Position numbers and translations under genes: made by a program
Notes under the pieces: model-generated
What the model was told of the DNA's origin: nothing
Database searches by the model: none
Seen by the model: only the letters and a program-made list of their open reading frames with translations
Shown here: in pieces, positions 1 through 64,000 of the stretch
Layout: the number at the start of each line of letters is the position of its first letter
Position numbering within the stretch: the stretch's first letter is position 1
Origin: Streptomyces sp. P3
Lineage (GTDB): Bacteria > Actinomycetota > Actinomycetes > Streptomycetales > Streptomycetaceae
Assembly: GCF_003032475.1 (NCBI RefSeq)
Contig: NZ_CP028369.1
Coordinates: 2,542,001 to 2,606,000, forward strand
Direction: 5' to 3'
Length of the DNA stretch: 64,000 nt

Positions 1-1229
1 ATGCCGCGGGTGGCGTGCCGGACCGTCCGCCCCACGACCTCCTCGCCCACCGGCCGGCGCTCCGCGTCGTACGTGGTCAGCAGAGCCGGACCGGCCTCAC
101 CGTGGATGACGGACGCCAGTTTCCAGGCGAGGTTGCAGGCGTCCTGGATGCCGGTGTTCATGCCCTGGGCGCCGGTGGGCGGATGGATGTGGGCGGCGTC
201 GCCGGCGACGAAGACGCGCCCTTCGCCGTAGCGGTCGACGATGCGGTGGCTGATGCGGAAGACGGAGGACCAGCGCAACCGGGAGAGCACCGCCGGCCGT
301 GGCGCGAGGCGGTCGACGACGGCCTGGAGGTGGTGCAGCTCCGGCGTGCGGCCGCCTTCCAGACCGTGCGCCACGCCGTCGTCAGCGCCCTCGCCCGCGC
401 CCCCGCCCCCGCCTTCGCCCCCGCCCTGGCCCGCGCCGGCATCGGCGGAGGCACCGCCGTCGGCCCGTCCGGACGATCCGCGCGCCCCCGTGGAGAGCTC
501 CGGCGGGACCAGCATCGACATCCGGTAGCGTCCGTGGCCCGGCAGCGGCACGCAGATCAGCGCGTCGTCCGTGGAACCGTCGGCGGCGTGGTGCAGGGAG
601 CGGATGCCGTAGCCGTGGGGCATGTCCCAGTCGGCCTCGACGTCGCCCAGCATGTACTCCTCGGCGAAGGCCGCCCCCTCGAACGCGAGGCCCAGCCCCT
701 TGCGCACGGTGCTGTGCGCACCGTCGCAGCCGATCAGATAGCCCGCCCTCAGCTCCTCCTCGGCGCCGGAGGCCGTGCGCAGGCGGGCGGTGACCCCGTC
801 CTCGTCCTGGGTGAACGACAGCAGTTCGGTGCCGCGCTCGATGAGGGTGCCGAGGCCGGCCACGTACTCCTCCAGCAGGCGTTCGGTCTCGTACTGCGGC
901 AGGGCGGCGAACTCGTAGGGCACCTCGGGCGGCAGCACGAGGTCGATGCGGGCCTGCTCCCGTCCGTTGACGTAGATCAGCTGACCGCGCAGCACGGCGG
1001 CGGCCTCCAGCATCGTGCGGGCCAGGCCCATCCGGTCCCAGATCTCCAGCGTGCGCGGCTGGATGCCGACCGCCTTGGCGTACGGCAGCCGTTCCGGCAG
1101 GCGGTCGACGAGGCGGCAGCGCACACCGTGCCGGCGCAGCTCCGCGGCCGCGCTCAACCCGACCGGGCCGGCGCCCACGATCAGCACGTCCGTCGTTCCG
1201 GCTGTCTCGGTCGTCGCGGTGCCCGCCAC
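1..1229 (-). CDS. FAD-dependent aromatic-ring monooxygenase (3' end outside window)
   Basis: Group A flavoprotein hydroxylase of the PheA/TfdB-like FAD_binding_3 family, expected to hydroxylate an aromatic or polyketide substrate with NAD(P)H and O2. The GTG start at 1229 follows a GGGAGG Shine-Dalgarno. The N-terminus reads TDVLIVGAGPVGLSAAAELR, the dinucleotide-binding Rossmann motif. The second FAD motif, GDAAHIHPPTGAQGMNTG, lies near residues 345-362. The stop codon is beyond base 1, so only about 409 residues are visible. Between roughly residues 240 and 285 there is a Gly/Ala-rich, low-complexity insertion (GQGGGEGGGGGAGEGADDG), which is unusual for this family and is probably a flexible surface loop. 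The substrate cannot be predicted. The gene stands alone, divergent from the lipoprotein gene at 1460. Confidence 0.9.
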   Translation of the reverse strand, partial: MAGTATTETAGTTDVLIVGAGPVGLSAAAELRRHGVRCRLVDRLPERLPYAKAVGIQPRTLEIWDRMGLARTMLEAAAVLRGQLIYVNGREQARIDLVLPPEVPYEFAALPQYETERLLEEYVAGLGTLIERGTELLSFTQDEDGVTARLRTASGAEEELRAGYLIGCDGAHSTVRKGLGLAFEGAAFAEEYMLGDVEADWDMPHGYGIRSLHHAADGSTDDALICVPLPGHGRYRMSMLVPPELSTGARGSSGRADGGASADAGAGQGGGEGGGGGAGEGADDGVAHGLEGGRTPELHHLQAVVDRLAPRPAVLSRLRWSSVFRISHRIVDRYGEGRVFVAGDAAHIHPPTGAQGMNTGIQDACNLAWKLASVIHGEAGPALLTTYDAERRPVGEEVVGRTVRHATRG

Positions 1230-1459
1230 GGGTGCCTCCCAGCGCAGTGCAGTGCCCGAACCCGAACAGAACCACCCCCGGCCCCCGTCCCGTCTCCCAT
1301 GGTCGCCCCGCTGCCCGGGAACGGCGAGCGGGCGTCTCGTCACCGCCGCGTCACAGATCGACGACCGGCCGAACCTCGTGAGCCGCTCCTTCCGTCTGTG
1401 CCGCTGAGCAGTACGGCGAGGGTGAGCGCCCCCGCCGACCGGAAACCTCGGGGGACGGC

Positions 1460-2302
1460 ATGAACGGCATGAACGGCATGAACGACGGCAACGGCATGAA
1501 CGGCGATCGGCGGACGACCGGCACCGGCACCGGGATTTCGAGCGGGTTCCGGCGTGAGGGCCGGGCCGGGGGCGGGGTCAGGAAGGCCGTGGCTGCCGCC
1601 GTCGTCATCTCGGCCGCTCTCGCCGTGACGGCGTGCCGGCCGACCGAGTCGCCGTCGAAGCCCGCGCAGTCGGCGCCGGCGGGTTCCGCGCCCGCCTCGC
1701 CTGCCTCTTCGTCCACGAGCTCGCCCACCGCCGCCGCGACGCCCGGCACATCGAGCCCCACCACTCCCGCGACTCCCACCGCCTCGGCGCCCGGCGCCCC
1801 CACCGCCCCGTCCCCCTCTGCCTCCACGGCTCCCGAGGCGTCCGCCTCCGCGCCCGCCGCCGTCGCGGCCTGCGCGGCGAAGAGCCTGAAGGTCTCCGCG
1901 TGGCAGGCCGCCGAGCGGCCCGTCGGGACCGGGACCGGTGCCGCGATCGTCGAGTTCGTCAACGTCTCCGGCAAGGCGTGCGTGCTCAAGGGCCATCCGT
2001 CCGTCGCGGGGGCCGGCAACGGCTCCCCCGAGCACAACTCCCCGCTCGCCGTCACGACCACCGGGACCGCCTCGTCGGTCACCGTGGCCCCGGGAGGCAG
2101 GGCGTGGACGAAGCTGACCTTCGTGCAGGTGCACGGCGAGGCCGACGGGTACTGCAAGTCCGGCGCGGTCCCGTCCGTGTACCCGACCGTCGTGGTCGGT
2201 CTGCCGGGCTCCGGATCGCACCAAGTGGCTCTGGACGACGGTCAGTTCGCCGAGTGCGACAACACGGTGACCGTCACCGCCGTCTCCTCGGTCAAGCCCT
2301 GA
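1460..2302 (+). CDS. DUF4232 secreted lipoprotein
   Basis: Predicted surface lipoprotein of 280 aa. An unusual Met-Asn-Gly-rich N-terminus (MNGMNGMNDGNGMNGD) precedes a signal peptide with hydrophobic stretch AVAAAVVISAALAVTAC. VTAC acts as the lipobox, with Cys near residue 59. A Ser/Thr/Pro/Ala-rich linker follows (about residues 60-135). The C-terminal domain of about 145 aa has the DUF4232 pattern, including CAAKSLKVS and GPRNGAAIVEF-like segments and a conserved disulfide pair (KACVLKGHP and YCKSGAV). The first ATG was chosen because GGGGGAC lies just upstream; three further in-frame ATGs within 45 nt are alternatives. The function of DUF4232 proteins is unknown. Confidence 0.85.
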   Translation: MNGMNGMNDGNGMNGDRRTTGTGTGISSGFRREGRAGGGVRKAVAAAVVISAALAVTACRPTESPSKPAQSAPAGSAPASPASSSTSSPTAAATPGTSSPTTPATPTASAPGAPTAPSPSASTAPEASASAPAAVAACAAKSLKVSAWQAAERPVGTGTGAAIVEFVNVSGKACVLKGHPSVAGAGNGSPEHNSPLAVTTTGTASSVTVAPGGRAWTKLTFVQVHGEADGYCKSGAVPSVYPTVVVGLPGSGSHQVALDDGQFAECDNTVTVTAVSSVKP

Positions 2303-2315
2303 CGCCTACCCCGGC

Positions 2316-2564
2316 TCACACCTCGAGCGGCACCGGATGGATCTCGTCCGCCATGTGACCGGTGCGCTCGTGGATGCGGAGCACGGCCTCCGCCGAGGGC
2401 GCCTCGGAGAGGCAGTACACGGTTCCGGACTCCGGGTCCGCCCAGGCGCGCTCGAAGTGCACGCTCTCCTCACCCTCGATGGCGAGGTCCGCCCGGTGGG
2501 CCTCGAGGAGTTGGTCGGCCGTGATGCCGTGCATGCCGTGGTGGACGTCCATGAAGCGGGTCAT
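2316..2564 (-). CDS. DUF4242 small protein, SCO4226-like nickel-binding
   Basis: A cytoplasmic protein of 82 aa beginning MTRFMDVHHGMHGITADQLL and matching DUF4242, a ferredoxin-like fold family. The S. coelicolor homologue SCO4226 is known as a dimeric nickel-binding protein, and the His-rich N-terminus (HHGMH) and ERAWADPESGTVYCL segment fit that family. A purine-rich GGAAGGGGG stretch precedes the ATG. It is the last gene of a minus-strand series (phoU, Cys-rich peptide, this gene), separated from the peptide gene by a strong hairpin. Family assignment is good. The metal and physiological role here are inferred from the homologue. Confidence 0.85.
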   Translation of the reverse strand: MTRFMDVHHGMHGITADQLLEAHRADLAIEGEESVHFERAWADPESGTVYCLSEAPSAEAVLRIHERTGHMADEIHPVPLEV

Positions 2565-2670
2565 GAGTGCCCGCCCCCTTCCGATCTCGCGTCGGTCGGT
2601 CTCTTCGCCCCCGCGTATCCATGCTGCGCCCGCCGGCTCACCGGGGCGACCCGGGCGGGCGGCCCCGCGG

Positions 2671-2711
2671 GCGACGGGAGGCCGGGCGACGGGAGGCCGG
2701 GCGACGGCCGG
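2671..2711. repeat. 15-bp tandem repeat, about 2.7 copies
   Basis: The unit gcgacgggaggccgg occurs at 2671-2685 and 2686-2700, and partially at 2701-2711. It lies in the non-coding gap downstream of the cysteine-rich peptide gene. No function can be read from it. Confidence 0.7.
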
Positions 2712-2722
2712 ACGTGCGCACC

Positions 2723-2766
2723 GACGAGGGCTCCGGCGCCGTACGGTCGGCGCCGGAGCCCTCGTC
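2723..2766 (-). terminator. Strong hairpin downstream of Cys-rich peptide gene
   Basis: A perfect 18-bp inverted repeat (arms 2723-2740 and 2749-2766) with an 8-nt loop begins 24 nt after the stop of the minus-strand gene at 2791. There is no T-run, which is usual for Streptomyces terminators. Confidence 0.75.
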
Positions 2767-2790
2767 CGGCAATACGTCGCTCGGTCGTCC

Positions 2791-2949
2791 TCAGCCGCAC
2801 TGGCAGGGGCTGCCCGCCTGGCAGCCGCAGCCGCACCCGGAGCCGCAGCCGCACGCGCCGATCAGCATGAGGTTCCTGATCTCCGCGGGCTGCTCGGTGG
2901 GGTGTTCCTGGGTGGGGTCGGACGTCGGGGTGCTGGGGGACTCGGCCAT
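2791..2949 (-). CDS. Cysteine-rich mini-protein (7 Cys in the last 21 residues)
   Basis: A 52-aa protein. Its first 30 residues are acidic and Pro/Thr-rich (MAESPSTPTSDPTQEHPTEQ, then PAEIRNLMLI). The tail consists only of Gly, Cys, Ser, Gln, Ala and Pro, with seven cysteines, mostly as CGC or CxC. The start is well supported by GGGAGGAACCC ATG. Two readings fit: a metallothionein-like metal-binding peptide, suggested by the adjacent nickel-binding-type gene, or a RiPP-like precursor with a leader and Gly/Cys core. No modifying enzymes are nearby. No family was recognised with certainty; an equivalent small gene next to phoU seems to exist in other Streptomyces (from memory). Confidence 0.8.
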   Translation of the reverse strand: MAESPSTPTSDPTQEHPTEQPAEIRNLMLIGACGCGSGCGCGCQAGSPCQCG

Positions 2950-3142
2950 GGGTTCCTCCCGGAGGCGTAGGGCCTGTGCCCATTCCATGCCCGTTCCCCT
3001 GGGCGCATCAACGGCGCACAGTGGCTTGCGCACGCCCTGAGCCGGACCCGGCACGCCCCGGCCCACGCCCCACCCAGGCCCGCGCCCCGGCTCGCACCAC
3101 TCCCCGCACCGACCCGAGCCGACCTGCCCCGACCCGACCCGA

Positions 3143-3853
3143 CTACGCCTCGGTCCCGGCGCCCGTGCCCGCCGCCGGCTGGATCTCCGGCTGCAGATCC
3201 TGCTGGAGCTCGTCCGCGTGCTCGCCCGTCACCAGGAACACCACACGCTTCGCCACGGCCACGGCGTGGTCGGCGAACCGCTCGTAGTAGCGGCCGAGCA
3301 GGGTCACGTCGACCGCGGTCTCGATGCCGTGCTTCCACTTGTCGTCCAGCAGGTGCTGGAAGAGCGTGCGGTGCAGCAGGTCCATCTCGTCGTCGTCCTG
3401 CTCCAGCTGGAGCGCCAGGTCGACGTCCTTCGTGATGATGACCTCGGCCGCCTTCGCCATCAGGCGCTGCGCGAGCTGGCCCATCTCCAGGATCGTGGCG
3501 TGCAGGTCGTGCGGGACCGCGCGGCCCGGGAAGCGCAGCCGGGCCAGCTTCGCCACGTGCTGGGCGAGGTCGCCGGACCGCTCCAGGTCGGCCGACATCC
3601 GCAGGGACGTGACGACGATCCGCAGGTCCGTCGCCACCGGCTGCTGCCGCGCCAGCAGCGCTATGGCCCGCGCCTCCAGGTCGTGCTGCAGCTCGTCGAC
3701 CCGCTGGTCGGCCTCGATCACGCTCTCGGCCAGTTTCAGATCGGAGTCGAGGATGGCGGTCGTGGCGCGTCCGATCGCCGACCCGACCAGCCGGGCCATC
3801 TCCACCAGGCTGTCGCCGATCGAGTCCAGTTCCTCGTGGTACGCGTCCCGCAT
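3143..3853 (-). CDS. phoU: Phosphate transport/regulation protein PhoU
   Basis: PhoU is a cytoplasmic all-alpha protein of two repeated three-helix PhoU domains. It links the Pst phosphate transporter to the PhoR sensor kinase and keeps the Pho regulon off when phosphate is plentiful. The 236-aa product begins MRDAYHEELDSIGDSLVEMA. It carries the two metal-binding E/D-rich motifs, one in each half (ADQRVDELQHDLE and DDDEMDLLHRTLF). The C-terminus is an Ala/Gly/Pro-rich tail. The gene is divergent from phoR, with a PHO box in the shared intergenic region, as in S. coelicolor. An AGGGAACCC Shine-Dalgarno precedes the ATG. Confidence 0.95.
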   Translation of the reverse strand: MRDAYHEELDSIGDSLVEMARLVGSAIGRATTAILDSDLKLAESVIEADQRVDELQHDLEARAIALLARQQPVATDLRIVVTSLRMSADLERSGDLAQHVAKLARLRFPGRAVPHDLHATILEMGQLAQRLMAKAAEVIITKDVDLALQLEQDDDEMDLLHRTLFQHLLDDKWKHGIETAVDVTLLGRYYERFADHAVAVAKRVVFLVTGEHADELQQDLQPEIQPAAGTGAGTEA

Positions 3854-3991
3854 CAGGGTTCCCTCTCGTACGTCGTTCTCGGGGTTCGGTTCGGGTTCGG
3901 GCTCGGGTTCGCCGGGGTCCGCTCGTTCTGAAGTCCGGGTCCTTCACGGGCTCCGGGCCCCACGGTGCCACGGTCCGCCCCGTACGCGTCG

Positions 3992-4035
3992 ATTTCCGTC
4001 ACCCCAAATGAACCACCACTGGCTCCGAGGTGAAC
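3992..4035 (-). promoter_or_regulatory. PHO box (PhoP operator) between phoU and phoR
   Basis: On the minus strand, 11-nt units run in phase: GTTCACCTCGG (4035-4025), a degenerate unit (4024-4014), GTTCATTTGGG (4013-4003) and a weak GTGACGGAAAT (4002-3992). The two strong units match the Streptomyces PhoP direct-repeat consensus GKTCAYYYRSG. The placement predicts autoregulation of both phoU and phoRP. Confidence 0.8.
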
Positions 4036-4108
4036 TCTGGGCGACGAGTGTTCGAGGTCGCACCTCGGTAGCTGTGGCCGGGACGGATGGCGTGCCTAAC
4101 CTGAGGGC

Positions 4109-5476
4109 ATGAACGTGAACGCGGCGGTCGCCGCAGCGGCAGCGATCGCCGGTGTGCTCACCGGTGTCATCGCCATGCTGGCGTTCCGCTGGAGCGAGCG
4201 CGAGCAGAAGCGCCCAACCCGCACCTCGCTGCACACGGATCCCATGCTTCCGCCCGGCGTGGACACCGTGCTGTCCGTCCTGCGCTCTTCCGCCGTCGTG
4301 CTCGACGAGGCCGACGCCGTCGTCAAGGCCAGCTCCGCCGCCTACGCCCTCGGGCTGGTACGCGGCGGCCGGCTCAGCGTGGAGCCCATGCTGAAGATGG
4401 CCCGGGACACCCGGCGCGACGGTGAGATACGCCAGGTCGAACTGGACCTCCCCCGGCGCGGGACCGGGCGCGGCGAGGCCCTCGCCGTGTCCGCCCGGGT
4501 GGCCCCGCTGGGCTCCCGGCTGGTTCTGCTCCTGGTCGAGGACCTCACCGAGGCCCGTCGCATCGAGGCGGTCCGGCGGGACTTCGTGGCGAACGTCAGC
4601 CATGAGCTGAAGACACCGGTCGGCGCGCTGTCCCTCCTGTCCGAGGCCGTCATGGACGCCTCGGAGGACCCGGAGGCGGTGGAGCGCTTCGCCGGCCGTA
4701 TGCAGATCGAGGCCACCCGGCTGACCAGCCTGGTCCAGGAGCTGATCGACCTGTCGAGGGTGCAGAACGACGACCCGCTCGAGGACGCCGAACCGGTCGG
4801 CGTGGCCGAGCTCGTCGCCGAGGCCGTCGACCGCTGCCGGCACCAGGCCGGCGCCAAGCAGATCACCATGGCCTCGAACGTGGGCGCGCCCGACGGGCTC
4901 GACCCGTTCGGCGGCCCCTACGAGGACGACGCCGCCGGCCTGCGCGTCTGGGGCAACCGCGGCCAGCTGGCCGCCGCCCTCGGCAACCTCGTGGAGAACG
5001 CCGTCAACTACTCGCCCGCCCGTACCCGCGTCGGCATAGCCGCACGCCGGGTGACCGCGCCGGGCGGGGACCAGATCGAGATCGCCGTGACCGACCAGGG
5101 CATCGGCATCTCCGACAAGGACAAGGAGCGCATCTTCGAGCGCTTCTACCGCGTCGACCCGGCCCGCTCCCGTGCCACGGGCGGTACGGGCCTCGGACTG
5201 GCGATCGTCAAGCACGTGGCCGCCTCGCACGGCGGAGAGGTCACGGTGTGGAGCGCCGAGAACCAGGGCTCCACGTTCACCCTGCGACTGCCGGAGGCGG
5301 GCGTGGCCCGTGACCGCACGGATCAGTACCCGGACCCGGACGAGGTCGACGACGTCGACGACCTCGACGAGGTCGCCACCCCCTCTTCCCACCCCTCGCA
5401 CCGGGCCCCGTCCCGCGCCTCATCCCCCGATTCGACCGCGTACCAGACGCTTTCCGCCCCGGAGGTCCTTCCGTGA
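4109..5476 (+). CDS. phoR: Phosphate-sensing histidine kinase PhoR (SenX3 family)
   Basis: Sensor kinase of the PhoR-PhoP system, 455 aa. Residues about 3-28 form the only clear membrane segment (AAVAAAAAIAGVLTGVIAML), so sensing is probably indirect through Pst/PhoU. A PAS-like region follows. The H-box FVANVSHELKTPVG places the phosphoacceptor at His165. ATP-binding boxes are N (LVENAVNYS), G1 (DQGIGI), F (FERFYR) and G2 (GGTGLGLAI). The C-terminal tail is acidic. There is no good Shine-Dalgarno. TAACCT at 4097-4102 lies 6 nt before the ATG, fitting a leaderless transcript. The stop overlaps the phoP GTG by 4 nt, implying translational coupling. Confidence 0.95.
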   Translation: MNVNAAVAAAAAIAGVLTGVIAMLAFRWSEREQKRPTRTSLHTDPMLPPGVDTVLSVLRSSAVVLDEADAVVKASSAAYALGLVRGGRLSVEPMLKMARDTRRDGEIRQVELDLPRRGTGRGEALAVSARVAPLGSRLVLLLVEDLTEARRIEAVRRDFVANVSHELKTPVGALSLLSEAVMDASEDPEAVERFAGRMQIEATRLTSLVQELIDLSRVQNDDPLEDAEPVGVAELVAEAVDRCRHQAGAKQITMASNVGAPDGLDPFGGPYEDDAAGLRVWGNRGQLAAALGNLVENAVNYSPARTRVGIAARRVTAPGGDQIEIAVTDQGIGISDKDKERIFERFYRVDPARSRATGGTGLGLAIVKHVAASHGGEVTVWSAENQGSTFTLRLPEAGVARDRTDQYPDPDEVDDVDDLDEVATPSSHPSHRAPSRASSPDSTAYQTLSAPEVLP

Positions 5477-6153
5477 CCCGAGTGCTCGTCGTCGAGGACG
5501 AGGAGTCCTTCTCCGACGCCCTGTCCTACATGCTCCGCAAGGAGGGCTTCGAGGTCGCCGTCGCGACCACCGGGCCCGACGGACTCGACGAGTTCGAGCG
5601 CAACGGCGCCGACCTCGTGCTCCTCGACCTGATGCTGCCGGGGCTGCCCGGCACGGAGGTCTGCCGCCAGCTGCGCGGCCGTTCCAACGTCCCCGTGATC
5701 ATGGTGACCGCCAAGGACAGCGAGATCGACAAGGTCGTCGGCCTGGAGATAGGGGCCGACGACTACGTCACCAAGCCCTTCTCCTCGCGCGAGCTGGTCG
5801 CCCGCATCCGGGCCGTCCTGCGCCGGCGCGGCGAACCCGAGGAGGTGACCCCGGCGGCCCTGGAGGCCGGGCCGGTCCGGATGGACGTCGACCGGCACGT
5901 GGTGACGGTCTCCGGTTCCAAGGTCGACCTTCCGCTGAAGGAGTTCGACCTGCTGGAGATGCTGCTGCGCAACGCCGGGCGCGTCCTGACCCGTATGCAG
6001 CTCATCGACCGGGTCTGGGGCGCCGACTACGTGGGCGACACCAAGACCCTCGACGTCCATGTCAAGCGTCTGCGCGCCAAGATCGAGCCGGACCCGGGCG
6101 CGCCGCGCTACCTGGTGACGGTGCGCGGTCTGGGCTACAAGTTCGAGCCGTAG
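5473..6153 (+). CDS. phoP: Phosphate response regulator PhoP (OmpR family)
   Basis: DNA-binding response regulator of 226 aa that binds PHO boxes and activates phosphate-scavenging genes while repressing other pathways. The receiver domain (residues 1-115) has acidic pocket residues VEDEE, phosphoacceptor Asp52 in LVLLDLML, and the conserved T/K switch (VTAKDSE). The OmpR-type winged helix is C-terminal (LPLKEFDLLEMLLRN, VLTRMQLIDRVWG, TLDVHVKRLRAKIE). The GTG start overlaps the phoR stop (GTGA). A long perfect hairpin terminates the operon. Confidence 0.96.
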   Translation: MTRVLVVEDEESFSDALSYMLRKEGFEVAVATTGPDGLDEFERNGADLVLLDLMLPGLPGTEVCRQLRGRSNVPVIMVTAKDSEIDKVVGLEIGADDYVTKPFSSRELVARIRAVLRRRGEPEEVTPAALEAGPVRMDVDRHVVTVSGSKVDLPLKEFDLLEMLLRNAGRVLTRMQLIDRVWGADYVGDTKTLDVHVKRLRAKIEPDPGAPRYLVTVRGLGYKFEP

Positions 6154-6180
6154 GCCGTGGGCGGCCCGGTGGCGGCCGTG

Positions 6181-6236
6181 CGGACACGCGAGGAGGGCGG
6201 CACCCGGTACGGGGTGCCGCCCTCCTCGCGTGTCCG
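6181..6236. terminator. Bidirectional terminator, phoP / convergent lipoprotein gene
   Basis: A perfect 25-bp inverted repeat (6181-6205 and 6212-6236) with a 6-nt loop sits between the convergent ends of phoP (6153) and the minus-strand gene ending at 6251. Confidence 0.92.
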
Positions 6237-6250
6237 GGGTGCGGACGCCC

Positions 6251-6904
6251 TCAGTGGCCCGCCGCCGCGCTGTTCGAGGCGCTCGCGGAGGCCGAGCCGG
6301 ACGGGGAGGCGGAGCCGGACTCCGCGGCGCCCGCGGACTCCGAGGGCGAGGCCGACGCGCTCTTGGAGGGGGAGGCCGTGGCGGTCGGGATCTTGCTCGG
6401 CCCCCAGCCGGAGAAGTAGCCCTCGGCCGGCACGACGAAGGCGGCCAGCTTGACCGCGCCGGTCTTGCTGAAGGTGAAGGTGATGTTCTGCGCGTCGCCG
6501 TTCTTGACGGCCTCACGGCTGTTCGGCAGGACGGCGGAGGCGTTGCCGGCGCCGCCGATGACGAGCGAGCCGTGGGCCGGGACCGTCAGCTCGCCCTTGC
6601 CCTTGACGGGCTTGAGCTCGGCGGACGTGCCGGTGCCGTCGACGGTGATGGAGTCGAGCGTCTGCGGCTTGTCGTCGGCGTTGAAGACGGTCGCCGAGAC
6701 CACGGCGGGACCGGTGGACTCCAGGTCGGGCTGGGTGATCACGACGACGTTCTGCAGTTTGATCTCGCCGACCTGGGCGGCGGCGTTGTCCGGCTTGATC
6801 TCCAGGGTCTGGGAGTCGTTTCCGGCGCCGCAGGCGGCGAGCGAGGCGATCGAGAACGCGATGGCGGAAGCGGCGAGGGCGCCGCGTCGAAGGCTGCTGC
6901 TCAC
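6251..6904 (-). CDS. DUF461-type secreted lipoprotein
   Basis: Predicted lipoprotein of 217 aa. The GTG start has AAGGAG 12 nt upstream. The signal peptide RRGALAASAIAFSIASLAAC ends in lipobox LAAC near residue 25. The mature domain (NDSQTLEIKPDNAAAQVGEI, VVVITQPD, PAVVSATVFNADD, NITFTFSKTG) resembles the copper-chaperone-like DUF461 beta-sandwich family. The usual Met/His copper ligands are not obvious. The last 45 residues are a Ser/Ala/Gly/Pro-rich tail. It is convergent with phoP. The role is unknown. Confidence 0.85.
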   Translation of the reverse strand: MSSSLRRGALAASAIAFSIASLAACGAGNDSQTLEIKPDNAAAQVGEIKLQNVVVITQPDLESTGPAVVSATVFNADDKPQTLDSITVDGTGTSAELKPVKGKGELTVPAHGSLVIGGAGNASAVLPNSREAVKNGDAQNITFTFSKTGAVKLAAFVVPAEGYFSGWGPSKIPTATASPSKSASASPSESAGAAESGSASPSGSASASASNSAAAGH

Positions 6905-7577
6905 GGCGGCGGCAACTCCTTGAACGCACGGACGGCTCTTCTGTGGACAAGGCCGCCCTAAGGATCAGTCAGGGACCTCAGGTTATCGAGCCGTTCCCGC
7001 GCCGCCGCACCCGACCCGCCTCTTCGATGATCCCGGGCCCAGTCGGACGCCCGTGGGTCTTCGTCTCTCTCCGCGCCGAGTGGGCCCCGTCACTTTCGTC
7101 ACTCGCATCCCAGGAGTCGGAAGCAGCCCATCAGTCACTTTGGCTTCATCCGTCGTCCGCCTGCTCGTCCGTCATTCGCATAAGCGCGACCGACACGCAC
7201 TCGCGGATTTTCCGTGAAGGAATGCGAGGCCGTCCGGGTAATTGATCACGGCGCCGGCCGAACGCCCGATGATCAATTCCGGAAACGAACGGTAACCGGC
7301 CAGGCGTGCCGAACGGAGTAGCGGAAGTCGCACACGCGCAAGCGGACATATGTGGACGTTCGGCCGTTCGGGCGGCCCTCCGGATGCGTGTAACGTACGC
7401 GTTTCGCCCCCCTCGGAGAGTGGCTCCGACCTGCGAATACCCGCTCCCGGCGACCCTCCGCAGCACGTTCCTGTCGCAGTTGTCAAGCCCCGAGATATGC
7501 CCTGACCTGCGAAAACGCCATTCAGGAACCGCAGTTTCCGTGTTACCCTGGATAGCCACGGAAGGGGTACCTGTCAC
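6905..7577. other. Long intergenic region upstream of carD (673 nt)
   Basis: No convincing gene is visible; the short reading frames here lack ribosome sites and typical third-position GC bias. The region is less GC-rich than its surroundings. It contains a perfect 9-bp inverted repeat AATTGATCA / TGATCAATT (7240-7248 and 7270-7278). It must hold the promoters of the divergent lipoprotein gene and carD, and possibly a long 5' leader. Confidence 0.6.
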
Positions 7578-8060
7578 ATGACGTTCAAGGTTGGCGACAC
7601 CGTGGTCTATCCCCATCACGGGGCCGCGCTGATCGAGGCTATCGAAACTCGCCAGATCAAAGGCGTGGACAAGACCTACTTGGTCCTGAAGGTCGCCCAG
7701 GGTGACCTGACGGTACGTGTGCCAGCGGACAATGCGGAGTTCGTCGGCGTGCGTGATGTGGTCGGTCAGGACGGGCTGGACCGGGTCTTCGAGGTGCTGC
7801 GCGCGCCGTACGCCGAGGAGCCCACGAACTGGTCGCGTCGTTACAAGGCAAATCTGGAGAAGCTCGCCTCCGGCGATGTCATCAAGGTCGCGGAAGTCGT
7901 GCGTGACCTGTGGCGTCGTGAGCGCGAGCGCGGACTCTCCGCCGGTGAGAAGCGCATGCTCGCCAAGGCTCGCCAGATTCTGGTGAGCGAGCTCGCGCTC
8001 GCGGAGAACACCAACGAGGACAAGGCGGAAGCCCTGCTCGACGAGGTTCTCGCGTCCTGA
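7578..8060 (+). CDS. carD: CarD-family RNA polymerase-binding transcription factor
   Basis: CarD stabilises open promoter complexes in actinobacteria, acting on RNA polymerase at rRNA and housekeeping promoters. The 160-aa product has the N-terminal Tudor-like RNAP-interaction domain ([21 protein letters not shown], residues 1-60). The helical C-terminal DNA-binding domain includes [29 protein letters not shown] and [24 protein letters not shown] provides the Shine-Dalgarno. ispD-ispF follow after 331 nt, the usual actinobacterial neighbourhood. Confidence 0.95.
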
Positions 8061-8391
8061 CGCCGGACCTGGACCGGCCTCAGCACACGGAAGAACACTG
8101 AACTGCCGCGGTGCCCGATGACGTATTTCCCGTCGCCGGGCGCTGCGGCATGTCCGCGCCCGGACACCGCCGTGCGCGCCGCACGCTCTGTGTGCCTCCC
8201 CGGTGCGCACCGCCCGACGAGTCGACCGGTCCGTACCGCCCCACGAGGGTGATGATCCCCCGATACTTGATGTGCCGGGCCCGGGCTGCCGCCTGACCGG
8301 CACGTCACGGAAGGGTCCGGTCAAGGCGTCGCGCCCGGCACTTCCCAGGCCATACCCACGCCAGGACAGCACACAAACCTGACAGGAACCG
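8061..8391. other. Intergenic region carD-ispD (331 nt)
   Basis: No gene, RNA or strong terminator was recognised. It presumably carries the ispD promoter. Confidence 0.5.
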
Positions 8392-9144
8392 ATGTCTGAC
8401 GATTCGCGTCCCTCCCCCGCGCCGGCCCGCACGGCGGCGGTGATTCCGGCCGCCGGGCTAGGTGTCCGCCTCGGTCCGGGCGCCCCCAAAGCGCTCCGCA
8501 CGCTGAGCGGCACGCCCATGCTGATCCACGCGGTGCGCGCGCTCGCCGCGTCCCGCGCGGTCTCCCTCGTGGTCGTCGTGGCCCCGCCGGACGGCACCGC
8601 GGAGGTGAAGTCCCTGCTCGACGCGCACGCGCTGCCCGACCGCACCGACTTCCTGGTCGTCCCCGGCGGCGAATCCCGCCAGGAGTCCGTGAAGCTGGGT
8701 CTGGACGCGCTGCCGCCCGGCCACGACATCGTGCTGGTCCACGACGCCGCCCGGCCGCTCGTCCCCGTCGACACGGTGGACGCCGTCATCGAGGCGGTAC
8801 GCGACGGCGCCCCGGCGGTCGTCCCGGCACTGCCGCTCGCCGACACCGTCAAGGAGGTCCGGCCGGCCGAGACCGCGGGCGAACCCGAGCCGGTCGTCGC
8901 CACTCCCGAGCGTGCCCGGCTGCGGGCCGTGCAGACCCCGCAGGGCTTCGACCGCGCCACGCTGGTCCGCGCCCACGAGACGGTCACGGAGAACGTCACC
9001 GACGACGCGAGCATGGTCGAGCAGCTCGGTCTGACGGTCGTCGTCGTCCCCGGTCACGAGGAGGCCTTCAAGGTCACCCGCCCCCTCGACCTGGTCCTCG
9101 CCGAGGCGGTCCTGGCCCGCAGGAGGCTCAACGATGGCTTCTGA
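8392..9144 (+). CDS. ispD: 2-C-methyl-D-erythritol 4-phosphate cytidylyltransferase
   Basis: IspD couples MEP with CTP to give CDP-ME, the third step of the non-mevalonate isoprenoid pathway. The 250-aa protein has the nucleotidyltransferase signature [19 protein letters not shown] (residues 15-33), the [21 protein letters not shown]-binding segment, [11 protein letters not shown] and the C-terminal [11 protein letters not shown] motif. The Shine-Dalgarno is AGGAA. The end overlaps ispF by 11 nt, so the two are co-translated. They catalyse steps separated by IspE, which is not in this window. Confidence 0.96.
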
Positions 9145-9640
9145 GACGCCGTTCGGCGGCGTTCCGCTGCCCCGGGTGGGCATCGGCACCGACATCCACG
9201 CCTTCGAGGAGGGCCGCGAACTGTGGTGCGCCGGCCTGAGATGGGAGGGCGAGGGCCCCGGACTGGCCGGACACTCCGACGCGGACGTCGTCGCGCACGC
9301 CGCCTGCAACGCGCTCTTCTCCGCCGCCGGACTCGGCGACCTGGGGCAGCACTTCGGCACCGGACGCCCCGAGTGGTCCGGCGCGTCCGGCGTCACCCTG
9401 CTCACCGAGGCCGCCCGGATCGTCCGCGAGGCCGGTTTCCTCATCGGCAACGTCGCCGTACAGGTCGTCGGACCCCGCCCCAAGATCGGCAAGCGCCGGG
9501 ACGAGGCCCAGAAGCTGCTGTCGGAGGCGGCGGGCGCCCCGGTGTCCGTGTCCGGAGCGACGACGGACGGGCTGGGCTTCCCCGGCCGCGGCGAGGGCCT
9601 CATGGCGGTGGCGACGGCCCTGGTCGTGCGCCAGGCGTGA
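9134..9640 (+). CDS. ispF: 2-C-methyl-D-erythritol 2,4-cyclodiphosphate synthase
   Basis: IspF is a homotrimeric zinc enzyme that cyclises CDP-ME 2-phosphate to MEcPP, releasing CMP. The 168-aa product shows the metal-binding DIHAF near residue 20, [10 protein letters not shown] around residue 47, and the family signature [14 protein letters not shown] at the C-terminus. AGGAGG lies upstream within the ispD coding end. The 11-nt overlap with ispD implies translational coupling. Confidence 0.96.
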
Positions 9641-9833
9641 GCGCGCCGGGGCGAGGGCCGCAGCGATGCCCGGGACGAGGCTCCGGGCCGAGGCTCCGGG
9701 CCGAGGCGCCGGGACGACGGCCCGACCGCCGGGCCCGGCACCGTCGTCCGCCCGCCCCGCGGCGCCCGCGACCGGCAGGCGGACCGCCCGGCGGAGGTGT
9801 CGGACATCGCCCCACGCCCACTACCCTGGAGTG

Positions 9834-11234
9834 GTGACTATTCGCCTGTACGACACCAGCGCCCGGCAGATCCGTGACTTCGCCCCGCTCACACCGGGTT
9901 GTGTCTCGATCTACCTCTGTGGCGCCACCGTGCAGGCCGCCCCGCACATCGGGCACATCCGCTCGGGCCTGAACTTCGACATCATGCGCCGCTGGTTCGC
10001 CCACCGCGGCTACGACGTCACGTTCATCCGCAACGTCACCGACATCGACGACAAGATCATCGCCAAGTCGCACGACCAGGGCCGCCCCTGGTGGTCGATC
10101 GGGTACGAGAACGAGCGCGCGTTCAACGACGGCTACCAGGCGCTCGGTTGCCTGCCGCCCACCTACGAACCCCGCGCCACCGGGCACGTTCCCGAGATGA
10201 TCGAGATGATGCGCGGCCTCATCGAGCGCGGTCACGCCTACGAGTCCGAGGGCAACGTCTACTTCGACGTGCGTTCCTTCCCGGAGTACCTCCAGCTGTC
10301 CAACCAGGAACTGGACAACCTGCTCCAGCCCTCGGGGGACGGCGAGACCGGCAAGCGCGACCGGCGCGACTTCGCCCTGTGGAAGTCCGTCAAGCCGGGG
10401 GAGCCGAGCTGGGAGACGCCGTGGGGCCGCGGACGTCCCGGCTGGCACCTCGAGTGCTCGGCGATGGCGCACAAGTACCTGGGCTCCGCCTTCGACATCC
10501 ACGGCGGTGGCCTCGACCTGATCTTCCCGCACCACGAGAACGAGATCGCCCAGGCCAAGGCCTACGGCGACGAGTTCGCGCGCTACTGGGTGCACAACGC
10601 CTGGGTCACCATGAGCGGCGAGAAGATGTCGAAGTCGCTGGGCAACAGCGTCCTCGTCTCCGAGATGGTCAAGCAGTGGCGGCCCATCGTGCTGCGCTAC
10701 TACCTCGGCACGCCCCACTACCGCTCGATGATCGAGTACAGCGAGGAGGCCCTGCGCGAGGCCGAGTCGGCGTTCGCGCGGATCGAGGGCTTCGTGCAGC
10801 GCGTCGTCGAGAAGGCCGGGGGAGTCGTCGAGCCGGCCGCCGAGGTGCCGCCCGCCTTCGCCGACGCGATGGACGACGACCTCGGCGTCCCGCAGGCGCT
10901 GGCCGTCGTGCACACCACGGTCCGTCAGGGGAACTCGGCCCTGGCCGCCGACGACAAGGAAGCCGCGGTGGCCCGCCTCGCCGAGGTCCGCGCCATGCTC
11001 GGCGTCCTCGGCCTGGACCCGCTGGACGCCCGCTGGGCCGGCGAGGAGAACCGGGGCGAGGACCTGCACGGCGTGGTCGACAGCCTCGTACGGCTCGTCC
11101 TCGACCAGCGCGAGTCGGCCCGCGCCCGCAAGGACTGGGGGACCGCGGACGCCATCCGCGACCAGCTCGCCCAGTCCGGCCTGTCCATCGAGGACGGTCC
11201 GCAGGGTCCGCGCTGGACACTGGGCCCCCGCTAG
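9834..11234 (+). CDS. cysS: Cysteinyl-tRNA synthetase
   Basis: Class I aminoacyl-tRNA synthetase of 466 aa that charges tRNA-Cys. The N-terminus [16 protein letters not shown] is followed by [19 protein letters not shown], which contains the zinc-ligand Cys and the HIGH signature. Other zinc-site motifs are WHLECSAMA and [17 protein letters not shown], and EKMSKSLGN is the KMSKS loop. The length and anticodon-binding C-terminus fit CysS rather than the shorter mycothiol ligase MshC. The GTG at 9834 lies 6 nt after TACCCT (9822-9827) without a clear Shine-Dalgarno, so the mRNA may be leaderless. Confidence 0.96.
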
Positions 11235-11241
11235 TGCCGCG

Positions 11242-11303
11242 ACGGGACTCCCCGCGGAGTCCCGTCCTTGATCGACTGTGCCGCCCGGCCCTCCGGGCGG
11301 CAC
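11242..11303 (+). terminator. Tandem hairpins after cysS
   Basis: Two perfect stem-loops lie between cysS and the methyltransferase gene. The first has arms 11242-11251 and 11256-11265, followed by CCTT. The second has arms 11278-11288 and 11293-11303. The first probably terminates cysS; the second may lie in the next gene's leader. Confidence 0.75.
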
Positions 11304-11347
11304 ACTGCATACGACACACGTACGAAGCTCACGGAGACGAGAGACAC

Positions 11348-12289
11348 ATGGCAGCCAACAACCGCCGCATGTCCGGCAAGAAGGGCGCGCAGGTCGGCAG
11401 TGGCGGCCAGCGACGCAAGGGCCTCGAGGGCAAGGGTCCGACCCCGCCCGCCGAGATGCGCAAGAAGCACAAGGCGAACCGCATCGCGAACGCCAAGGCG
11501 AAGCAGGCCGTGCGTCGGCCCACGGTGCGCGGCCGCGGCGGCAAGGGCACGTCCGAGATGGTCGTCGGCCGCAACTCCGTCGTCGAGGCGCTGCGCGAGG
11601 GCGTGCCCGCGACGATGCTGTACGTCCAGCAGTTCATCGACAACGACGAGCGGGTGCGCGAGGCGCTGCAGCTCGCCGGCGAGCGCGGCGGCATCCACCT
11701 CATGGAGGCCCCGCGTCCCGAGCTGGACCGCATGACCAACGGTCTCAACCACCAGGGGCTGGTCCTCCAGGTCCCGCCGTACGAGTACGCGCACCCCGAG
11801 GACCTGGCGTCGGCCGCCTACGACAACGGTGAGGACCCGCTGATCGTGGCCCTCGACGGCGTGACCGACCCGCGCAACCTGGGCGCGGTCGTCCGCTCGG
11901 TCTCCGCCTTCGGCGGGCACGGCGTCGTCGTCCCCGAGCGCCGCGCGGCCGGAATGACGGCCGGCGCCTGGAAGACGTCCGCCGGTGCGGCCGCCCGCAC
12001 CCCGGTCGCCCGCGCCACCAACCTCACCCGGGCCCTGGAGGCCTACAAGAAGGCCGGCATCGCGGTGGTCGGCCTGGCCGCCGACGGCGAGCACGAGGTC
12101 GGCACGCTGAAGGCGCTGGACGGCCCGGTCGTCGTCGTCGTCGGCAGTGAGGGCAAGGGGCTGTCCCGACTGGTCGGCGAGACCTGCGACTTCCGCGTCC
12201 GTATCCCGATGCCGGGCGGCGCCGAATCGCTCAACGCCGGTGTGGCGGCGGGCATCGTGCTGTACGAGGCTGCGCGCCGCAGGAGCTGA
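11348..12289 (+). CDS. rlmB: 23S rRNA (guanosine-2'-O-)-methyltransferase RlmB-like (SpoU/TrmH family)
   Basis: SAM-dependent ribose 2'-O-methyltransferase, 313 aa. A basic disordered N-terminus ([12 protein letters not shown], then a [15 protein letters not shown] stretch, residues 1-75) precedes the RNA substrate-binding domain (residues 80-150). The SPOUT knot domain shows motif 1 [16 protein letters not shown], motif 2 [15 protein letters not shown] and motif 3 [19 protein letters not shown]. The Shine-Dalgarno is GGAGACGAGAG. It follows cysS, a common actinobacterial arrangement. Homologues include TrmH-like factors, so the exact site of modification is inferred from the family. Confidence 0.93.
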
Positions 12290-12485
12290 CGCGGCTCGGG
12301 TGGGCTCGGCGACGCACCCGGCGGCACGCCGGGTGACGTGCCCGGCGACATGCCGGGAGACGCGGGGAACGCGCGTCCGCGAGTTCACCCGAACAGGTTA
12401 ATCCCGGCGCGTAGTGCAACCTTGACGGAGTCCGGACAGATCCGGCGGGTCAAAGCAGTGTCCTAACCACACGTCACTCGGTTAG

Positions 12486-14153
12486 ATGAGTGTGGACACC
12501 AGAACACCCCGCACACCCACGGGGGACCGCTCGTCGGGATTCGACGACGCTCCCGCGCTGAGCATGGTGAAGGTGCCGAGCGACCCGGCGCAGATCATCG
12601 TCAGCCACGCGAGCTTCCGCGTGCAGCTGGCCGCGTCGACGCGGCGTAACCAATCCCCGCGGATCGCCCGGCACGTGAGCGCCATCGATGACACCGCGCG
12701 CATGGCCGCCGTCGGGGCGGTGGGCCGAGCGGGCGCCGCCTCCGCGGGCCGCCGTCGGGCCGTCGTCTGGAGCGGCAAGTCCGCCCCCGACGACACCGGC
12801 GCCCACCGACTGCTCCAGGCCGTGCGGGCAGGCAGCATCGGCCACGGCGAACCGCCCGCGGCCGACGCCGGAGCCACCCGGGTCATCCCCCGCGTCGGCG
12901 TCGACGACCGCGGATACGACGGCGCCCTCGCCGCACAGACCCTCGAGACCCCCGTCGTCGGCGCCCAGCGCCGGCCCGCCGTCGGCGAACACCGCATCCT
13001 GCCGCACATGCCCACCGTGGGCAGCGCCTACGACGAACCCGCCTACGACGACGCCCGGTTCGAGGACTTCGGCCCGACCGGCACCGGCCCCGACCCGGAC
13101 CGGGCGCGGGCCCCCCGCACCCGGCGGCACGGCGAGGACCCAGCCCGCCACGCCTACTTCCCGGGCCGCCGGATGAACCTCGGCGTGGTCCTGCTCCCGC
13201 TGCGCATCTTCCTCGGCTTCATCTCCATCTACGCCGGCATGGGCAAGCTCTGCGACCCGGTCTACTTCGACGGCGGCAAGCGCGGCTCCATGGTGAAGTG
13301 GCTGAACACCCTGCACCCCTGGGAAGTCGCCGAACCCCTGCGGCAGTTCGCCCTCCACCACCCCGTCGGCTCCGGCCTCGTCATCGCCTTCCTCCAGGTC
13401 GTCGTGGGCGTCCTCACCGTCCTCGGCTGCTGGCAGCGCGTCGTCGCGGTCGTCGGCGCCGGACTCTCCGCCGCGCTCATCGTCACCGTCAGCTGGAAGA
13501 CCACCCCGGTCTACGACACCCCCCACATCATCTACCTCGCCGCCTGGTCGCCGCTGATCATCGCGGGCGCCCCCGTCTACTCCATCGACGGCCGCCTCGC
13601 CGCCGGCGCCTGGCGCCGTCTCGGCCCCCGCTCCGACCTGTGGGAGCTGCGCCGCCACGTCCTGCGCCGCGGCGCCCTCGTCACCGCGATCGTCGTCGGC
13701 CTGACCCTGCTGACCGGCTCCCTGCTCGGCGGCGCGGTCCGCGACGCCGACCGCGTGGTCGTGCCCGGCCCCGGCGAGCCCCCTCGCAACGAGCTGCCAG
13801 GCTCGCCCCTGCCCGAGAAGTCCGGGAAGCGCAAAACCTCCCGCGAGCCGGCCGCCTCCACCTCGCCCACTCAGGACGCCACCTCGGCCGCCCCGACGGC
13901 CGGTGCCGACAGCGAACCCTCCGAGTCCCGCGACAGCGGCACCGCAGGCGCCGGAGCGCCCAGCCAGACCCAGGGCACCGCAGGCCAGGCCCCGCCCGAG
14001 CGCTCCGCCCCGCAGGAACATGCCCCCAGCACCAGTTCCGGCCCCGGCTCGGGTGGCTCGACCAGCAGCTCCGGTGGCTCGGACGGCGGCTCGCACGGCG
14101 GTGGCTCCACCTCCTCCGGCCAGCCCGGCCTGGTCGGCGGCCTCCTCGGGTAG
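12486..14153 (+). CDS. DoxX-family integral membrane protein with long disordered tails
   Basis: A 555-aa protein whose central part (residues about 228-420) is a DoxX-like membrane domain with several transmembrane helices: MNLGVVLLPLRIFLGFISIY, LVIAFLQVVVGVLTVLGCW and VVAVVGAGLSAALIVTVSW, plus another helix near ALVTAIVVGLTLLTGSLLGG. The first 225 residues are polar and low in structure. The last 130 are Ser/Thr/Gly/Pro-rich, ending in a GGSTSSG-type tail. DoxX proteins elsewhere are linked to quinone and redox chemistry; no catalytic claim can be made here. No Shine-Dalgarno lies before the ATG. A hairpin at 14245-14279 terminates it. Confidence 0.88.
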   Translation: MSVDTRTPRTPTGDRSSGFDDAPALSMVKVPSDPAQIIVSHASFRVQLAASTRRNQSPRIARHVSAIDDTARMAAVGAVGRAGAASAGRRRAVVWSGKSAPDDTGAHRLLQAVRAGSIGHGEPPAADAGATRVIPRVGVDDRGYDGALAAQTLETPVVGAQRRPAVGEHRILPHMPTVGSAYDEPAYDDARFEDFGPTGTGPDPDRARAPRTRRHGEDPARHAYFPGRRMNLGVVLLPLRIFLGFISIYAGMGKLCDPVYFDGGKRGSMVKWLNTLHPWEVAEPLRQFALHHPVGSGLVIAFLQVVVGVLTVLGCWQRVVAVVGAGLSAALIVTVSWKTTPVYDTPHIIYLAAWSPLIIAGAPVYSIDGRLAAGAWRRLGPRSDLWELRRHVLRRGALVTAIVVGLTLLTGSLLGGAVRDADRVVVPGPGEPPRNELPGSPLPEKSGKRKTSREPAASTSPTQDATSAAPTAGADSEPSESRDSGTAGAGAPSQTQGTAGQAPPERSAPQEHAPSTSSGPGSGGSTSSSGGSDGGSHGGGSTSSGQPGLVGGLLG

Positions 14154-14463
14154 ACCGATCGGCCCGGCCGCCGGCGGGGAGGTTCTGACCGCGCCCACAC
14201 GGTGGAGCCGCGGACAGAACCCACCCCGCCCCCGGGGAAACGCGAAGGGTGCCGCGCGCTCACAGCGCACGGCACCCTTGTCGGTGTACGGGGCCTCGGT
14301 GTCCCCGGGCCGCTGAACCGGTCGGCCGACCCACCGGCCGGCAGCCGAGCAGCGGGGTCCGCACCGGGCCACCCGGGCCCGCGACAGATCACGGACCGCC
14401 CGGACCGGCGGGGTGCCCTTCGGCGCCGCTGGGCCGGCCACCCTCGACGTCTGCCGGCGACCC
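14154..14463. other. Convergent intergenic region (310 nt)
   Basis: Between the DoxX gene and the convergent nucleotidyltransferase gene. Apart from the terminator hairpin at 14245-14279, nothing recognisable is present. Confidence 0.5.
14245..14279 (+). terminator. Terminator after DoxX gene
   Basis: AAGGGTGCCG ... CGGCACCCTT hairpin with a single bulge, 90 nt after the DoxX stop. Confidence 0.8.
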
Positions 14464-15195
14464 TCAGCGACCCAGCGTCGCGAGTTCCTTCGCCGCCTCC
14501 GTCAGGTCCTTCGCGGTGTCGATGGCCCGCCAGTACGCCCCCTGCGGAATCGGGAAGCCCGCCAGCCGCCGCTCACGCGCCAGATGTGGGAACGTCGTGC
14601 GCTCATGGTCGCCGCGCTCCGGCAGCAGCCCCGCGAACGCCGGCGAGAAGACGTACACACCCGCGTTGATCTCGTAGGTCGTCGGCGGCGCCTCGATGAA
14701 GTCCGTGATGTGACCGAAGCCGTCCGTCCGCACCGCACCCCACGGAATCCGCGGGCGCGCCAGGGCCAGCGTCGCTATGGCGTCGCGCTCGGCGTGGAAG
14801 TCGGCCATCTCGCGCAGCGAGAAACGGGTCCAGATGTCGCCGTTCGTGGCGTACCAGGGCTGGTCGGGGTGGGGGAGCCGAGCGGCCGCGTACTTCAGGC
14901 CACCGCCACGGCCCAGCGGCTCCGTCTCCACGACCGTGGTGACGGCGACGGGCAGATCGGCCGTCTTCAGCCAGTCCTGCAGCACCTCGGCGAGGTGCCC
15001 GCAGGAGACGACCACGTCCGTCACGCCCTCCTCGGCGAGCCAGACGAGCTGATGGCCGATGATCGGCGTCCCCGTACCGGGGATCTCGACCATCGGCTTG
15101 GGCCGGTCGTCGGTGTAGGGACGCAGCCGTGACCCCTGGCCACCGGCCAGGATGACGGCTTGCGTGGGACGGGACGCGGCGTGCGGATCGGTCAT
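14464..15195 (-). CDS. Sugar-phosphate nucleotidyltransferase
   Basis: A 243-aa NTP-transferase of the GT-A-like fold that makes NDP-sugars from sugar 1-phosphates. The signature AVILAGGQGSRLRPYTDDRP with following KPMVEI (residues 13-38) is the nucleotide-binding motif. ATNGDIWTRFSL carries the metal-binding Asp, and TYEINAGVYVFSP is the sugar-binding region. It is short, without a left-handed beta-helix, so it is more like mannose-1-phosphate guanylyltransferase or RmlA-type single-domain enzymes; the sugar is unknown. TACAGT lies 6 nt before the ATG and there is no Shine-Dalgarno, suggesting a leaderless mRNA. Confidence 0.9.
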   Translation of the reverse strand: MTDPHAASRPTQAVILAGGQGSRLRPYTDDRPKPMVEIPGTGTPIIGHQLVWLAEEGVTDVVVSCGHLAEVLQDWLKTADLPVAVTTVVETEPLGRGGGLKYAAARLPHPDQPWYATNGDIWTRFSLREMADFHAERDAIATLALARPRIPWGAVRTDGFGHITDFIEAPPTTYEINAGVYVFSPAFAGLLPERGDHERTTFPHLARERRLAGFPIPQGAYWRAIDTAKDLTEAAKELATLGR

Positions 15196-15230
15196 GACCG
15201 CACTGTACGTGCCGACCGTGCGCAGGCAGG

Positions 15231-15264
15231 CGTGCGGCTCCCCCGGCGGAAGGGGAGCCGCACG
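15231..15264 (-). terminator. Terminator after the 15295-15765 gene
   Basis: A perfect 13-bp stem (15231-15243 and 15252-15264) with an 8-nt loop, 31 nt downstream of the minus-strand stop at 15295. Confidence 0.85.
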
Positions 15265-15294
15265 GTCCGGAACGGGCCCGAAGCCCGGCGGCCC

Positions 15295-15765
15295 TCAGCC
15301 TCGGGCCGCCAGAACGCCCGAAGCGAAGGCCGTGTCGCACACCGGGCGGGAGTACGACTGCGCCCGTGACGGGCCGTACATCCGGACCGCGGCGCGGCCC
15401 AGCGCGCGGGCGATCGACGAACAGTGCCGCGCCAACGACGGCTTGCCGTTCACGGCGGCCTGGAGATGGGTCAGGGCGACGCCCGGGTCCTTCTCCTGGA
15501 GCTCGGACAGCAACTGGTCGCGCAGCACGTCCTGCGGGGCCTTGGCGGCCTTCCGTGAGGACTGGTGCATGGCGGAGACGTCGGAGGCGGTGAGCACCGA
15601 ATCCGAGGGGTTCCCCGACCAGTTGACCCGGGTGACCGCGAGGGTCCCGGAGAGCACCATGACGACGGGCAGGACGAGAGCGAGCGAGCGGCCGATCCGG
15701 CGGGCTGGGCCGCCCCGGCCGCTGCGCGTGCGCTGGGTGGTGGAGTGGTTCGCGGAGTGCTTCAC
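15295..15765 (-). CDS. Conserved exported or membrane-anchored protein, unknown function
   Basis: A 156-aa protein with a basic N-terminus and one hydrophobic segment (SLALVLPVVMVLSGTLAVTR, residues about 27-46) that may be a signal peptide or anchor. The remaining domain of about 105 aa has one central cysteine (ARHCSSIARALGRAAVRMYG) and another near the C-terminus (RPVCDTAFASG), possibly a disulfide. The GTG start lies 7 nt after TACCCT with no Shine-Dalgarno, fitting a leaderless transcript. The msiK terminator precedes it, so it is its own unit. No family was recognised. Confidence 0.8.
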   Translation of the reverse strand: MKHSANHSTTQRTRSGRGGPARRIGRSLALVLPVVMVLSGTLAVTRVNWSGNPSDSVLTASDVSAMHQSSRKAAKAPQDVLRDQLLSELQEKDPGVALTHLQAAVNGKPSLARHCSSIARALGRAAVRMYGPSRAQSYSRPVCDTAFASGVLAARG

Positions 15766-15904
15766 GCGTGAGAGGGTAGCGTGCAGTAATGACCCCGCGA
15801 CAATGAGTCACCCGTACGGGGGATGGAGCTGTGCTCCTTTTCGGGTAGGACGTTGACGGCCGCGTGCCGAAATGTCCGCTGTGCCGGGGATTTCGTACGC
15901 ACGG

Positions 15905-15939
15905 AAAAAAGGCCCCGCAGCAGGCTGCGAGGCCTTTTT
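15905..15939 (-). terminator. Terminator of msiK
   Basis: AAAAAAGGCCCCGCAGC / GCTGCGAGGCCTTTTT stem-loop with A/T tails on both sides. It reads as an intrinsic terminator for the minus-strand msiK, 83 nt past its stop. Confidence 0.9.
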
Positions 15940-16021
15940 CACCAACCAGAGTGAATCGCCGGAGTTCAATCAGGCGTCATTCACCGTCGTCGGCCGGTCC
16001 GGTCGGGTCCTGCCCGTCCGG

Positions 16022-17107
<1,086 letters not shown>

Positions 17108-17486
17108 GGCTCTGAGGCCCCCTTCTACCGGCAGGAACGTGCCGGACGATCCGTTGTAGGAAGGTGGTTGGTGTAGTCCACATGAGCGAACTGGGTCAGG
17201 ACGCTACCTCGCGTTCAGCGGATCTGTCAGTACCCGAAGGCATGTGAACTTCGCGGGAATTCTCGAACGGGCCCGGGCGGCCGCCTCCCCGTGGATCCCT
17301 CCCCGGGAGCCGGTTCTCGGGACAGCGCGTCGGGCGGATCGACGAACGGTGCACGGATGGTCGCGCACCGTGACGGATGGCCGCACACCGTGTTCGAGTG
17401 GCGTGGCGGGGAGAAGTCCGTGGCCTTCGGAATCGGGGGCTGTGTACAGTGGTGCCGCCCTCGCGTGCGGTGTCGTCACGCGCGGT
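17108..17486. other. Intergenic region msiK-tRNA (379 nt)
   Basis: Contains the msiK promoter region with a dre-like site (17167-17182), and upstream of the tRNA a TACAGT hexamer near 17445 that may be its -10 element. No gene was recognised. Confidence 0.5.
17167..17182. promoter_or_regulatory. Putative DasR operator (dre-like) upstream of msiK
   Basis: The 16-mer GTTGGTGTAGTCCACA matches the dre consensus ACTGGTCTAGACCACT at 11 of 16 positions, including 8 of the 10 core bases. This fits MsiK's role in chitobiose uptake, but the score is moderate. Confidence 0.4.
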
Positions 17487-17560
17487 GCCTCCTTAGCTCA
17501 GCTGGCCAGAGCGCCGCACTTGTAATGCGTAGGTCGTCGGTTCGAATCCGACAGGGGGCT
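17487..17560 (+). tRNA. tRNA-Thr (anticodon TGT)
   Basis: A 74-nt cloverleaf without encoded CCA. The acceptor stem GCCTCCT pairs with AGGGGGC, with one G-U. The anticodon loop CTTGTAA places TGT at 17521-17523, reading ACA codons. The T-arm has GTCGGTTCGAATCCGAC. It is followed immediately by a hairpin terminator. Confidence 0.95.
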
Positions 17561-17566
17561 CATGGA

Positions 17567-17599
17567 AAGCCCAGGTCAGGATGTTTCTGACCTGGGCTT
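17567..17599. terminator. Terminator shared by tRNA-Thr and the convergent kinase gene
   Basis: A perfect 13-bp stem (17567-17579 and 17587-17599) with a 7-nt loop and A/T-rich flanks. It starts 7 nt after the tRNA. The last base of the right arm is already part of the stop codon of the convergent kinase gene. Confidence 0.88.
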
Positions 17600-18510
17600 C
17601 ATTCGTGTTTCCCGCCCGGCCGGGGTTGTCGTCGGCCTCGCAGGAGGCGGGCGGTCCGCAGCCTTCGCGTCTTCGGGGGGCGGCCGTCCTCGATCTCCCA
17701 GAGACAGTCCTGGAGGACCCGGGCGAGGGTCCAGGCGCGGGCCCGTTCGCGGTCGAGGCCGAGGGTCGCGGTCAGCGCGTCGAAGCGCCAGCGCACGTCC
17801 GCCGGGTCGTAGCGGTCGGCGATCGCCGGCAGGAGTTCGAAGCCGGGGTCGCCGGCGAGGGGTTTGGGGTCGATGGCGAGCCAGGGGGCGCGGTCGGCGG
17901 CGAGGACGTTCTCGTAGTGCAGGTCCCAGTGCAGAAGTCGGTCGCCGGGTTCGCTGACGACCTCGCGCAGGGCGGCCGCGCAGTCGGCGATCAGGCGGCG
18001 GTCGGTCGGGTCCGGGACGTGTTCCAGGGCCCGGGGTGTCTGTTCCAGCATGGCGTGGGCGATGTCGTCGAGGCGGCGCATGCCCTCCGGCGCCGGGAGG
18101 GCCGTCAGGCGGGTCAGCAGACCGGCGATGACGAGGACCGCCTCGTGGACGTCGTCCAGGTGGGACAGCATGCGGGACGGGTCGAGGCGTTCGAGGAGCA
18201 TCGTGCCCGTCGGTTCGTCGTGCCGGAGGAGGCGTACGGCGTGGTCGCCGTTCCAGAGACGCAGGGCGACGGGTTCGCCGGCGCTCTCGTCGTCGAGGAG
18301 CTGGAGTTTGAGGACGGCTCCCGCGCCGTCGGCGGTGGTGACGGGCAGGACGAGGGCGCACACGCCGTGCATGGAGGGGCCGTCGACCCGTAGTTCCCAG
18401 CGGTCGAGGAAGCTCTGGGCGAGGTCCGGGAGGCCGGTGACGAAGGCCTGGCCCGCCGGGCCGTTGTACTTCACCTGTTCTGCGGCGAGTGCGGCCGGAA
18501 CGTCGATCAC
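17599..18510 (-). CDS. Aminoglycoside/hydroxyurea-type antibiotic kinase family protein
   Basis: A 303-aa small-molecule kinase of the APH(6)/HUR family (PF04655-like), which includes streptomycin 6-phosphotransferase. Motifs are the ATP-binding VLKLQLLDDESAGEPVALRL and GTMLLERLD, the catalytic loop LLHWDLHYENVL (Brenner-like HxDxxxxN) and the DFG-equivalent AIDPKPLAGDPGFELLP. The GTG start at 18510 has TATCGT 7 nt upstream, shared with the divergent neighbour's hexamer. The tail of about 30 residues is Arg-rich. Whether it confers resistance is not knowable here; many homologues are of unknown substrate. Confidence 0.88.
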   Translation of the reverse strand: MIDVPAALAAEQVKYNGPAGQAFVTGLPDLAQSFLDRWELRVDGPSMHGVCALVLPVTTADGAGAVLKLQLLDDESAGEPVALRLWNGDHAVRLLRHDEPTGTMLLERLDPSRMLSHLDDVHEAVLVIAGLLTRLTALPAPEGMRRLDDIAHAMLEQTPRALEHVPDPTDRRLIADCAAALREVVSEPGDRLLHWDLHYENVLAADRAPWLAIDPKPLAGDPGFELLPAIADRYDPADVRWRFDALTATLGLDRERARAWTLARVLQDCLWEIEDGRPPKTRRLRTARLLRGRRQPRPGGKHE

Positions 18511-18531
18511 CTCGGGGACGATACTGGGCCG

Positions 18532-19197
18532 GTGAGACGGCTCAGGAGGTTTTCCGGGGTCGGGCAGGCGGTGTGGGCGTACGTCCGCAGTGCGCCCGGT
18601 ACGTATGTGTGGCTGGCGGTCCTGTTCGTCACCACGGTGGCGCTGCACCGTATGTCCCCGGAGTTCGAGCAGGAGTTTCTGCTCCAGCGGTCGACGAACA
18701 TCCATGAGTTGTCCCGGCATCCGGTGCGGGTGCTGGTGGCGAGTGCCATGTGGATCGACGGCGGGTACTGGGTGCCGTACGCGGTGCTGTACACGGTGTT
18801 CCACGCCCGGGCGGAGCGCCGGCTGGGGACGGCGCGGTGGCTGGCGGTGTGCGCGGCGGCGCACGTGCTGGCGACGCTGGCCAGTGAGGGGGCGCTGGCG
18901 GTGGCGATCCAGGCCGGGCTCGCCCCACGGTCGTCGGTGGAGACGCTGGACGTGGGTGTGAGTTACGCGCTGGCGGGTGTGGTGGCGGTGCTGTTCCACG
19001 GGATGCGTTCGCCGTGGCGGTACGTGTATCTCGTGGTGGTCCTCGTCTTCTACGGTCTTCCGCTGGCGGAGGCGCCGACGTTCACGGACTTCGGACATTT
19101 TGTCTCCGTGCTGATCGGGCTGGGGTGTTTTCCGCTGGTCAGGGGGCGGGAAAGGGCGCGCCGGCCGGAGGGGACGGCGGCTGTGCCCCGGGGGTAG
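18532..19197 (+). CDS. Rhomboid-like integral membrane protein
   Basis: A 221-aa polytopic protein with about six hydrophobic segments: YVWLAVLFVTTVALHRM, YWVPYAVLYTVF, WLAVCAAAHVLATLAS, VSYALAGVVAVLFHG, YVYLVVVLVFYGLPLA and FVSVLIGLGCFPLV. The topology resembles rhomboid proteases. The catalytic Ser region reads DVGVSYAL instead of the usual GxSG, and the His region is DFGHFVSVLIGLG. Activity is therefore possible but uncertain. The GTG start lies 6 nt after GATACT, with no Shine-Dalgarno. It is divergent from the kinase gene with only 21 nt between start codons. Confidence 0.8.
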   Translation: MRRLRRFSGVGQAVWAYVRSAPGTYVWLAVLFVTTVALHRMSPEFEQEFLLQRSTNIHELSRHPVRVLVASAMWIDGGYWVPYAVLYTVFHARAERRLGTARWLAVCAAAHVLATLASEGALAVAIQAGLAPRSSVETLDVGVSYALAGVVAVLFHGMRSPWRYVYLVVVLVFYGLPLAEAPTFTDFGHFVSVLIGLGCFPLVRGRERARRPEGTAAVPRG

Positions 19198-19322
19198 GGC
19201 CGGTTCGGCCGGGGCGAGGCGGCCGTCGGCGGCTTCGGTGCGGGCCGTCCCGTGGCGGCCGCCGGTGCGACCGATGACGGTGGGGGACGGCGATTGTCAG
19301 TGGCGGGGTGCAGCATGGGGCC

Positions 19323-20054
19323 ATGGCGAGGACAGGCACGGGTGCAGGCGACGGCGCGCGCTCGGGAGCGGTGACGGGCGGGGCCGGCGGCAGGCGGCCC
19401 GGCGTGGTGAGGGGCGCACGGCGGCCGGAGGTGCGGCTGCCGGTGCTCGAGCCGTTCGCGGACGGGGAGCTGGAGCCCGACGGGGACTACGACGGCGTGG
19501 AGTTCCGTGAGCGGGATCTGGCGGAGCAGGACGGCGGGGGCGCCCGGTTCATGGACTGCGCGGTGACGGGGTGCGCGCTGGACGGGACGCGGCTGCGCAA
19601 GGCCCGGTTCCTGGACTCCGTCCTCACCGGGCCGCGGGGTGTCGGCACGGATCTGGCGGAGGCGACGCTGCGTGACGTCGAGGTGCTCGACGCCCGTCTG
19701 GGGGGTGCGCAGCTGTACGGCGCGGTGCTGGAGCGGGTGGTGGTGCGCGGCGGCAAGATCGACTATCTGAATCTGCGTCAGGCGCGGTTGCGGGACGTCG
19801 TCTTCGAGGGGTGTGTCCTGGTCGAGCCGGATTTCGGGGGTGCGCGTCTGGAGCGCGTCGAGTTCGTCGACTGCGCCGTGAAGTCCGTCGACTTCACGGC
19901 GGCGACACTGAGTGACGTGGATCTGCGGGGGGCGGTGGAGCTCGGCATCGCGGGGGGTGTGGGCCGGTTGTCCGGCGCGGTGATCAGTGCGGCCCAGCTG
20001 CTGGATCTGGCCCCGGTGCTGGCGGGCGAGCTGGGGATCAGAGTGGAGGGGTGA
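19323..20054 (+). CDS. Pentapeptide-repeat protein
   Basis: A 243-aa protein. After a Gly/Arg-rich N-terminus (residues 1-35), about 150 residues follow the A(D/N)LXX-like pattern: FMDCAVTGCALDGTRLRKARFLD, TDLAEATLRDVEVLDARL, LYGAVLERVVV, LNLRQARLRDVVFEGCVL, RLERVEFVDCAVKSVDF, TLSDVDLRGA. This predicts a right-handed quadrilateral beta-helix. Some family members protect gyrase or mimic DNA, but many have unknown roles. ATG 19323 was chosen; a GTG at 19308 is an alternative. Confidence 0.85.
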   Translation: MARTGTGAGDGARSGAVTGGAGGRRPGVVRGARRPEVRLPVLEPFADGELEPDGDYDGVEFRERDLAEQDGGGARFMDCAVTGCALDGTRLRKARFLDSVLTGPRGVGTDLAEATLRDVEVLDARLGGAQLYGAVLERVVVRGGKIDYLNLRQARLRDVVFEGCVLVEPDFGGARLERVEFVDCAVKSVDFTAATLSDVDLRGAVELGIAGGVGRLSGAVISAAQLLDLAPVLAGELGIRVEG

Positions 20055-20060
20055 CCGGCG

Positions 20061-20621
20061 TCATTTCGTGCGGGGGAAGCGTGCCTGGAGCGTCCAGACG
20101 GCCGGGTTCTCGCCCAGGTCGTCGTGCAGGTCGATGAGGTCGGCGAGCAGGTCGTGCAGGAAGTCGCGGGCCTCGCGCCGGAGTTCGGTGTGCGAGAAGG
20201 TCAGCGGGGGTTCCTCGGCCGGCATCCAGTCGGCCTCGACGTCCACCCAGCCGAAGCGGCGTTCGAAGAGCATGCGGTCGGTGGACTCGGTGAAGTCCAG
20301 TTCGGCGTACTGCGGGCGGGAGGCGCGGGAGCCCGCGGGATCCTGGTCGATCTGCTCGACGATGTCGCACAGCGCCCACGCGAAGTCCAGTACCGGCACC
20401 CATCCCCAGGCTGTGGACACCTCGCGGTCCGCCTTGGTGTCGGCGAGGTAGACGTCCCCGCAGAACAGGTCGTGGCGCAGGGCGCGGACGTCCGCGCGCC
20501 GGTAGTCCGTCTGCGGCGGATCCGGGAAGCGGTTGGAGAGGGCGTAGCCGATGTCGAGCACGTAGGCGATGGTGTCACGGCCCCGTGTGCGTGCCGGACG
20601 TCCCCATAAGATCACTGGCAT
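20061..20621 (-). CDS. Conserved hypothetical protein
   Basis: A soluble protein of 186 aa if started at the ATG 20621-20619 (MPVILWGRPARTRG). An internal GTG (VLDIGYALSN) is also possible. It is acidic and rich in Trp, Tyr and Asp (GWVPVLDFAWALCDIVEQID, FGWVDVEADWMPAEE, LLADLIDLHDDLGE), with no signal peptide or membrane segment. No family was recognised. Its ATG overlaps by two bases the ATG of the divergent M1 peptidase gene, so one of the two starts may be wrong. It is convergent with the pentapeptide gene, 6 nt apart. Confidence 0.75.
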   Translation of the reverse strand: MPVILWGRPARTRGRDTIAYVLDIGYALSNRFPDPPQTDYRRADVRALRHDLFCGDVYLADTKADREVSTAWGWVPVLDFAWALCDIVEQIDQDPAGSRASRPQYAELDFTESTDRMLFERRFGWVDVEADWMPAEEPPLTFSHTELRREARDFLHDLLADLIDLHDDLGENPAVWTLQARFPRTK

Positions 20622-22026
20622 GTCCAGATCCGTGCGGTGTGTCCCGATGGTGGCCTGGTTACTGGCCTGCAGCATCGTCCTCACGGCCTGCGACGGGGGC
20701 GCGGGGGGCGGCTCCGACGGCGCCTCTGGTGTGGGTGACCCTTACTTCCCGAAGGCGGGCAACGGCGGCTACGACGTCTCGCACTACGGCCTGACGCTCG
20801 CCTACGACCCGGACGGCGGGCGCCTCGGCGGCTCTGCCGTCGTCACGGCCCGCGCGACTCGGGATCTCTCCGCCTTCCGGCTGGATCTCGCGGGCATGGA
20901 TGTGGCCGGGGTGACCGTCGAGGGCGTGGCGGCCGAGTTCCGGCGGGACGGCCAGGAGCTGACGGTCCGCCCGTCGGAGTCCCTGTCCGAGGGCGAGACC
21001 TTCGAGGCGACGATCCGCTACTCCGGCAGCCCGCGCACGATCACCGATCCGGACGGTTCGAAGGAGGGCTGGCTGCGCACCGAGGACGGCGCCCTGGCCC
21101 TCGGTGAGCCGGTCGGCTCGATGGCCTGGTTCCCGGGCAATCACCATCCGTCGGACAAGGCGGCCTACGACATCGCCGTCACCGTCCCGAAGGGGCTGAC
21201 GGCCGTCTCCAACGGGGAGTTGCGGAGCCGGAAGGCGGCGGGCGACGGCCGTACGACGTTCTTCTGGCGGACCGCCGAGCCGATGGCGAGTTATCTGGCG
21301 ACGGTCGCCGTCGGCGACTTCACGGTCACCGGTTCCACGACACGCGACGGTCTCCCGGTGTATGTCGCGGTCGACCCGACGCAGGCGGCGGCGAGCCGTG
21401 CGGTGCTCGCCCGGCTGCCCGAGGTCATGGAGTGGGCGCAGAACAACTTCGGCCCGTACCCCTTCTCGTCGGCCGGGGCGATCGTCGACCGCCCGGAGGA
21501 CGCCGGGTACGCCCTGGAGACCCAGAACCGTCCGGTCTACCCGGGCGCCCCCGATCTGCCGACCCTGGTGCACGAGACCGCGCACCAGTGGTTCGGCGAC
21601 TCCGTGACGCCGAAGAGCTGGCAGGACATGTGGCTCAACGAGGGTTTCGCGACGTACGCGGAGTGGCTGTGGGAGGAGGACGAGGGCGGTGCCACGGCGG
21701 AGCAGACGTTCACCGGGCTCTGCGACCACGGTGTCGAGGAGTACCCGGATCTCTGGGACTTCCCGCCCGCGAAGCCGACGAGCGCCGCCCATGTCTCCGA
21801 CAAGCCGGTCTATCTGCGCGGCGCGATGGTGCTGCACCGCATCCGGCAGACCGTGGGCGACGACGCCTTCTACGGCATCGTGCAGGGCTGGGCCGCCGCC
21901 CACCGGCACGCGAACGCCGACACGGACGCCTTCACGGCGTACGTCGAGAGGACGGCGCCGGACGCGGACTTCGACGACATCTGGGCGGACTGGCTGTACG
22001 GGGAAGGCAAGCCGGAGCTCCCCTGA
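20620..22026 (+). CDS. M1-family zinc metallopeptidase lipoprotein
   Basis: Secreted aminopeptidase-like lipoprotein, 468 aa. The signal peptide VPMVAWLLACSIVLTAC has lipobox LTAC near residue 21. The N-terminal beta-domain (KAGNGGYDVSHYGLTLAYD) leads to the gluzincin motif HETAHQWFG with the downstream NEGFATYAEW glutamate, i.e. HExxH-18-E. The GAMEN-type substrate motif is replaced by VDRPEDAGYALETQ. The domain set is truncated compared with full-length M1 aminopeptidases, lacking the C-terminal ARM repeats, as in other short actinobacterial homologues. TAAGAT at 20607-20612 lies 7 nt before the ATG; a leaderless mRNA is likely. Confidence 0.92.
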   Translation: MSRSVRCVPMVAWLLACSIVLTACDGGAGGGSDGASGVGDPYFPKAGNGGYDVSHYGLTLAYDPDGGRLGGSAVVTARATRDLSAFRLDLAGMDVAGVTVEGVAAEFRRDGQELTVRPSESLSEGETFEATIRYSGSPRTITDPDGSKEGWLRTEDGALALGEPVGSMAWFPGNHHPSDKAAYDIAVTVPKGLTAVSNGELRSRKAAGDGRTTFFWRTAEPMASYLATVAVGDFTVTGSTTRDGLPVYVAVDPTQAAASRAVLARLPEVMEWAQNNFGPYPFSSAGAIVDRPEDAGYALETQNRPVYPGAPDLPTLVHETAHQWFGDSVTPKSWQDMWLNEGFATYAEWLWEEDEGGATAEQTFTGLCDHGVEEYPDLWDFPPAKPTSAAHVSDKPVYLRGAMVLHRIRQTVGDDAFYGIVQGWAAAHRHANADTDAFTAYVERTAPDADFDDIWADWLYGEGKPELP

Positions 22027-22124
22027 GCTCCCCGATCTCCCTTGAGCTCCCTGGACATCTGCCGAGCGGTGGGGAGGGCGGGACAGCGTGCGGTCCGGTC
22101 CGTCCGCCGGGCTTGCCGTTGCGG

Positions 22125-23084
22125 TCAGGCCGTGCGGTGCGCCGCGTCGTGTGCGTCGAGCAGCCGGGCGAGGTCCGACGGCCACACCGGCTCGGCGGAC
22201 GCATGCAGTTCCTGCCGGGGCCACCAGCGCCAGCCGAGGATGCCGTCGGCGGCGTGGGCGGCGGCCAGGTCGGGGCCGGCAGGTTCGCGGTGCGGGCCCT
22301 CAGTGACGTAGATGTGCTCGTGCTGGCGGATGACGACGTCGAAGCGGGTGAAGTCGTGTTCCCAGGTGCACAGGAGGGGCCCGGGTTCCAGTTCGCTCCA
22401 GCCGGTCTCCTCGCGCAGCTCGCGCAGGGCGGCCTCGCGGGGCGTCTCGCCTTCCTCCAGTCCGCCGCCGGGCAGTGCCCAGTGCGGGCCGACGTCGGGG
22501 TTGACGTACCGGAAGAGGAGGACGGAGCCGCCGGGGTCGACGACGGCGACGCGCGCGGCTCGGCGCAACCGCGGCAGCGGCTTGCGCAGCACGGCGCAGG
22601 GGCGCCCGTGCTGCAGATCCGGACGGTGGCCGATCACCTCGTACCCGAGGGCGGTCCAGAACGCGAGGCCCTTGGGGTTGGCGTCGAGCACGGCGAGCCG
22701 GAGGCCGGTGCGGCCGTCCGCCCGGAACCGCTCCTCGATCTGCTCGGCGATCCGGCGGCCGTGCCCCTGCCCGTGCTCGGCGGCGTCGACCATCAGCAGT
22801 CCGATCCAGGGGTCCGGGTCGGCGGGGTCGGGATGCCGGGCCAGGGTGACGACCACCCCGACCAGCCTTCCCCCGCTGCGGGCCAGCAGCACCTCCACCC
22901 CTTCGGTCGCCGCCTGTTCCGCGAGCCCCGCCGCCACCTGCTCCGGCCGGATGTCGTGCGGATCCGGGAAGTCGCCGCTGAGCGCCTGGAATTCGCGGTT
23001 GGACGCGTAGAGGGCGGTCAGTTCGGTGAGGAGGGGGCCCGGGATGTCGTGGCCGGCGGCGAGCGGGAGGGCAGTCAGGTCCAT
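22125..23084 (-). CDS. GNAT acetyltransferase-NUDIX hydrolase fusion
   Basis: A 319-aa two-domain protein. Residues 1-165 are a GNAT domain: DPWIGLLMVDAAEHGQGHGR is the acetyl-CoA pyrophosphate loop region, and LAVLDANPKGLAFWTALGYE is the family's C-terminal strand-helix. Residues about 170-319 are NUDIX, with GGGLEEGETPREAALRELRE followed by ETG matching the Nudix box GX5EX7REUXEEXGU. The pair suggests acetylation and NTP or ADP-sugar hydrolysis on related metabolites, but no substrate is evident. TACCCT 7 nt before the ATG and no Shine-Dalgarno point to a leaderless transcript. Confidence 0.9.
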   Translation of the reverse strand: MDLTALPLAAGHDIPGPLLTELTALYASNREFQALSGDFPDPHDIRPEQVAAGLAEQAATEGVEVLLARSGGRLVGVVVTLARHPDPADPDPWIGLLMVDAAEHGQGHGRRIAEQIEERFRADGRTGLRLAVLDANPKGLAFWTALGYEVIGHRPDLQHGRPCAVLRKPLPRLRRAARVAVVDPGGSVLLFRYVNPDVGPHWALPGGGLEEGETPREAALRELREETGWSELEPGPLLCTWEHDFTRFDVVIRQHEHIYVTEGPHREPAGPDLAAAHAADGILGWRWWPRQELHASAEPVWPSDLARLLDAHDAAHRTA

Positions 23085-23112
23085 GGGCCGCAGGGTAGGG
23101 CCGATCGGCTGG

Positions 23113-24708
23113 TCACACCCCGACCGATTCCGCTCCGACCTGTCCGCGGGAGAGGAGCATCCGCTCGAGGAGGTTGCGGGTGGCGCGTTCGACGCGCGGG
23201 TCGTGGTGGTCCTTGTCCTGGAGGGCGAGGGGCCAGTAGAAGGTGCCGGCGGCGAAGACGAGGGTGCCGCCCTCGTGTTCGGTGAGGCCGGTGTTCTGGA
23301 TGCGCCGCTTGGGGGGGCTGCCCTTGACGGGCTTGACCCGGTAGGGGGACTCCGAGAGGAGGGTGCGGGTGGCGTCCTTGGGGGACGGCATCTTGCTGTC
23401 GTAGCCGTCGGCCTCGACGGCCACGAGGCCGGGTATCTCCTCGCCGTCCTTGAGCCCGGTGCCCTCCCAGAACCAGTGGTCCGGCCGGCGGACGACCAGG
23501 GGCGCGGGTTTGGCCAGGATGCCGTTGTACTGGACGCCGAGGACACCTTGTTCGGCGCGGCCGGTCTTCTTGCCGTGCTTGTCCTGCAGGTCACGCCAGC
23601 GCTCGGTGGGGCCGTTGGCGTCGGGGGACGGGTCCGGGGCGGTCTTGTAGCAGGCGACGGTGCGGGCGGGTGCTCCGCCGGCCGCGCCGGTGAGCCGGAT
23701 GTGGAAGTAGACGTTGTTGGCCGCGAGGAAGGCGAGATGGGTGCCGACGTCCACCGCCTTCTCCAGAACGTCCCGCATGGGCTTCGACCAGTACTCGTCG
23801 TGGCCGGGGAAGATCATCGCCGTGTAGCGCTCGGGGTCGATCCTGCCCTCGTGCAGGTCGGTGCTCGTCGCGTACGTCACGTCGTGGCCCTCGGCCTCCA
23901 CCCAGCGCGTGAACGCGACGTCCAGCTCGGCCCATCGGGGCATGCCGTGGTCGGAGTAGGGGCGGTCGAACGACACCTGGAACGCGCGGTGGTTGCTGTC
24001 CGCGACCGCGCCGGGGCGGGGGTAGCCCCGGTAGAGGTTCTTGCCGGTGCGGCCGTCCATGGGCCATTGGTTGTAGGCCTGGTAGGTGGTGAAGGGGAGG
24101 ACCACCAGGAGGTCTGACGCGCGGTTCTGCTCACGGACGACGAACGGGGTGCAGCTGCGGTGGCCGTCCTCGGCCTCGAAGACCGCCACGTAGACACCCG
24201 ATATCCAGGTGCTGGGGACGAGGTGCGTCCAGGACGGTCGCCAGTCGCACACGATGGCGCCGCTCTCGGAGTGCGGGGCGGGGACGGGGTGCCGCGAGCC
24301 GGTGAGCTCCGGTCCGGTGGCCATCAGGCGGCCGCCCTCGCCGTCGTAGTGGCCGAGCCGGTAGAGGGAGATGCGGAAGGGCTGCGGGTTCCGGACGGAC
24401 ACGTGGAAGGAGATGGGTTCCCCGGGGGCGACGGAGGTCGTCGACGCGTATCCGTGGATCTGTCCCAGATGGTCCTTGGTGCTGAGGCGGGCGTCCGCGG
24501 GGACTTCCCAGTCGGCCGTTCCCTCGTGCGTGTTCTCGTTCACGACCGGGTTGGCGCCCGTGGCGGTGGCCTTGCGGACGGTCGGCGGGGCCGCGGACGG
24601 GGGCTCCGCGGGGGTCTCGCGGTAGGCGTAGGCCGCTCCGACGCCGGCCGCGGCGATCGCCCCCACCCCGAACGTACCCATGACCTTGCGACGACTGACG
24701 ACGGACAT
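23113..24708 (-). CDS. Tat-exported N,N-dimethylformamidase beta-subunit-like protein
   Basis: A 531-aa secreted protein. The twin-arginine signal (VVSRRKVMGTFGVGAIAAAG) starts at residue 3. Residues 95-165 form a beta-sandwich (VAPGEPISFHVSVRNPQPFR, SLYRLGHYDGEGGRLM). The large C-terminal region resembles the dimethylformamidase beta-subunit-like domain (PF20254): LPFTTYQAYNQW, NLYRGYPRP, VSFDRPYSDHG, WVEAEGHDVTYATSTDLH, FPGHDEYWSKPMRD, and a hydrophobic AFLAANNVYFHIRL segment. Real DMFase is cytoplasmic with a small alpha subunit; here the alpha subunit is absent and the protein is exported, so the substrate is unknown. Confidence 0.85.
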   Translation of the reverse strand: MSVVSRRKVMGTFGVGAIAAAGVGAAYAYRETPAEPPSAAPPTVRKATATGANPVVNENTHEGTADWEVPADARLSTKDHLGQIHGYASTTSVAPGEPISFHVSVRNPQPFRISLYRLGHYDGEGGRLMATGPELTGSRHPVPAPHSESGAIVCDWRPSWTHLVPSTWISGVYVAVFEAEDGHRSCTPFVVREQNRASDLLVVLPFTTYQAYNQWPMDGRTGKNLYRGYPRPGAVADSNHRAFQVSFDRPYSDHGMPRWAELDVAFTRWVEAEGHDVTYATSTDLHEGRIDPERYTAMIFPGHDEYWSKPMRDVLEKAVDVGTHLAFLAANNVYFHIRLTGAAGGAPARTVACYKTAPDPSPDANGPTERWRDLQDKHGKKTGRAEQGVLGVQYNGILAKPAPLVVRRPDHWFWEGTGLKDGEEIPGLVAVEADGYDSKMPSPKDATRTLLSESPYRVKPVKGSPPKRRIQNTGLTEHEGGTLVFAAGTFYWPLALQDKDHHDPRVERATRNLLERMLLSRGQVGAESVGV

Positions 24709-24876
24709 GTGGAACAGGCCCCCCTGGCACCGGCACACGGTCCGCGCACGCGCTGTTCACTCGTCGCACGGCCGTGTGGACTGTCAAACCTCTTGGCTGC
24801 GGCGCGACCTCTGTCGCGCTGCAGGTTCGGGGTAGTGACGGTCGAGCGACTGGTCGAGCCGCTGGTCACACGAAGA

Positions 24877-24906
24877 CCGCCCGCCCTCCTGATAGAGGGC
24901 GGACGG
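24877..24906 (-). terminator. Terminator of terD-like gene
   Basis: CCGCCCGCCCTC / GAGGGCGGACGG imperfect stem-loop (one mismatch) about 60 nt downstream of the minus-strand stop at 24966. A second hairpin, GCGCGAC / GTCGCGC, lies near 24801-24819. Confidence 0.7.
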
Positions 24907-24965
24907 TCCGGTGAGGTTGCCTGGGACGCCTCGGTTGTTCGAACGCCGGGTGACGTTCGGGTGGA

Positions 24966-25541
24966 TCAGACGCTGACGCCGAAGTCCTGGGCGATGCCCA
25001 CGAGGCCCGATGCGTAACCCTGGCCGACCGCACGGAACTTCCACTCCGCGCCGTTGCGGTAGAGCTCGCCGAAGACCATGGCCGTCTCGGTGGCCGCGTC
25101 CTCCGAGAGGTCGTAGCGGGCGATCTCGGCGCCGCCGGCCTGGTTGACGATGCGGATGTAGGCGTTGCGGACCTGGCCGAAGTTCTGCGAGCGGTTCTCC
25201 GCGTCGTAGATCGAGACCGGGAAGACGATCTTGTCGATGTCGGCGGGGAGGCCCGCCAGGTTCACGTTGATCGCCTCGTCGTCGCCCGCGCCCTCGCCGG
25301 TGCGGTTGTCGCCGGTGTGGACGATGGTCTGGTCCGGCGTCTGCTTGTTGTTGAAGAAGACGAAGTGACCGTCGGAGTAGACCTTGCCCTGGAGGTTGAC
25401 CGCGATCGCGGAGGCGTCGAGGTCGAAGTCCGTGCCGGTGGTGGTGCGGACGTCCCAGCCGAGGCCCACGGTGACGGCGGTCAGGCCCGGAGCCTCCTTG
25501 GTGAGCGAGACGTTGCCACCCTTGGACAGGCTTACAGCCAT
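24966..25541 (-). CDS. TerD-family calcium-binding stress protein
   Basis: A 191-aa TerD/TerZ-type protein associated with tellurite and stress resistance and, in Streptomyces, with differentiation. It begins [20 protein letters not shown]. It carries the calcium-site segments [20 protein letters not shown] and [19 protein letters not shown], then [21 protein letters not shown] and [27 protein letters not shown] precedes the ATG. Tandem cttcgtacggg repeats lie just upstream (25564-25592) and may be part of the promoter. Several TerD paralogues normally exist in one genome, so no gene symbol is assigned. Confidence 0.93.
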
Positions 25542-25718
25542 GGTTGGGAGTCCTTCCCTCGTTGCGTACGGCTTCGTACGGGCTTCGTACGGGCACGAAG
25601 CTACAGCTATCCCTATGAACGCAGCGAAGGGTGCGCAAGGTTCCCCGCCACTCCGCGTTTCTTTACTTTCTTTACCGACCGGATATTCGCGTGACTCGGG
25701 CCGGGCCGGAGCGGGAAC

Positions 25719-26156
25719 ATGGGGGGCATGTCTGGTCCCTATGTCGTCCGCGGCTCCGTCTCGCTCCCCGAGGCCGAGCTCATGTGGCGTTTCTCGCGGT
25801 CTTCGGGGCCGGGCGGGCAGCACGTGAACACCAGCGACTCACAGGTGGAGCTCCGCTTCGACCTCGCCCGCACCGAGGCGTTCCCCGAGGTGTGGAAGGC
25901 GCGGGCGCTCGAACGGCTGGCCGGGCGGCTCGTCGACGGCGTCGTCACCGTCCGCGCCTCCGAGCACCGCTCCCAGTGGCGCAACCGCGAGACCGCCGCC
26001 GTACGCCTCGCCGCCCTGCTCGCCGAGGCCACCGCCCCGCCGCCCAAGCCGCGTAGGCCGACCCGGATTCCGCGCGGCATCAACGAGCGCCGGCTGCGGG
26101 AGAAGAAGCAGCGCTCCGACACCAAGCGGGGCAGGACCGGCCGCGACTGGTCCTGA
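25719..26156 (+). CDS. arfB: ArfB/YaeJ-like peptidyl-tRNA hydrolase (class I release-factor domain)
   Basis: Ribosome-rescue factor of 145 aa. The release-factor domain has the catalytic GGQ in [20 protein letters not shown] near residue 36, which hydrolyses peptidyl-tRNA on stalled ribosomes. The basic C-terminal tail ([20 protein letters not shown]) enters the empty mRNA channel in ArfB homologues. It lacks the codon-recognition domain of RF1/RF2. Two ATGs 9 nt apart are possible: 25719 with GGAGCGGGAAC upstream, or 25728 preceded by six Gs. Confidence 0.93.
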
Positions 26157-26177
26157 CAGAAGCGGATCAGGTCCCCG

Positions 26178-26240
26178 CCGTGCCGGTCCGCCGGTCGTCG
26201 TGCCGCTCCGCCGGTCGCCGTGCCGGTCCGTCGTGCCGGT
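26178..26240. repeat. About 20-bp degenerate tandem repeat
   Basis: Copies of cgtgccgKtccgccggtcg lie in the gap between the ArfB-like gene and the sigma factor gene: two full units, then shortened units ending cgtgccggt. No function is evident; promoter elements of the sigma gene may overlap it. Confidence 0.6.
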
Positions 26241-26364
26241 ACTCCGAACTGACCGGCGGTTCCCCCGTCCCGCTGTTCTGTCACATCTCGCCCGACCCGT
26301 CCGTCCTTCCCAGGACGAGTGCGATCGACTGCCGAACCGGGACGAGGGACGAAGGATGCAACCG

Positions 26365-27249
26365 ATGACGACGACGGGTGACGACGATTTCCTGGCCCGG
26401 TCCTTCGAGGCGCACCGCGCCCGGCTGCGCGCCGTGGCCCACCGCATGCTCGGCTCCGCCGCCGAGGCCGACGACGCCGTTCAGGAGGCGTGGTTGCGGC
26501 TCAGCCGCAGTCACGGCCGCAGCGGGGGCGAGGAGATCGGCAATCTCGGCGGCTGGCTGACGACGGTCGTCGGCCGGGTCTGTCTGGACATGCTCCGCTC
26601 GCGCCGCTCCCGTGCCGAGGAGCCGCTGGAGAACTGGTCTCCCGCGCCCTCCTCAGCCCTGCCCGACCCGGCGCAGGACGCCCTGCTCGCGGATTCCGTG
26701 GGCGCCGCCCTTCTCGTCGTCCTGGATGCCCTGACCCCCGCCGAGCGGCTGGCGTTCGTGCTGCACGACCTGTTCGGGGTGCCCTTCGACGAGGTCGCGG
26801 CGATCGTCGACCGGACCCCGCAGGCCGCCCGGCAGCTCGCCAGCAGGGCTCGCCGCCGGGTGCGCGGAGCGCAGGAGCCCGAGGCCGACCTGGTCCGGCA
26901 GCGCAAGGTGGTGGACGCTTTCCTGGCCGCCGCGCGGGAGGGCGACTTCGAGGGGCTGCTCGCGGTTCTCGACCCGGACGTCGTGTCCCGTTCCGAGGCC
27001 GGGGTGACGGCCGGCGCCGCGGCGGTCGCGGCGGGTGCGTCCAGTTTCCACCGCGTCGCCCTCGAAGCCCGGCCCGACCTCGCGATCCGGTCCGCCCTGG
27101 TGGACGGCGCGGCGGCGGTGGCGGTGCTGGCCGGCGACCGCGTGGAACGGGTGGTGCGCTTCACGTTCGTGGGGGGTGGGCGGATCGCCCTGATCGACGT
27201 CGTGAGCGAGCCCGCACGCCTCGCCCGGTTGCAGGTGACCCTCCTGTAG
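26365..27249 (+). CDS. ECF41-type (SigJ-like) RNA polymerase sigma factor
   Basis: A 294-aa ECF sigma factor with a fused C-terminal domain. The sigma2 region is FEAHRARLRAVAHRMLGSAAEADDAVQEAWLRLSR. Sigma4 is DALTPAERLAFVLHDLFGVPFDEVAAIVDRTPQAARQLASRARRRV. Residues about 180-294 form a SnoaL/NTF2-like domain (VVDAFLAAAREGDFEGLLAVLD). This architecture is ECF41, where the NTF2-like domain controls activity in place of an anti-sigma factor. ATG 26365 has GAAGGA at ideal spacing; ATG 26356 is the alternative. The carboxymuconolactone decarboxylase/oxidoreductase partner often found next to ECF41 genes is not adjacent here. Confidence 0.92.
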   Translation: MTTTGDDDFLARSFEAHRARLRAVAHRMLGSAAEADDAVQEAWLRLSRSHGRSGGEEIGNLGGWLTTVVGRVCLDMLRSRRSRAEEPLENWSPAPSSALPDPAQDALLADSVGAALLVVLDALTPAERLAFVLHDLFGVPFDEVAAIVDRTPQAARQLASRARRRVRGAQEPEADLVRQRKVVDAFLAAAREGDFEGLLAVLDPDVVSRSEAGVTAGAAAVAAGASSFHRVALEARPDLAIRSALVDGAAAVAVLAGDRVERVVRFTFVGGGRIALIDVVSEPARLARLQVTLL

Positions 27250-27286
<37 letters not shown>

Positions 27287-27432
27287 GCAAGGCTCAGGTC
27301 TGGGCCGACGCCGGTCCGGTGAGGCGGACGGGAGGGAGCGGGAGGTAGGGAGCGGCGGAGGCGACGGGCGGGAGTCGACGAGGAGGGGCGGCGCGGGGCG
27401 GGGGTGAGGCGACGAGGGGGCTCGGCGTCGCC

Positions 27433-28014
27433 TCAGGGCTGGTCCAGGCGCAGGACGCCGACCGTCTCGCCCTCGCTCCTCTCGCCGTTCTTGCGGAACC
27501 CCAGCCGCAGATAGAAGTCCTTCGGCCCGTTCTCGCCCTCGTGCCAGGTCACGTACATCTCCCGGGCGTCGCGCCGACGCAGTTCCGCGGCTACCGACTC
27601 CACGGCGAACCGGCCGTAGCCGCGGCCCTGTTCACCGGCGGCGATGTTCAGCCGCCACAGGCCGGAGCGGAGCACGGGGACGTCGCCGGCTCCGCCGGTC
27701 CAGTCGATGTCGAGGAAGGCCATCAGGAAGCCGACGGGACGGTCGCCGTCCATGATCAGGCGAGGCCAGGCGACGCCCGGCGGGTGGACGTAGGCCTCGG
27801 CGAGGGACTTCATGACCGGGGAGACCGCGAACTCCTGGTCGGGGCGGACGCTAATGCCGGTCGCGGCGGCGAAGTTGGCGGGGGTGATCTCAGCGAGGCG
27901 CAGTCCGGAAGCCGTCGCGGCGCTCCCGTCGGGTCCGGCGCTCCCGTCGCTCCCGTCGGGTCGGTCGGTCCCGTCGGTACGGACGGTTCTGTCGGGCCGG
28001 ACTGTCGCTCGCAT
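27433..28014 (-). CDS. GNAT-family N-acetyltransferase
   Basis: A 193-aa protein with a disordered N-terminus of Asp/Gly/Ser/Thr repeats (RTVRTDGTDRPDGSDGSAGP, residues 8-27). The GNAT core contains VGFLMAFLDIDW, LWRLNIAAGEQGRGYGRFAV (acetyl-CoA loop QGRGYG) and VTWHEGENGPKDFYLRLGFR. The layout resembles diamine acetyltransferases. The ATG lies 6 nt after TACGGT without a Shine-Dalgarno, suggesting a leaderless mRNA. The substrate is unknown. Confidence 0.88.
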   Translation of the reverse strand: MRATVRPDRTVRTDGTDRPDGSDGSAGPDGSAATASGLRLAEITPANFAAATGISVRPDQEFAVSPVMKSLAEAYVHPPGVAWPRLIMDGDRPVGFLMAFLDIDWTGGAGDVPVLRSGLWRLNIAAGEQGRGYGRFAVESVAAELRRRDAREMYVTWHEGENGPKDFYLRLGFRKNGERSEGETVGVLRLDQP

Positions 28015-28088
28015 GCGGGCACCGTAGGCGGACCGGTCGCGGGGCGGCCACGGCATTTCGGTGGCGCCCCGGCACACCTCCCGTGCCG

Positions 28089-28652
28089 TCAGCCCAACTG
28101 GCGGTAGCGGCCTCGGAAGTAGACCAGTGGGCCGCTGTCCGCGCTCGGGGTCGCGGCGGTCAGGACGCGGCCGATCACCAGGGTGTGGTCGCCCGCCGGG
28201 ACACGTTGCTCGGTGCGGCATTCCAGGGTGGCCAGCGCGCCGCCGACCAGGGGTGCGCCGGTGGCCTCGCCGCGCGTGTACGGGATGTCGTCGAAGAGGA
28301 GGCGGTCGCTGATGCGGCCCTTCATGGCGAAGCGGCCGGCGATGTGCCGCTGGCTCTCGGTGAGGACCGACACCGCCCAACGGGGCTGTTCGTCGAGCAG
28401 GTCGTCCATCCGGGAGCCGTTGCGCAGGCTGACCATGACCAGTGGCGGGTCCAGGGAGACGGAGACGAAGGCGGTGGCGGTCATGCCGACGTCCTCGCCG
28501 TCCGGCGCCCGGGGGTCGTCCGGGTCCAGGGAGGGCTCCCGGGCGGTCACCAGGACCACGCCGTCGGCGAGCCGGGACATGGCGGCGCGGAACTCGTCGT
28601 TGCTCACCCCCTCAGCATGCCCGGAGGTGGTCTTCGGCACGGTGTCGATCAT
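28089..28652 (-). CDS. Flavin reductase-like FMN-binding protein
   Basis: A 187-aa member of the flavin reductase/HpaC-like split-barrel family, which supplies reduced FMN or FAD to monooxygenases using NAD(P)H. Motifs include EFRAAMSRLADGVVLVT, MTATAFVSVSLDPPLVMVSL (flavin-binding), SVLTESQRHIAGRFA, GALATLECRTEQRVPAGDHT, VIGRVLTA and PLVYFRGRYRQLG. The ATG at 28652 is chosen; a GTG 12 nt upstream with AGGGTG near it, and an internal GTG (VSNDEFRAAM) with GAGGGG, are alternatives. No dedicated partner oxygenase is adjacent. Confidence 0.88.
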   Translation of the reverse strand: MIDTVPKTTSGHAEGVSNDEFRAAMSRLADGVVLVTAREPSLDPDDPRAPDGEDVGMTATAFVSVSLDPPLVMVSLRNGSRMDDLLDEQPRWAVSVLTESQRHIAGRFAMKGRISDRLLFDDIPYTRGEATGAPLVGGALATLECRTEQRVPAGDHTLVIGRVLTAATPSADSGPLVYFRGRYRQLG

Positions 28653-28832
28653 GTCTGTGGGCACCCTCGGAACGCTAGTGTCCGTGCGATGCGCGGCGCA
28701 TCGGACCTCCGCCCGAGTAGGGTCGTAGGACCGTGGACCCATCACCGCGTTCCGTGCGCCGGCGGCTGCTGTCCGTGTTCAGGAAACGCACAGGAAAAAC
28801 GCGGAAACTCCACTCAAATGTTCACGTTCATC

Positions 28833-28848
28833 TGTGACTTGAGTCACA
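28833..28848. promoter_or_regulatory. CRP-type palindrome upstream of cdgB
   Basis: TGTGACTTGAGTCACA is a perfect TGTGA-N6-TCACA inverted repeat and also satisfies the Streptomyces Crp motif GTG-N6-GNCAC. It lies 165 nt before the cdgB start codon and upstream of the BldD-like box. Confidence 0.6.
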
Positions 28849-28862
28849 AGGCGTACTAATTG

Positions 28863-28877
28863 TTGACCCTGTGTACC
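28863..28877. promoter_or_regulatory. Putative BldD box upstream of cdgB
   Basis: TTGACCCTGTGTACC fits the BldD consensus nTnACnCWGnGTnAn with a single mismatch near its right end. In S. coelicolor, cdgB is a known BldD target, which supports the assignment. Confidence 0.5.
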
Positions 28878-29012
28878 GAGTGAGCAGCGCGCTGTGATTC
28901 AGTGGCGGAGGCGTCACAACAAGACACACACCGACAACGAAGCACCAGAAACGACGTTGCGCCGAAGACAACCCTTGATTCGCTGCGAAGTCTCGGGGGG
29001 AGGGCGAAACAC

Positions 29013-30680
29013 ATGGAGACCGAGTCGGAGCCGTACGTCCGTCTTGCGTCCCTGCGACAGCTGCACCAGGTCATGGCCGACATGAACACGGCCCGCAGCC
29101 TGGCCGACACACTGCAGACCGTCGCCGACGGCGTGGTCACGGCACTCGGGTACGAGCTGGCGTGCGTCAACCTCGTGCGCGCCGACGGAGATCTCGTGGT
29201 CGCCGCCTTCTCCGGCAACCCGGCGGCCGAGGCCCTCATCACGGGCCGGGTCGGCTCGCGCGAGTCCTGGGAGCGCCGTCTCGGCATGGGCGAGACCTGG
29301 GGCGACCTGATCTTCATACCGCACACCGAGGGCTGGGTCCTCGACGACGACGACGTCCCGCAGTGGTACACCGACGGGCCCGCGCCCCGCTTCGAGGACG
29401 AATGGCACCCCTCGGACCGGCTCTTCGCCCCCATGTACACGCCCGCCGCCGCCGGCAGCGGTGACGCCTGCGGCGAGCTGATAGGCGTCCTGTCCGTGGA
29501 CCGGCCGCGCAACGGACGCCGCCCCGGCGCGTGGGGGCGCGAAGCGCTCCAGATGTACGCCTTCCAGGCCGCCATCGCCATCAGCAACGCGCGTCTACGT
29601 GCGAACATGCAGCGGGCGCTGGTCCGGCTCGAACGCGAGCAGCAGGCCCTGCGTGCCAGTGAGGAATCCTTCCGGCAGGCCTTCGAGTACGCCCCCTCCG
29701 GCATGGCGATAGCCGAGATGGGCGGCGACCAGCACGGGCGCATACTCCGCACCAACGACGCTCTGTGCCGCCTGCTGGGCCGGCCGGCCTCCGCGATGCG
29801 CCGCTACTCCTTCTCCGACCTCGTCCACCCGGAGGACATAGGCACCCTGCTCCGCACCTCCGCGGAAGGCGGTCGCGCGGAGCTGCGCCTGGGCCGCCGG
29901 GACGGCACCTACCTCTGGGTCAGTCTCCGCAACTCCGTCGTCGCCGACGCCGCCGACGGCCCCCGCTTCCTCCTCACCCATGTCGAGGACATAGAGGAGC
30001 GCAAGCGCCGCGAGCTGCAGCTCGCCCACCGCGCCTCCCACGACTCCCTCACCGGCCTGCCGAACTCGGCCGAACTGCGCTCGCGGCTGTCCGCCCGGCT
30101 CTGTCAGAGGCCCCTGTCGACCCACCCCGCCGCCGTCGACGCCATGGACACGGCCTACGGCCACGCCGCCTTCGACGCCAACGGCCACGGCTTCGACTAC
30201 CGGCCCGGCGGTGCCGAGTCCTTCGAGGGCTACGACCACCACGTGCACACCGCCGCCCCCGAGGACGGCCGCGACGACGGCGCCAAGGGGCTCGCCGTCC
30301 TCTTCTGCGACCTCGACGGCTTCAAGTCGATCAACGACCGGTTCGGGCACAACGCGGGCGACGCGGTCCTCATCGAGGTCGCCCGCCGGCTCTCCCGCCA
30401 GGTCCGTGACGGCGACACGGTCGCCCGGCTCGGGGGCGACGAGTTCGTGATCCTCGCCGACGGCCTCGGCCGCGCCGACGCCGCCGACCTCGCCGTACGT
30501 CTGCGCAACGAGATCATCCAGCCGATCCGGGCCGAGGGGCGGGCCGTGCGGGTGGGCGCCAGCTTCGGCATCGGCTGGGCGCACTGCGGGATGACCGCGG
30601 ACGAAGTGCTGAAGTCCGCGGACGAGCGCATGTACGTAGAGAAACGATCTCGTCCCAAACAGCACAGGCGTGCGGGATGA
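29013..30680 (+). CDS. cdgB: Diguanylate cyclase, GAF-PAS-GGDEF (CdgB-like)
   Basis: Cyclic di-GMP synthase of 555 aa; the S. coelicolor counterpart CdgB (SCO4281) affects aerial development. Domains are GAF (residues about 20-195, LADTLQTVADGVVTALGYEL), a short coiled linker (ALVRLEREQQALRASEESFR), PAS/PAC (215-335, FEYAPSGMAIAEMGG, HVEDIEERKRRELQ) and GGDEF (340-555). The active site RLGGDEFVIL is intact. The inhibitory I-site RxxD (RDGD) sits five residues before it, so product inhibition is expected. A variable His/Asp-rich insert of about 70 residues splits the GGDEF domain after PNSAELRSRL. The ATG has a strong GGGGGGAGGG Shine-Dalgarno. Confidence 0.93.
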   Translation: METESEPYVRLASLRQLHQVMADMNTARSLADTLQTVADGVVTALGYELACVNLVRADGDLVVAAFSGNPAAEALITGRVGSRESWERRLGMGETWGDLIFIPHTEGWVLDDDDVPQWYTDGPAPRFEDEWHPSDRLFAPMYTPAAAGSGDACGELIGVLSVDRPRNGRRPGAWGREALQMYAFQAAIAISNARLRANMQRALVRLEREQQALRASEESFRQAFEYAPSGMAIAEMGGDQHGRILRTNDALCRLLGRPASAMRRYSFSDLVHPEDIGTLLRTSAEGGRAELRLGRRDGTYLWVSLRNSVVADAADGPRFLLTHVEDIEERKRRELQLAHRASHDSLTGLPNSAELRSRLSARLCQRPLSTHPAAVDAMDTAYGHAAFDANGHGFDYRPGGAESFEGYDHHVHTAAPEDGRDDGAKGLAVLFCDLDGFKSINDRFGHNAGDAVLIEVARRLSRQVRDGDTVARLGGDEFVILADGLGRADAADLAVRLRNEIIQPIRAEGRAVRVGASFGIGWAHCGMTADEVLKSADERMYVEKRSRPKQHRRAG

Positions 30681-30827
30681 TCACCAGGTCAGCGGTCCCG
30701 CGGCCGCGCTGATGCGATCCGAGTCACCCGTTTGGTCGGTGGGGACCGGGTAGGCTCGCAGTTCTCACACGTATGGATACGCGTACGCGTGTCGCATCGA
30801 CCCCGCACTGTTGAGGAGTACGAAGGG

Positions 30828-31781
30828 ATGACGCCCGGCAATAACGGCGCGAGCACGCCCGAGGACGACGACCCGTTCGGCTACCTCTACGCCGACGGCC
30901 AGGCCAACGGCGCGCAGCCGCCCTCCGGCGGTGGTTACGGCTACCCGAACTCGGTCAGCAGGGTGCGTGCGGTCGGCGAGCGCCAGTACGGACAGCAGCC
31001 GCAGCAGCAGACCGCGCAGTACGGGCAGCCGGCCACGGTTCCGCAGCAGGGCGCGTACGGTCAGCCGAACGCGCACTACGCCGCGCCCGAGAACTTCGCC
31101 GCCGGCGGCGGCCCCTCGACCGGCCGGCAGCCCGTGCAGGGCGGCGGCCGTGGCGGCGGGCCCAACACCAAGGGTCTGCTGATCGGCGCGGTCGCGGTGG
31201 TCGCCGCGGTCGTGATCGGCATCGCGGTGGCCATGGCCAACGGCGACAAGGGCACGGACGACGACAAGGCGGGCGGCGGCGCCTCCGCCCCGGCCTCCGC
31301 CCCGGCGAGCCCGACGCCCAGCGCGTCCGGCACCGGCGACGCGAACGAGGTCGAACTGCCGGCGGTCGACGCGAAGGCGGTCAGCCTGACGGGCGGCACG
31401 ACCACGGCGTCCGACGTGAAGGGCGCGAAGGCCGACGGTGGGATCTACGTCACGAACTTCAACGCCGTCGGCGCGGCGATCACCTGGAACGTCAGCGGCA
31501 TCCCCGAGGACGGCAAGTACACGCTGAACGTGAACTACGGGGTGCCCGGCAAGGACGCCAAGGCCACGCTCACGATCAACGGCACGGCGCAGACCCGTCT
31601 GCTGAACCTCGCGAACTTCGCCAATGCCGCGGAGGGCGACTACGCCAAGGGCTGGACCAAAACCTGGGCGAACCTCACCCTCAACAAGGGCACCAACACC
31701 ATCAAGATCTCCTGTGAGCAGGGCAATTCCTGCGACGCCAACTTCGACCAGCTGTCGCTCGAGGCGGGCTGGCGGAGCTAG
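30828..31781 (+). CDS. Membrane-anchored CBM35-like carbohydrate-binding protein
   Basis: A 317-aa protein. The cytoplasmic N-terminus is Gln/Tyr/Gly/Pro-rich (QYGQQPQQQTAQYGQP, residues about 50-75). One membrane segment (LLIGAVAVVAAVVIGIAVAM, about residues 117-138) is followed by an Ala/Ser/Pro linker and an extracellular beta-sandwich of about 135 residues (GIYVTNFNAVGAAITWNVSG, YTLNVNYGVPGKDAKATLTI, GTNTIKISCEQGNSCDANFD) like CBM35/CBM6 modules. No catalytic domain is present. It may sense or tether cell-wall or extracellular glycan. The Shine-Dalgarno is GAGGAG/AAGGG. A hairpin begins right at the stop codon. Confidence 0.88.
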   Translation: MTPGNNGASTPEDDDPFGYLYADGQANGAQPPSGGGYGYPNSVSRVRAVGERQYGQQPQQQTAQYGQPATVPQQGAYGQPNAHYAAPENFAAGGGPSTGRQPVQGGGRGGGPNTKGLLIGAVAVVAAVVIGIAVAMANGDKGTDDDKAGGGASAPASAPASPTPSASGTGDANEVELPAVDAKAVSLTGGTTTASDVKGAKADGGIYVTNFNAVGAAITWNVSGIPEDGKYTLNVNYGVPGKDAKATLTINGTAQTRLLNLANFANAAEGDYAKGWTKTWANLTLNKGTNTIKISCEQGNSCDANFDQLSLEAGWRS

Positions 31782-31810
31782 AAGACTCATGAAGATCTTG
31801 GTGAGTCTTC
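31781..31810 (+). terminator. Hairpin at the end of the CBM35 gene
   Basis: A perfect 9-bp stem GAAGACTCA / TGAGTCTTC with a 12-nt loop, starting at the last base of the stop codon. Its moderate stability makes it a likely terminator. Confidence 0.6.
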
Positions 31811-32083
31811 CAGCGGAACCGGCGGCCTGCCCCGTGGGATCTCGCGGGGGCCGGTTCTGGCCGCTCTTCCCTCGCCGCTGACCGACACCCGCGTCGTCAG
31901 CTCCTCGTAGGTCACCGGTCCAGGTCGCCCGCCGTCGGGCCGTCACCTGTCCGGCCTCCTCCGGAGGGTGTGCGTCGACGGCTGGACCTGAGCCAGCGCG
32001 GCGTCCGGAGGCCCGAACCTGCCAAAGAGACGGTGGCCGGCCCAGTCCTCGGGCCGGCCACCGTCGTCGTGCGGGCGGGTGTT
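31811..32083. other. Convergent intergenic region before nagA end
   Basis: Apart from the strong hairpin at 32030-32064, nothing recognisable lies in this stretch. Confidence 0.5.
32030..32064. terminator. Terminator of nagK-nagA operon
   Basis: A perfect 14-bp GC-rich stem (32030-32043 and 32051-32064) with a 7-nt loop, 20 nt beyond the minus-strand nagA stop. It could also stop plus-strand read-through. Confidence 0.88.
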
Positions 32084-33292
32084 TCAGGCCAGGTCGGGGG
32101 CCACCACCCAGGCGCCCTTGCGCATCACGCCCTTGAGCTCGAAGGCTTCGTCCAGCAGGACCAGGTCGGCGTCCTTGCCGGGCTCCAGGGAGCCGACGCG
32201 GTCGGCCAGGCCCAGCAGGCGGGCCGGGTTGGCGGACAGGGCGGCGACGACGTCCTCGACGGGGAGCCGATCGATCGTCACCGCCCGCTGGAACGCGCGG
32301 TCCTGGGTGAGGGTGGAGCCGGCGATGGAGCCGCCCTCCGCGAGACGGGCCACGCCCTCGCTGACCTCGACCTCCAGCGGGCCGAGCAGATAGCGGCCGT
32401 CGCCGATGCCGGCGGCGCCCATCGCGTCCGTGATGAACGCGACCCGGCCCGGGCCCGCGTGACGGAACGCCAGCTCGAGTGCGGCCGGGTGCAGATGCGT
32501 GCCGTCGTTGATCAGCTCGACCGTCACCCGCTCGTCCTCCAGGAAGGCGGCGATCGGGCCGGGGGCGCGGTGCCCCAGGGGCGGCATCGCGTTGAAGAGG
32601 TGGGTGGCGACGGTGGCTCCGGCCTCGATGGCCTGAACGGTCTGCTCGTAGGTGGCGTCGGTGTGGCCGACGGCCGCGATCACGCCGTGCTCGGCCAGCA
32701 GCCGTACGGAGTCCAGGCCGCCCGGCAGTTCGGTCGCCAGGGTGACCATTCTGGCGTGGCCGCGCGCCGCGTCCACCAGCTTGCGCACCTCCGCCGGGTC
32801 GGGGTGGCGCAGCAGCGCCTCGGAGTGCGCGCCCTTGCGGCAGGGCGAGATGAACGGGCCTTCGAAGTGGATGCCGGCGAGGTCGCCCTGTTCGGCGAGT
32901 TCGCTCAGCAGGCCGGCCTGGCGGACCAGGACGTCCATGTCGTCGGTGACGGTGGAGGCGACGAGTGTGGTGGTGCCGTGCGCACGGTGGGTGCGGACGG
33001 CTTTCAGAACGTCCTCGGCCGAGCCGCAGAAGGAGGCGCCGCCGCCGCCGTGGTTGTGCAGGTCGACGAAGCCGGGCACCAGCCAGTGGCCGGACACGTC
33101 GAGCACGTCGATCATGTCGGCGGCGCCCCGCGGAGTTCCGTGCGGGGCTTCGGCCGCGATCTTCGTGCCGATGACGGTGATGCGGCCGTCGGGGACCGTA
33201 CCCGTCGGCAGCACCACCTTGGCGCCGGTCAGTACCTGCGAGTGGGATGTGGTCGACTGCGCAGTTCCCCGCGCCCCTAGGGGGGTGGCCAT
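32084..33292 (-). CDS. nagA: N-acetylglucosamine-6-phosphate deacetylase
   Basis: NagA removes the acetyl group from GlcNAc-6-P to give GlcN-6-P, a step that also controls DasR effector levels in Streptomyces. The 402-aa amidohydrolase shows DLHNHGGGG (metal HxH), HFEGPFISPCRKGAH (catalytic-site Glu), VGHTDA, ATHLFNAM and VAFITDAMGAAG with the catalytic Asp. Its ATG shares one base with the nagK stop (TGATG), and GGAGG lies 9-10 nt upstream, so it is coupled to nagK. The first 15-20 residues (MATPLGARGTAQSTTSHSQ) are encoded by a dispersed Streptomyces repeat and are probably not part of the conserved fold. Confidence 0.94.
   Translation of the reverse strand: MATPLGARGTAQSTTSHSQVLTGAKVVLPTGTVPDGRITVIGTKIAAEAPHGTPRGAADMIDVLDVSGHWLVPGFVDLHNHGGGGASFCGSAEDVLKAVRTHRAHGTTTLVASTVTDDMDVLVRQAGLLSELAEQGDLAGIHFEGPFISPCRKGAHSEALLRHPDPAEVRKLVDAARGHARMVTLATELPGGLDSVRLLAEHGVIAAVGHTDATYEQTVQAIEAGATVATHLFNAMPPLGHRAPGPIAAFLEDERVTVELINDGTHLHPAALELAFRHAGPGRVAFITDAMGAAGIGDGRYLLGPLEVEVSEGVARLAEGGSIAGSTLTQDRAFQRAVTIDRLPVEDVVAALSANPARLLGLADRVGSLEPGKDADLVLLDEAFELKGVMRKGAWVVAPDLA
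33251..33278. repeat. Dispersed GC-rich repeat, copy 1 (within nagA start)
   Basis: The core gcgcagttccccgcgcccct is almost identical to the copy at 41172-41199 (cgcagtttcccgcgcccct, both after ggtcg). This sequence type is scattered in Streptomyces chromosomes. Here it encodes part of the NagA N-terminus on the minus strand. Confidence 0.75.
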
Positions 33293-34251
33293 CAGGGTGT
33301 TACCTCCATGCCGTCGGTCGTGTCGAGGAGATCCCGGGCCAACAGGCCGGCGCCGAGGCATCCGGCGCTGTCGCCCAGGGCCGCCGGGACGATGTCCGGC
33401 AGCTTCTGGAAGGTCACCCGCCGCCGGACGGCGTCCCGCAGCGGTGTGAACAAGGCTTCCCCCGCCTCGGCCAGGCCGCCACCGATGACGAGGGTGCGCG
33501 GGTCCAGCAGGGTGAGGGCGGTGACCAGGCCGTCGGCCAGGGCGTCCACGGCGCCCTGCCAGACGCGGACGGCTTCCAGGTCGCCGGACGCGAAGGCCTT
33601 CGCGCAGTCCGCGGCGTCCGCCGCGGGGTCCCCGACGGCCGCCGCCCACGCCTCGCCGACCGCCGCCGCGGACGCGAACCGTTCCAGGCAGCCGCGCTGC
33701 CCGCACGGACAGGGGGCGCCGCCGGGCCGGACGACGATGTGGCCGATCTCGCCCGCGAAACCGTGCGCGCCCGCTTCGACGCGGCCGTCGACGCCGATCG
33801 CGCCCGCGATGCCGGTGCCCAGCGCCACGAACAGGAAGCGGTCGGCGCCCCGGCCGGCGCCGATCCGGCCCTCGGCGAGACCGCCGGCGCGCACGTCGTG
33901 GCCGAGGGCGACCGGGACGCCGAGGCGTTCGGCGAGCAGGGCGCGCAGCGGGACGTCCCGCCAGCCCAGGTTGGCCGAGTAGACGGCGACGCCGCCGGTC
34001 TCGTCGACGATGCCGGGCACGGCGACGCCGGCCGCGGCGGCGGGCTCGCCGTACTCCCGGGCGCCGTGCTCGCGCAGGTCGGCGGCGAACTCCAGGATGC
34101 CGGCGACCACGGCGTCGGGTCCGCGCTCGCGGCCGGTGGTCCGCAGGGCCCGGTGCAGCAGTGTGCCTCCCCCGGAGGGGGGACCCCCAGCGCCGATCAG
34201 GGCGGCCTTCATCCCGGTGCCGCCCACATCGAGGGCGATGACATGTCTCAC
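33292..34251 (-). CDS. nagK: N-acetylglucosamine kinase (ROK family)
   Basis: ROK sugar kinase of 319 aa; the S. coelicolor orthologue SCO4285 is GlcNAc kinase NagK. Motifs are the ATP-binding VIALDVGGTGMKAALIG, LGHDVRAGGLAEGRIGAGRG with the catalytic Asp, ALGTGIAGAIGVDG, and the zinc signature GEIGHIVVRPGG followed by CPCGQRGCLE. It phosphorylates GlcNAc from chitin or cell-wall turnover for NagA. The start is GTG 34251, without an obvious Shine-Dalgarno. A dre-like operator sits 28 nt upstream, fitting DasR control of the nagKA operon. Confidence 0.93.
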   Translation of the reverse strand: MRHVIALDVGGTGMKAALIGAGGPPSGGGTLLHRALRTTGRERGPDAVVAGILEFAADLREHGAREYGEPAAAAGVAVPGIVDETGGVAVYSANLGWRDVPLRALLAERLGVPVALGHDVRAGGLAEGRIGAGRGADRFLFVALGTGIAGAIGVDGRVEAGAHGFAGEIGHIVVRPGGAPCPCGQRGCLERFASAAAVGEAWAAAVGDPAADAADCAKAFASGDLEAVRVWQGAVDALADGLVTALTLLDPRTLVIGGGLAEAGEALFTPLRDAVRRRVTFQKLPDIVPAALGDSAGCLGAGLLARDLLDTTDGMEVTP

Positions 34252-34278
34252 GGGGACAGTGTGGACCGAGTACCCGCG

Positions 34279-34294
34279 AGAGGTCTAGTCCACT
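34279..34294. promoter_or_regulatory. DasR operator (dre-like) for nagK-nagA
   Basis: AGAGGTCTAGTCCACT matches the dre consensus ACTGGTCTAGACCACT at 13 of 16 positions. It lies 28 nt before the nagK start codon, an expected place for the GlcNAc-responsive repressor DasR. Confidence 0.7.
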
Positions 34295-34349
34295 TCTGGT
34301 TGTGGGGGTAGCGTGCCGGACCCGGGGCCGGAGAGGTCCGGTCCGCATG

Positions 34350-34365
34350 GGTGGTGTAGACCTTG
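34350..34365. promoter_or_regulatory. Second dre-like site, on the solute-binding-protein side
   Basis: GGTGGTGTAGACCTTG shares the TGGTnTAGACC core with dre (10 of 16 overall). It overlaps a possible -35 TTGATC (34363-34368), which lies 18 nt before TATGAG (34387-34392), upstream of the solute-binding-protein gene. Confidence 0.4.
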
Positions 34366-34413
34366 ATCCGAATATCGGTCCATTGGTATGAGCAATCAGT
34401 TGGGAGCAGTGCG

Positions 34414-35703
34414 GTGCAGCGGCGGGCACGGAAGTCAGCAACGATCACGGCGACCGTGGCGGGGGTGACCGCCCTCGGCCTGGCCGCGGTCCTCACCGGC
34501 TGAGGACTGGCCTCGGGTTCCGGCGACGTCACTCTCAGACTCGTCGCCGCCGACTACGGCGACAGCAGCGCCAACAGCTCGAAGAAGTACTGGGACGGGC
34601 TCGTCGCCGCGTACGAGAAGGACCACCCGGGCGTCACCGTCGACGTCAGCGTGTACTCCTGGAACGACGTCGACGCGAAGGTCAAGGCCATGGTCGACGC
34701 GGGCGACGCCCCCGACATGGCCCAGATCGGCGCCTACGCCGACTACGCGGCGGACGACCTGCTGTACAAGGCGGGCGACGTGCTCTCCATCCCCGTCGAG
34801 GCGGACTTCGCGCCCCAGCTCGCGCGGGCGGGCCAGGTGCGCGGCGTGCAGTACGGCATGCCGTTCGCCTCCTCCACCCGGTTGCTGTTCTACAACAAGA
34901 CCCTCTTCGCCGAGGCCGGCATCAGCGCGCCCACCACCTGGGCCGAGCTCGCGAAGGACGCGCGGGCGCTCAAGAAGGACGGCGTGAAGTACCCCTACGC
35001 GCTGCCCCTCGGCCCCGAGGAGGCGCAGGCCGAGACCCTGCAGTGGCTGCTCAGCGGGCGGGGCGGCTACACCCAGACGGTCAGCAGCTACAGCTTCGAC
35101 TCCGCCGAGAACGTCGAGACCCTCGACTGGCTGAAGACCGACCTGGTCGGCAAGGGCCTGACCGGGCCGGTCGCGCCGGGCAGGCTGAACCGGGCCACGG
35201 CGTTCGCGGCCTTCGCCGCCGGCGACGTGGGCATGCTCAACGGGCATCCCTCGCTGATGAAGACGGCCGCGGCCAAGGGCGTCGAGTTCGGCATGGTGCC
35301 GATGCCCGGCCTCGACGGCCCCAGCAAGACCTCCCTGGGCGTCGCGGACTGGATGACCGCCTTCAAGCGGGGCGGGCACGGCGACGAGATCGGCGACTTC
35401 CTCGACTTCGTCTACAGCAAGGAGAACGTGCTGGACTTCTCCCACGAGTACGACCTGCTGCCGGTCACCACCTCCGCGTCCCTGGTCATGGGCGCGGCCA
35501 AGGAGGACGCCGACCTCAAGCCGTTCCTCGCGGAGCTGCCGCTGTCGGAGAGCTACCCCGTCGGGCGGACCTCGTGGGCCAGGGTCAGCGCGCAGATCAA
35601 GAAGCGGATCGGCCAGGCCGTGACCGCGAACGGCAGCCCCGCCGACGTGCTCGGCGGCCTGCAGACGACCGCGACGACGCTGGAGAGCGCCGCCGGCGAA
35701 TGA
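34414..35703 (+). pseudogene. Sugar ABC transporter solute-binding protein with in-frame UGA at the lipobox cysteine
   Basis: From GTG 34414 (GGGAG 7 nt upstream) the frame encodes a lipoprotein signal MQRRARKSATITATVAG with following VTALGLAAVLTG, then TGA at 34501-34503, then GLASGSGDVTLRLVAADYGD. The stop replaces exactly the lipobox Cys (LTG-C; TGC to TGA is one base). Downstream, 400 residues of family-1-type solute-binding protein are intact: YWDGLVAAYEKDHPGVTVDV, DAPDMAQIGAYADYAADDLL, SSTRLLFYNKTLFAEAGI, FAAFAAGDVGMLNGHPSLM. A restart at GTG 34651 would lack export. It may be a pseudogene, a read-through or recoded gene, or a base error. The divergent nagK, two dre-like sites and a distant MsiK suggest amino-sugar uptake; no permease genes are adjacent. 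Confidence 0.8.
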
Positions 35704-35738
35704 GCCGGATGTCAGCGGCGGGCGTTACCGTGCGGGTC

Positions 35739-36032
35739 ATGGAGTCGGGCACGGAGGCGGGCAGCGGGGTGGGCATGGAGGCGGGCCGGGAACGGCGGGC
35801 GGAAGAGGACGGGCTGGGCGTGCGGGAGCGCGGCATCCTCGCCCTCGAACGGCGCGGGTTCCCCGGCCCCGGCGCGAAAGAACGCGCGATACGCGAGGAA
35901 CTGGACCTGGCGCCCGTGCGCTACTACCAGCTCCTCAACGCCCTCCTCGACGACCCCCGCGCGCTGGCCCACGACCCGGTCACGGTGAACCGGCTGCGCA
36001 GAGTACGAGAAGCGAGACGGACGGAACGTTAG
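35739..36032 (+). CDS. DUF3263 small DNA-binding-like protein
   Basis: A 97-aa protein. The first 33 residues are Gly/Glu-rich. The rest matches DUF3263: GLGVRERGILALERRGFPGP, AKERAIREELDLAPVRYYQL, LNALLDDPRALAHDPVTVNR, ending Arg-rich. The RERxIL and helix-turn-helix-like segment suggests a small transcription regulator, as in mycobacterial homologues of unknown function. TACCGT lies 7 nt before the ATG and no Shine-Dalgarno is present, implying a leaderless mRNA. It is 36 nt after the solute-binding-protein gene. Confidence 0.88.
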   Translation: MESGTEAGSGVGMEAGRERRAEEDGLGVRERGILALERRGFPGPGAKERAIREELDLAPVRYYQLLNALLDDPRALAHDPVTVNRLRRVREARRTER

Positions 36033-36061
36033 CGGCGGCGCTCGCTGGTTATCGTCCCTGT

Positions 36062-36928
36062 ATGGGCACCCCAGAGACGCACTCCACGGCACCCGGCCCC
36101 CTTCCCGTTCCGGTCACCCCGGCGGGCCGCGCGGCGCTCGACGCGATCGTCGGCCGCCCGTCGGCCGCCCTCGTCGCCCTCGACTTCGACGGCACCCTCG
36201 CCCCGATCGTCGAGAACCCGCAGGACGCCCGGGCGCACCCCGACGCCGTCCCCGCGCTCGCCGAGCTCGCCCCGAAGGTGGCCGGCGTGGCCGTCGTCAC
36301 CGGGCGGCCCGCCGAGGTCGCCGTACGGCACGGCGGATTCGCCGGGGTCGAGGGGCTGGGCCGGCTCACCGTGCTCGGCCACTACGGCGCCGAGCGCTGG
36401 GACGCCCGAACCGGCGCCCTCAGCGCCCCCGAACCGCACCCCGGCGTGGCCGCCGTCCGTGCCGGGCTTCCGCAGGTCCTCGCGGCCGCCGGGGACCGGC
36501 CCGGCGTCTGGATCGAGGAGAAGGGCGGCCGGGCCGTCGCCGTGCACACCCGCCGCGCCGACGACCCCCGGGCCGCCTTCGACGCCCTGCGCGGACCCCT
36601 CACCGCTCTCGCGACCCGGCACGGTCTGATCGTCGAGCCCGGCCGCATGGTCCTGGAGCTGCGGCCGCCGGGCATGGACAAGGGCGTGGCCCTGCTGGAC
36701 CACGTCCGCGAGACGGGCGCCCGCTCGGTGCTCTACGCCGGCGACGACCTCGGCGACCTCCCCGCCTTCGCGGCCGTCGAGAAACTGCGCGCCGACGGCG
36801 TCCCCGGACTGCTGGTGTGCAGTGGCAGCGCGGAGGTCGGCGAACTGGCCGAGCGCGCGGACCTGGTCGTCGACGGGCCCGCCGGGGTCGTACGGCTGCT
36901 GCGGCAGCTGGCGGCACGGCTCGGCTGA
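36062..36928 (+). CDS. otsB: Trehalose-6-phosphate phosphatase
   Basis: HAD-superfamily phosphatase of 288 aa that dephosphorylates trehalose-6-P. Motif I is VALDFDGTLAPIVENP with the nucleophilic Asp. VVTGRPAEVAVRH is motif II and VLGHYGAERWD part of the cap. LELRPPGMDKGVAL supplies the motif III Lys. LYAGDDLGDLPAF is motif IV. TATCGT 6 nt before the ATG and no Shine-Dalgarno suggest a leaderless mRNA. It is convergent with otsA, an unusual but functional arrangement: the two enzymes of one pathway are on opposite strands sharing a terminator. Confidence 0.95.
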   Translation: MGTPETHSTAPGPLPVPVTPAGRAALDAIVGRPSAALVALDFDGTLAPIVENPQDARAHPDAVPALAELAPKVAGVAVVTGRPAEVAVRHGGFAGVEGLGRLTVLGHYGAERWDARTGALSAPEPHPGVAAVRAGLPQVLAAAGDRPGVWIEEKGGRAVAVHTRRADDPRAAFDALRGPLTALATRHGLIVEPGRMVLELRPPGMDKGVALLDHVRETGARSVLYAGDDLGDLPAFAAVEKLRADGVPGLLVCSGSAEVGELAERADLVVDGPAGVVRLLRQLAARLG

Positions 36929-36961
36929 GCCGCGTACGGCCGGGCGGGCGAGCCCGCGTAC

Positions 36962-36997
36962 GGGCCGGGGCATGCCGTCGGCGGCCCGCCCCGGCCC
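36962..36997. terminator. Terminator between convergent otsB and otsA
   Basis: A perfect 10-bp stem GGGCCGGGGC / GCCCCGGCCC (36962-36971 and 36988-36997), placed between the two stop codons. Confidence 0.8.
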
Positions 36998-37009
36998 GCA
37001 GTCGGCCGC

Positions 37010-38425
37010 TCAGCCCGGCTGCGTCGCGCGCAGGGCGTTCAGCTGGTCCAGGAACCAGCGGGCCGGGGGCAGCGCGGTCGCCGCGGCGGACAGCCGCTTC
37101 GTGCGCTCGGCCCGCTCGCCCGGCGGCATGGACAGCGCCTCGTGCAGGGCGCGGGCGGTCTCCAGGACGTCGTACGGGTTCACCGTGATCGCGTCCTCGC
37201 GCAGCTCCCAGTACGCGCCCGCCTCCCGGGACAGCACCAGCGCGCAGCCCTCGTCGGAGACGACCGGGACCTCCTTGGCGACCAGGTTCATGCCGTCGCG
37301 GATCGGGTTGACCAGCGCGACGTCCGCGAGGCGGTAGGCGGCGAGGGAGCGGGCGAAGTCGTCCTCGAGGTTCAGCAGCACCGGGGTCCAGCCGGGCGTG
37401 CCGTAGCCGGTGTTGATCTCGTCCGTCAGGCGCCGCACCTCGGCCATGTAGTCCCGGTAGACGGTGAGGTCCTGGCGGGAGGGGTAGGCGAAGGCCACGT
37501 GGACGACCCGTTCGCGCCACTCCGGGTGGTCGTCGAGCAGCTGCCGGTAGGCCAGGAGGCCGCGCACGATGTTCTTGGACAGCTCGGTGCGGTCGACGCG
37601 GACGATCGCCTTGCGTCCCTCGCCGATCTCCGCACGGAGGGACGCCATGCGTTCCTCGACGTCCGGCCGGTGCGAGCGCTCGCGCAGGAAGTCGGCGTCC
37701 GCGCCGAGCCCGTGCACACCGACCTCGGTGCCGCCCAGGCCCCCGGTGGACTGCTCGCAGCACGCGGTGAAGGCGTCCGCCCAGCGCCGGGTGAGGAAGC
37801 CCAGCCGGTCCGCGCCGAGCATGCCCCGCAGCAGCTGTGCGCGGATGTCCCGGGGGAGCAGCGCGAAGTAGTCCGGGGGAGCCCACGGCGTGTGGGAGAA
37901 GTGCCCGATCCGCAGGTCGGGGCGCAGCTCGCGGAGCATGCCGGGGACGAGACACAGGTGGTAGTCCTGGACCAGCACGGCCGCGCCGTCCGCCGCCTCC
38001 TCGGCGAGCGCCTCGGCGAAGGCCCGGTTGTATGTTTCGTACGCGGCCCACTGGCGGCGGAACTCCGCGTCGAAGACCGGCTCCAGCGGGGTCTGGTACA
38101 GCAGGTGGTGGACGAACCACAGCACCGAGTTGGCGATGCCGTTGTACGCGTCGGCGTGCACGTCGGCCGGGACGGGCAGCATACGCACGCCCTCCTCGCC
38201 GACCCCGCGCCGGACCGCCTCGCGGTCGCCGTCGGAGAGGGCCGAGCACACCCAGAGCGCACCCGCGTCGGGGCCGATGGCCGACAGACCGGAGACCAGT
38301 CCGCCGCCGCCGCGTTTCGTGTGCAGCGAGCCGTCCTCGCGCACCTCGTAGGAGACCGGACCGCGGTTGGACGCGACCAGTACCTCGGCACCCCGGGCGG
38401 CAGACGTGTCGTGCGTGGAAGCCAT
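37010..38425 (-). CDS. otsA: Trehalose-6-phosphate synthase (GT20)
   Basis: Retaining GT-B glycosyltransferase of 471 aa that makes trehalose-6-P from glucose-6-P and an NDP-glucose. The N-terminal loop VLVASNRGPVSYEV, the acceptor motif VQDYHLCLVPGMLRE, GHFSHTPWAPPDYF, the R..K catalytic pair (VRVDRTELSKNIVRGL) and NPIRDGMNLVAKE followed by VSREAGA-like residues are present. GAGG precedes the ATG. It follows gpgS on the same strand after 116 nt and is convergent with otsB. Actinobacterial enzymes can prefer ADP- or GDP-glucose; the donor cannot be fixed here. Confidence 0.94.
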   Translation of the reverse strand: MASTHDTSAARGAEVLVASNRGPVSYEVREDGSLHTKRGGGGLVSGLSAIGPDAGALWVCSALSDGDREAVRRGVGEEGVRMLPVPADVHADAYNGIANSVLWFVHHLLYQTPLEPVFDAEFRRQWAAYETYNRAFAEALAEEAADGAAVLVQDYHLCLVPGMLRELRPDLRIGHFSHTPWAPPDYFALLPRDIRAQLLRGMLGADRLGFLTRRWADAFTACCEQSTGGLGGTEVGVHGLGADADFLRERSHRPDVEERMASLRAEIGEGRKAIVRVDRTELSKNIVRGLLAYRQLLDDHPEWRERVVHVAFAYPSRQDLTVYRDYMAEVRRLTDEINTGYGTPGWTPVLLNLEDDFARSLAAYRLADVALVNPIRDGMNLVAKEVPVVSDEGCALVLSREAGAYWELREDAITVNPYDVLETARALHEALSMPPGERAERTKRLSAAATALPPARWFLDQLNALRATQPG

Positions 38426-38541
38426 AAGCCTCAACCTAGCCCGCTCTGTAAACACTCAAACGTGCGGCCGCGCCGGGCGGCGGGGCCGTGTCCGGCCGTG
38501 TCGCCGCCGCCGGCGCCCTGTCGCGGCGGCCGGGTACGCGG

Positions 38542-39537
38542 TCAGGCCACCCTGCGGCGCGCGTACTCCGCGATGTCCGTCATCGGCGGTCGCTCCTCCG
38601 TGTCCACGGAGTGGGTGTGCGGCTCGAAGCCGTCGGGGCCGCGCTCGAACTGGGTGAGGGCGGGGCGGACGAGATGGCCGCGGGCCAGCCGCAGCTGGGC
38701 GGTGCGGTAGATCGCCGCCGCCATCCGGCCCAGGGCCTGGCCGTCCTGGTGGCGGTGCTTGCGCACGCCGACGTCGACCTGGGCGAGGGCACCGAGGCCC
38801 ACCAGGTGCAGGGCGTCGACCAGCATGCCCAGCTCCACGCCGTAGCCCACCGGGAAGGGCAGCTGCTCCAGCAGGCTCCGGCGGGCCGCGTACTCGCCGC
38901 CGAGCGGCTGCACGAACCCGGCGAGCTGCGGCCAGTGCATGTTGAGCAGGGGGCGGGCCATCAGCTCGGTGACCCGCCCGCCCTGACCGGCCGCGCCGCC
39001 CAGCGGGCGGTCGTACATGGCCTTGACCAGGTCCACGTCCGGATCGGTGAGCAGCGGGCCGACGATCCCCGAGACGAAGTCCGAGGAGAACTCGCGCAGG
39101 TCGGCGTCGACGAAGCAGACCACGTCCCCGCGGGTGACCAGCAGCGAGCGCCACAGCACCTCGCCCTTGCCGGGCACGGCCGGGATGCGGGGGAGTATCT
39201 CGTCGCGGTGGACGACGCGCGCGCCCGCCGCCGCGGCGACCTCGGAGGTGCGGTCGGTCGATCCGGAGTCGACGACGACGATCTCGTCGACGAGCGGGAC
39301 CTGCTGCATGAGGTCGTGACGGATCACGGCGACGATCTCGCCGACCGTCTCCTCCTCGTCGAGCGCGGGCAGCACGACGCTCACCGACTGGCCCGTGCGC
39401 TGTTTCGCGGCGAGAATCCGGTGCAGTGGGCGGTCCGTCAGGGACCAGGAACGGGTGCTCAGCCAGCGCTCCACTTCTTCCAGCACGTCGGCGGCTCCTC
39501 TGCGTTCTCTCGGCGAGTACGGTCCTGTGTGATCCAT
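38542..39537 (-). CDS. gpgS: Glucosyl-3-phosphoglycerate synthase (GT81-like)
   Basis: A 331-aa GT-A glycosyltransferase that transfers glucose from NDP-glucose to 3-phosphoglycerate, the first step of glucosylglycerate and methylglucose lipopolysaccharide synthesis. Features are VVLPALDEEETVGEIV (donor binding), EIVVVDSGSTDRTSEVAAAA, VPGKGEVLWRSL, CFVDADLREFSSDFVSG (metal-binding DAD) and FVQPLGGEYAARRSLLEQLP followed by FPVGYGVELGML, characteristic of GpgS. The phosphatase GpgP is not in this window. It precedes otsA, linking two compatible-solute pathways. Confidence 0.93.
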   Translation of the reverse strand: MDHTGPYSPRERRGAADVLEEVERWLSTRSWSLTDRPLHRILAAKQRTGQSVSVVLPALDEEETVGEIVAVIRHDLMQQVPLVDEIVVVDSGSTDRTSEVAAAAGARVVHRDEILPRIPAVPGKGEVLWRSLLVTRGDVVCFVDADLREFSSDFVSGIVGPLLTDPDVDLVKAMYDRPLGGAAGQGGRVTELMARPLLNMHWPQLAGFVQPLGGEYAARRSLLEQLPFPVGYGVELGMLVDALHLVGLGALAQVDVGVRKHRHQDGQALGRMAAAIYRTAQLRLARGHLVRPALTQFERGPDGFEPHTHSVDTEERPPMTDIAEYARRRVA

Positions 39538-39579
39538 CTCGCGGTTCGGACGACTATCTCAACTGTCCTGGCCTTCGGT

Positions 39580-39585
39580 TACAGT
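39580..39585 (+). promoter_or_regulatory. Probable -10 element of the thrC leader
   Basis: TACAGT lies in the gap between gpgS and the riboswitch. A start about 8 nt downstream would give a 5' leader of about 230 nt holding the SAM-I aptamer. The -35 region is not convincing. Confidence 0.4.
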
Positions 39586-39653
39586 CTTGGACAACGCGGG
39601 TGACCATCGCATGTCAGGGTCATCGGCGCCCACAGATCAACAACCGAATACCG

Positions 39654-39805
39654 CTCATCCAGAGGGGCAGAGGGACACGGCCCGATGAAGCCCCGGCAAC
39701 CCTCCAGTCGGTTCTCGTAGATCAGTGTTGATCGTTCAGCGAGGCTCCCGGCTCGGGAAGGTGCCAAATCCGTCTCACGGCGAAGTGCGTCGTGAGGAAG
39801 ATGAG
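39654..39805 (+). ncRNA. SAM-I (S-box) riboswitch upstream of thrC
   Basis: Conserved S-box blocks are in order: CTCATC-CAGAGGGG (P1 and the asymmetric loop), AGAGGGACACGGCCCGATGA, AGCCCCGGCAACCCTCC, and GGTGCCAAATCC. P4 is CTCAC / GTGAG, and the closing P1 strand is GGAAGATGAG. P1 is CTCATC (39654-39659) with GATGAG (39800-39805). The Shine-Dalgarno GAGGAGAAAGGG begins inside the 3' P1 strand, so ligand binding should hide the ribosome site. This predicts translational repression of thrC by S-adenosylmethionine, with no separate terminator. Confidence 0.9.
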
Positions 39806-39825
39806 GAGAAAGGGCCTCGCCTCAC

Positions 39826-41124
39826 ATGGCTGCGCAGACTGTTGCAAGCACCACGGACTCTACGACCTCCGCTGTCGACCTCGGTCCGGCCACCGCGTTG
39901 AGCTGCCGCGAGTGCGGCCACCGCGTCCCCCTCGGTCCGGTCTTCGCGTGCGAGGAGTGTTTCGGCCCGCTCGAGATCGCGTACGACTTCTCCTCCTACG
40001 ACACGGAGGAGCTGCGCAAGCGCATCGAGGCGGGACCCGCGAACATCTGGCGCTACGCGCCGCTGCTGCCCGTCCCGGCGGACGTGGCCGACAAGCCGAA
40101 CATCAACCCCGGCTGGACCAAGCTCGTACAGGCCGACAACCTCGCCCGCGAGCTGGGCGTCGACGCCGGGAAGCTCTTCGTCAAGGACGACTCCGGCAAC
40201 CCGACCCACTCCTTCAAGGACCGGGTCGTCGCCCAGGCCATCGAGGCCGCCCGCGCGTTCGGCTTCACCACGCTCTCCTGCTCCTCCACCGGCAACCTGG
40301 CCGGCGCCGTGGGCGCCGCCGCGGCCCGCGCCGGCTTCCGCTCGTGCGTGTTCATCCCGCACGACCTGGAGCAGGGCAAGGTCGTCATGGCCGCGATCTA
40401 CGGCGGCGAGCTCGTCGGCATCGAGGGCAACTACGACGACGTCAACCGCTTCTGCTCCGAGCTCATCGGCGACCCGGCGGGCGAGGGCTGGGGCTTCGTC
40501 AACGTCAACCTGCGGCCCTACTACGCCGAGGGTTCGAAGACGCTGGCGTACGAGATCTGCGAGCAGCTCGGCTGGCGGCTGCCCGACCAGCTGGTGGTGC
40601 CCATCGCGTCCGGCTCCCAGCTCACGAAGATCGACAAGGGTCTGCAGGAGCTGATCAAGCTCGGGCTGGTCGAGGACAGGCCGTACAAGATCTTCGGCGC
40701 GCAGGCGGAGGGCTGCTCCCCGGTGTCCGTCGCCTACAAGGCGGGACACGACGTGGTCCGGCCCCAGAAGCCGAACACCATCGCCAAGTCGCTGGCCATC
40801 GGCAACCCGGCGGACGGTCCGTACGTCCTCGACATCGCGCGGCGGACCGGCGGCGCGGTGGAGGACGTGAACGACGAGCAGGTCGTCGACGCGATCAAGC
40901 TGCTGGGGCGCACCGAGGGCATCTTCGCGGAGACGGCCGGCGGCGTGACCGTGGGCGTGACGAAGAAGTTGATCGACAACGGTCTGCTCGACCCGACGAA
41001 GACCACCGTCGTCCTGAACACCGGCGACGGCCTGAAGACCCTGGACGCGGTGGCCGGCACCGGACTCACCGCGACCATCCGCCCGAACCTGGACTCTTTC
41101 CGAGAGGCTGGCCTCGCATCATGA
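39826..41124 (+). CDS. thrC: Threonine synthase
   Basis: PLP-dependent enzyme of 432 aa converting O-phosphohomoserine to threonine. An N-terminal zinc-ribbon-like pair (LSCRECGHRVPLG, FACEECFGPLE) precedes the fold-type II core. The PLP lysine is in DDSGNPTHSFKDRVV (about residue 128), SCSSTGNLAGAVGAAAA is the phosphate-cup region, and VVPIASGSQLTKI and TAGGVTVGVTKKLID complete the site. It sits behind a SAM-I riboswitch, which is atypical for thrC. A ThiS/MoaD-like gene follows after 107 nt. Confidence 0.95.
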   Translation: MAAQTVASTTDSTTSAVDLGPATALSCRECGHRVPLGPVFACEECFGPLEIAYDFSSYDTEELRKRIEAGPANIWRYAPLLPVPADVADKPNINPGWTKLVQADNLARELGVDAGKLFVKDDSGNPTHSFKDRVVAQAIEAARAFGFTTLSCSSTGNLAGAVGAAAARAGFRSCVFIPHDLEQGKVVMAAIYGGELVGIEGNYDDVNRFCSELIGDPAGEGWGFVNVNLRPYYAEGSKTLAYEICEQLGWRLPDQLVVPIASGSQLTKIDKGLQELIKLGLVEDRPYKIFGAQAEGCSPVSVAYKAGHDVVRPQKPNTIAKSLAIGNPADGPYVLDIARRTGGAVEDVNDEQVVDAIKLLGRTEGIFAETAGGVTVGVTKKLIDNGLLDPTKTTVVLNTGDGLKTLDAVAGTGLTATIRPNLDSFREAGLAS

Positions 41125-41171
41125 GCGGGGCGCTCCGCTAGGAGACCGTACGCGCGCTGCGGGCCGGTTGG

Positions 41172-41199
41172 GGCTGGTCGCGCAGTTTCCCGCGCCCCT
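41172..41199. repeat. Dispersed GC-rich repeat, copy 2
   Basis: ggctggtcgcgcagtttccc followed by gcgcccct, between thrC and the sulfur-carrier gene. It is almost identical to 33251-33278 in the same orientation. Confidence 0.75.
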
Positions 41200-41231
41200 G
41201 AGGCCGACTACCTGACCGGAGATCACACACC

Positions 41232-41507
41232 ATGAGCGTCACCGTTCGCATCCCGACCATCCTGCGCACCTACACCGGCGGCCGGGCCGAGGTCCCGGCC
41301 GAGGGCGCGACCCTCGGCGAGGTCATCTCCGACCTGGAGAAGAACCACACCGGCATCGCCGCGCGCGTCCTGGACGACCAGGGCAAGCTGCGCCGGTTCG
41401 TCAACGTGTACGTCAACGACGACGACGTCCGTTTCGAGCAGGGTCTCGAAACGGCGACTCCGGCCGGTGCCGGCATCTCGATCATTCCGGCCGTCGCAGG
41501 TGGCTGA
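41232..41507 (+). CDS. ThiS/MoaD-family sulfur carrier protein (CysO-like)
   Basis: A 91-aa ubiquitin-fold protein ending in the obligatory Gly-Gly (IIPAVAGG), the site of C-terminal thiocarboxylation. Features include VRIPTILRTYTGGRAEVPAE, TLGEVISDLEKNHTGIAARV and FVNVYVNDDDVRFEQGLET. The length and position after thrC resemble the actinobacterial CysO-type carrier used in cysteine or secondary-metabolite sulfur transfer, but CysM and Mec+ genes are not adjacent. MoaD remains possible. The Shine-Dalgarno is GGAG. Confidence 0.9.
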   Translation: MSVTVRIPTILRTYTGGRAEVPAEGATLGEVISDLEKNHTGIAARVLDDQGKLRRFVNVYVNDDDVRFEQGLETATPAGAGISIIPAVAGG

Positions 41508-41958
41508 CCGATGTTCAGTACCCGCCGGTAGTAACCGTCGGTAACAGCGATTACCGAGAGTTCATGCAATTGCTCTCTCCGCGATAGAAGCGGAGGGGGC
41601 AATTCAGTGTGGTTGAGCGCGGTACAGTTGGGGAACCCGGTCCTGATCACCGGTTCCGGAGCCTTTTATTTCCGCCCGTGCCCGACAAGAAGCAGCCAAA
41701 GTGTGTGCTGCATTTGCGGCATTTGTGGCTTTTGCAGGGCCCGACTTGCCCTGCATTCTGGCGAATTTGCGCCACATTCCGGATCTCGCACGTCCAGAAT
41801 TCTCGTCCGACTGACCTGTTGCAGACGGCAGTTGGGCAGATACATTCAGCCGCGGTCGACGCGTTCCGGCGCACGCCCCCAACCAACTGGGGGGTGAGGT
41901 CTGACCCGGATCCACGAAGTGTGGATCTGTGCAAGGGCCAGTAATAGGGGAGTTAGGC
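41508..41958. other. 451-nt AT-richer leader/intergenic region upstream of the cold-shock gene
   Basis: No protein gene is convincing. The region is clearly less GC-rich than its flanks and holds several stem-loops: TCGGTAA/TTACCGA (41538-41557), GGAACCCGG/CCGGTTCC (41632-41657, followed by CTTTTATTT), TGCAGGGC/GCCCTGCA (41733-41755) and TGGCG/CGCCA (41759-41774). TACAGT at 41622-41627 may be a -10 element. A long structured 5' UTR for the cold-shock mRNA is plausible. Confidence 0.6.
41632..41664 (+). terminator. Possible terminator or attenuator in the csp leader
   Basis: An 8-9-bp stem with one bulge (41632-41640 and 41650-41657) is followed within 8 nt by a T-rich run. It would terminate the sulfur-carrier transcript, or attenuate transcription if the promoter is TACAGT at 41622. 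Confidence 0.55.
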
Positions 41959-42165
41959 ATGGCTCAGGGCACCGTCAAGTGGTTCAACGCGGAGAAGGGG
42001 TACGGCTTCATCGCGGTCGACGGTGGTGCGGATGTATTCGTCCACTACAGCGCGATTCAGATGGACGGCTACCGCACCCTGGAAGAGGGTCAGCGGGTCG
42101 ATTTCGAGATCTCGCAGGGCCAGAAAGGGCCGCAGGCGGACATGGTCCGGCTCGCGACCGGCTGA
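41959..42165 (+). CDS. Cold-shock domain protein (CspA/ScoF family)
   Basis: A 68-aa single-stranded nucleic-acid chaperone. The five-stranded OB fold has RNP1 KGYGFIAV and RNP2 VFVHYSAI, starting [25 protein letters not shown] precedes the ATG at good spacing, favouring this start over an upstream in-frame ATG. It has its own terminator. The long leader with hairpins suggests post-transcriptional temperature control as in other csp genes. Confidence 0.96.
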
Positions 42166-42206
42166 AGCACGCGCCGACTGACAGCGTCGTTCTTCTGTTT
42201 CATCTT

Positions 42207-42242
42207 CGAAGGGCTCGCGCCTCCCGGGGCACGAGCCCTTCG
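42207..42242 (+). terminator. Terminator of the cold-shock gene
   Basis: A perfect 11-bp stem CGAAGGGCTCG / CGAGCCCTTCG with a 14-nt loop, 42 nt past the stop codon. Confidence 0.88.
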
Positions 42243-42353
42243 GCATGCCCCGGTGCGGGGCGCGACCCCGGGTGGCGACCTCCCCGACCCCCGGCCGACG
42301 GGCGCGCGGCGGGCCCGGACGCCCCCTGTTCACCTGCGGATCGTCCCGAGGCG

Positions 42354-42380
42354 CTTGCACTCGGCAGGGGCGAGTGCTAA
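42354..42380. promoter_or_regulatory. CIRCE element 1 (HrcA operator)
   Basis: CTTGCACTC-N9-GAGTGCTAA, one or two bases from the consensus TTAGCACTC-N9-GAGTGCTAA, overlapping the groEL promoter. Confidence 0.92.
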
Positions 42381-42383
42381 TCA
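42355..42383 (+). promoter_or_regulatory. Vegetative-type promoter of groEL
   Basis: -35 TTGCAC (42355-42360), 17-bp spacer, -10 TAATCA (42378-42383). The promoter overlaps the first CIRCE element, so HrcA binding would block it. Confidence 0.6.
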
Positions 42384-42389
42384 TTGGCG

Positions 42390-42416
42390 TTAGCACTCTG
42401 AAGGTGAGAGTGACAA
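42390..42416. promoter_or_regulatory. CIRCE element 2 (HrcA operator)
   Basis: TTAGCACTC-N9-GAGTGACAA, 9 nt after the first CIRCE. Tandem operators imply tight heat-shock repression. Confidence 0.9.
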
Positions 42417-42435
42417 CGAAGGACCGGGTCGGTGA

Positions 42436-44166
<1,731 letters not shown>

Positions 44167-44197
44167 TCGACCTGACGGTTGATCGCCTGTCCTTCGA

Positions 44198-44245
44198 CCG
44201 AGGGCGGCACTTCCCGGAAACGGGGGGTGCCGCCCTCGGGCTTTT
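44198..44245. terminator. Terminator between convergent groEL and Uma2 genes
   Basis: A perfect 13-bp stem (44198-44210 and 44227-44239) followed by GCTTTT on the groEL strand. Confidence 0.9.
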
Positions 44246-44916
44246 CAGTCGGCGAACTGCTTGAGCTGCTCGGTGTCGAGGGTGATGCCTACGGGTGCCG
44301 GAAGCGGGACGGTGGCACCCCAGGGGTAGGACACGGACTGCTGGTAGCGGCCGTCCTTGGGCTCACTGAACACGACGGCCGTGTCGTTGTCGCGGTCGAT
44401 CAGGAGATAGACGGGGATGGCGGCCCCGGCGTAACCGATGGGCTTGTCGACGCGGTCGCGCTGGTCGGTGTCGCGGTCGTGGGAGGTGATTTCCACAGCC
44501 ATGAGGGCGCCATCGGGGGCGGACCACTCCCCGTCTTCCACGAAGTGATTCACCGGCGCGAGGAATCCGTCCGTGCGGGCGCGACCCTTTCGGTAGGCCT
44601 CGGCCTTGACGCCGCGTTCCGGTGCGAGGTCCAGATCAGGGCGTTGGTGCATGCACTGGCGCAGCAACCACATGAAGATCGACGTGTGCATGCCGTCCGG
44701 CATTGCCTTGACCTCTAGTTTTCCGTTGACGTACTCCAGCCGGACGGTCTCCGGCGCCCGGCGCTCCAACGCTTCGAAGTCCTCGACGCCGAGGGGGTCC
44801 CTGGTGCGGACCCGGCCGTCGACGAACTCGAGCCGCACATGCTCGGGTGCTGCCGCGCTGAGGTCCTCGAAGTCCTGGATCGACATCTGCGGGCGTTCGG
44901 CGGTGCTGGGGGTCAT
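44245..44916 (-). CDS. Uma2-family (DUF820) restriction-endonuclease-like protein
   Basis: A 223-aa protein with the PD-(D/E)XK-like fold of the Uma2 family, abundant in Streptomyces and of unknown DNA target. The core has YVNGKLEVKAMPDGMHTSIF, RGVKAEAYRKGRARTDGFLA, the acidic site ALMAVEITSHDRDTDQRDRV and KPIGYAGAAIPVYLLID. The N-terminal 45 residues hold a partly duplicated segment: FEDLSAAAPEHVRLEFVDGR and FEALERRAPETVRLEYVNGK are clear internal repeats. GGAGG precedes the ATG. It lies 59 nt after the HTH gene and is probably in its operon. Confidence 0.9.
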   Translation of the reverse strand: MTPSTAERPQMSIQDFEDLSAAAPEHVRLEFVDGRVRTRDPLGVEDFEALERRAPETVRLEYVNGKLEVKAMPDGMHTSIFMWLLRQCMHQRPDLDLAPERGVKAEAYRKGRARTDGFLAPVNHFVEDGEWSAPDGALMAVEITSHDRDTDQRDRVDKPIGYAGAAIPVYLLIDRDNDTAVVFSEPKDGRYQQSVSYPWGATVPLPAPVGITLDTEQLKQFAD

Positions 44917-44975
44917 GGCTTCGCCTCCTTCCCTCCATCGTGCCCCGGGGGGACGTCGTCGGACCGTGGGAGCCG

Positions 44976-45803
44976 TCATACGGGTGTCCTCTCCTGCCGT
45001 TTCCTGGACATGGCAGCCCGGATCTCCCCCGCGCGGGCATGGATCACGGGGGCGGGCGGGAGTGCGGCGGGGCGCGTGGGCGTGCGCTCGCCGTGACAGC
45101 CGCGGCACACGCCTCCCGGCAGGGCCTCGGGTCGTCCCGGCACTCGGCACTCCGCGCACTCCAGCATCCGGCGGGGCGGGCGCGGGGCGGGCGGCTCCGC
45201 CGGGAGTTTGTCCGTCAGGCGGCGGCGGAGCAGTGCTGCCGGGCTGTGGACGGGGGTGGGCAGGCCCGCGGTGAGCGCGGCGAGCAGTGTCTCCTCCGTC
45301 GCTCCTCGCGCGAACCACTCCTCCGCCAGCGGGGTGAGCTGCGCGCAGTCGGCGGCGGAGAGGGACAGGACGGAGGCCGTGCGGCCGAGGGCGGCCAGGA
45401 GGATGTGGGCGCGGGACCGGGTGGTGGGCGGCGCCCGTTCGGGTTCCGGGGCGTCGTCCGGTACGTCCCCTCGCGTGAACGTCACCCACCAGCCGTCGTC
45501 GCGTGCGGTGCGGGTGAACCACGTTCGGGTGATCCAGCGGAATTCGCCCGAGGCGGTTTTCAGCCGTTCCCGCCCTCGCCTCAGGTGGCCCGCCCGCTGG
45601 ATGCGGTTGAGCGCGGTGCGCAGGGCGCACTGACCGTACGGGAGTTGTCCGGCCAGCGACTTCACCGAGATGTCGGCGCCGTCCGGCAGGCGGTCGATGT
45701 ACGCGGCGATGGCCGCTTCGCGGGGCGGGAGGTGAGTGAAGTCGTTCTTCCGGCGCGGAAGTTGGCCCGCCGCGGCCCGCTTCCCGTAGCCCGGATTGGC
45801 CAT
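44976..45803 (-). CDS. Helix-turn-helix protein with C-terminal zinc-ribbon motif
   Basis: A 275-aa protein (ATG 45803; an in-frame GTG at 45860 would add 19 residues). Residues about 20-90 resemble a winged-helix fold (REAAIAAYIDRLPDGADISV, LPYGQCALRTALNRIQRAGH, LRRGRERLKTASGEFRWITR). The middle is helical and Leu/Ala-rich. Near the C-terminus, CAECRVPGRPEALPGGVCRG followed by CHG is a CxxC...CxxC zinc-binding motif. It is probably a transcription or replication-type DNA-binding protein. No specific family was recognised. It likely forms an operon with the Uma2 gene. Confidence 0.85.
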   Translation of the reverse strand: MANPGYGKRAAAGQLPRRKNDFTHLPPREAAIAAYIDRLPDGADISVKSLAGQLPYGQCALRTALNRIQRAGHLRRGRERLKTASGEFRWITRTWFTRTARDDGWWVTFTRGDVPDDAPEPERAPPTTRSRAHILLAALGRTASVLSLSAADCAQLTPLAEEWFARGATEETLLAALTAGLPTPVHSPAALLRRRLTDKLPAEPPAPRPPRRMLECAECRVPGRPEALPGGVCRGCHGERTPTRPAALPPAPVIHARAGEIRAAMSRKRQERTPV

Positions 45804-46080
45804 CGGGTGCGGGGATGCGTGTGGGGGCAGGGGCGCAGTACTAGGCTTCGTGTCAGCCACAGGTCGATGCTCTCGATCGATCTCGTAGGTCAGGCCCCCG
45901 TAGGTGTTGGCGCACCGGCGGGGGCTGTTTCGTCGTCCGCACCGTAAAGCCTTGTGACCCTCCGTGGCAAACCGGTCGCTACGCGTCAACTCGCCGGGTG
46001 GGGGGGTGGGTTGAGAACCCCACCCAATCCAAGCAAAGAGGGCTCGGAGCTGGACGCTCGAGCTTCGGGGCGGGTGTCGA

Positions 46081-46256
46081 TCAGCCGGCCTTGAGGTTTT
46101 CGACGAACGCGGACCAGGCCTCCGCCCGGAACGCGAGCCTCGGGCCCAGGGGGCCTTGGAGTCCCGGACGCGGACAGGGGCGAGGGCGGGCGTGGGGTGG
46201 CCGGGGGCGACCTCCAGGCAGTCGGCGCCACTGCCCCCGCTGTAGCTGGAGATCAC
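46081..46256 (-). pseudogene. DUF397 protein remnant with frameshift
   Basis: From GTG 46256 the frame reads MISSYSGGSGADCLEVAPGH, then APVRVRDSKAP, a clear DUF397 N-terminal half. The rest of the family pattern, GPRLAFRAEAWSAFVENLKA-G-stop, continues in another frame. The two halves join if one base is added in the G run at 46149-46153 (CCCCC on the coding strand). The usual N-terminal W-x-K before SSYSGG is also missing, with an in-frame TGA two codons upstream. DUF397 genes normally accompany an XRE regulator, absent here. This is most likely a decayed orphan; a sequencing error in the homopolymer is the alternative. Confidence 0.8.
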
Positions 46257-46439
46257 CGGTCAGCCCACGGAATGGGTGGTGGAGCGCGGCTCTGTCCCGT
46301 AGGGGGCGCGTGGCCGGGATCACAGGCTCGGGTTCGCAGGGGGTGGAATGGGCCGGGGGCCCGGGGCGTTGCGTGGGAAGCACACTCGATGCGTGTGCAC
46401 ATACCAGCCGGTTCAACCGCGTTCCGAGGAGTCCCCCAC

Positions 46440-47567
46440 GTGAGCATCACGCCGCCCGCCGCCACGCGCGCCGCCGAGATCCTTTCCCGTCCGGTGTCCA
46501 TCAACGGACTCACCGTCCCGAACCGGATCGTCATGGCCCCCATGACGCGCATGTTCTCCCCGGACGGCGTTCCCGGCGACGACGTCGTGTCGTACTACGG
46601 TCGCCGCGCCGCCGCCGGTGTCGGTCTCATCGTCACCGAGGGCACCTACGTCGGGCACGACTCCGCCGGGCAGAGCGACCGGGTTCCGCGGTTCCACGGG
46701 ACGGAGCAGCTCGCTGGCTGGGCGAAGGTCGCGGAGGCCGTGCACGCGGGCGGCGGGAAGATCGTGCCGCAGTTGTGGCACATCGGCATGGTGCGCAAGC
46801 AGGGTGAGCCGCCGTACCCGGACGCGCCCGCCGTCGGGCCTTCCGGCATCCGGCTGGACGGCACCGAGGGCGCCGGCAAGGCGATGACCCAGCGCGATCT
46901 GGACGACGTCATCGGCGCGTTCGCCGAGGCCGCGGCCGCCGCCGAGCGCATCGGATTCGACGGCGTCGAGCTGCACGGCGCGCACGGCTACCTCCTCGAC
47001 CAGTTCCTGTGGGCCGGTACCAACCGCCGGACCGACGCCTACGGCGGTGACCTGGTGGCCCGCACGAAGTTCGCCGCCGAGATCGTGGCCGCCGTCCGCG
47101 CGACCGTCTCTGCCGAGTTCCCGGTCATCTTCCGCTACTCGCAGTGGAAGTCGGACGCCTACGACGCCCGTCTCGCCGAGACCCCGGAGGAGCTGGAGGC
47201 CCTTCTCGCGCCGCTCGCCGCCGCCGGCGTCGACGCCTTCCACGCCTCCACCCGCCGCTACTGGCTCCCCGAGTTCGACGGCTCCGACCTCAACCTCGCG
47301 GGCTGGACGAAGAAGCTCACCGGCAAGCCCGCCATCACGGTCGGCTCGGTCGGCCTCGACGGCGACTTCCTCAAGGGCTTCGCCGGCGAGGGCGCGCCGG
47401 TCAAGGGTCTCGACGACCTCCTGGACCGTCTGGAGCGCGACGAGTTCGACATGGTGGCCGTCGGCCGTGCGCTGCTTCAGGACCCGGAGTGGGCGGCCAA
47501 GGTGCTCGGCGGCCGTCTCGACGAGCTGAAGCCCTACGACGCCGCCGCGCTGCGCACCCTGAGCTGA
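46440..47567 (+). CDS. Old yellow enzyme-type NADH:flavin oxidoreductase
   Basis: A 375-aa FMN-dependent ene-reductase with a TIM barrel. The GTG start has GAGGAG 9 nt upstream. Motifs are LTVPNRIVMAPMTRMFSPDG (FMN binding), VPQLWHIG with the substrate-binding His, GFDGVELHGAHGYLLDQFLW with NRRTDAYGG (phosphate-binding and active-site region), FRYSQWK and the C-terminal AITVGSVGL and FDMVAVGRALLQDPEW. It probably reduces activated C=C bonds or aromatic nitro groups; the physiological substrate is unknown. It is monocistronic with a terminator. Confidence 0.94.
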   Translation: MSITPPAATRAAEILSRPVSINGLTVPNRIVMAPMTRMFSPDGVPGDDVVSYYGRRAAAGVGLIVTEGTYVGHDSAGQSDRVPRFHGTEQLAGWAKVAEAVHAGGGKIVPQLWHIGMVRKQGEPPYPDAPAVGPSGIRLDGTEGAGKAMTQRDLDDVIGAFAEAAAAAERIGFDGVELHGAHGYLLDQFLWAGTNRRTDAYGGDLVARTKFAAEIVAAVRATVSAEFPVIFRYSQWKSDAYDARLAETPEELEALLAPLAAAGVDAFHASTRRYWLPEFDGSDLNLAGWTKKLTGKPAITVGSVGLDGDFLKGFAGEGAPVKGLDDLLDRLERDEFDMVAVGRALLQDPEWAAKVLGGRLDELKPYDAAALRTLS

Positions 47568-47623
47568 GCGTCTGCTCGCGGGCACCTTCCTGATCCTGAC
47601 GGGAAGCCGACCGACCGGCCAGA

Positions 47624-47658
47624 GACGGCTGTCACCCACACGAGGGGTGGCAGCCGTC
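47624..47658 (+). terminator. Terminator of the OYE gene
   Basis: A 12-bp stem (47624-47635 and 47647-47658) with one G-U pair and an 11-nt loop, followed by TTCGGC. Confidence 0.8.
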
Positions 47659-47718
47659 TTCGGCACTTTCGCCGGTCACCGCCCGTTCCACGAGCAACCG
47701 CCTTTTCAGGAGTGATGA

Positions 47719-49302
47719 ATGACGACACCCGACGCCACCGATGTCCCCGGCACCACCGACCGGCTCGTCGCACGCACGACCGCCGGCCCCGTACGCGGTC
47801 GCCGGGAGGCGGACCTGACCGTCTTCCGGGGCATTCCCTTCGCCGCGCCCCCGGTCGGCGACGCCCGCTTCCAGGCCCCCCGGCCGCCCCACCCGTGGGA
47901 CGGCATACGGGACGCGTACGCCTTCGGGCCGCCGCCCCCGCAGGAGTCGGGCATCCAGGGCCGGGCCGGAATCCCGGAAGCCCCGACCGGGGACGACTGG
48001 CTGACGGTCAACGTCTGGACCCCTGACGCGGAGCCGGAGCCGTCGGCCGCCCGCCCGGTCATGGTGTGGATCTACGGCGGCGCCTACAAGCTCGGCCACT
48101 CCGGCAGCCCGGGCTACGACGCGCAGCACCTCGCCCGCGCCGGCGACCTGGTCGTCGTCACCTTCAACTACCGTGTCGGCATAGAGGGGTTCGCACGGAT
48201 CGAGGGCGCACCGGCCAACCGGGGGCTGCTCGACCAGGTCGCCGCGCTGGAATGGGTGCGGGACAACATCGCGGCCTTCGGCGGCGACCCGGACCGGGTG
48301 ACCGTGTTCGGCGAGTCGGCCGGCGCCGGTTCGGTGGCCGCGCTGCTTGCCATGCCGAGCGCCCGGGGCCTGTTCGGGCGGGCCATCTCGCAGAGCGTGC
48401 CCGGCACGTACTTCTCCGACGAGCTGGCCCGTGACCTCGCGGGCGCGATCGCCGCGGAGGCCGGTCTGCGGCCGACGGCCGCCGACCTGGCCACGGTGGA
48501 CCCGCGCACGCTGCCCGAAGCAGGTGCGGCGCTGGCCGCGAAGATGGCGCAACGGGTGGACCGGTGGGGGCAGGTCGCGCCCACGGTCACTCCGTTCTCC
48601 CCCGTGGTCGACGGTGAGATCCTGCCGACGACTCCGTGGCAGGCGCTGGCATCGGGCGCCGCTCGCGACGTCGAGCTGATCGTCGGACACAACGCGCAGG
48701 AGTACCGCCTGTTCCTCGTCATGGGCGGGCTGCTGGGCAAGGTGACCGGGGAACAGGCGACAGCGGCCCTGCGCCTGTTCGCCCCGGGCGGAGGAGCGGA
48801 GGGCGAACAGGCCTACCGGTCGGCCTTCCCGGACGCCGATCCGGGCGAGCTGTACGAGCGGGTGCAGTCGGACTGGCTGTTCCACATACCCTCCCTGCAC
48901 TTGGCCGAGGCCCAGGTCGCGGGCGGCGGCCGGGCTCACGTCTACGAGCTGACCTGGCCGGCCCCGGGAGCGGGCGGCACCCTGGGTGCGTGCCACGGCC
49001 TGGACATCCCGCTGCTGTTCGGCACCTACACGGCAGACCTCGGGAACCTGCTGTTCGCGGGGGTGGAGGTGACGGACGAGGCCCGGGCACTGACGGCGGG
49101 CTTCCACCGGTCGTGGACGTCCTTCGCGAGGACGGGAGACCCGGGCTGGCCCGCGTACGACCGGGAACGGAGGCTGGTGCAGGTGCTGGACGTGGAGACC
49201 GAGGTGCGCCCCTACCCGGAGGAGACGTCCCGTCGGCTGTGGGAAGGCCACGACTTCCCGCCCCTGCCGCTGCTCGACGGCGGCGTCCGGGACGGGTCGT
49301 AG
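47719..49302 (+). CDS. Type-B carboxylesterase/lipase
   Basis: A 527-aa alpha/beta hydrolase of the carboxylesterase B family. The nucleophile elbow is TVFGESAGAGSVAAL (Ser about residue 200), the oxyanion loop is VMVWIYGGAYKLG and the acid region is IVGHNAQEYRLF. The catalytic His falls in GTLGACHGLDIPLLFG. The N-terminal TAGPVRGRREADLTVFRGIP is typical. There is no signal peptide, so it is intracellular. AGGAGTGATGA provides the Shine-Dalgarno. Substrates may be p-nitrobenzyl- or phenmedipham-type esters by family, but this is not determinable. Confidence 0.94.
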   Translation: MTTPDATDVPGTTDRLVARTTAGPVRGRREADLTVFRGIPFAAPPVGDARFQAPRPPHPWDGIRDAYAFGPPPPQESGIQGRAGIPEAPTGDDWLTVNVWTPDAEPEPSAARPVMVWIYGGAYKLGHSGSPGYDAQHLARAGDLVVVTFNYRVGIEGFARIEGAPANRGLLDQVAALEWVRDNIAAFGGDPDRVTVFGESAGAGSVAALLAMPSARGLFGRAISQSVPGTYFSDELARDLAGAIAAEAGLRPTAADLATVDPRTLPEAGAALAAKMAQRVDRWGQVAPTVTPFSPVVDGEILPTTPWQALASGAARDVELIVGHNAQEYRLFLVMGGLLGKVTGEQATAALRLFAPGGGAEGEQAYRSAFPDADPGELYERVQSDWLFHIPSLHLAEAQVAGGGRAHVYELTWPAPGAGGTLGACHGLDIPLLFGTYTADLGNLLFAGVEVTDEARALTAGFHRSWTSFARTGDPGWPAYDRERRLVQVLDVETEVRPYPEETSRRLWEGHDFPPLPLLDGGVRDGS

Positions 49303-49352
49303 GGCTTGCCCGGAGGACCTGACGCCGTGGACGTCCGGAACGCTTCGGAGCT

Positions 49353-49922
49353 CTAGAGGTTGCCGAGCGGCTCGATGTCGACCTTCACCGGGGTGCCCCA
49401 GATCCGCAGGACCTCGTAGTCGGTGAACTCGTGCACGAGCCGGTAGGCCATCGCGGGACGGGACCCCCGGCGCAGGGCGGCGATGTACAGTTCCGCCTCG
49501 CGCCGGTCCCGCCGCGGTGTTCCGCACAGCTGCCACTCCTGGCCGTTCCACAGCTCCGCCAGCCAGCGCTGCTGGGGCTGCGGGCGGTCGGCGCGGGTGC
49601 CGTACCGCGAGGGAGTGGGGATGGTGTGGGGCGCCTGCGGCGGCGGACCGTTGAACTCGGCGCGCCGGGCCGCCCGGCGACGTGTCTCGCACAGCAGGCA
49701 CAGGTCGGCGGCGGCCTTGTCGACCGGGCCGTGCGGGTGTTCGGCACAACGGGTGGTAGGGGCCGCGCCGACCACGCTGTCGTCCAGCAGCTCCAGCGCA
49801 CGCCGCAGGTCGGCCTTCACCTCGTGCAGCCGGGCGTCCGGGGTGTCGGTCGTGAGGGCTTCCCCGTGTTCGCCGAGAACACGCAGGGCACGGCCGAGCG
49901 CGGTGAGCTGGGCGTGGTTCAT
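49353..49922 (-). CDS. Conserved hypothetical protein
   Basis: A soluble 189-aa protein, not recognised. The N-terminal helical region (LTALGRALRVLGEHGEALTT, DLRRALELLDDSVVG) is followed by a possible zinc motif (CAEHPHGPVDKAAADLCLLC), a basic stretch, and a C-terminal part with Trp/Tyr-rich strands (WLAELWNGQEWQLCGTPRRD, YRLVHEFTDYEVLRIWGTPV). The CxxH...CxxC arrangement might bind zinc. TACCCT lies 7 nt before the ATG; a leaderless mRNA is likely. Confidence 0.8.
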   Translation of the reverse strand: MNHAQLTALGRALRVLGEHGEALTTDTPDARLHEVKADLRRALELLDDSVVGAAPTTRCAEHPHGPVDKAAADLCLLCETRRRAARRAEFNGPPPQAPHTIPTPSRYGTRADRPQPQQRWLAELWNGQEWQLCGTPRRDRREAELYIAALRRGSRPAMAYRLVHEFTDYEVLRIWGTPVKVDIEPLGNL

Positions 49923-50063
49923 GGCCCCAAGGGTAGGGCTCGCGCCGAACGACGGCTCTCGCCGGCCGGCGCCCGCGGCGGCCTCGGGGCGTGGGCGGGG
50001 TCAGCGGCTCGCCCCGCCGCCGCGACTCGCACCCGGCGCGGACGCCGCTCCGGGCGGCGTTCC

Positions 50064-50135
50064 CGTGACTGTGGCGGCGGCTGCGCCGGGCGGGGTGGTC
50101 GTGACTGTGGCGGCGGCTGCGCCGGGCGGGGTGGC
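50064..50135. repeat. 36-bp direct repeat, two copies
   Basis: Two near-identical 36-bp units (50064-50099 and 50100-50135), starting cgtgactgtggcggcggctg, lie downstream of murP. They contain no gene. Confidence 0.85.
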
Positions 50136-50180
50136 CGGGGCGGGCGGGCGGTCGGGTGTCGGGTGCGGTGGCCGTGCCGG

Positions 50181-51695
50181 TCATGGGGCCGGGGTGGCCG
50201 TGCCGGGTGGGGTGGTCGTGGGAGTCGCGGTGGTCGAATCGGTCAGCGCGGTCGTGCCGGGTGGAGTGGGTGGGCCGGGCTCCGCCGGGGGTGTGGGGGC
50301 GGTGGACGTGGCCGCGGGGGACAGGGCCGCGGCGGCCGCTCGGACGCCGCCGAAGGCGTAGGTGGCGGCGAAGCCGACCGCGTATCCCGTCAGCAGGCCA
50401 CCCGCGTAGACCGCCGCCGTGGCGCCCGGTCCCCGGTCGCCCGCCAGCAGTGGGAACAGGGCCCAGCCGGACGGGCCGATCGCCGTCGCCCCGACCCGGT
50501 CGCCGAGCATCGCGAAGAACCCGATGAAGGCGCCGCCGGCCGCCCCGCCCGCGCAGGCGGTGAGGAAGGGGCGGCCCAGCGGCAGCGACACCCCGTAGAT
50601 CAGCGGTTCGCCGATGCCCAGCAGCCCGGCGGGGAGCGCCGACCTGATCGTCGCCCGCAGCGCCACGTCGTCGCGCAGCCGGACGTACACCGCCGCCGCC
50701 GCGCCGACCTGGCCCGCGCCCGCCATCGCCAGCACCGGCAGCAGGACCGTGTACCCCTGCTGCTCGATGAGGGTGGTGTGGACGGGGATCAGGGCCTGGT
50801 GGAGGCCCAGCATCACCAGCGGCAGGAAGAGCCCGCCGAGCAGCAGACCGGCGAAGGCGCCCGTCGTCGTCAGCAGCCAGTTCGCCGCCGTGCCGATGGC
50901 CGCCGAGACCGCGCCGGCCGCGTACATCAGCCCGTACAGGGTGCCGAGGCCGGCGACCAGGACCGTCAGGGCGGGGGTGAGGAGCACGTCCAGCGTCTCC
51001 GGGACCCGGCCCCGGCACCGCCGCTCCACGTACGTCGCCAGCAGCGCGGCCGCCAGCGCGCCGAGGACGCCGCCCTGCCCGGGAGCCAGTGTCACCCCGA
51101 ACGCCGTCACCTTCGCGACCCCCGGATACACGACGATCGCCGCGACCGCGCCGCCCAGGACCGGTGTGCCGCCGAACTCCTTCGCCGTGTTGTATCCCAC
51201 GAACACGGCGATCAGCGCCATGAAGCCGGAGGCGATCGCGGTCAGCGCCGGAGTGAGCCCCGTCAGCAGGCCCGCGTTGAGGAGCAAACCGTTGACGCCG
51301 GCCAGGATCCCGCAGCCGACGAGGGCCGGGACGAGGGGGACGAAGACGGCGGCGAGGCGGCGCAGGGCGCTCTTCAGCGGGGTCGCGTTGCGCTCGCGCT
51401 GTCGCGCCTTCAGCGCGGCGCCGCGTGCCGCCAGCCGGTGCGCGGCCGTCAGCTTCTCGAAGTCGGCCGTCACCCGTGTCACCACGCCCGGCCCGAGGAC
51501 CACCTGCAAGGCGCCGTCAGCCACCACGACCCCGAGCACCCCGGGCACCGCCCGCAGCGCCTCCTCGTCCGCCCGGGAGGGATCGGCGAGATCCAGTCGC
51601 AGCCGGGTCATGCAGTGGGCGACGGAGACGACGTTCGCGGGGCCGCCCACGAGGGGCAGGATCGCGGCGGCTGTGGAGGAGGAGTCGATGCGCAC
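50181..51695 (-). CDS. murP: PTS transporter EIIBC, probable N-acetylmuramic acid-specific
   Basis: A 504-aa phosphotransferase permease. The EIIB domain (residues 1-85) has the phosphorylated Cys in VVSVAHCMTRLRLDLA. The EIIC domain (about 105-440) has eight or more hydrophobic segments (LRRLAAVFVPLVPALVGCGI, FMALIAVFVGYNTAKEFGG, ALPAGLLGIGEPLIYGVSLP). The GIGEPLIYG motif is the EIIC substrate loop. There is no EIIA domain, so it must borrow EIIA-Crr, as MurP does. A Pro/Thr-rich tail of about 50 residues is unusual. It starts 16 nt after murQ, which supports MurNAc as substrate; GlcNAc or glucosides cannot be excluded. Confidence 0.9.
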   Translation of the reverse strand: MRIDSSSTAAAILPLVGGPANVVSVAHCMTRLRLDLADPSRADEEALRAVPGVLGVVVADGALQVVLGPGVVTRVTADFEKLTAAHRLAARGAALKARQRERNATPLKSALRRLAAVFVPLVPALVGCGILAGVNGLLLNAGLLTGLTPALTAIASGFMALIAVFVGYNTAKEFGGTPVLGGAVAAIVVYPGVAKVTAFGVTLAPGQGGVLGALAAALLATYVERRCRGRVPETLDVLLTPALTVLVAGLGTLYGLMYAAGAVSAAIGTAANWLLTTTGAFAGLLLGGLFLPLVMLGLHQALIPVHTTLIEQQGYTVLLPVLAMAGAGQVGAAAAVYVRLRDDVALRATIRSALPAGLLGIGEPLIYGVSLPLGRPFLTACAGGAAGGAFIGFFAMLGDRVGATAIGPSGWALFPLLAGDRGPGATAAVYAGGLLTGYAVGFAATYAFGGVRAAAAALSPAATSTAPTPPAEPGPPTPPGTTALTDSTTATPTTTPPGTATPAP

Positions 51696-51711
51696 CCCTC
51701 GAGCGTGCGGG

Positions 51712-52647
51712 TCAGCGGCCCGCCGCGGTGAGAGCGGCGCGCAGATGTCCCCCGGACTCCTCCAGAAGGCGGGCAGCGGCCGGCCCGTCCACCCCCGCCA
51801 GCACCACCAGGATCGCGGCCTTCACCTCGCCGTCCGCCGCCGCGAGCGCCGCCTCGATCTCGTCGTCCGAGGCGCCCGTCGCCAGGGCGACGATCCGACG
51901 CGACCGGGCGCGCAGCTTCTCGTTGGTGGCGCGGACGTCCACCATCAGGTTCCCGTACGTCTTGCCCAACCGGATCATCGTGATCGTCGAGACCATGTTC
52001 AGCACCAGCTTCTGCGCGGTCCCCGCCTTCAGCCGGGTCGAGCCGGTGAGCAGCTCGGGGCCCACCACCACCTCGATCGCGTGCTCGGCGGCGGCGGCCA
52101 GCACGCTGCCGGGGTTGCAGGCCAGGGCGACGGTCAGCGCGCCCCGGGCGCGGGCGTGCCGTACCGCGCCGACCGCGTAGGGGGTGCGGCCCGAGGCGGA
52201 GACGCCGATCACGGTGTCGTCGGGGGTGAGGGAGAGGGCGGCGAGGTCCGCCTCGGCGAGCTCGGTGGAGTCCTCGGCGCCCTCGACCGGGACGGTCATG
52301 GCCTGCGGCCCGCCGGCGATCACACCGACGACCCGGCCGGGGGCGGTGCCGAAGGTGGGCGGGCACTCGGAGGCGTCGAGCACGCCGAGCCGTCCGGCGG
52401 TGCCCGCGCCCGCGTAGACCAGCCGTCCGCCGCGCGCCATCCGCGTCGCCGTCGCGTCGACGACGGCGGCGATGCGCGGAAGCTGCGTGGCCACGGCGGC
52501 GGCGACGCCGGCGTCCTCCGCGTTCATCAGCTGCGCGATGTCGAGCGTGGGGAGGCGGTCGATCTCGGCGAGGTCGGGTCGGAAGGCCTCGGTGGTGAGG
52601 GTGTCGAGCGCGGTGCGCAGATCCTGGGAGCCGGCACTGGGGTTCAT
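51712..52647 (-). CDS. murQ: N-acetylmuramic acid 6-phosphate etherase
   Basis: MurQ cleaves the lactyl ether of MurNAc-6-P to GlcNAc-6-P and D-lactate, feeding NagA. The 311-aa SIS-domain protein has LTTEAFRPDLAEIDRLPTLD, LVYAGAGTAGRLGVLDASEC, VIAGGPQAMTVPVEGAEDST with catalytic acidic residues, SASGRTPYAVGAVRHAR and NLMVDVRATNEKLRARSRRI. murP follows 16 nt later in the same operon. The RpiR/MurR-type regulator often beside murQ is missing here. The Shine-Dalgarno is weak (GGAAA). Confidence 0.95.
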   Translation of the reverse strand: MNPSAGSQDLRTALDTLTTEAFRPDLAEIDRLPTLDIAQLMNAEDAGVAAAVATQLPRIAAVVDATATRMARGGRLVYAGAGTAGRLGVLDASECPPTFGTAPGRVVGVIAGGPQAMTVPVEGAEDSTELAEADLAALSLTPDDTVIGVSASGRTPYAVGAVRHARARGALTVALACNPGSVLAAAAEHAIEVVVGPELLTGSTRLKAGTAQKLVLNMVSTITMIRLGKTYGNLMVDVRATNEKLRARSRRIVALATGASDDEIEAALAAADGEVKAAILVVLAGVDGPAAARLLEESGGHLRAALTAAGR

Positions 52648-52729
52648 GGCGATTTCCGGTTCTCTCGTCGGCAGGGGCTCCGCAACACCTACCGGTGGCG
52701 ATGCGCCGACGCCTCGTACGACGCGGCCG

Positions 52730-52805
52730 GTGCCGGCGCGCGGCTCGTCAGTGCGGAGCTCGTCCGCGTGCCGGCGCGCGGCTCGTCCGTGTGGAGCTCG
52801 TCCGC
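52730..52805. repeat. 38-bp direct repeat, two copies, upstream of murQ
   Basis: Two 38-bp units (52730-52767 and 52768-52805), starting gtgccggcgcgcggctcgtc, differ at about two positions and contain ggagctcgtccgc. They lie in the 288-nt divergent promoter region between murQ and the gene at 52936 and could be operator repeats. Confidence 0.85.
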
Positions 52806-52935
52806 GCGCAGTCGCCCGGGGAGCCTTCCGCGCGCGGCGCGCCCACGCGGTCGGCACGGCGGTGTGGGCGGTGTGGGTGGCACATGAAACGTATTTTCTG
52901 TCCGGGAGCGGGCCGGGAGTGCGCACAATAGGGGC

Positions 52936-53316
52936 ATGGACCCCACGAGCCCCCTGGAACAGACGTTGCACACGGCGCGTGCCCTGGTGCTCGCCGACCT
53001 GGCCTCGGGCGAGGTCGCCGCGGCGGACGTGGTGTCGATGGTCGAGGACTCGGTCGTGCAGCGCCGCTGGTGGGTCGAGCAGTGGCCGGACGGCGCGCAG
53101 TTCGTGGCCGGTCTGGTGGCCCAGGACGTGCAGGACGCGCTGCTGGAGCGGTACGGGCGATGGCCGCTGTGTCCGGTCTGCGGCTCCGGCGACCCGCACG
53201 CCCTCGAAGTCGAGCCCGAACTGGGTCCCGACCCGCACTGGGTGTGCCACAAGGCGGGGGTGAAGGTCGCCTCGGTCGGCTCGCTGGGGTCGGCCATGGA
53301 CGGGCCGTCCTCGTGA
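52936..53316 (+). CDS. Conserved hypothetical protein with CPVCG motif
   Basis: An acidic protein of 126 aa. The N-terminal 70 residues are helical (ARALVLADLASGEVAAADVV, VEDSVVQRRWWVEQWPDGAQ). The C-terminus has CPVCGSGDPHALEVEPELGP then HWVCHKAG, a CxxC...CxxH possible zinc site. No family was recognised. AGGGGC lies upstream of the ATG. It is followed after 7 nt by the DUF4031 gene, likely an operon. Confidence 0.8.
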   Translation: MDPTSPLEQTLHTARALVLADLASGEVAAADVVSMVEDSVVQRRWWVEQWPDGAQFVAGLVAQDVQDALLERYGRWPLCPVCGSGDPHALEVEPELGPDPHWVCHKAGVKVASVGSLGSAMDGPSS

Positions 53317-53323
53317 GGCGCTC

Positions 53324-53671
53324 ATGACCGTCTACATCGACCCGCCGAACTGGCCGGGGCACGGCCGGATGTGGTCGCACCTGGTCAGCGACGTCTCGTA
53401 TGCCGAACTGCAGGAGTTCGCCGACCGGTTGGGCGTCCCGCGGCGGGCCTTCGAACGCGACCACTACGACATCCCGTCCCCCCGCTACGACGAGGTGGTG
53501 GCGGCCGGCGCGGTCGAGGTGAGCAGCCGTGAGGTGGTGCGGCTGCTGACGGAGTCCGGCCTGCGCCGGCGCAAGGGCGGTGGCCGCGACGGGAAGCGGG
53601 ACGGCGGCCGGGACCGCCGGGGGGACGGCCCCCCGGACGGCGGACGCGGGGACGGCGTCGTCAGCTGCTGA
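53324..53671 (+). CDS. DUF4031 protein
   Basis: A 115-aa protein whose first 80 residues match DUF4031 very well: MTVYIDPPNWPGHGRMWSHL, VSDVSYAELQEFADRLGVPR, RAFERDHYDIPSPRYDEVVA and VSSREVVRLLTESGLR. The Arg/Gly/Asp-rich tail (residues 81-115) is probably disordered. The family's function is unknown; it often accompanies metabolic enzymes. The 3' end overlaps the convergent gene by 11 nt. Confidence 0.9.
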   Translation: MTVYIDPPNWPGHGRMWSHLVSDVSYAELQEFADRLGVPRRAFERDHYDIPSPRYDEVVAAGAVEVSSREVVRLLTESGLRRRKGGGRDGKRDGGRDRRGDGPPDGGRGDGVVSC

Positions 53672-54527
53672 AGACCGGCTCCATGGTGTGCCACCAGGCC
53701 GCGAGGCTGGAGTGGTCGGGGCCGCTGATCTGGACCAGCGCGGGACGGTCGTAGTACGAGCAGAGGAAGACGTACTGCCCGGTGCTGGAGAGGAAGCAGA
53801 CGACGTCCCCTGCGGAGTCGCCGGTGTTGTTCTCGCGCCAAGTGCCGTAGGCGTTGGTCTGCGCCTCGCAGTCGCCGGGCCGCAGACGGGCCGCGTAGGA
53901 CTGGAAGACGGCGTCACGGTCGGATTTGGTCCCGTACATGATGACGCTCGCCTTGCCGGTGCCCGTGACGCCGTACTGGTCGACCGTGGTCACCGTGCAG
54001 TACAGGGCGGCGTCCGCGCCCCGCCACTCGGTGTGCGCGCAGCTGTCGCGCGACCACTGGTCGCTGTTGAGTGTGTCGCGCAGGGCACGCTCGTCCGCGG
54101 TCAGCCCGTCGCTCCCGCCGGCGTCGGTGCCGCCTCCGGCTGTGCCGCCGCCGTCGGAGCTGCCGTCGGAGCTGCCGTCGGACGTGCCGCCGGAGCCGGA
54201 CGGTCCGGGGCTGCCGCCGGTCGTGGTCCCGTCGGTCGTCCCCTCCACGGCGCCGTCCGTCGTCGTCCCGTCGGCGCCGCCGTCGCCCGTCGTGGAGCCC
54301 GAGCCGGAGTCGCCGCCGGAACCGGAAGCCGAACCGGAACCGGAAGTGGAACTGGAGCTCGAGCCGCCGGTTCCGCCGCCCCCGCCCCCGTGGGACGTCT
54401 GATAGAGCCCCACGAGGGCGAGCACCGAGCTGACGACGACCCCGATGATCGCCCACCGCACGTTCTGCCGGGCCAGCCGGTGGGGGTCGGGAGGATCCGG
54501 TGGCGTGGACGGGCCGGTCGTACTCAT
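53661..54527 (-). CDS. Membrane-anchored protein with Gly/Ser linker and extracellular domain
   Basis: A 288-aa protein. The cytoplasmic N-terminus of 24 residues precedes one membrane helix (WAIIGVVVSSVLALVGLY). A linker of about 100 residues follows, almost entirely Gly, Ser, Thr and Asp. The extracellular domain of about 140 residues has cysteines in the pattern SCAHTEWRGADAALYCTVTT, DCEAQTNAYGTW and VVCFLSSTGQYVFLCSYYD, so two disulfides are likely. It is not recognised; the layout resembles sensor or serine/threonine-kinase-type extracellular modules. The Shine-Dalgarno is GGGGGAACGCC. Confidence 0.85.
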   Translation of the reverse strand: MSTTGPSTPPDPPDPHRLARQNVRWAIIGVVVSSVLALVGLYQTSHGGGGGGTGGSSSSSTSGSGSASGSGGDSGSGSTTGDGGADGTTTDGAVEGTTDGTTTGGSPGPSGSGGTSDGSSDGSSDGGGTAGGGTDAGGSDGLTADERALRDTLNSDQWSRDSCAHTEWRGADAALYCTVTTVDQYGVTGTGKASVIMYGTKSDRDAVFQSYAARLRPGDCEAQTNAYGTWRENNTGDSAGDVVCFLSSTGQYVFLCSYYDRPALVQISGPDHSSLAAWWHTMEPVFSS

Positions 54528-54639
54528 GGCGTTCCCCCGTTTCCCCCGGCGTGCGCGACCGCGCGCGGCGCGGCCGTGTCGGAATTATCCGAAGCGGAGG
54601 GCGTGCGCCGGGAGGCGAAGCGACGAAGATCGGCCGCGG

Positions 54640-55170
54640 CTACGTCAGGTGCGGTCGGTCGCGGAGCTCATACGCGTACTCCCCCTCGCCTTCGCCGACC
54701 CGGACGAAGCCGGCCCGTTCGAGCACGGCCCGCGAGGGGGCGTTGAGGTGTTCGACGACCGCGAACAGGCGTCGTACGTCGTCCCGCGCCAGCGCCCATC
54801 CGGCGAGCGCGCGCAGTGCCTCGGTCGCGTAACCCCGGCCGCGGGCGGCCTCCACCAGGTCGTAGCCGATCTCCGTGCGGCCGTCGTCGTCGGGAGCGGC
54901 GTGGAAGCCCATGCTGCCGACGGCCAGACCGTCCGAGCGCCGTACGAGGACGTACAGGCCGAACTCCGGGCGGTGCACGCCGGCCGCGTACGCCGTGGCC
55001 AGCATTCCGGCGGCGTCCCGGGTGCCCTCGAACGGGGAGCCCCCGAGCCAGTCGAAGCCCCCGCCGCCGCCGGCCCGCAGTCCCGCGGCGATCGTGGGGG
55101 AGACGCCCACGAGGGTGAGCCGGCCGGCGGGGATGCGCGGGGCCGCGGGCAGGTGTGCGGCGGCGCTCAT
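54640..55170 (-). CDS. GNAT-family N-acetyltransferase (RimJ/RimL-like)
   Basis: A 176-aa acetyltransferase of the Acetyltransf_3 type: RIPAGRLTLVGVSPTIAAGL, LVRRSDGLAVGSMGFHAAPD, GRTEIGYDLVEAARGRGYAT followed by EALRALAGWAL (the acetyl-CoA loop ARGRGYA), and VVEHLNAPSRAVLERAGFVR. Its ATG overlaps the upstream HD-domain gene by 4 nt (ATGA), so the two are translated together. The substrate, perhaps a ribosomal protein N-terminus or a small amine, is unknown. Confidence 0.92.
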   Translation of the reverse strand: MSAAAHLPAAPRIPAGRLTLVGVSPTIAAGLRAGGGGGFDWLGGSPFEGTRDAAGMLATAYAAGVHRPEFGLYVLVRRSDGLAVGSMGFHAAPDDDGRTEIGYDLVEAARGRGYATEALRALAGWALARDDVRRLFAVVEHLNAPSRAVLERAGFVRVGEGEGEYAYELRDRPHLT

Positions 55171-55811
55171 GAGGCCAGCAGCTCCAGCTCGCCCCGCAGG
55201 TTGTAGCGGGCCGTGTCCTCCCAGTGCTCGCTCCCGTACGGCGTCCTGAACAGCCGGGGCAGGGCGAGGAGTTGACGCAGGACGTCCGAACGGCCGGCCC
55301 GGAAGGCGTCGTTCGGCACGAAGGAGTACTCCTCGCGGACCGCGGCGGTGTAGGCGGCGTACGCGGAGGGCGGCGAGGCGAGGACCGCGAGGTCGGCGTC
55401 GCACAGCACCCGGCCGTCGGGGTCGTCGTCGGCCGGGTCGTGGGTGACCGTGAGCCGGACGAGCCGTGCGACCTCGGCGGTCTTCTCCGCGGGCGCGCCG
55501 GCCTCGGCGAGGGCGCGCTCGGCGAGACGGGCGGAGCGCTCCTCGTTCTCGGAGCGGTCGGGGAGGTAGACGGCGTCGTGGAACCAGGCGGCCAGCCGGA
55601 CGACGTCCGCATCGGCGGCGTGCGCCTGGAGGACGTCGACACGGTCGAGGACGTCGAGGAGGTGGGCCAGCGTGTGGTAGCGGCGCTGCGGCTCCTGCCA
55701 GCGGGCGAGGAGGGCGTCGGCGTAGGGCGCGGGGTCGGGGCCGCCGCCCGGGCCCCTGACCCCGTCCAGGGCGTGGCTGAAACGGGTGCGCAGCGCGTCG
55801 AGATCGGCCAT
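55167..55811 (-). CDS. HD-domain predicted metal-dependent hydrolase
   Basis: A 214-aa HD-superfamily protein. The metal-binding residues appear in YHTLAHLLDVLDRVDVLQAH, VRLAAWFHDAVYLPD and LVRLTVTHDP followed by LCDADLAVLA. This matches the DUF-type predicted HD phosphohydrolases of bacteria, with nucleotide or phosphate-ester substrates unknown. It is the first gene of an operon with a GNAT enzyme. GACAAT lies 6 nt after nothing Shine-Dalgarno-like, and a dre-like operator lies 35 nt upstream in the region shared with cutC. Confidence 0.9.
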   Translation of the reverse strand: MADLDALRTRFSHALDGVRGPGGGPDPAPYADALLARWQEPQRRYHTLAHLLDVLDRVDVLQAHAADADVVRLAAWFHDAVYLPDRSENEERSARLAERALAEAGAPAEKTAEVARLVRLTVTHDPADDDPDGRVLCDADLAVLASPPSAYAAYTAAVREEYSFVPNDAFRAGRSDVLRQLLALPRLFRTPYGSEHWEDTARYNLRGELELLAS

Positions 55812-55845
55812 GGCCTCATTGTCCCGCCGACCCGCGTATTCTTAA

Positions 55846-55861
55846 ATTGGACTAGACCTGT
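55846..55861. promoter_or_regulatory. dre-like site between HD gene and cutC
   Basis: ATTGGACTAGACCTGT matches the dre consensus at 12 of 16 positions. It resembles closely the reverse complement of the nagK site: 15 of 17 bases agree between AATTGGACTAGACCTGT and AAGTGGACTAGACCTCT. DasR control is inferred. Confidence 0.55.
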
Positions 55862-55974
55862 AAAGCGTCCGGGAACGGAACGAGCGCCGCGGACCGCCGG
55901 CGACGCCGACGAACGCCGCTGAAACGCCTACGACGACCGATGAAACGCCGATGAACGCCGACGAATGGGGACCC

Positions 55975-56751
55975 ATGAGCAAGCGTGCAGTTCTGGAGGT
56001 GATCGCCCTCGACGCCGAGGACGCGGTCGCCGCCCAGGCCGGAGGCGCGGACCGCCTCGAGCTGGTCACCGAGATGGCCGCCGACGGGCTCACCCCGCCG
56101 GTCGCGGTGTTCGCCGCCGTCCGGGCCGCCGTCGACCTCTCCCTGCGCGTCATGCTGCGGCTGTCCGACGGCTTCGCGGCCGGGGACGTCGACCGCCTCG
56201 TGCGGGCCGCCGCCGATCTGCGGGCGGCCGGCGCGCAGGAGTTCGTCCTCGGCTTCCTCGACGCGGAGGGCGCGGTGGACCTGGCCGCGGTGGAGCGGAT
56301 CGTCGCCGGGCTGGACGGCTGCCGCTGGACCTTCCACCGCGCCCTCGACCACGCCGCCGACCGCGACGCCCTGCGCAAGCAGCTGGACGGCCTGCCCGGA
56401 CTGGACGCCTACCTCACCGCCGGCTCCCCGGCCGGCGTCGACGCGGGCCTGCCCACCCTGCTGGCCGAAGCCGCCCGGCACGGTGAGCAGGGCTACGAGC
56501 AGCGCCTCCTGGTCGGCGGCGGACTTCGCCTCGGCCACCTCCCGCGGCTGCGGGCCGCCGGGATCGACGCGTTCCACATCGGCGGCGCGGCCCGCCCGCA
56601 CGGCTGGTCCGGTCCGGTGTCGGCACACGCCGTGCGCGAGTGGCGCCGAGCGGTGGACGCCGGGCACCACGAGACGGCATGGCACCCCGAGCCGGCGGCG
56701 GAGGCCGAGCCGGTGGCGCAGGCCGGTGGACCGGCCGGGCGCGTCGACTGA
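55975..56751 (+). CDS. cutC: CutC family protein (copper homeostasis CutC-like TIM barrel)
   Basis: A 258-aa TIM-barrel protein matching CutC: LEVIALDAEDAVAAQAGGAD followed by RLELVTEM, TFHRALDHAADRDALRKQLD, the LTAGSPAGVDAGLPTLLAEA segment and LVGGGLRLGHLPRLRAAGID with the terminal FHIGGAARPHGW. The original link to copper tolerance is debated; the family may be an enzyme of unknown substrate. ATG 55975 with GGGGACCC upstream was chosen over ATG 55951. The last 30 residues are an Ala/Glu-rich tail. Confidence 0.92.
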   Translation: MSKRAVLEVIALDAEDAVAAQAGGADRLELVTEMAADGLTPPVAVFAAVRAAVDLSLRVMLRLSDGFAAGDVDRLVRAAADLRAAGAQEFVLGFLDAEGAVDLAAVERIVAGLDGCRWTFHRALDHAADRDALRKQLDGLPGLDAYLTAGSPAGVDAGLPTLLAEAARHGEQGYEQRLLVGGGLRLGHLPRLRAAGIDAFHIGGAARPHGWSGPVSAHAVREWRRAVDAGHHETAWHPEPAAEAEPVAQAGGPAGRVD

Positions 56752-56892
56752 GCCGAGGCCCGCCGGGCCGGCAAGCGGCCCCCAGCCGGCACGGGTGGCC
56801 CGGCGGGCCCGGCGGGATGTGCCGAGGGCGGGATGCGCGCGGGGCCGGGCCGGTGTGGCCCGGGGTGGGGACGGTTCGGGCCGGGGCCTCCG

Positions 56893-58953
56893 TCAGGTGA
56901 GTTGTCGGGGGAGGGGGGCCGTGTGGGTGACGAGGAGGCCGGAGACCGCGCGGGTCAGGGTCACGTACAGGCGGCGCAGGCCCGTCCGTTCGTCCGGCTC
57001 CCCGTCGACCACGGCCTGCGGCTCGTCCAGGACGACGTAGTCGTACTCCAGACCCTTGGCAAGCGACGCCGGGACCAGGGTGAGGCGGGCTTCGGCCGTC
57101 GTCTCCTCACCCGGGGCCAGGCACGGGACGCCCGCCGCCGCCAGCGCCTCGGCCAGCGCCGGGATCCGGGCGTCGGCCGCGATCAGGCCCGTCGAGCCCT
57201 CGTTGCGCAGCAGCTCCTCGCAGGCCGCGACGACGTCCGCGGTGTCCGCGACCTCCCGGACGTCGAAGAATCCCGGGTTCTCACGGACCGACGCGACGGG
57301 GGCGAGGCCCGGCGCGATGTGAGGCAGCAGCCGGGAGGCGTAGACGATCACGTCCGTCGGGACGCGGAAACCGGCCGTCAGCTCCTCGACCACCGCGTCC
57401 GCCTTGCCGAGATGCCCGAGGGCCTCCTCCCAGCTGCGGGTCGCCCACGGGGTGGTGCCCTGCGCCAGATCGCCCAGCACCGTCGCCGAACCCGTCGTGC
57501 AACGGCGGCCGACCGCCCGGTACTGCATGGGCGAAAGGTCCTGAGCCTCGTCGAGGACCACATGGCCGAGCGAGTGCGTGCGCTCCACCAGGTCCCTCGC
57601 CTCGTCGATCAGCACCGCGTCCGCCGCCGACCACCTGGCCGCCTTCACGGACCGCGCGGGCTTCACCGCCAGGATCGTCTTCTGCTCCAGCTCGCTCAGC
57701 ACGCCCTCCGCGTGCTCGGCGAGGAACTCCGGGTCCGTCAGCAGCCGCAGCACCAGCTTCGCCGGGTCGACGGCCGGCCAGACCTCCTTCACGGCCGCCT
57801 TCACCGCGCTGTTGCGGGCCACGGCGTCCTGCACCCGGTCGTCCGGGGCCTCGCCCGAACGCTCCATCTGCACCAGCACCGCGTGCGCGATGCGCTGCGG
57901 CAGGGCCTCGCGGGCTGCCCCGTACCGGATGTCCCGGCCGAGCAACTCCCGCACCATCTCCTCGAGTTCGTACGCCGGAACCCGCCAGCGCCGCGACCCG
58001 CGCACCACGACGACCGGTTCGGCCGGCATCCGCACCTGCGCGTAGACGGCCCGCCGCAGCACCCGCGCCATCCGTGCGTCGCCCTTGACCAGCGCCGCCG
58101 CCGCGTCGTCCGCGCCCCGCACCTCCACATGGGCCACCAGGTCGTCCACCGTGCCCTGGCGGACCGTCAGCTCGCCCAGCGCCGGCAGCACCTGCTCGAT
58201 GTAGTGGAGGAAGGACCGGTTCGGCCCGATGACCAGTGTGCCGGTGCGCGCGAGCCGCTCCCGGTGGGCGTACAGCAGATACGCCACCCGGTGCAGACCG
58301 ACCGCCGTCTTCCCGGTCCCCGGACCGCCCTGCACGCACACCGTGCCGCCCAGCCCGCTGCGCACGATCTCGTCCTGCTCGGGCTGGATGGTGGCGACGA
58401 TGTCCCGCATCGGGCCCACACGCGGCCGCTCGATCTCCTGCTGGAGCAGCTTGCTGGTGGCGGCGGCCTCGGTGGGGTCGGAGAGGTGCTCGTCCTCGTA
58501 CGCCGTGATCTGCCCACGCGTGTAGCCGAAGCGGCGGCGCAGCCCGACGTCCATCGGGTCCTTCTTCGACGCCCGGTAGAACGGCTGCGAGACCGGCGCA
58601 CGCCAGTCGATGACCATGGGGTCGCCATCGCCGTCGTGCACATGACGACGTCCGATGTAGAACTTCTCCCCCTCCGCGCCCTCCGCCCGGTCCGCGCCGG
58701 GAGCGTGCAGGTAGTCGAGCCGGCCGAAGAACAGCGGGGTGTCGCTCAGATCGGCCAGCGCCTTGATCCGTTCCCCGATCTGCCGCTCCAGGATCCGGGC
58801 GTTGACCCAGTTCGCGGTGACGTCGCTGATGTCGAGGGACTCGACGTCCTCCCGCATCGCGCGCAGGGCGGCCCGGGAGGAGGCGAGATGGCCGCGTTCG
58901 CGGGCCAGGGGATCGTCGTCGACGGACGTGCGGGACGAGGACGGCGTGGACAA
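56893..58953 (-). CDS. helR: HelD/HelR-type RNA polymerase-associated SF1 helicase
   Basis: A 686-aa UvrD/Rep-like ATPase with the architecture of HelD/HelR, proteins that remove stalled or rifampicin-bound RNA polymerase. The N-terminal arm (residues 1-110) is helical and charged. FYIGRRHVHDGDGDPMVIDW and RAPVSQPFYRASKKDP are typical of the 1A region. Walker A is VCVQGGPGTGKTAVGLHRVA, motif II is VVLDEAQDLSPMQYR, and the C-terminal ATPase motifs are VPASLAKGLEYDYVVLDEPQ and RRLYVTLTRAVSGLLV. The TTG start is supported by GGAGG seven bases upstream. HelR versus HelD cannot be settled here. Confidence 0.9.
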   Translation of the reverse strand: MSTPSSSRTSVDDDPLARERGHLASSRAALRAMREDVESLDISDVTANWVNARILERQIGERIKALADLSDTPLFFGRLDYLHAPGADRAEGAEGEKFYIGRRHVHDGDGDPMVIDWRAPVSQPFYRASKKDPMDVGLRRRFGYTRGQITAYEDEHLSDPTEAAATSKLLQQEIERPRVGPMRDIVATIQPEQDEIVRSGLGGTVCVQGGPGTGKTAVGLHRVAYLLYAHRERLARTGTLVIGPNRSFLHYIEQVLPALGELTVRQGTVDDLVAHVEVRGADDAAAALVKGDARMARVLRRAVYAQVRMPAEPVVVVRGSRRWRVPAYELEEMVRELLGRDIRYGAAREALPQRIAHAVLVQMERSGEAPDDRVQDAVARNSAVKAAVKEVWPAVDPAKLVLRLLTDPEFLAEHAEGVLSELEQKTILAVKPARSVKAARWSAADAVLIDEARDLVERTHSLGHVVLDEAQDLSPMQYRAVGRRCTTGSATVLGDLAQGTTPWATRSWEEALGHLGKADAVVEELTAGFRVPTDVIVYASRLLPHIAPGLAPVASVRENPGFFDVREVADTADVVAACEELLRNEGSTGLIAADARIPALAEALAAAGVPCLAPGEETTAEARLTLVPASLAKGLEYDYVVLDEPQAVVDGEPDERTGLRRLYVTLTRAVSGLLVTHTAPLPRQLT

Positions 58954-58995
58954 GGAGGTGCCTCCGGGCCGGCTGGGGGTGGGCTACGGCGATTG

Positions 58996-59018
58996 CCGTC
59001 CGGTTTCCGTCCGGACGG
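58996..59018. promoter_or_regulatory. Palindrome and direct repeat upstream of helicase gene
   Basis: CCGTCCGG (58996-59003) repeats 11 bp later inside the perfect 12-bp palindrome CCGTCCGGACGG (59007-59018), 43 nt before the helicase start. It is a possible operator; whether it relates to the rifamycin-associated element known for HelR genes is untested. Confidence 0.45.
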
Positions 59019-59219
59019 CGGCGCTCCGAGGGGAGGCGGGCAAGAGCGGAGATTCTAGGTGAGCGATTCGAGGCGCGCCAACGCATTTACCCGGCACCCC
59101 CGAGGGACGCGCCTGCTACCCGTAGGGGACACCCCCGCCCACAGGTGTACCCAGGGAGTACGCCGAATGGGGACCTGGGACCGATGCCCCCTTTATGCCC
59201 CCGCGCGCACCATGGAGAC

Positions 59220-59405
59220 ATGAGTACAGCGACCATCACCCCGGCCCCCGGTCGCCCGTCCGGCGCGACCCCGCTGTCCGACCACCACGACCACCACCAC
59301 CGCCTCGGCGACGCCCTGCGCGCGGTGAAGGTCTTCGTCGGCGCCGCCTTCGACGTGATCGTCCTCGGCGAGTACCGCGAGGAGGCGGGCGTCCGCCGCA
59401 GGTGA
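59220..59405 (+). CDS. Small His-rich conserved protein
   Basis: A 61-aa protein, MSTATITPAPGRPSGATPLS then DHHDHHHRLGDALRAVKVFV and GAAFDVIVLGEYREEAGVRR. The HHDHHH cluster could bind metal. The C-terminal half is amphipathic helix and strand, and its conserved-looking FDVIVLGEY motif suggests a real gene. GGAG precedes the ATG closely. Not recognised as a named family. Confidence 0.75.
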   Translation: MSTATITPAPGRPSGATPLSDHHDHHHRLGDALRAVKVFVGAAFDVIVLGEYREEAGVRRR

Positions 59406-59501
59406 GACGCCGCCTCCCCGGCCCGGCTGAGTACCCGCGGGCACACCGCGTGAGTATCCGAGCCGATGCCCGGCGCCCCCGCCGAGGGGTTCACTCGGGA
59501 C

Positions 59502-59861
59502 ATGCCGACAACGCATCGCCCGCTCCGCGACCAGCGTGACCCGCGCGCCCGGGTGGCGCCCTTAGTCGCCACGGTCCTGCTCGTCCCGCTGCTCCCGTTC
59601 GCCTTCGTCCTGGGCGCCATGTCCTTCATGGCCACCGACTCCTGCGGACCCGACTCCTGCTCGTCGGCGCTGATGACGTCACTGACCCTGATCTACGGGC
59701 TCCTCGCGTGGGGCGGGTTCTTCACGTCCCTCGCGTACGTCGCCCTGTGGGCCCTGCCCCGGACCCGCCGTTGGGCGGCCTGGCGGGCCTGGCTGGCGGC
59801 CGCGGCCGTGACGCCGCCGGCCGCCGTGCTGTTCCTGGTGCTCACACTGCCCCGGCCGTAG
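59502..59861 (+). CDS. Small integral membrane protein
   Basis: A 119-aa protein with three hydrophobic segments: APLVATVLLVPLLPFAFVLG, LMTSLTLIYGLLAWGGFFTS (continuing LAYVALWAL) and WLAAAAVTPPAAVLFLVLTL. Two cysteines in DSCGPDSCSSA lie between helices 1 and 2, probably outside and disulfide-linked. The start could be ATG 59502 or an upstream in-frame ATG at 59466; CGGGAC supports the former. No family was recognised. Confidence 0.8.
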   Translation: MPTTHRPLRDQRDPRARVAPLVATVLLVPLLPFAFVLGAMSFMATDSCGPDSCSSALMTSLTLIYGLLAWGGFFTSLAYVALWALPRTRRWAAWRAWLAAAAVTPPAAVLFLVLTLPRP

Positions 59862-59885
59862 CCGTCGCGGGCGGCGTCCGGACCC

Positions 59886-61532
59886 TCAGGCCTCCTCCGC
59901 GAGCAGCTCGTCGGCGTCCATGATCCGGTAGGCGTACCCCTGCTCCGCCAGGAACCGCTGGCGGTGCGCCGCGAAGTCCTGGTCGATGGTGTCCCGCGCC
60001 ACCACCGAGTAGAAGTGGGCCTGATGCCCGTCCGCCTTGGGGCGCAACACCCGGCCCAGACGCTGCGCCTCCTCCTGCCGTGACCCGAAGGTGCCCGACA
60101 CCTGGATGGCCACCGTCGCCTCCGGCAGGTCGATCGAGAAGTTCGCGACCTTCGACACCACCAGCACGCTGATCTCGCCCTCCCGGAAGGCGTCGAAGAG
60201 CTTCTCGCGCTGCGCGTTCGACGTCTCGCCCTTGATGACCGGCGCGTTCAGATGCTCGCCGAGTTCGTCGAGCTGGTCGATGTACTGCCCGATGACGAGG
60301 ATCTGCTGCCCGGCGAACCGCCGCACCAGCGCCTCCGTCACCTTCCGCTTCGTCGCCGTCGTCGCGCAGAAGCGGTACTTCTCCTCCGCCTCGGCGGTCG
60401 CGTACGCGAGGCGCTCCGAGTCGGTGAGGTTGACCCGGACCTCCACGCAGTCGGCGGGCGCGATGTAGCCCTGCGCCTCGATCTCCTTCCACGGCGCGTC
60501 GAACCGCTTCGGCCCGATGAGCGAGAACACGTCCGACTCACGGCCGTCCTCGCGGACCAGCGTCGCCGTCAGACCGAGCCGCCGCCGCGCCTGCAGGTCG
60601 GCGGTGAACTTGAAGACCGGCGCCGGCAGCAGATGCACCTCGTCGTAGAGGATCAGGCCCCAGTCCCTGGAGTCGAACAGCTCCAGGTGCGGGTAGACGC
60701 CCTTGCGCCGGGTCGTCAGCACCTGGTAGGTCGCGATGGTGACGGGCCGGATCTCCTTTCGCGTCCCGCTGTACTCGCCGATCTCCTCCTCGGTCAGCGA
60801 CGTCCGCTTCACCAGCTCGTGCTTCCACTGCCGGGCGGAGACGGTGTTGGTGACGAGGATCAGCGTCGTCGACTTCGCCTGGGCCATCGCCCCCGCGCCG
60901 ACCAGCGTCTTGCCCGCACCGCAGGGCAGCACCACGACCCCGCTGCCGCCGTGCCAGAAGTTCTCCACGGCCTGCTTCTGGTACGGGCGCAGCGCCCACC
61001 CGTCCTCGGCGAGCTCGATGGGATGCGCCTCGCCGTCGACGTACCCGGCGAGGTCCTCGGCCGGCCAGCCCAGCTTCAGCAGCGTCTGCTTGATCTGCCC
61101 CCGCTCGGAGGGGTGCACGACGACGGTGTCCGGATCGAGCCGGGCCCCCACCAGCGGCGCGACCCGCTTCGAGCGCAGGATCTCCTCCAGCACCGGCCGG
61201 TCGGTGGTGGTCAGCACCAGCCCGTGCGCCGGATGCTTGCTCAGCGTCAGCCGCCCGTAGCGGTCCATCGTCTCGGCGACGTCCACGAGCAGCGCGTGCG
61301 GCACGGGATAGCGGCTGTACTGCACGAGCGCGTCCACGACCTGCTCGGCGTCGTGCCCGGCCGCCCGCGCGTTCCACAGGCCCAGCGGCGTCACCCGGTA
61401 GGTGTGGATGTGCTCCGGCGCCCGCTCCAGCTCGGCGAACGGCGCGATGGCCCGACGGCAGTCGTCCGCCTGCTCGTGGTCGACCTCCAGAAGCAGGGTT
61501 TTGTCCGACTGGACGATCAGCGGTCCGTTCAC
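59886..61532 (-). CDS. XPB/Ssl2-like DNA repair helicase
   Basis: SF2 helicase of 548 aa resembling bacterial XPB, a 3'-5' translocase. The N-terminal damage-recognition-like domain (GPLIVQSDKTLLLEVDHEQA, residues 1-170) is followed by motif Q (GWALRPYQKQAVENFW), motif I (VVVLPCGAGKTLVGAGAMAQ), motif II LILYDEVHLLP, motif III LGLTATLVREDGRESD and RecA2 motifs LVVSKVANFSIDLPEA and EEAQRLGRVLRPKADG. GTG 61532 has AAGGG at good spacing; ATG 61541 overlaps that site. It is located beside the Helicase_C_3 protein at 62421, the common actinobacterial pairing. Confidence 0.94.
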   Translation of the reverse strand: MNGPLIVQSDKTLLLEVDHEQADDCRRAIAPFAELERAPEHIHTYRVTPLGLWNARAAGHDAEQVVDALVQYSRYPVPHALLVDVAETMDRYGRLTLSKHPAHGLVLTTTDRPVLEEILRSKRVAPLVGARLDPDTVVVHPSERGQIKQTLLKLGWPAEDLAGYVDGEAHPIELAEDGWALRPYQKQAVENFWHGGSGVVVLPCGAGKTLVGAGAMAQAKSTTLILVTNTVSARQWKHELVKRTSLTEEEIGEYSGTRKEIRPVTIATYQVLTTRRKGVYPHLELFDSRDWGLILYDEVHLLPAPVFKFTADLQARRRLGLTATLVREDGRESDVFSLIGPKRFDAPWKEIEAQGYIAPADCVEVRVNLTDSERLAYATAEAEEKYRFCATTATKRKVTEALVRRFAGQQILVIGQYIDQLDELGEHLNAPVIKGETSNAQREKLFDAFREGEISVLVVSKVANFSIDLPEATVAIQVSGTFGSRQEEAQRLGRVLRPKADGHQAHFYSVVARDTIDQDFAAHRQRFLAEQGYAYRIMDADELLAEEA

Positions 61533-61715
61533 GTACGCCATCCCTTCCGCACCGGCCAAACCTCCAGTGTGCCGTACGGCGTGCCGCGACGGTGGTCCGC
61601 GCCCTCGGCGCGGACGCATGGCCGGCCTCGGGGAACCGGGCAACCCTGCGCACCCTCCGCGGGTCTGACCGGTCGAGCAGCGCGATGGACGCGACGCGGT
61701 GAGGAGAATCACGGT

Positions 61716-62270
61716 ATGTCGGTCCTGTCGTTCCGCAGGGGAGCGGTCGGCGTCGGAGCCGCGGCGGTGCTGGCCGCCACCGGCACCTGGGTGATGTGGC
61801 CGGCGGGCGTCGACGCGGGGCTGTGGGCGGAGGTGCGGCCGGTGATCGAGGCGCGGGTCGCGGCGGACTCGCGGGGGGACGGCTACGGGGAGACCGTGCC
61901 CGCGTGGAAGGCGCGCTGGTTCTGCCGTGCTGAGGCCCTCGAACTGGAGGAGCACGCGGGCGAGATACGGGCCGGCGTCAACACGCTGTGCGTCGAGTAC
62001 GGGGTACACGGCCAGAACCTCGTGGAGTGCAGCGCCGGACAGTACCCGCAGGTCGTACGGCTGCAGCGGGACGCCGCGGCCGACGGCGGCTACCGGGTCG
62101 TCTCCCGGGAGGAGCCGCCGGACGGCGAGGGGTACGGCCGGTGGACGAAGGCCCACTTCGGCGTCCTCGTCCGGTCCTCCCTCCACCAGCCGATGCCGTC
62201 CGCCGCCCTGGAGTCCGCGGCCCGCGCCCACTTCGGCCTGCCCCCGGACGCCTCCGTCGGAGACTGCTGA
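61716..62270 (+). CDS. Secreted or membrane-anchored hypothetical protein
   Basis: A 184-aa protein. One N-terminal hydrophobic segment (AVGVGAAAVLAATGTWVMWP, residues about 10-29) may be an uncleaved anchor or signal. The external part has four cysteines (WFCRAEALELEEHAG, VNTLCVEYG, LVECSAGQYPQVV, and a C-terminal Cys), so disulfides are likely. GAGGAG is the Shine-Dalgarno. It is divergent from the XPB gene. Streptomyces proteins of this layout are common but not characterised. Confidence 0.82.
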   Translation: MSVLSFRRGAVGVGAAAVLAATGTWVMWPAGVDAGLWAEVRPVIEARVAADSRGDGYGETVPAWKARWFCRAEALELEEHAGEIRAGVNTLCVEYGVHGQNLVECSAGQYPQVVRLQRDAAADGGYRVVSREEPPDGEGYGRWTKAHFGVLVRSSLHQPMPSAALESAARAHFGLPPDASVGDC

Positions 62271-62420
62271 GCCGCGACGGCCCTCGGAAGCGCAGAGCCG
62301 TGACGGCCCTCGGGAACCGCCGAGCCGTGACGGCCGCCGAGGACGCGGTCGTCCGCCAAGAGGTCCGGTAGTCCGCCAAGAGCCCGGTAGTCCGCCGGGA
62401 CGCGGTCGTACGCCGGAAGC
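62271..62420. repeat. Degenerate tandem repeats between convergent genes
   Basis: Three copies of a 26-27-bp unit starting gagccgYgacggcc occupy 62270 to about 62345. They are followed by four to five copies of an about 19-bp unit built on cggtMgtccgcc (about 62347-62420). No gene or clear terminator is visible. Confidence 0.7.
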
Positions 62421-64000
62421 TCAGTCGTCCGCCAGTTCCGCCACCCCGGTGATCCGGTGCAGCGGGTACGTGCGGACCTCGTCCGCCGTGTGGTCGTACC
62501 CCGTCACGAAGCCGCCCTCCACCCGCACCGGGGCGATGACGCGCTGACTGGCCGAGCCCTCCGCGTTGACGTAACCGATCCACAGCGCCCCACCGGTGAG
62601 GACGGCGGCCTGCATGGTGGCCAGGGTCTCGGCGGAACTGGTGCGGGGCAGCTCGCCCGGGGCGAGCGGGGCCGCGTCCTCCGTCGCCCTGCGCGGGGCG
62701 ATGGCGGCGGCGTCCCCCGCCCGGACCGCGCGGATCGCCGCGGTGAGCAGTGTGCCGTCGGGAATCGGCGGCCCGTCCGGCACCGGCTCGGGTGCCGTAC
62801 GGGGCGGCGTGCGGTGGGCGAGTGCGCGGGTGATCAGGACGTCCCCCTCGGCGGACTCGGCGGCGGGCGCGAAACCCATCGCCCGCAGGCCGTCCAGGAG
62901 CGTCGCCGGGTCGGCCTGCGCCGCGAGCACCGTGGGAGCCAGGCGGCGCAGCCGCAGGCCGGCGGCGCGCTTGTCGGCGAGGATCTCGTTCAGGATCGTC
63001 TCGTCGTCGCAGCGGACGTACGCCGAGGCCGCGCCCACCCGCAGATGGCCGTGCCGGCGCGCCACGTCGTCGATCAGATAGGTCAGCGGCTGCGGCACCG
63101 GCGTACGGGAGTGCTCGGCGAGGAAGGCGTGCAGGTCGGAAGCGCTGCGCCCGGCGTCCAGGGCGCGCCGTACGGAGCCGGGGGTGAAACGGTAGACGGT
63201 CGCGCCGCCCTTGGACTCGACGTCCGCGAGGACGCTCAGCACGTCGGCCAGCGGCCGCCGCAGCGGGCCCGGCGCGACCGCGGTCAGGTCCGCCTGCAGC
63301 AGGACGTGGTCCAGCGGCTCCGGCAGCAGCGGAGCGAGCAACCGTACGGCTGCCGCCGTGGCCGCGGCCTGCTCGGGCGGTGAGAGAGGGGCCGCGACGG
63401 CGGTGGCGGCCCGGTGATGGGCGGGCAGTTTGTCGCCCGGGCCGGCCGGAGCGGCGGCCACGGCGGACCGCGCGGTGCGGACGGCGGGCGGCGCGCCGAG
63501 CAGGGCCCTGCCGTGCGCCGACAGCGCGCCCCGGCCGGTCACGCCCAGCCGTTCGGCCTCCGCCAGGGTCCAGCGCGCCAGCCGGGAACGGAGGTCCTCG
63601 TCACCCTGCGCGGCCCCGGAGAACCCCGCCGCGCCGTGCGGGACCGGCGTCCCGGGCGCCGCCTGCGTGCCCTGCGGCCCCGGCGTGCCGCCCTGTGCGC
63701 CGCGCAGCGGACGCTCCCAGCGCAGCCGGGCCAGCACCGCCTCCGCGTCCGGCGCGCCGCCCTCGGGCAGAGCGGACAGCAGCGTCAGCACCCGATGGCG
63801 CACCTCGGGCGCGGCGGACCGGTCGAGACCGGGCCCCAGCGCCGACAGCGCCCGCTCCTTGATGTCCCGGCCGCCGACCACCCCCGAGGTCCTGGTCGCC
63901 GCCAGCCACGCCTCGGCGAGCTGTGCCCACCGCTCGGCCGGCGGCCGCTCCATCCACTCGTCGTACTCCGGGGTCGCCGCGTACCGCTCGTCGGCCTCGC
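62421..64000 (-). CDS. Helicase C-terminal-domain (Helicase_C_3/WYL-like) protein, 5' end outside window
   Basis: At least 526 residues are visible; the frame runs open to base 64000, so the start is further upstream. It resembles the large actinobacterial proteins with an XPB/Ssl2 N-terminal-like helicase-associated domain (PF13625): LPEPLDHVLLQADLTAVAPG, YRFTPGSVRRALDAGRSASD, FLAEHSRTPVPQPLTYLIDD, HLRVGAASAYVRCDDETILN. A C-terminal WYL-like part follows (LWIGYVNAEGSASQRVIAPV). An Ala/Pro/Gly-rich insertion lies near the visible N-terminal third. These proteins sit beside XPB and probably act in DNA repair with it. Confidence 0.85.
   Translation of the reverse strand, partial: EADERYAATPEYDEWMERPPAERWAQLAEAWLAATRTSGVVGGRDIKERALSALGPGLDRSAAPEVRHRVLTLLSALPEGGAPDAEAVLARLRWERPLRGAQGGTPGPQGTQAAPGTPVPHGAAGFSGAAQGDEDLRSRLARWTLAEAERLGVTGRGALSAHGRALLGAPPAVRTARSAVAAAPAGPGDKLPAHHRAATAVAAPLSPPEQAAATAAAVRLLAPLLPEPLDHVLLQADLTAVAPGPLRRPLADVLSVLADVESKGGATVYRFTPGSVRRALDAGRSASDLHAFLAEHSRTPVPQPLTYLIDDVARRHGHLRVGAASAYVRCDDETILNEILADKRAAGLRLRRLAPTVLAAQADPATLLDGLRAMGFAPAAESAEGDVLITRALAHRTPPRTAPEPVPDGPPIPDGTLLTAAIRAVRAGDAAAIAPRRATEDAAPLAPGELPRTSSAETLATMQAAVLTGGALWIGYVNAEGSASQRVIAPVRVEGGFVTGYDHTADEVRTYPLHRITGVAELADD

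Follow-up and report, generated by a model that had tools for sequence, protein, structure and literature searches.

A recent single-base nonsense mutation has probably knocked out an orphan, DasR-controlled family-1 sugar-binding lipoprotein gene in one Streptomyces lineage. The gene lies in the 64,000-nucleotide stretch of Streptomyces sp. P3 DNA analysed here (the window), and the genome concerned (G000) consists of one 9.85-Mb contig with a listed completeness of 100%. The signal peptide and the mature part share one frame that is broken by TGA at 34501-34503, as a preliminary description of this DNA had stated and as the sequence and its translation confirm. That description named four possibilities, i.e. 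a recent nonsense mutation, UGA read-through, recoding by selenocysteine and a base error, and of these the evidence agrees with a recent nonsense mutation (or base error). The features of the site are as follows.

34402..34406, + strand: Shine-Dalgarno-like GGGAG, from the sequence
34414..34500, + strand: lipoprotein signal peptide of 29 codons ending in LTG, in the same frame in close relatives
34489..34507, unstranded: perfect 7-bp inverted repeat with a 5-nt loop (GTCCTCA ccggc TGAGGAC), imperfect in a close relative
34501..34503, + strand: in-frame TGA at the lipobox position, a cysteine codon in relatives
34504..35703, + strand: mature part of the family-1 solute-binding protein, in an intact frame of 399 codons closed by the terminal TGA

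The gene starts with GTG at 34414, and its signal peptide of 29 codons reads VQRRARKSATITATVAGVTALGLAAVLTG in the window translation. After the internal TGA, 399 sense codons follow up to the terminal TGA at 35701-35703. The full length of 1290 bp is shared by the two nearest relatives, G013 and G225, with zero indels, and the downstream frame is undamaged, as had been claimed. PF01547 scores 115.4 bits at the window gene against a curated cut-off of 26, which identifies a family-1 solute-binding protein, and the match starts at 34579; the related protein P0001 matches both PF01547 and PF13416. The lipobox cysteine codon that marks family-1 solute-binding lipoproteins is absent from the window gene, TGA standing in its place, and this site is the sole cysteine codon in the G013 version of the gene.

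Among the matches listed when 392 genomes of the genus were searched, the two nearest genes, those of G013 (97%) and G225 (96%), lack an internal stop and carry a cysteine codon at the site. Across 109 orthologue loci, a count in which species may overlap between loci and which omits weak distant matches (L148-L155), the second G013 and G225 copies (L039-L040) and loci fetched for other purposes, the lipobox codon is TGC in 98, TGT in 8 and TGA in 1, the window's own (L001). The remaining two fell outside the regular expression used: L145 has Cys, and the distant L144 (45% identity) shows none. Cysteine is present at 107 of the 108 orthologue loci other than the window's, and also in P0001 (97% identical, 429 aa), the representative, and the one member compared, of a cluster with 32 members. 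The preliminary description was right that TGC is the usual codon here, and the orthologue alignment it had proposed found TGA in the window alone; the absence of the internal stop from the relatives examined is the pattern of a nonsense pseudogene. A DNA search of plasmid records gave zero matches, and one of 61 relatives gave no genome nearer than those already found. The species is represented by this one genome, and the TGA may be a private change of its lineage. A TAG counted once in each of eight relatives was considered as a stop at the same site and was rejected, being the terminal stop, at mature codon 394, in all eight.

The neighbouring features relevant to function are the following.

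32084..33280, - strand: amidohydrolase, NagA-like (PF01979), start putative
33292..34251, - strand: ROK-family kinase (PF00480), divergent neighbour, NagK-like, the name taken from the SCO4284-4286 arrangement
34279..34294, unstranded: predicted dre-like DasR site AGAGGTCTAGTCCACT, the same 16-mer as listed for SCO4286/nagKA in PMC4398421
34350..34365, unstranded: second predicted dre-like site GGTGGTGTAGACCTTG, which departs by one base from the SCO4286 site ggtggtgtagacctta in the same paper
35700..36032, + strand: DUF3263 protein (PF11662), with a candidate ATG at 35700 that shares bases with the binding protein's terminal TGA
36062..36928, + strand: trehalose-phosphatase, OtsB-like (PF02358)

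In PMC4398421, SCO4286 of Streptomyces coelicolor is a DasR-regulon gene that adjoins nagKA and has two DasR sites. The window gene likewise adjoins nagKA-type genes, and its two upstream sites, one identical and one differing by 1 base, would place it in the DasR regulon. Position and regulation, not sequence, make the likeness and point to the window gene as the counterpart of SCO4286, from which it differs in that its frame is broken by the internal TGA. We take the SCO4286 product to be a solute-binding protein. The label 'GlcNAc-related' given to the gene in the preliminary description is borne out by the adjoining ROK kinase and amidohydrolase and by counterparts of both SCO4286 DasR sites. 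The phrase 'importer lost' goes too far: a Pfam scan of 11 ORFs from 25719 to 41124, which passed over some small or overlapping ones, found no permease family. The adjoining permease genes of an ABC sugar importer operon were not seen among the ORFs scanned, so that one orphan binding protein is affected. Since the ATG at 35700 overlaps the terminal TGA, the early stop might affect the DUF3263 gene by polarity. The best structure match of P0001 is 3VXB, a 'putative sugar-binding lipoprotein' (E 5.8e-16, residues 16-212), a distant match among family-1 binding proteins of known structure.

Several further elements were identified in the window. A SAM riboswitch (RF00162, 77.6 bits) at 39652-39807 (+) lies directly 5' of a PLP-enzyme ORF at 39826-41124 (PF00291), which we read as threonine synthase. 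An msiK RNA motif (RF01747, 59.7 bits) at 17113-17172 (-) lies just 5' of the ORF at 16022-17107 (-), whose product, an ABC ATPase carrying a MalK OB fold, is presumably MsiK, the ATPase common to sugar ABC importers. At 25719-26156 (+) lies the ORF of a small RF-1-domain protein (PF00472) that may be an ArfB-like ribosome-rescue factor.

The position of the stop was described at the outset as a striking coincidence. In the G013 gene, 110 single-base changes in 86 codons lead to a stop, and a random nonsense change would land on the lipobox codon with a probability of ~0.5-0.9%, varying with transition bias; such a hit is unusual but was noted after the fact. The coincidence shrinks in view of the local inverted repeat, which the base change raised in identity to a perfect stem. 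As single-stranded DNA, a 32-nt piece folds with -7.9 kcal/mol in the window versus -6.0 in the relative, and the 81 nt around the TGA fold somewhat better than shuffled sequences (z -1.66, 11 of 200 shuffles equally good), an advantage that is due to the repeat. Under thresholds chosen after the stem was seen, the lipobox change alone among the 110 possible nonsense changes gives a stem of at least 7 bp with loops of up to 20 nt; with loops of up to 40 nt, five reach at least 7 bp and the lipobox change ties for third. With the loop limited to 3-12 nt and matched bases required on either side, none of the 28 other differences from G013 in the gene completes such a stem. Out of all 3870 substitutions, 30 complete a stem if the loop is 3-12 nt and two bases match on each side, and 96 do so under the plain criterion with loops to 20 nt.

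Changes that complete repeats were also counted over the whole window. On the G000 branch there are 20 among 959 changes versus 10.9 +/- 3.5 in the control, a ~1.8-fold excess matched by 1 of 200 replicates. The excess is modest, and it is weaker in coding DNA (13/702 versus 8.1 +/- 2.9, with 15 of 200 replicates as high) than in non-coding DNA (7/257 versus 2.5 +/- 1.5). No excess was found on the G013 branch (10/822 versus 8.5 +/- 3.0). The imperfect inverted repeat in the lipobox DNA probably steered the change to the lipobox codon, and the change made the repeat perfect, as replication template switching at quasipalindromes would. Changes perfecting quasipalindromes are described as template-switch products in Escherichia coli in PMC7202029, and the window case is like them in that one change makes an imperfect inverted repeat more perfect. 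Unlike the E. coli work, it comes from one sequence comparison and not from a watched mutation event, and as the repeat was noticed after folding, a template-switch origin is a suggestion and not a proof.

Translation would stop after the 29-residue signal peptide, so that no exported, lipid-anchored protein would be made, and the frame would look intact because there has been too little time for further decay. Changes polarised since the split from G013 number nine synonymous and eight nonsynonymous in the G000 gene, and five of each in G013, against a background in the 39 other window ORFs of 461:307 and 352:273 on the two branches, respectively. The gene shows no excess decay and no relaxation, with counts too small to separate a young change from a gene in use; a ratio near the local average fits the one as well as the other, and in the latter respect tells against the knockout. 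Restart inside the gene, giving a cytosolic, unanchored binding protein, is improbable. The next in-frame start, GTG at 34651, does open a 350-codon frame, but it lies 49 codons past the TGA, and its product would be without the signal peptide and those 49 codons, including the start of the PF01547 match.

That selenocysteine is inserted at the lipobox is an idea that we regard as next to impossible. UGA does stand at a cysteine position, and Streptomyces incarnatus is reported in PMC4498112 to have selABCD; the existence of such a strain makes the absence of these genes from G000 informative. The selA/selB/selC/selD search that had been proposed detected no genes at cut-off in G000. A selA search gave zero matches, the best SelB score was 202.6 bits (cut-off 242.25), in a 418-aa frame that we read as EF-Tu-like, and the best SelD score was 83.2 bits (cut-off 125). 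Searches for tRNA-Sec gave hits in all four genomes searched, every one below cut-off, and the four in G000 are tRNA-Ser, Gly, Met, and Leu. The set of SelA, SelB, SelD, and tRNA-Sec of a selenoprotein-making genome is accordingly not seen in G000, and the idea is already contradicted by the missing SelA, SelB, and tRNA-Sec. A SECIS-like fold after 34503, also suggested in the preliminary description, was looked for: the 60 nt from the TGA onward fold no better than shuffles (z -0.45), and no SECIS family reaches the gathering score in a threshold scan of Rfam type over the 64 kb. A literature search on selenocysteine and the lipobox found nothing relevant, judged by title.

Decoding of the UGA at a useful rate, by near-cognate or suppressor read-through that yields some lipoprotein, is a less remote prospect than selenocysteine, yet still an improbable one, slightly ahead of internal restart. 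The stop falls exactly on the cysteine codon and the frame below it is undamaged, but none of the 67 Rfam-listed tRNA genes in G000 reads a stop. ARAGORN typed 66 of these, and the 67th has the anticodon UCC in the Rfam alignment; one tRNA-His typed by ARAGORN lies outside the Rfam list, and the negative result covers genes recognisable to Rfam or ARAGORN. TGA also ends the window gene itself, 31 of the 42 window ORFs that a GC-frame filter selected, and 215 of 287 ORFs over 464 kb. In addition, none of the 35 family-1 binding-protein matches in G000 has a stop inside the domain, none of the 34 other than the window gene has a stop at the lipobox, and 32 of these 34 have a lipobox-like Cys (L291 and L294 show none). 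No other orthologue locus examined has TGA. The marks of stop reassignment or suppression, a UGA-reading tRNA or UGA at a conserved Cys elsewhere, were not found among the loci examined, and a literature search found no paper combining a stop with a lipobox, or on a tRNA-Cys reading UAG. Recoding of the lipobox UGA is not supported. The particular version in which a cysteine or other near-cognate tRNA decodes the UGA at a low level, with export and anchoring limited to a small, controlled fraction of a GlcNAc-regulated binding protein, is more doubtful still than read-through at large.

A number of loci were seen in the course of these searches. At G000:C1:2384525-2384596 (L173:1654-1725, -), Rfam but not ARAGORN recognises a second gene resembling tRNA-Gly (UCC), whose T arm has one additional base. 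An opal-anticodon pattern gave 12 hits in G000, and the six checked with ARAGORN were one tRNA-Leu (CAG), one Phe-Asp-Glu cluster, and four without a tRNA. A tRNA-arm pattern match (L059, G000:C1:358647-358680) is conserved in G000, G013, and G225, and ARAGORN detects no tRNA in the copy of G000. What looked like a lipobox TGA in the binding protein L278 was dismissed, since it is DNA upstream of the real start and the true lipobox has Cys. The family-1 binding-protein genes L271 (G000:C1:5521070-5521770) and L272 (8068850-8069550) have identical N-termini and identical family scores, which suggests a recent duplication.

The main rival to a recent mutation, and a less likely one, is a consensus base error in the assembly, with the gene intact in the organism; we consider this unlikely, though clearly ahead of the other alternatives. 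A single base in one genome only is concerned, the substitutions follow the pattern of a normal gene, and the base lies inside a GC-rich inverted repeat with GGC before it. Inverted repeats and GGC are named as Illumina error triggers, from earlier work, in PMC4381044, and the same inverted repeat that could direct a mutation could favour a sequencing error as well. Against an error stand the single, complete-listed contig and the comparison of 261 orthologue pairs over 464 kb, in which 16 ORFs were flagged in G000 on account of 14 in-frame stops, spread over 13 ORFs, and of four multi-frame cases. The lipobox TGA alone among the 14 stops faces Cys, which also speaks against general decoding of UGA. 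When the alignments of 10 of the 15 other flagged ORFs were read, six stops appeared to be start-choice, C-terminal or doubtful-ORF effects; the stops in o11 and o163 and the frame splits in o54 and o106 were not explained so. On these readings the G000 sequence is not obviously error-rich. In the reverse comparison, over 251 ORFs, G013 was flagged for 12 stops, of which none faces Cys, and for six multi-frame cases. The G013 counterparts of the G000 ORFs at 207034-207951 and 335866-338658 (in the 464-kb stretch from G000:C1:2482001) show frameshift-like splits, so that single-gene interruptions occur in G013 too, unless these are base errors.

Beyond annotation, where the gene should be flagged as a likely pseudogene or the base as needing verification, the finding has little import. 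Read-through, if proven, would make lipid anchoring from a UGA codon an unexpected finding. If the mutation is real, it neatly illustrates how a quasipalindrome could steer a loss-of-function change to the lipobox.
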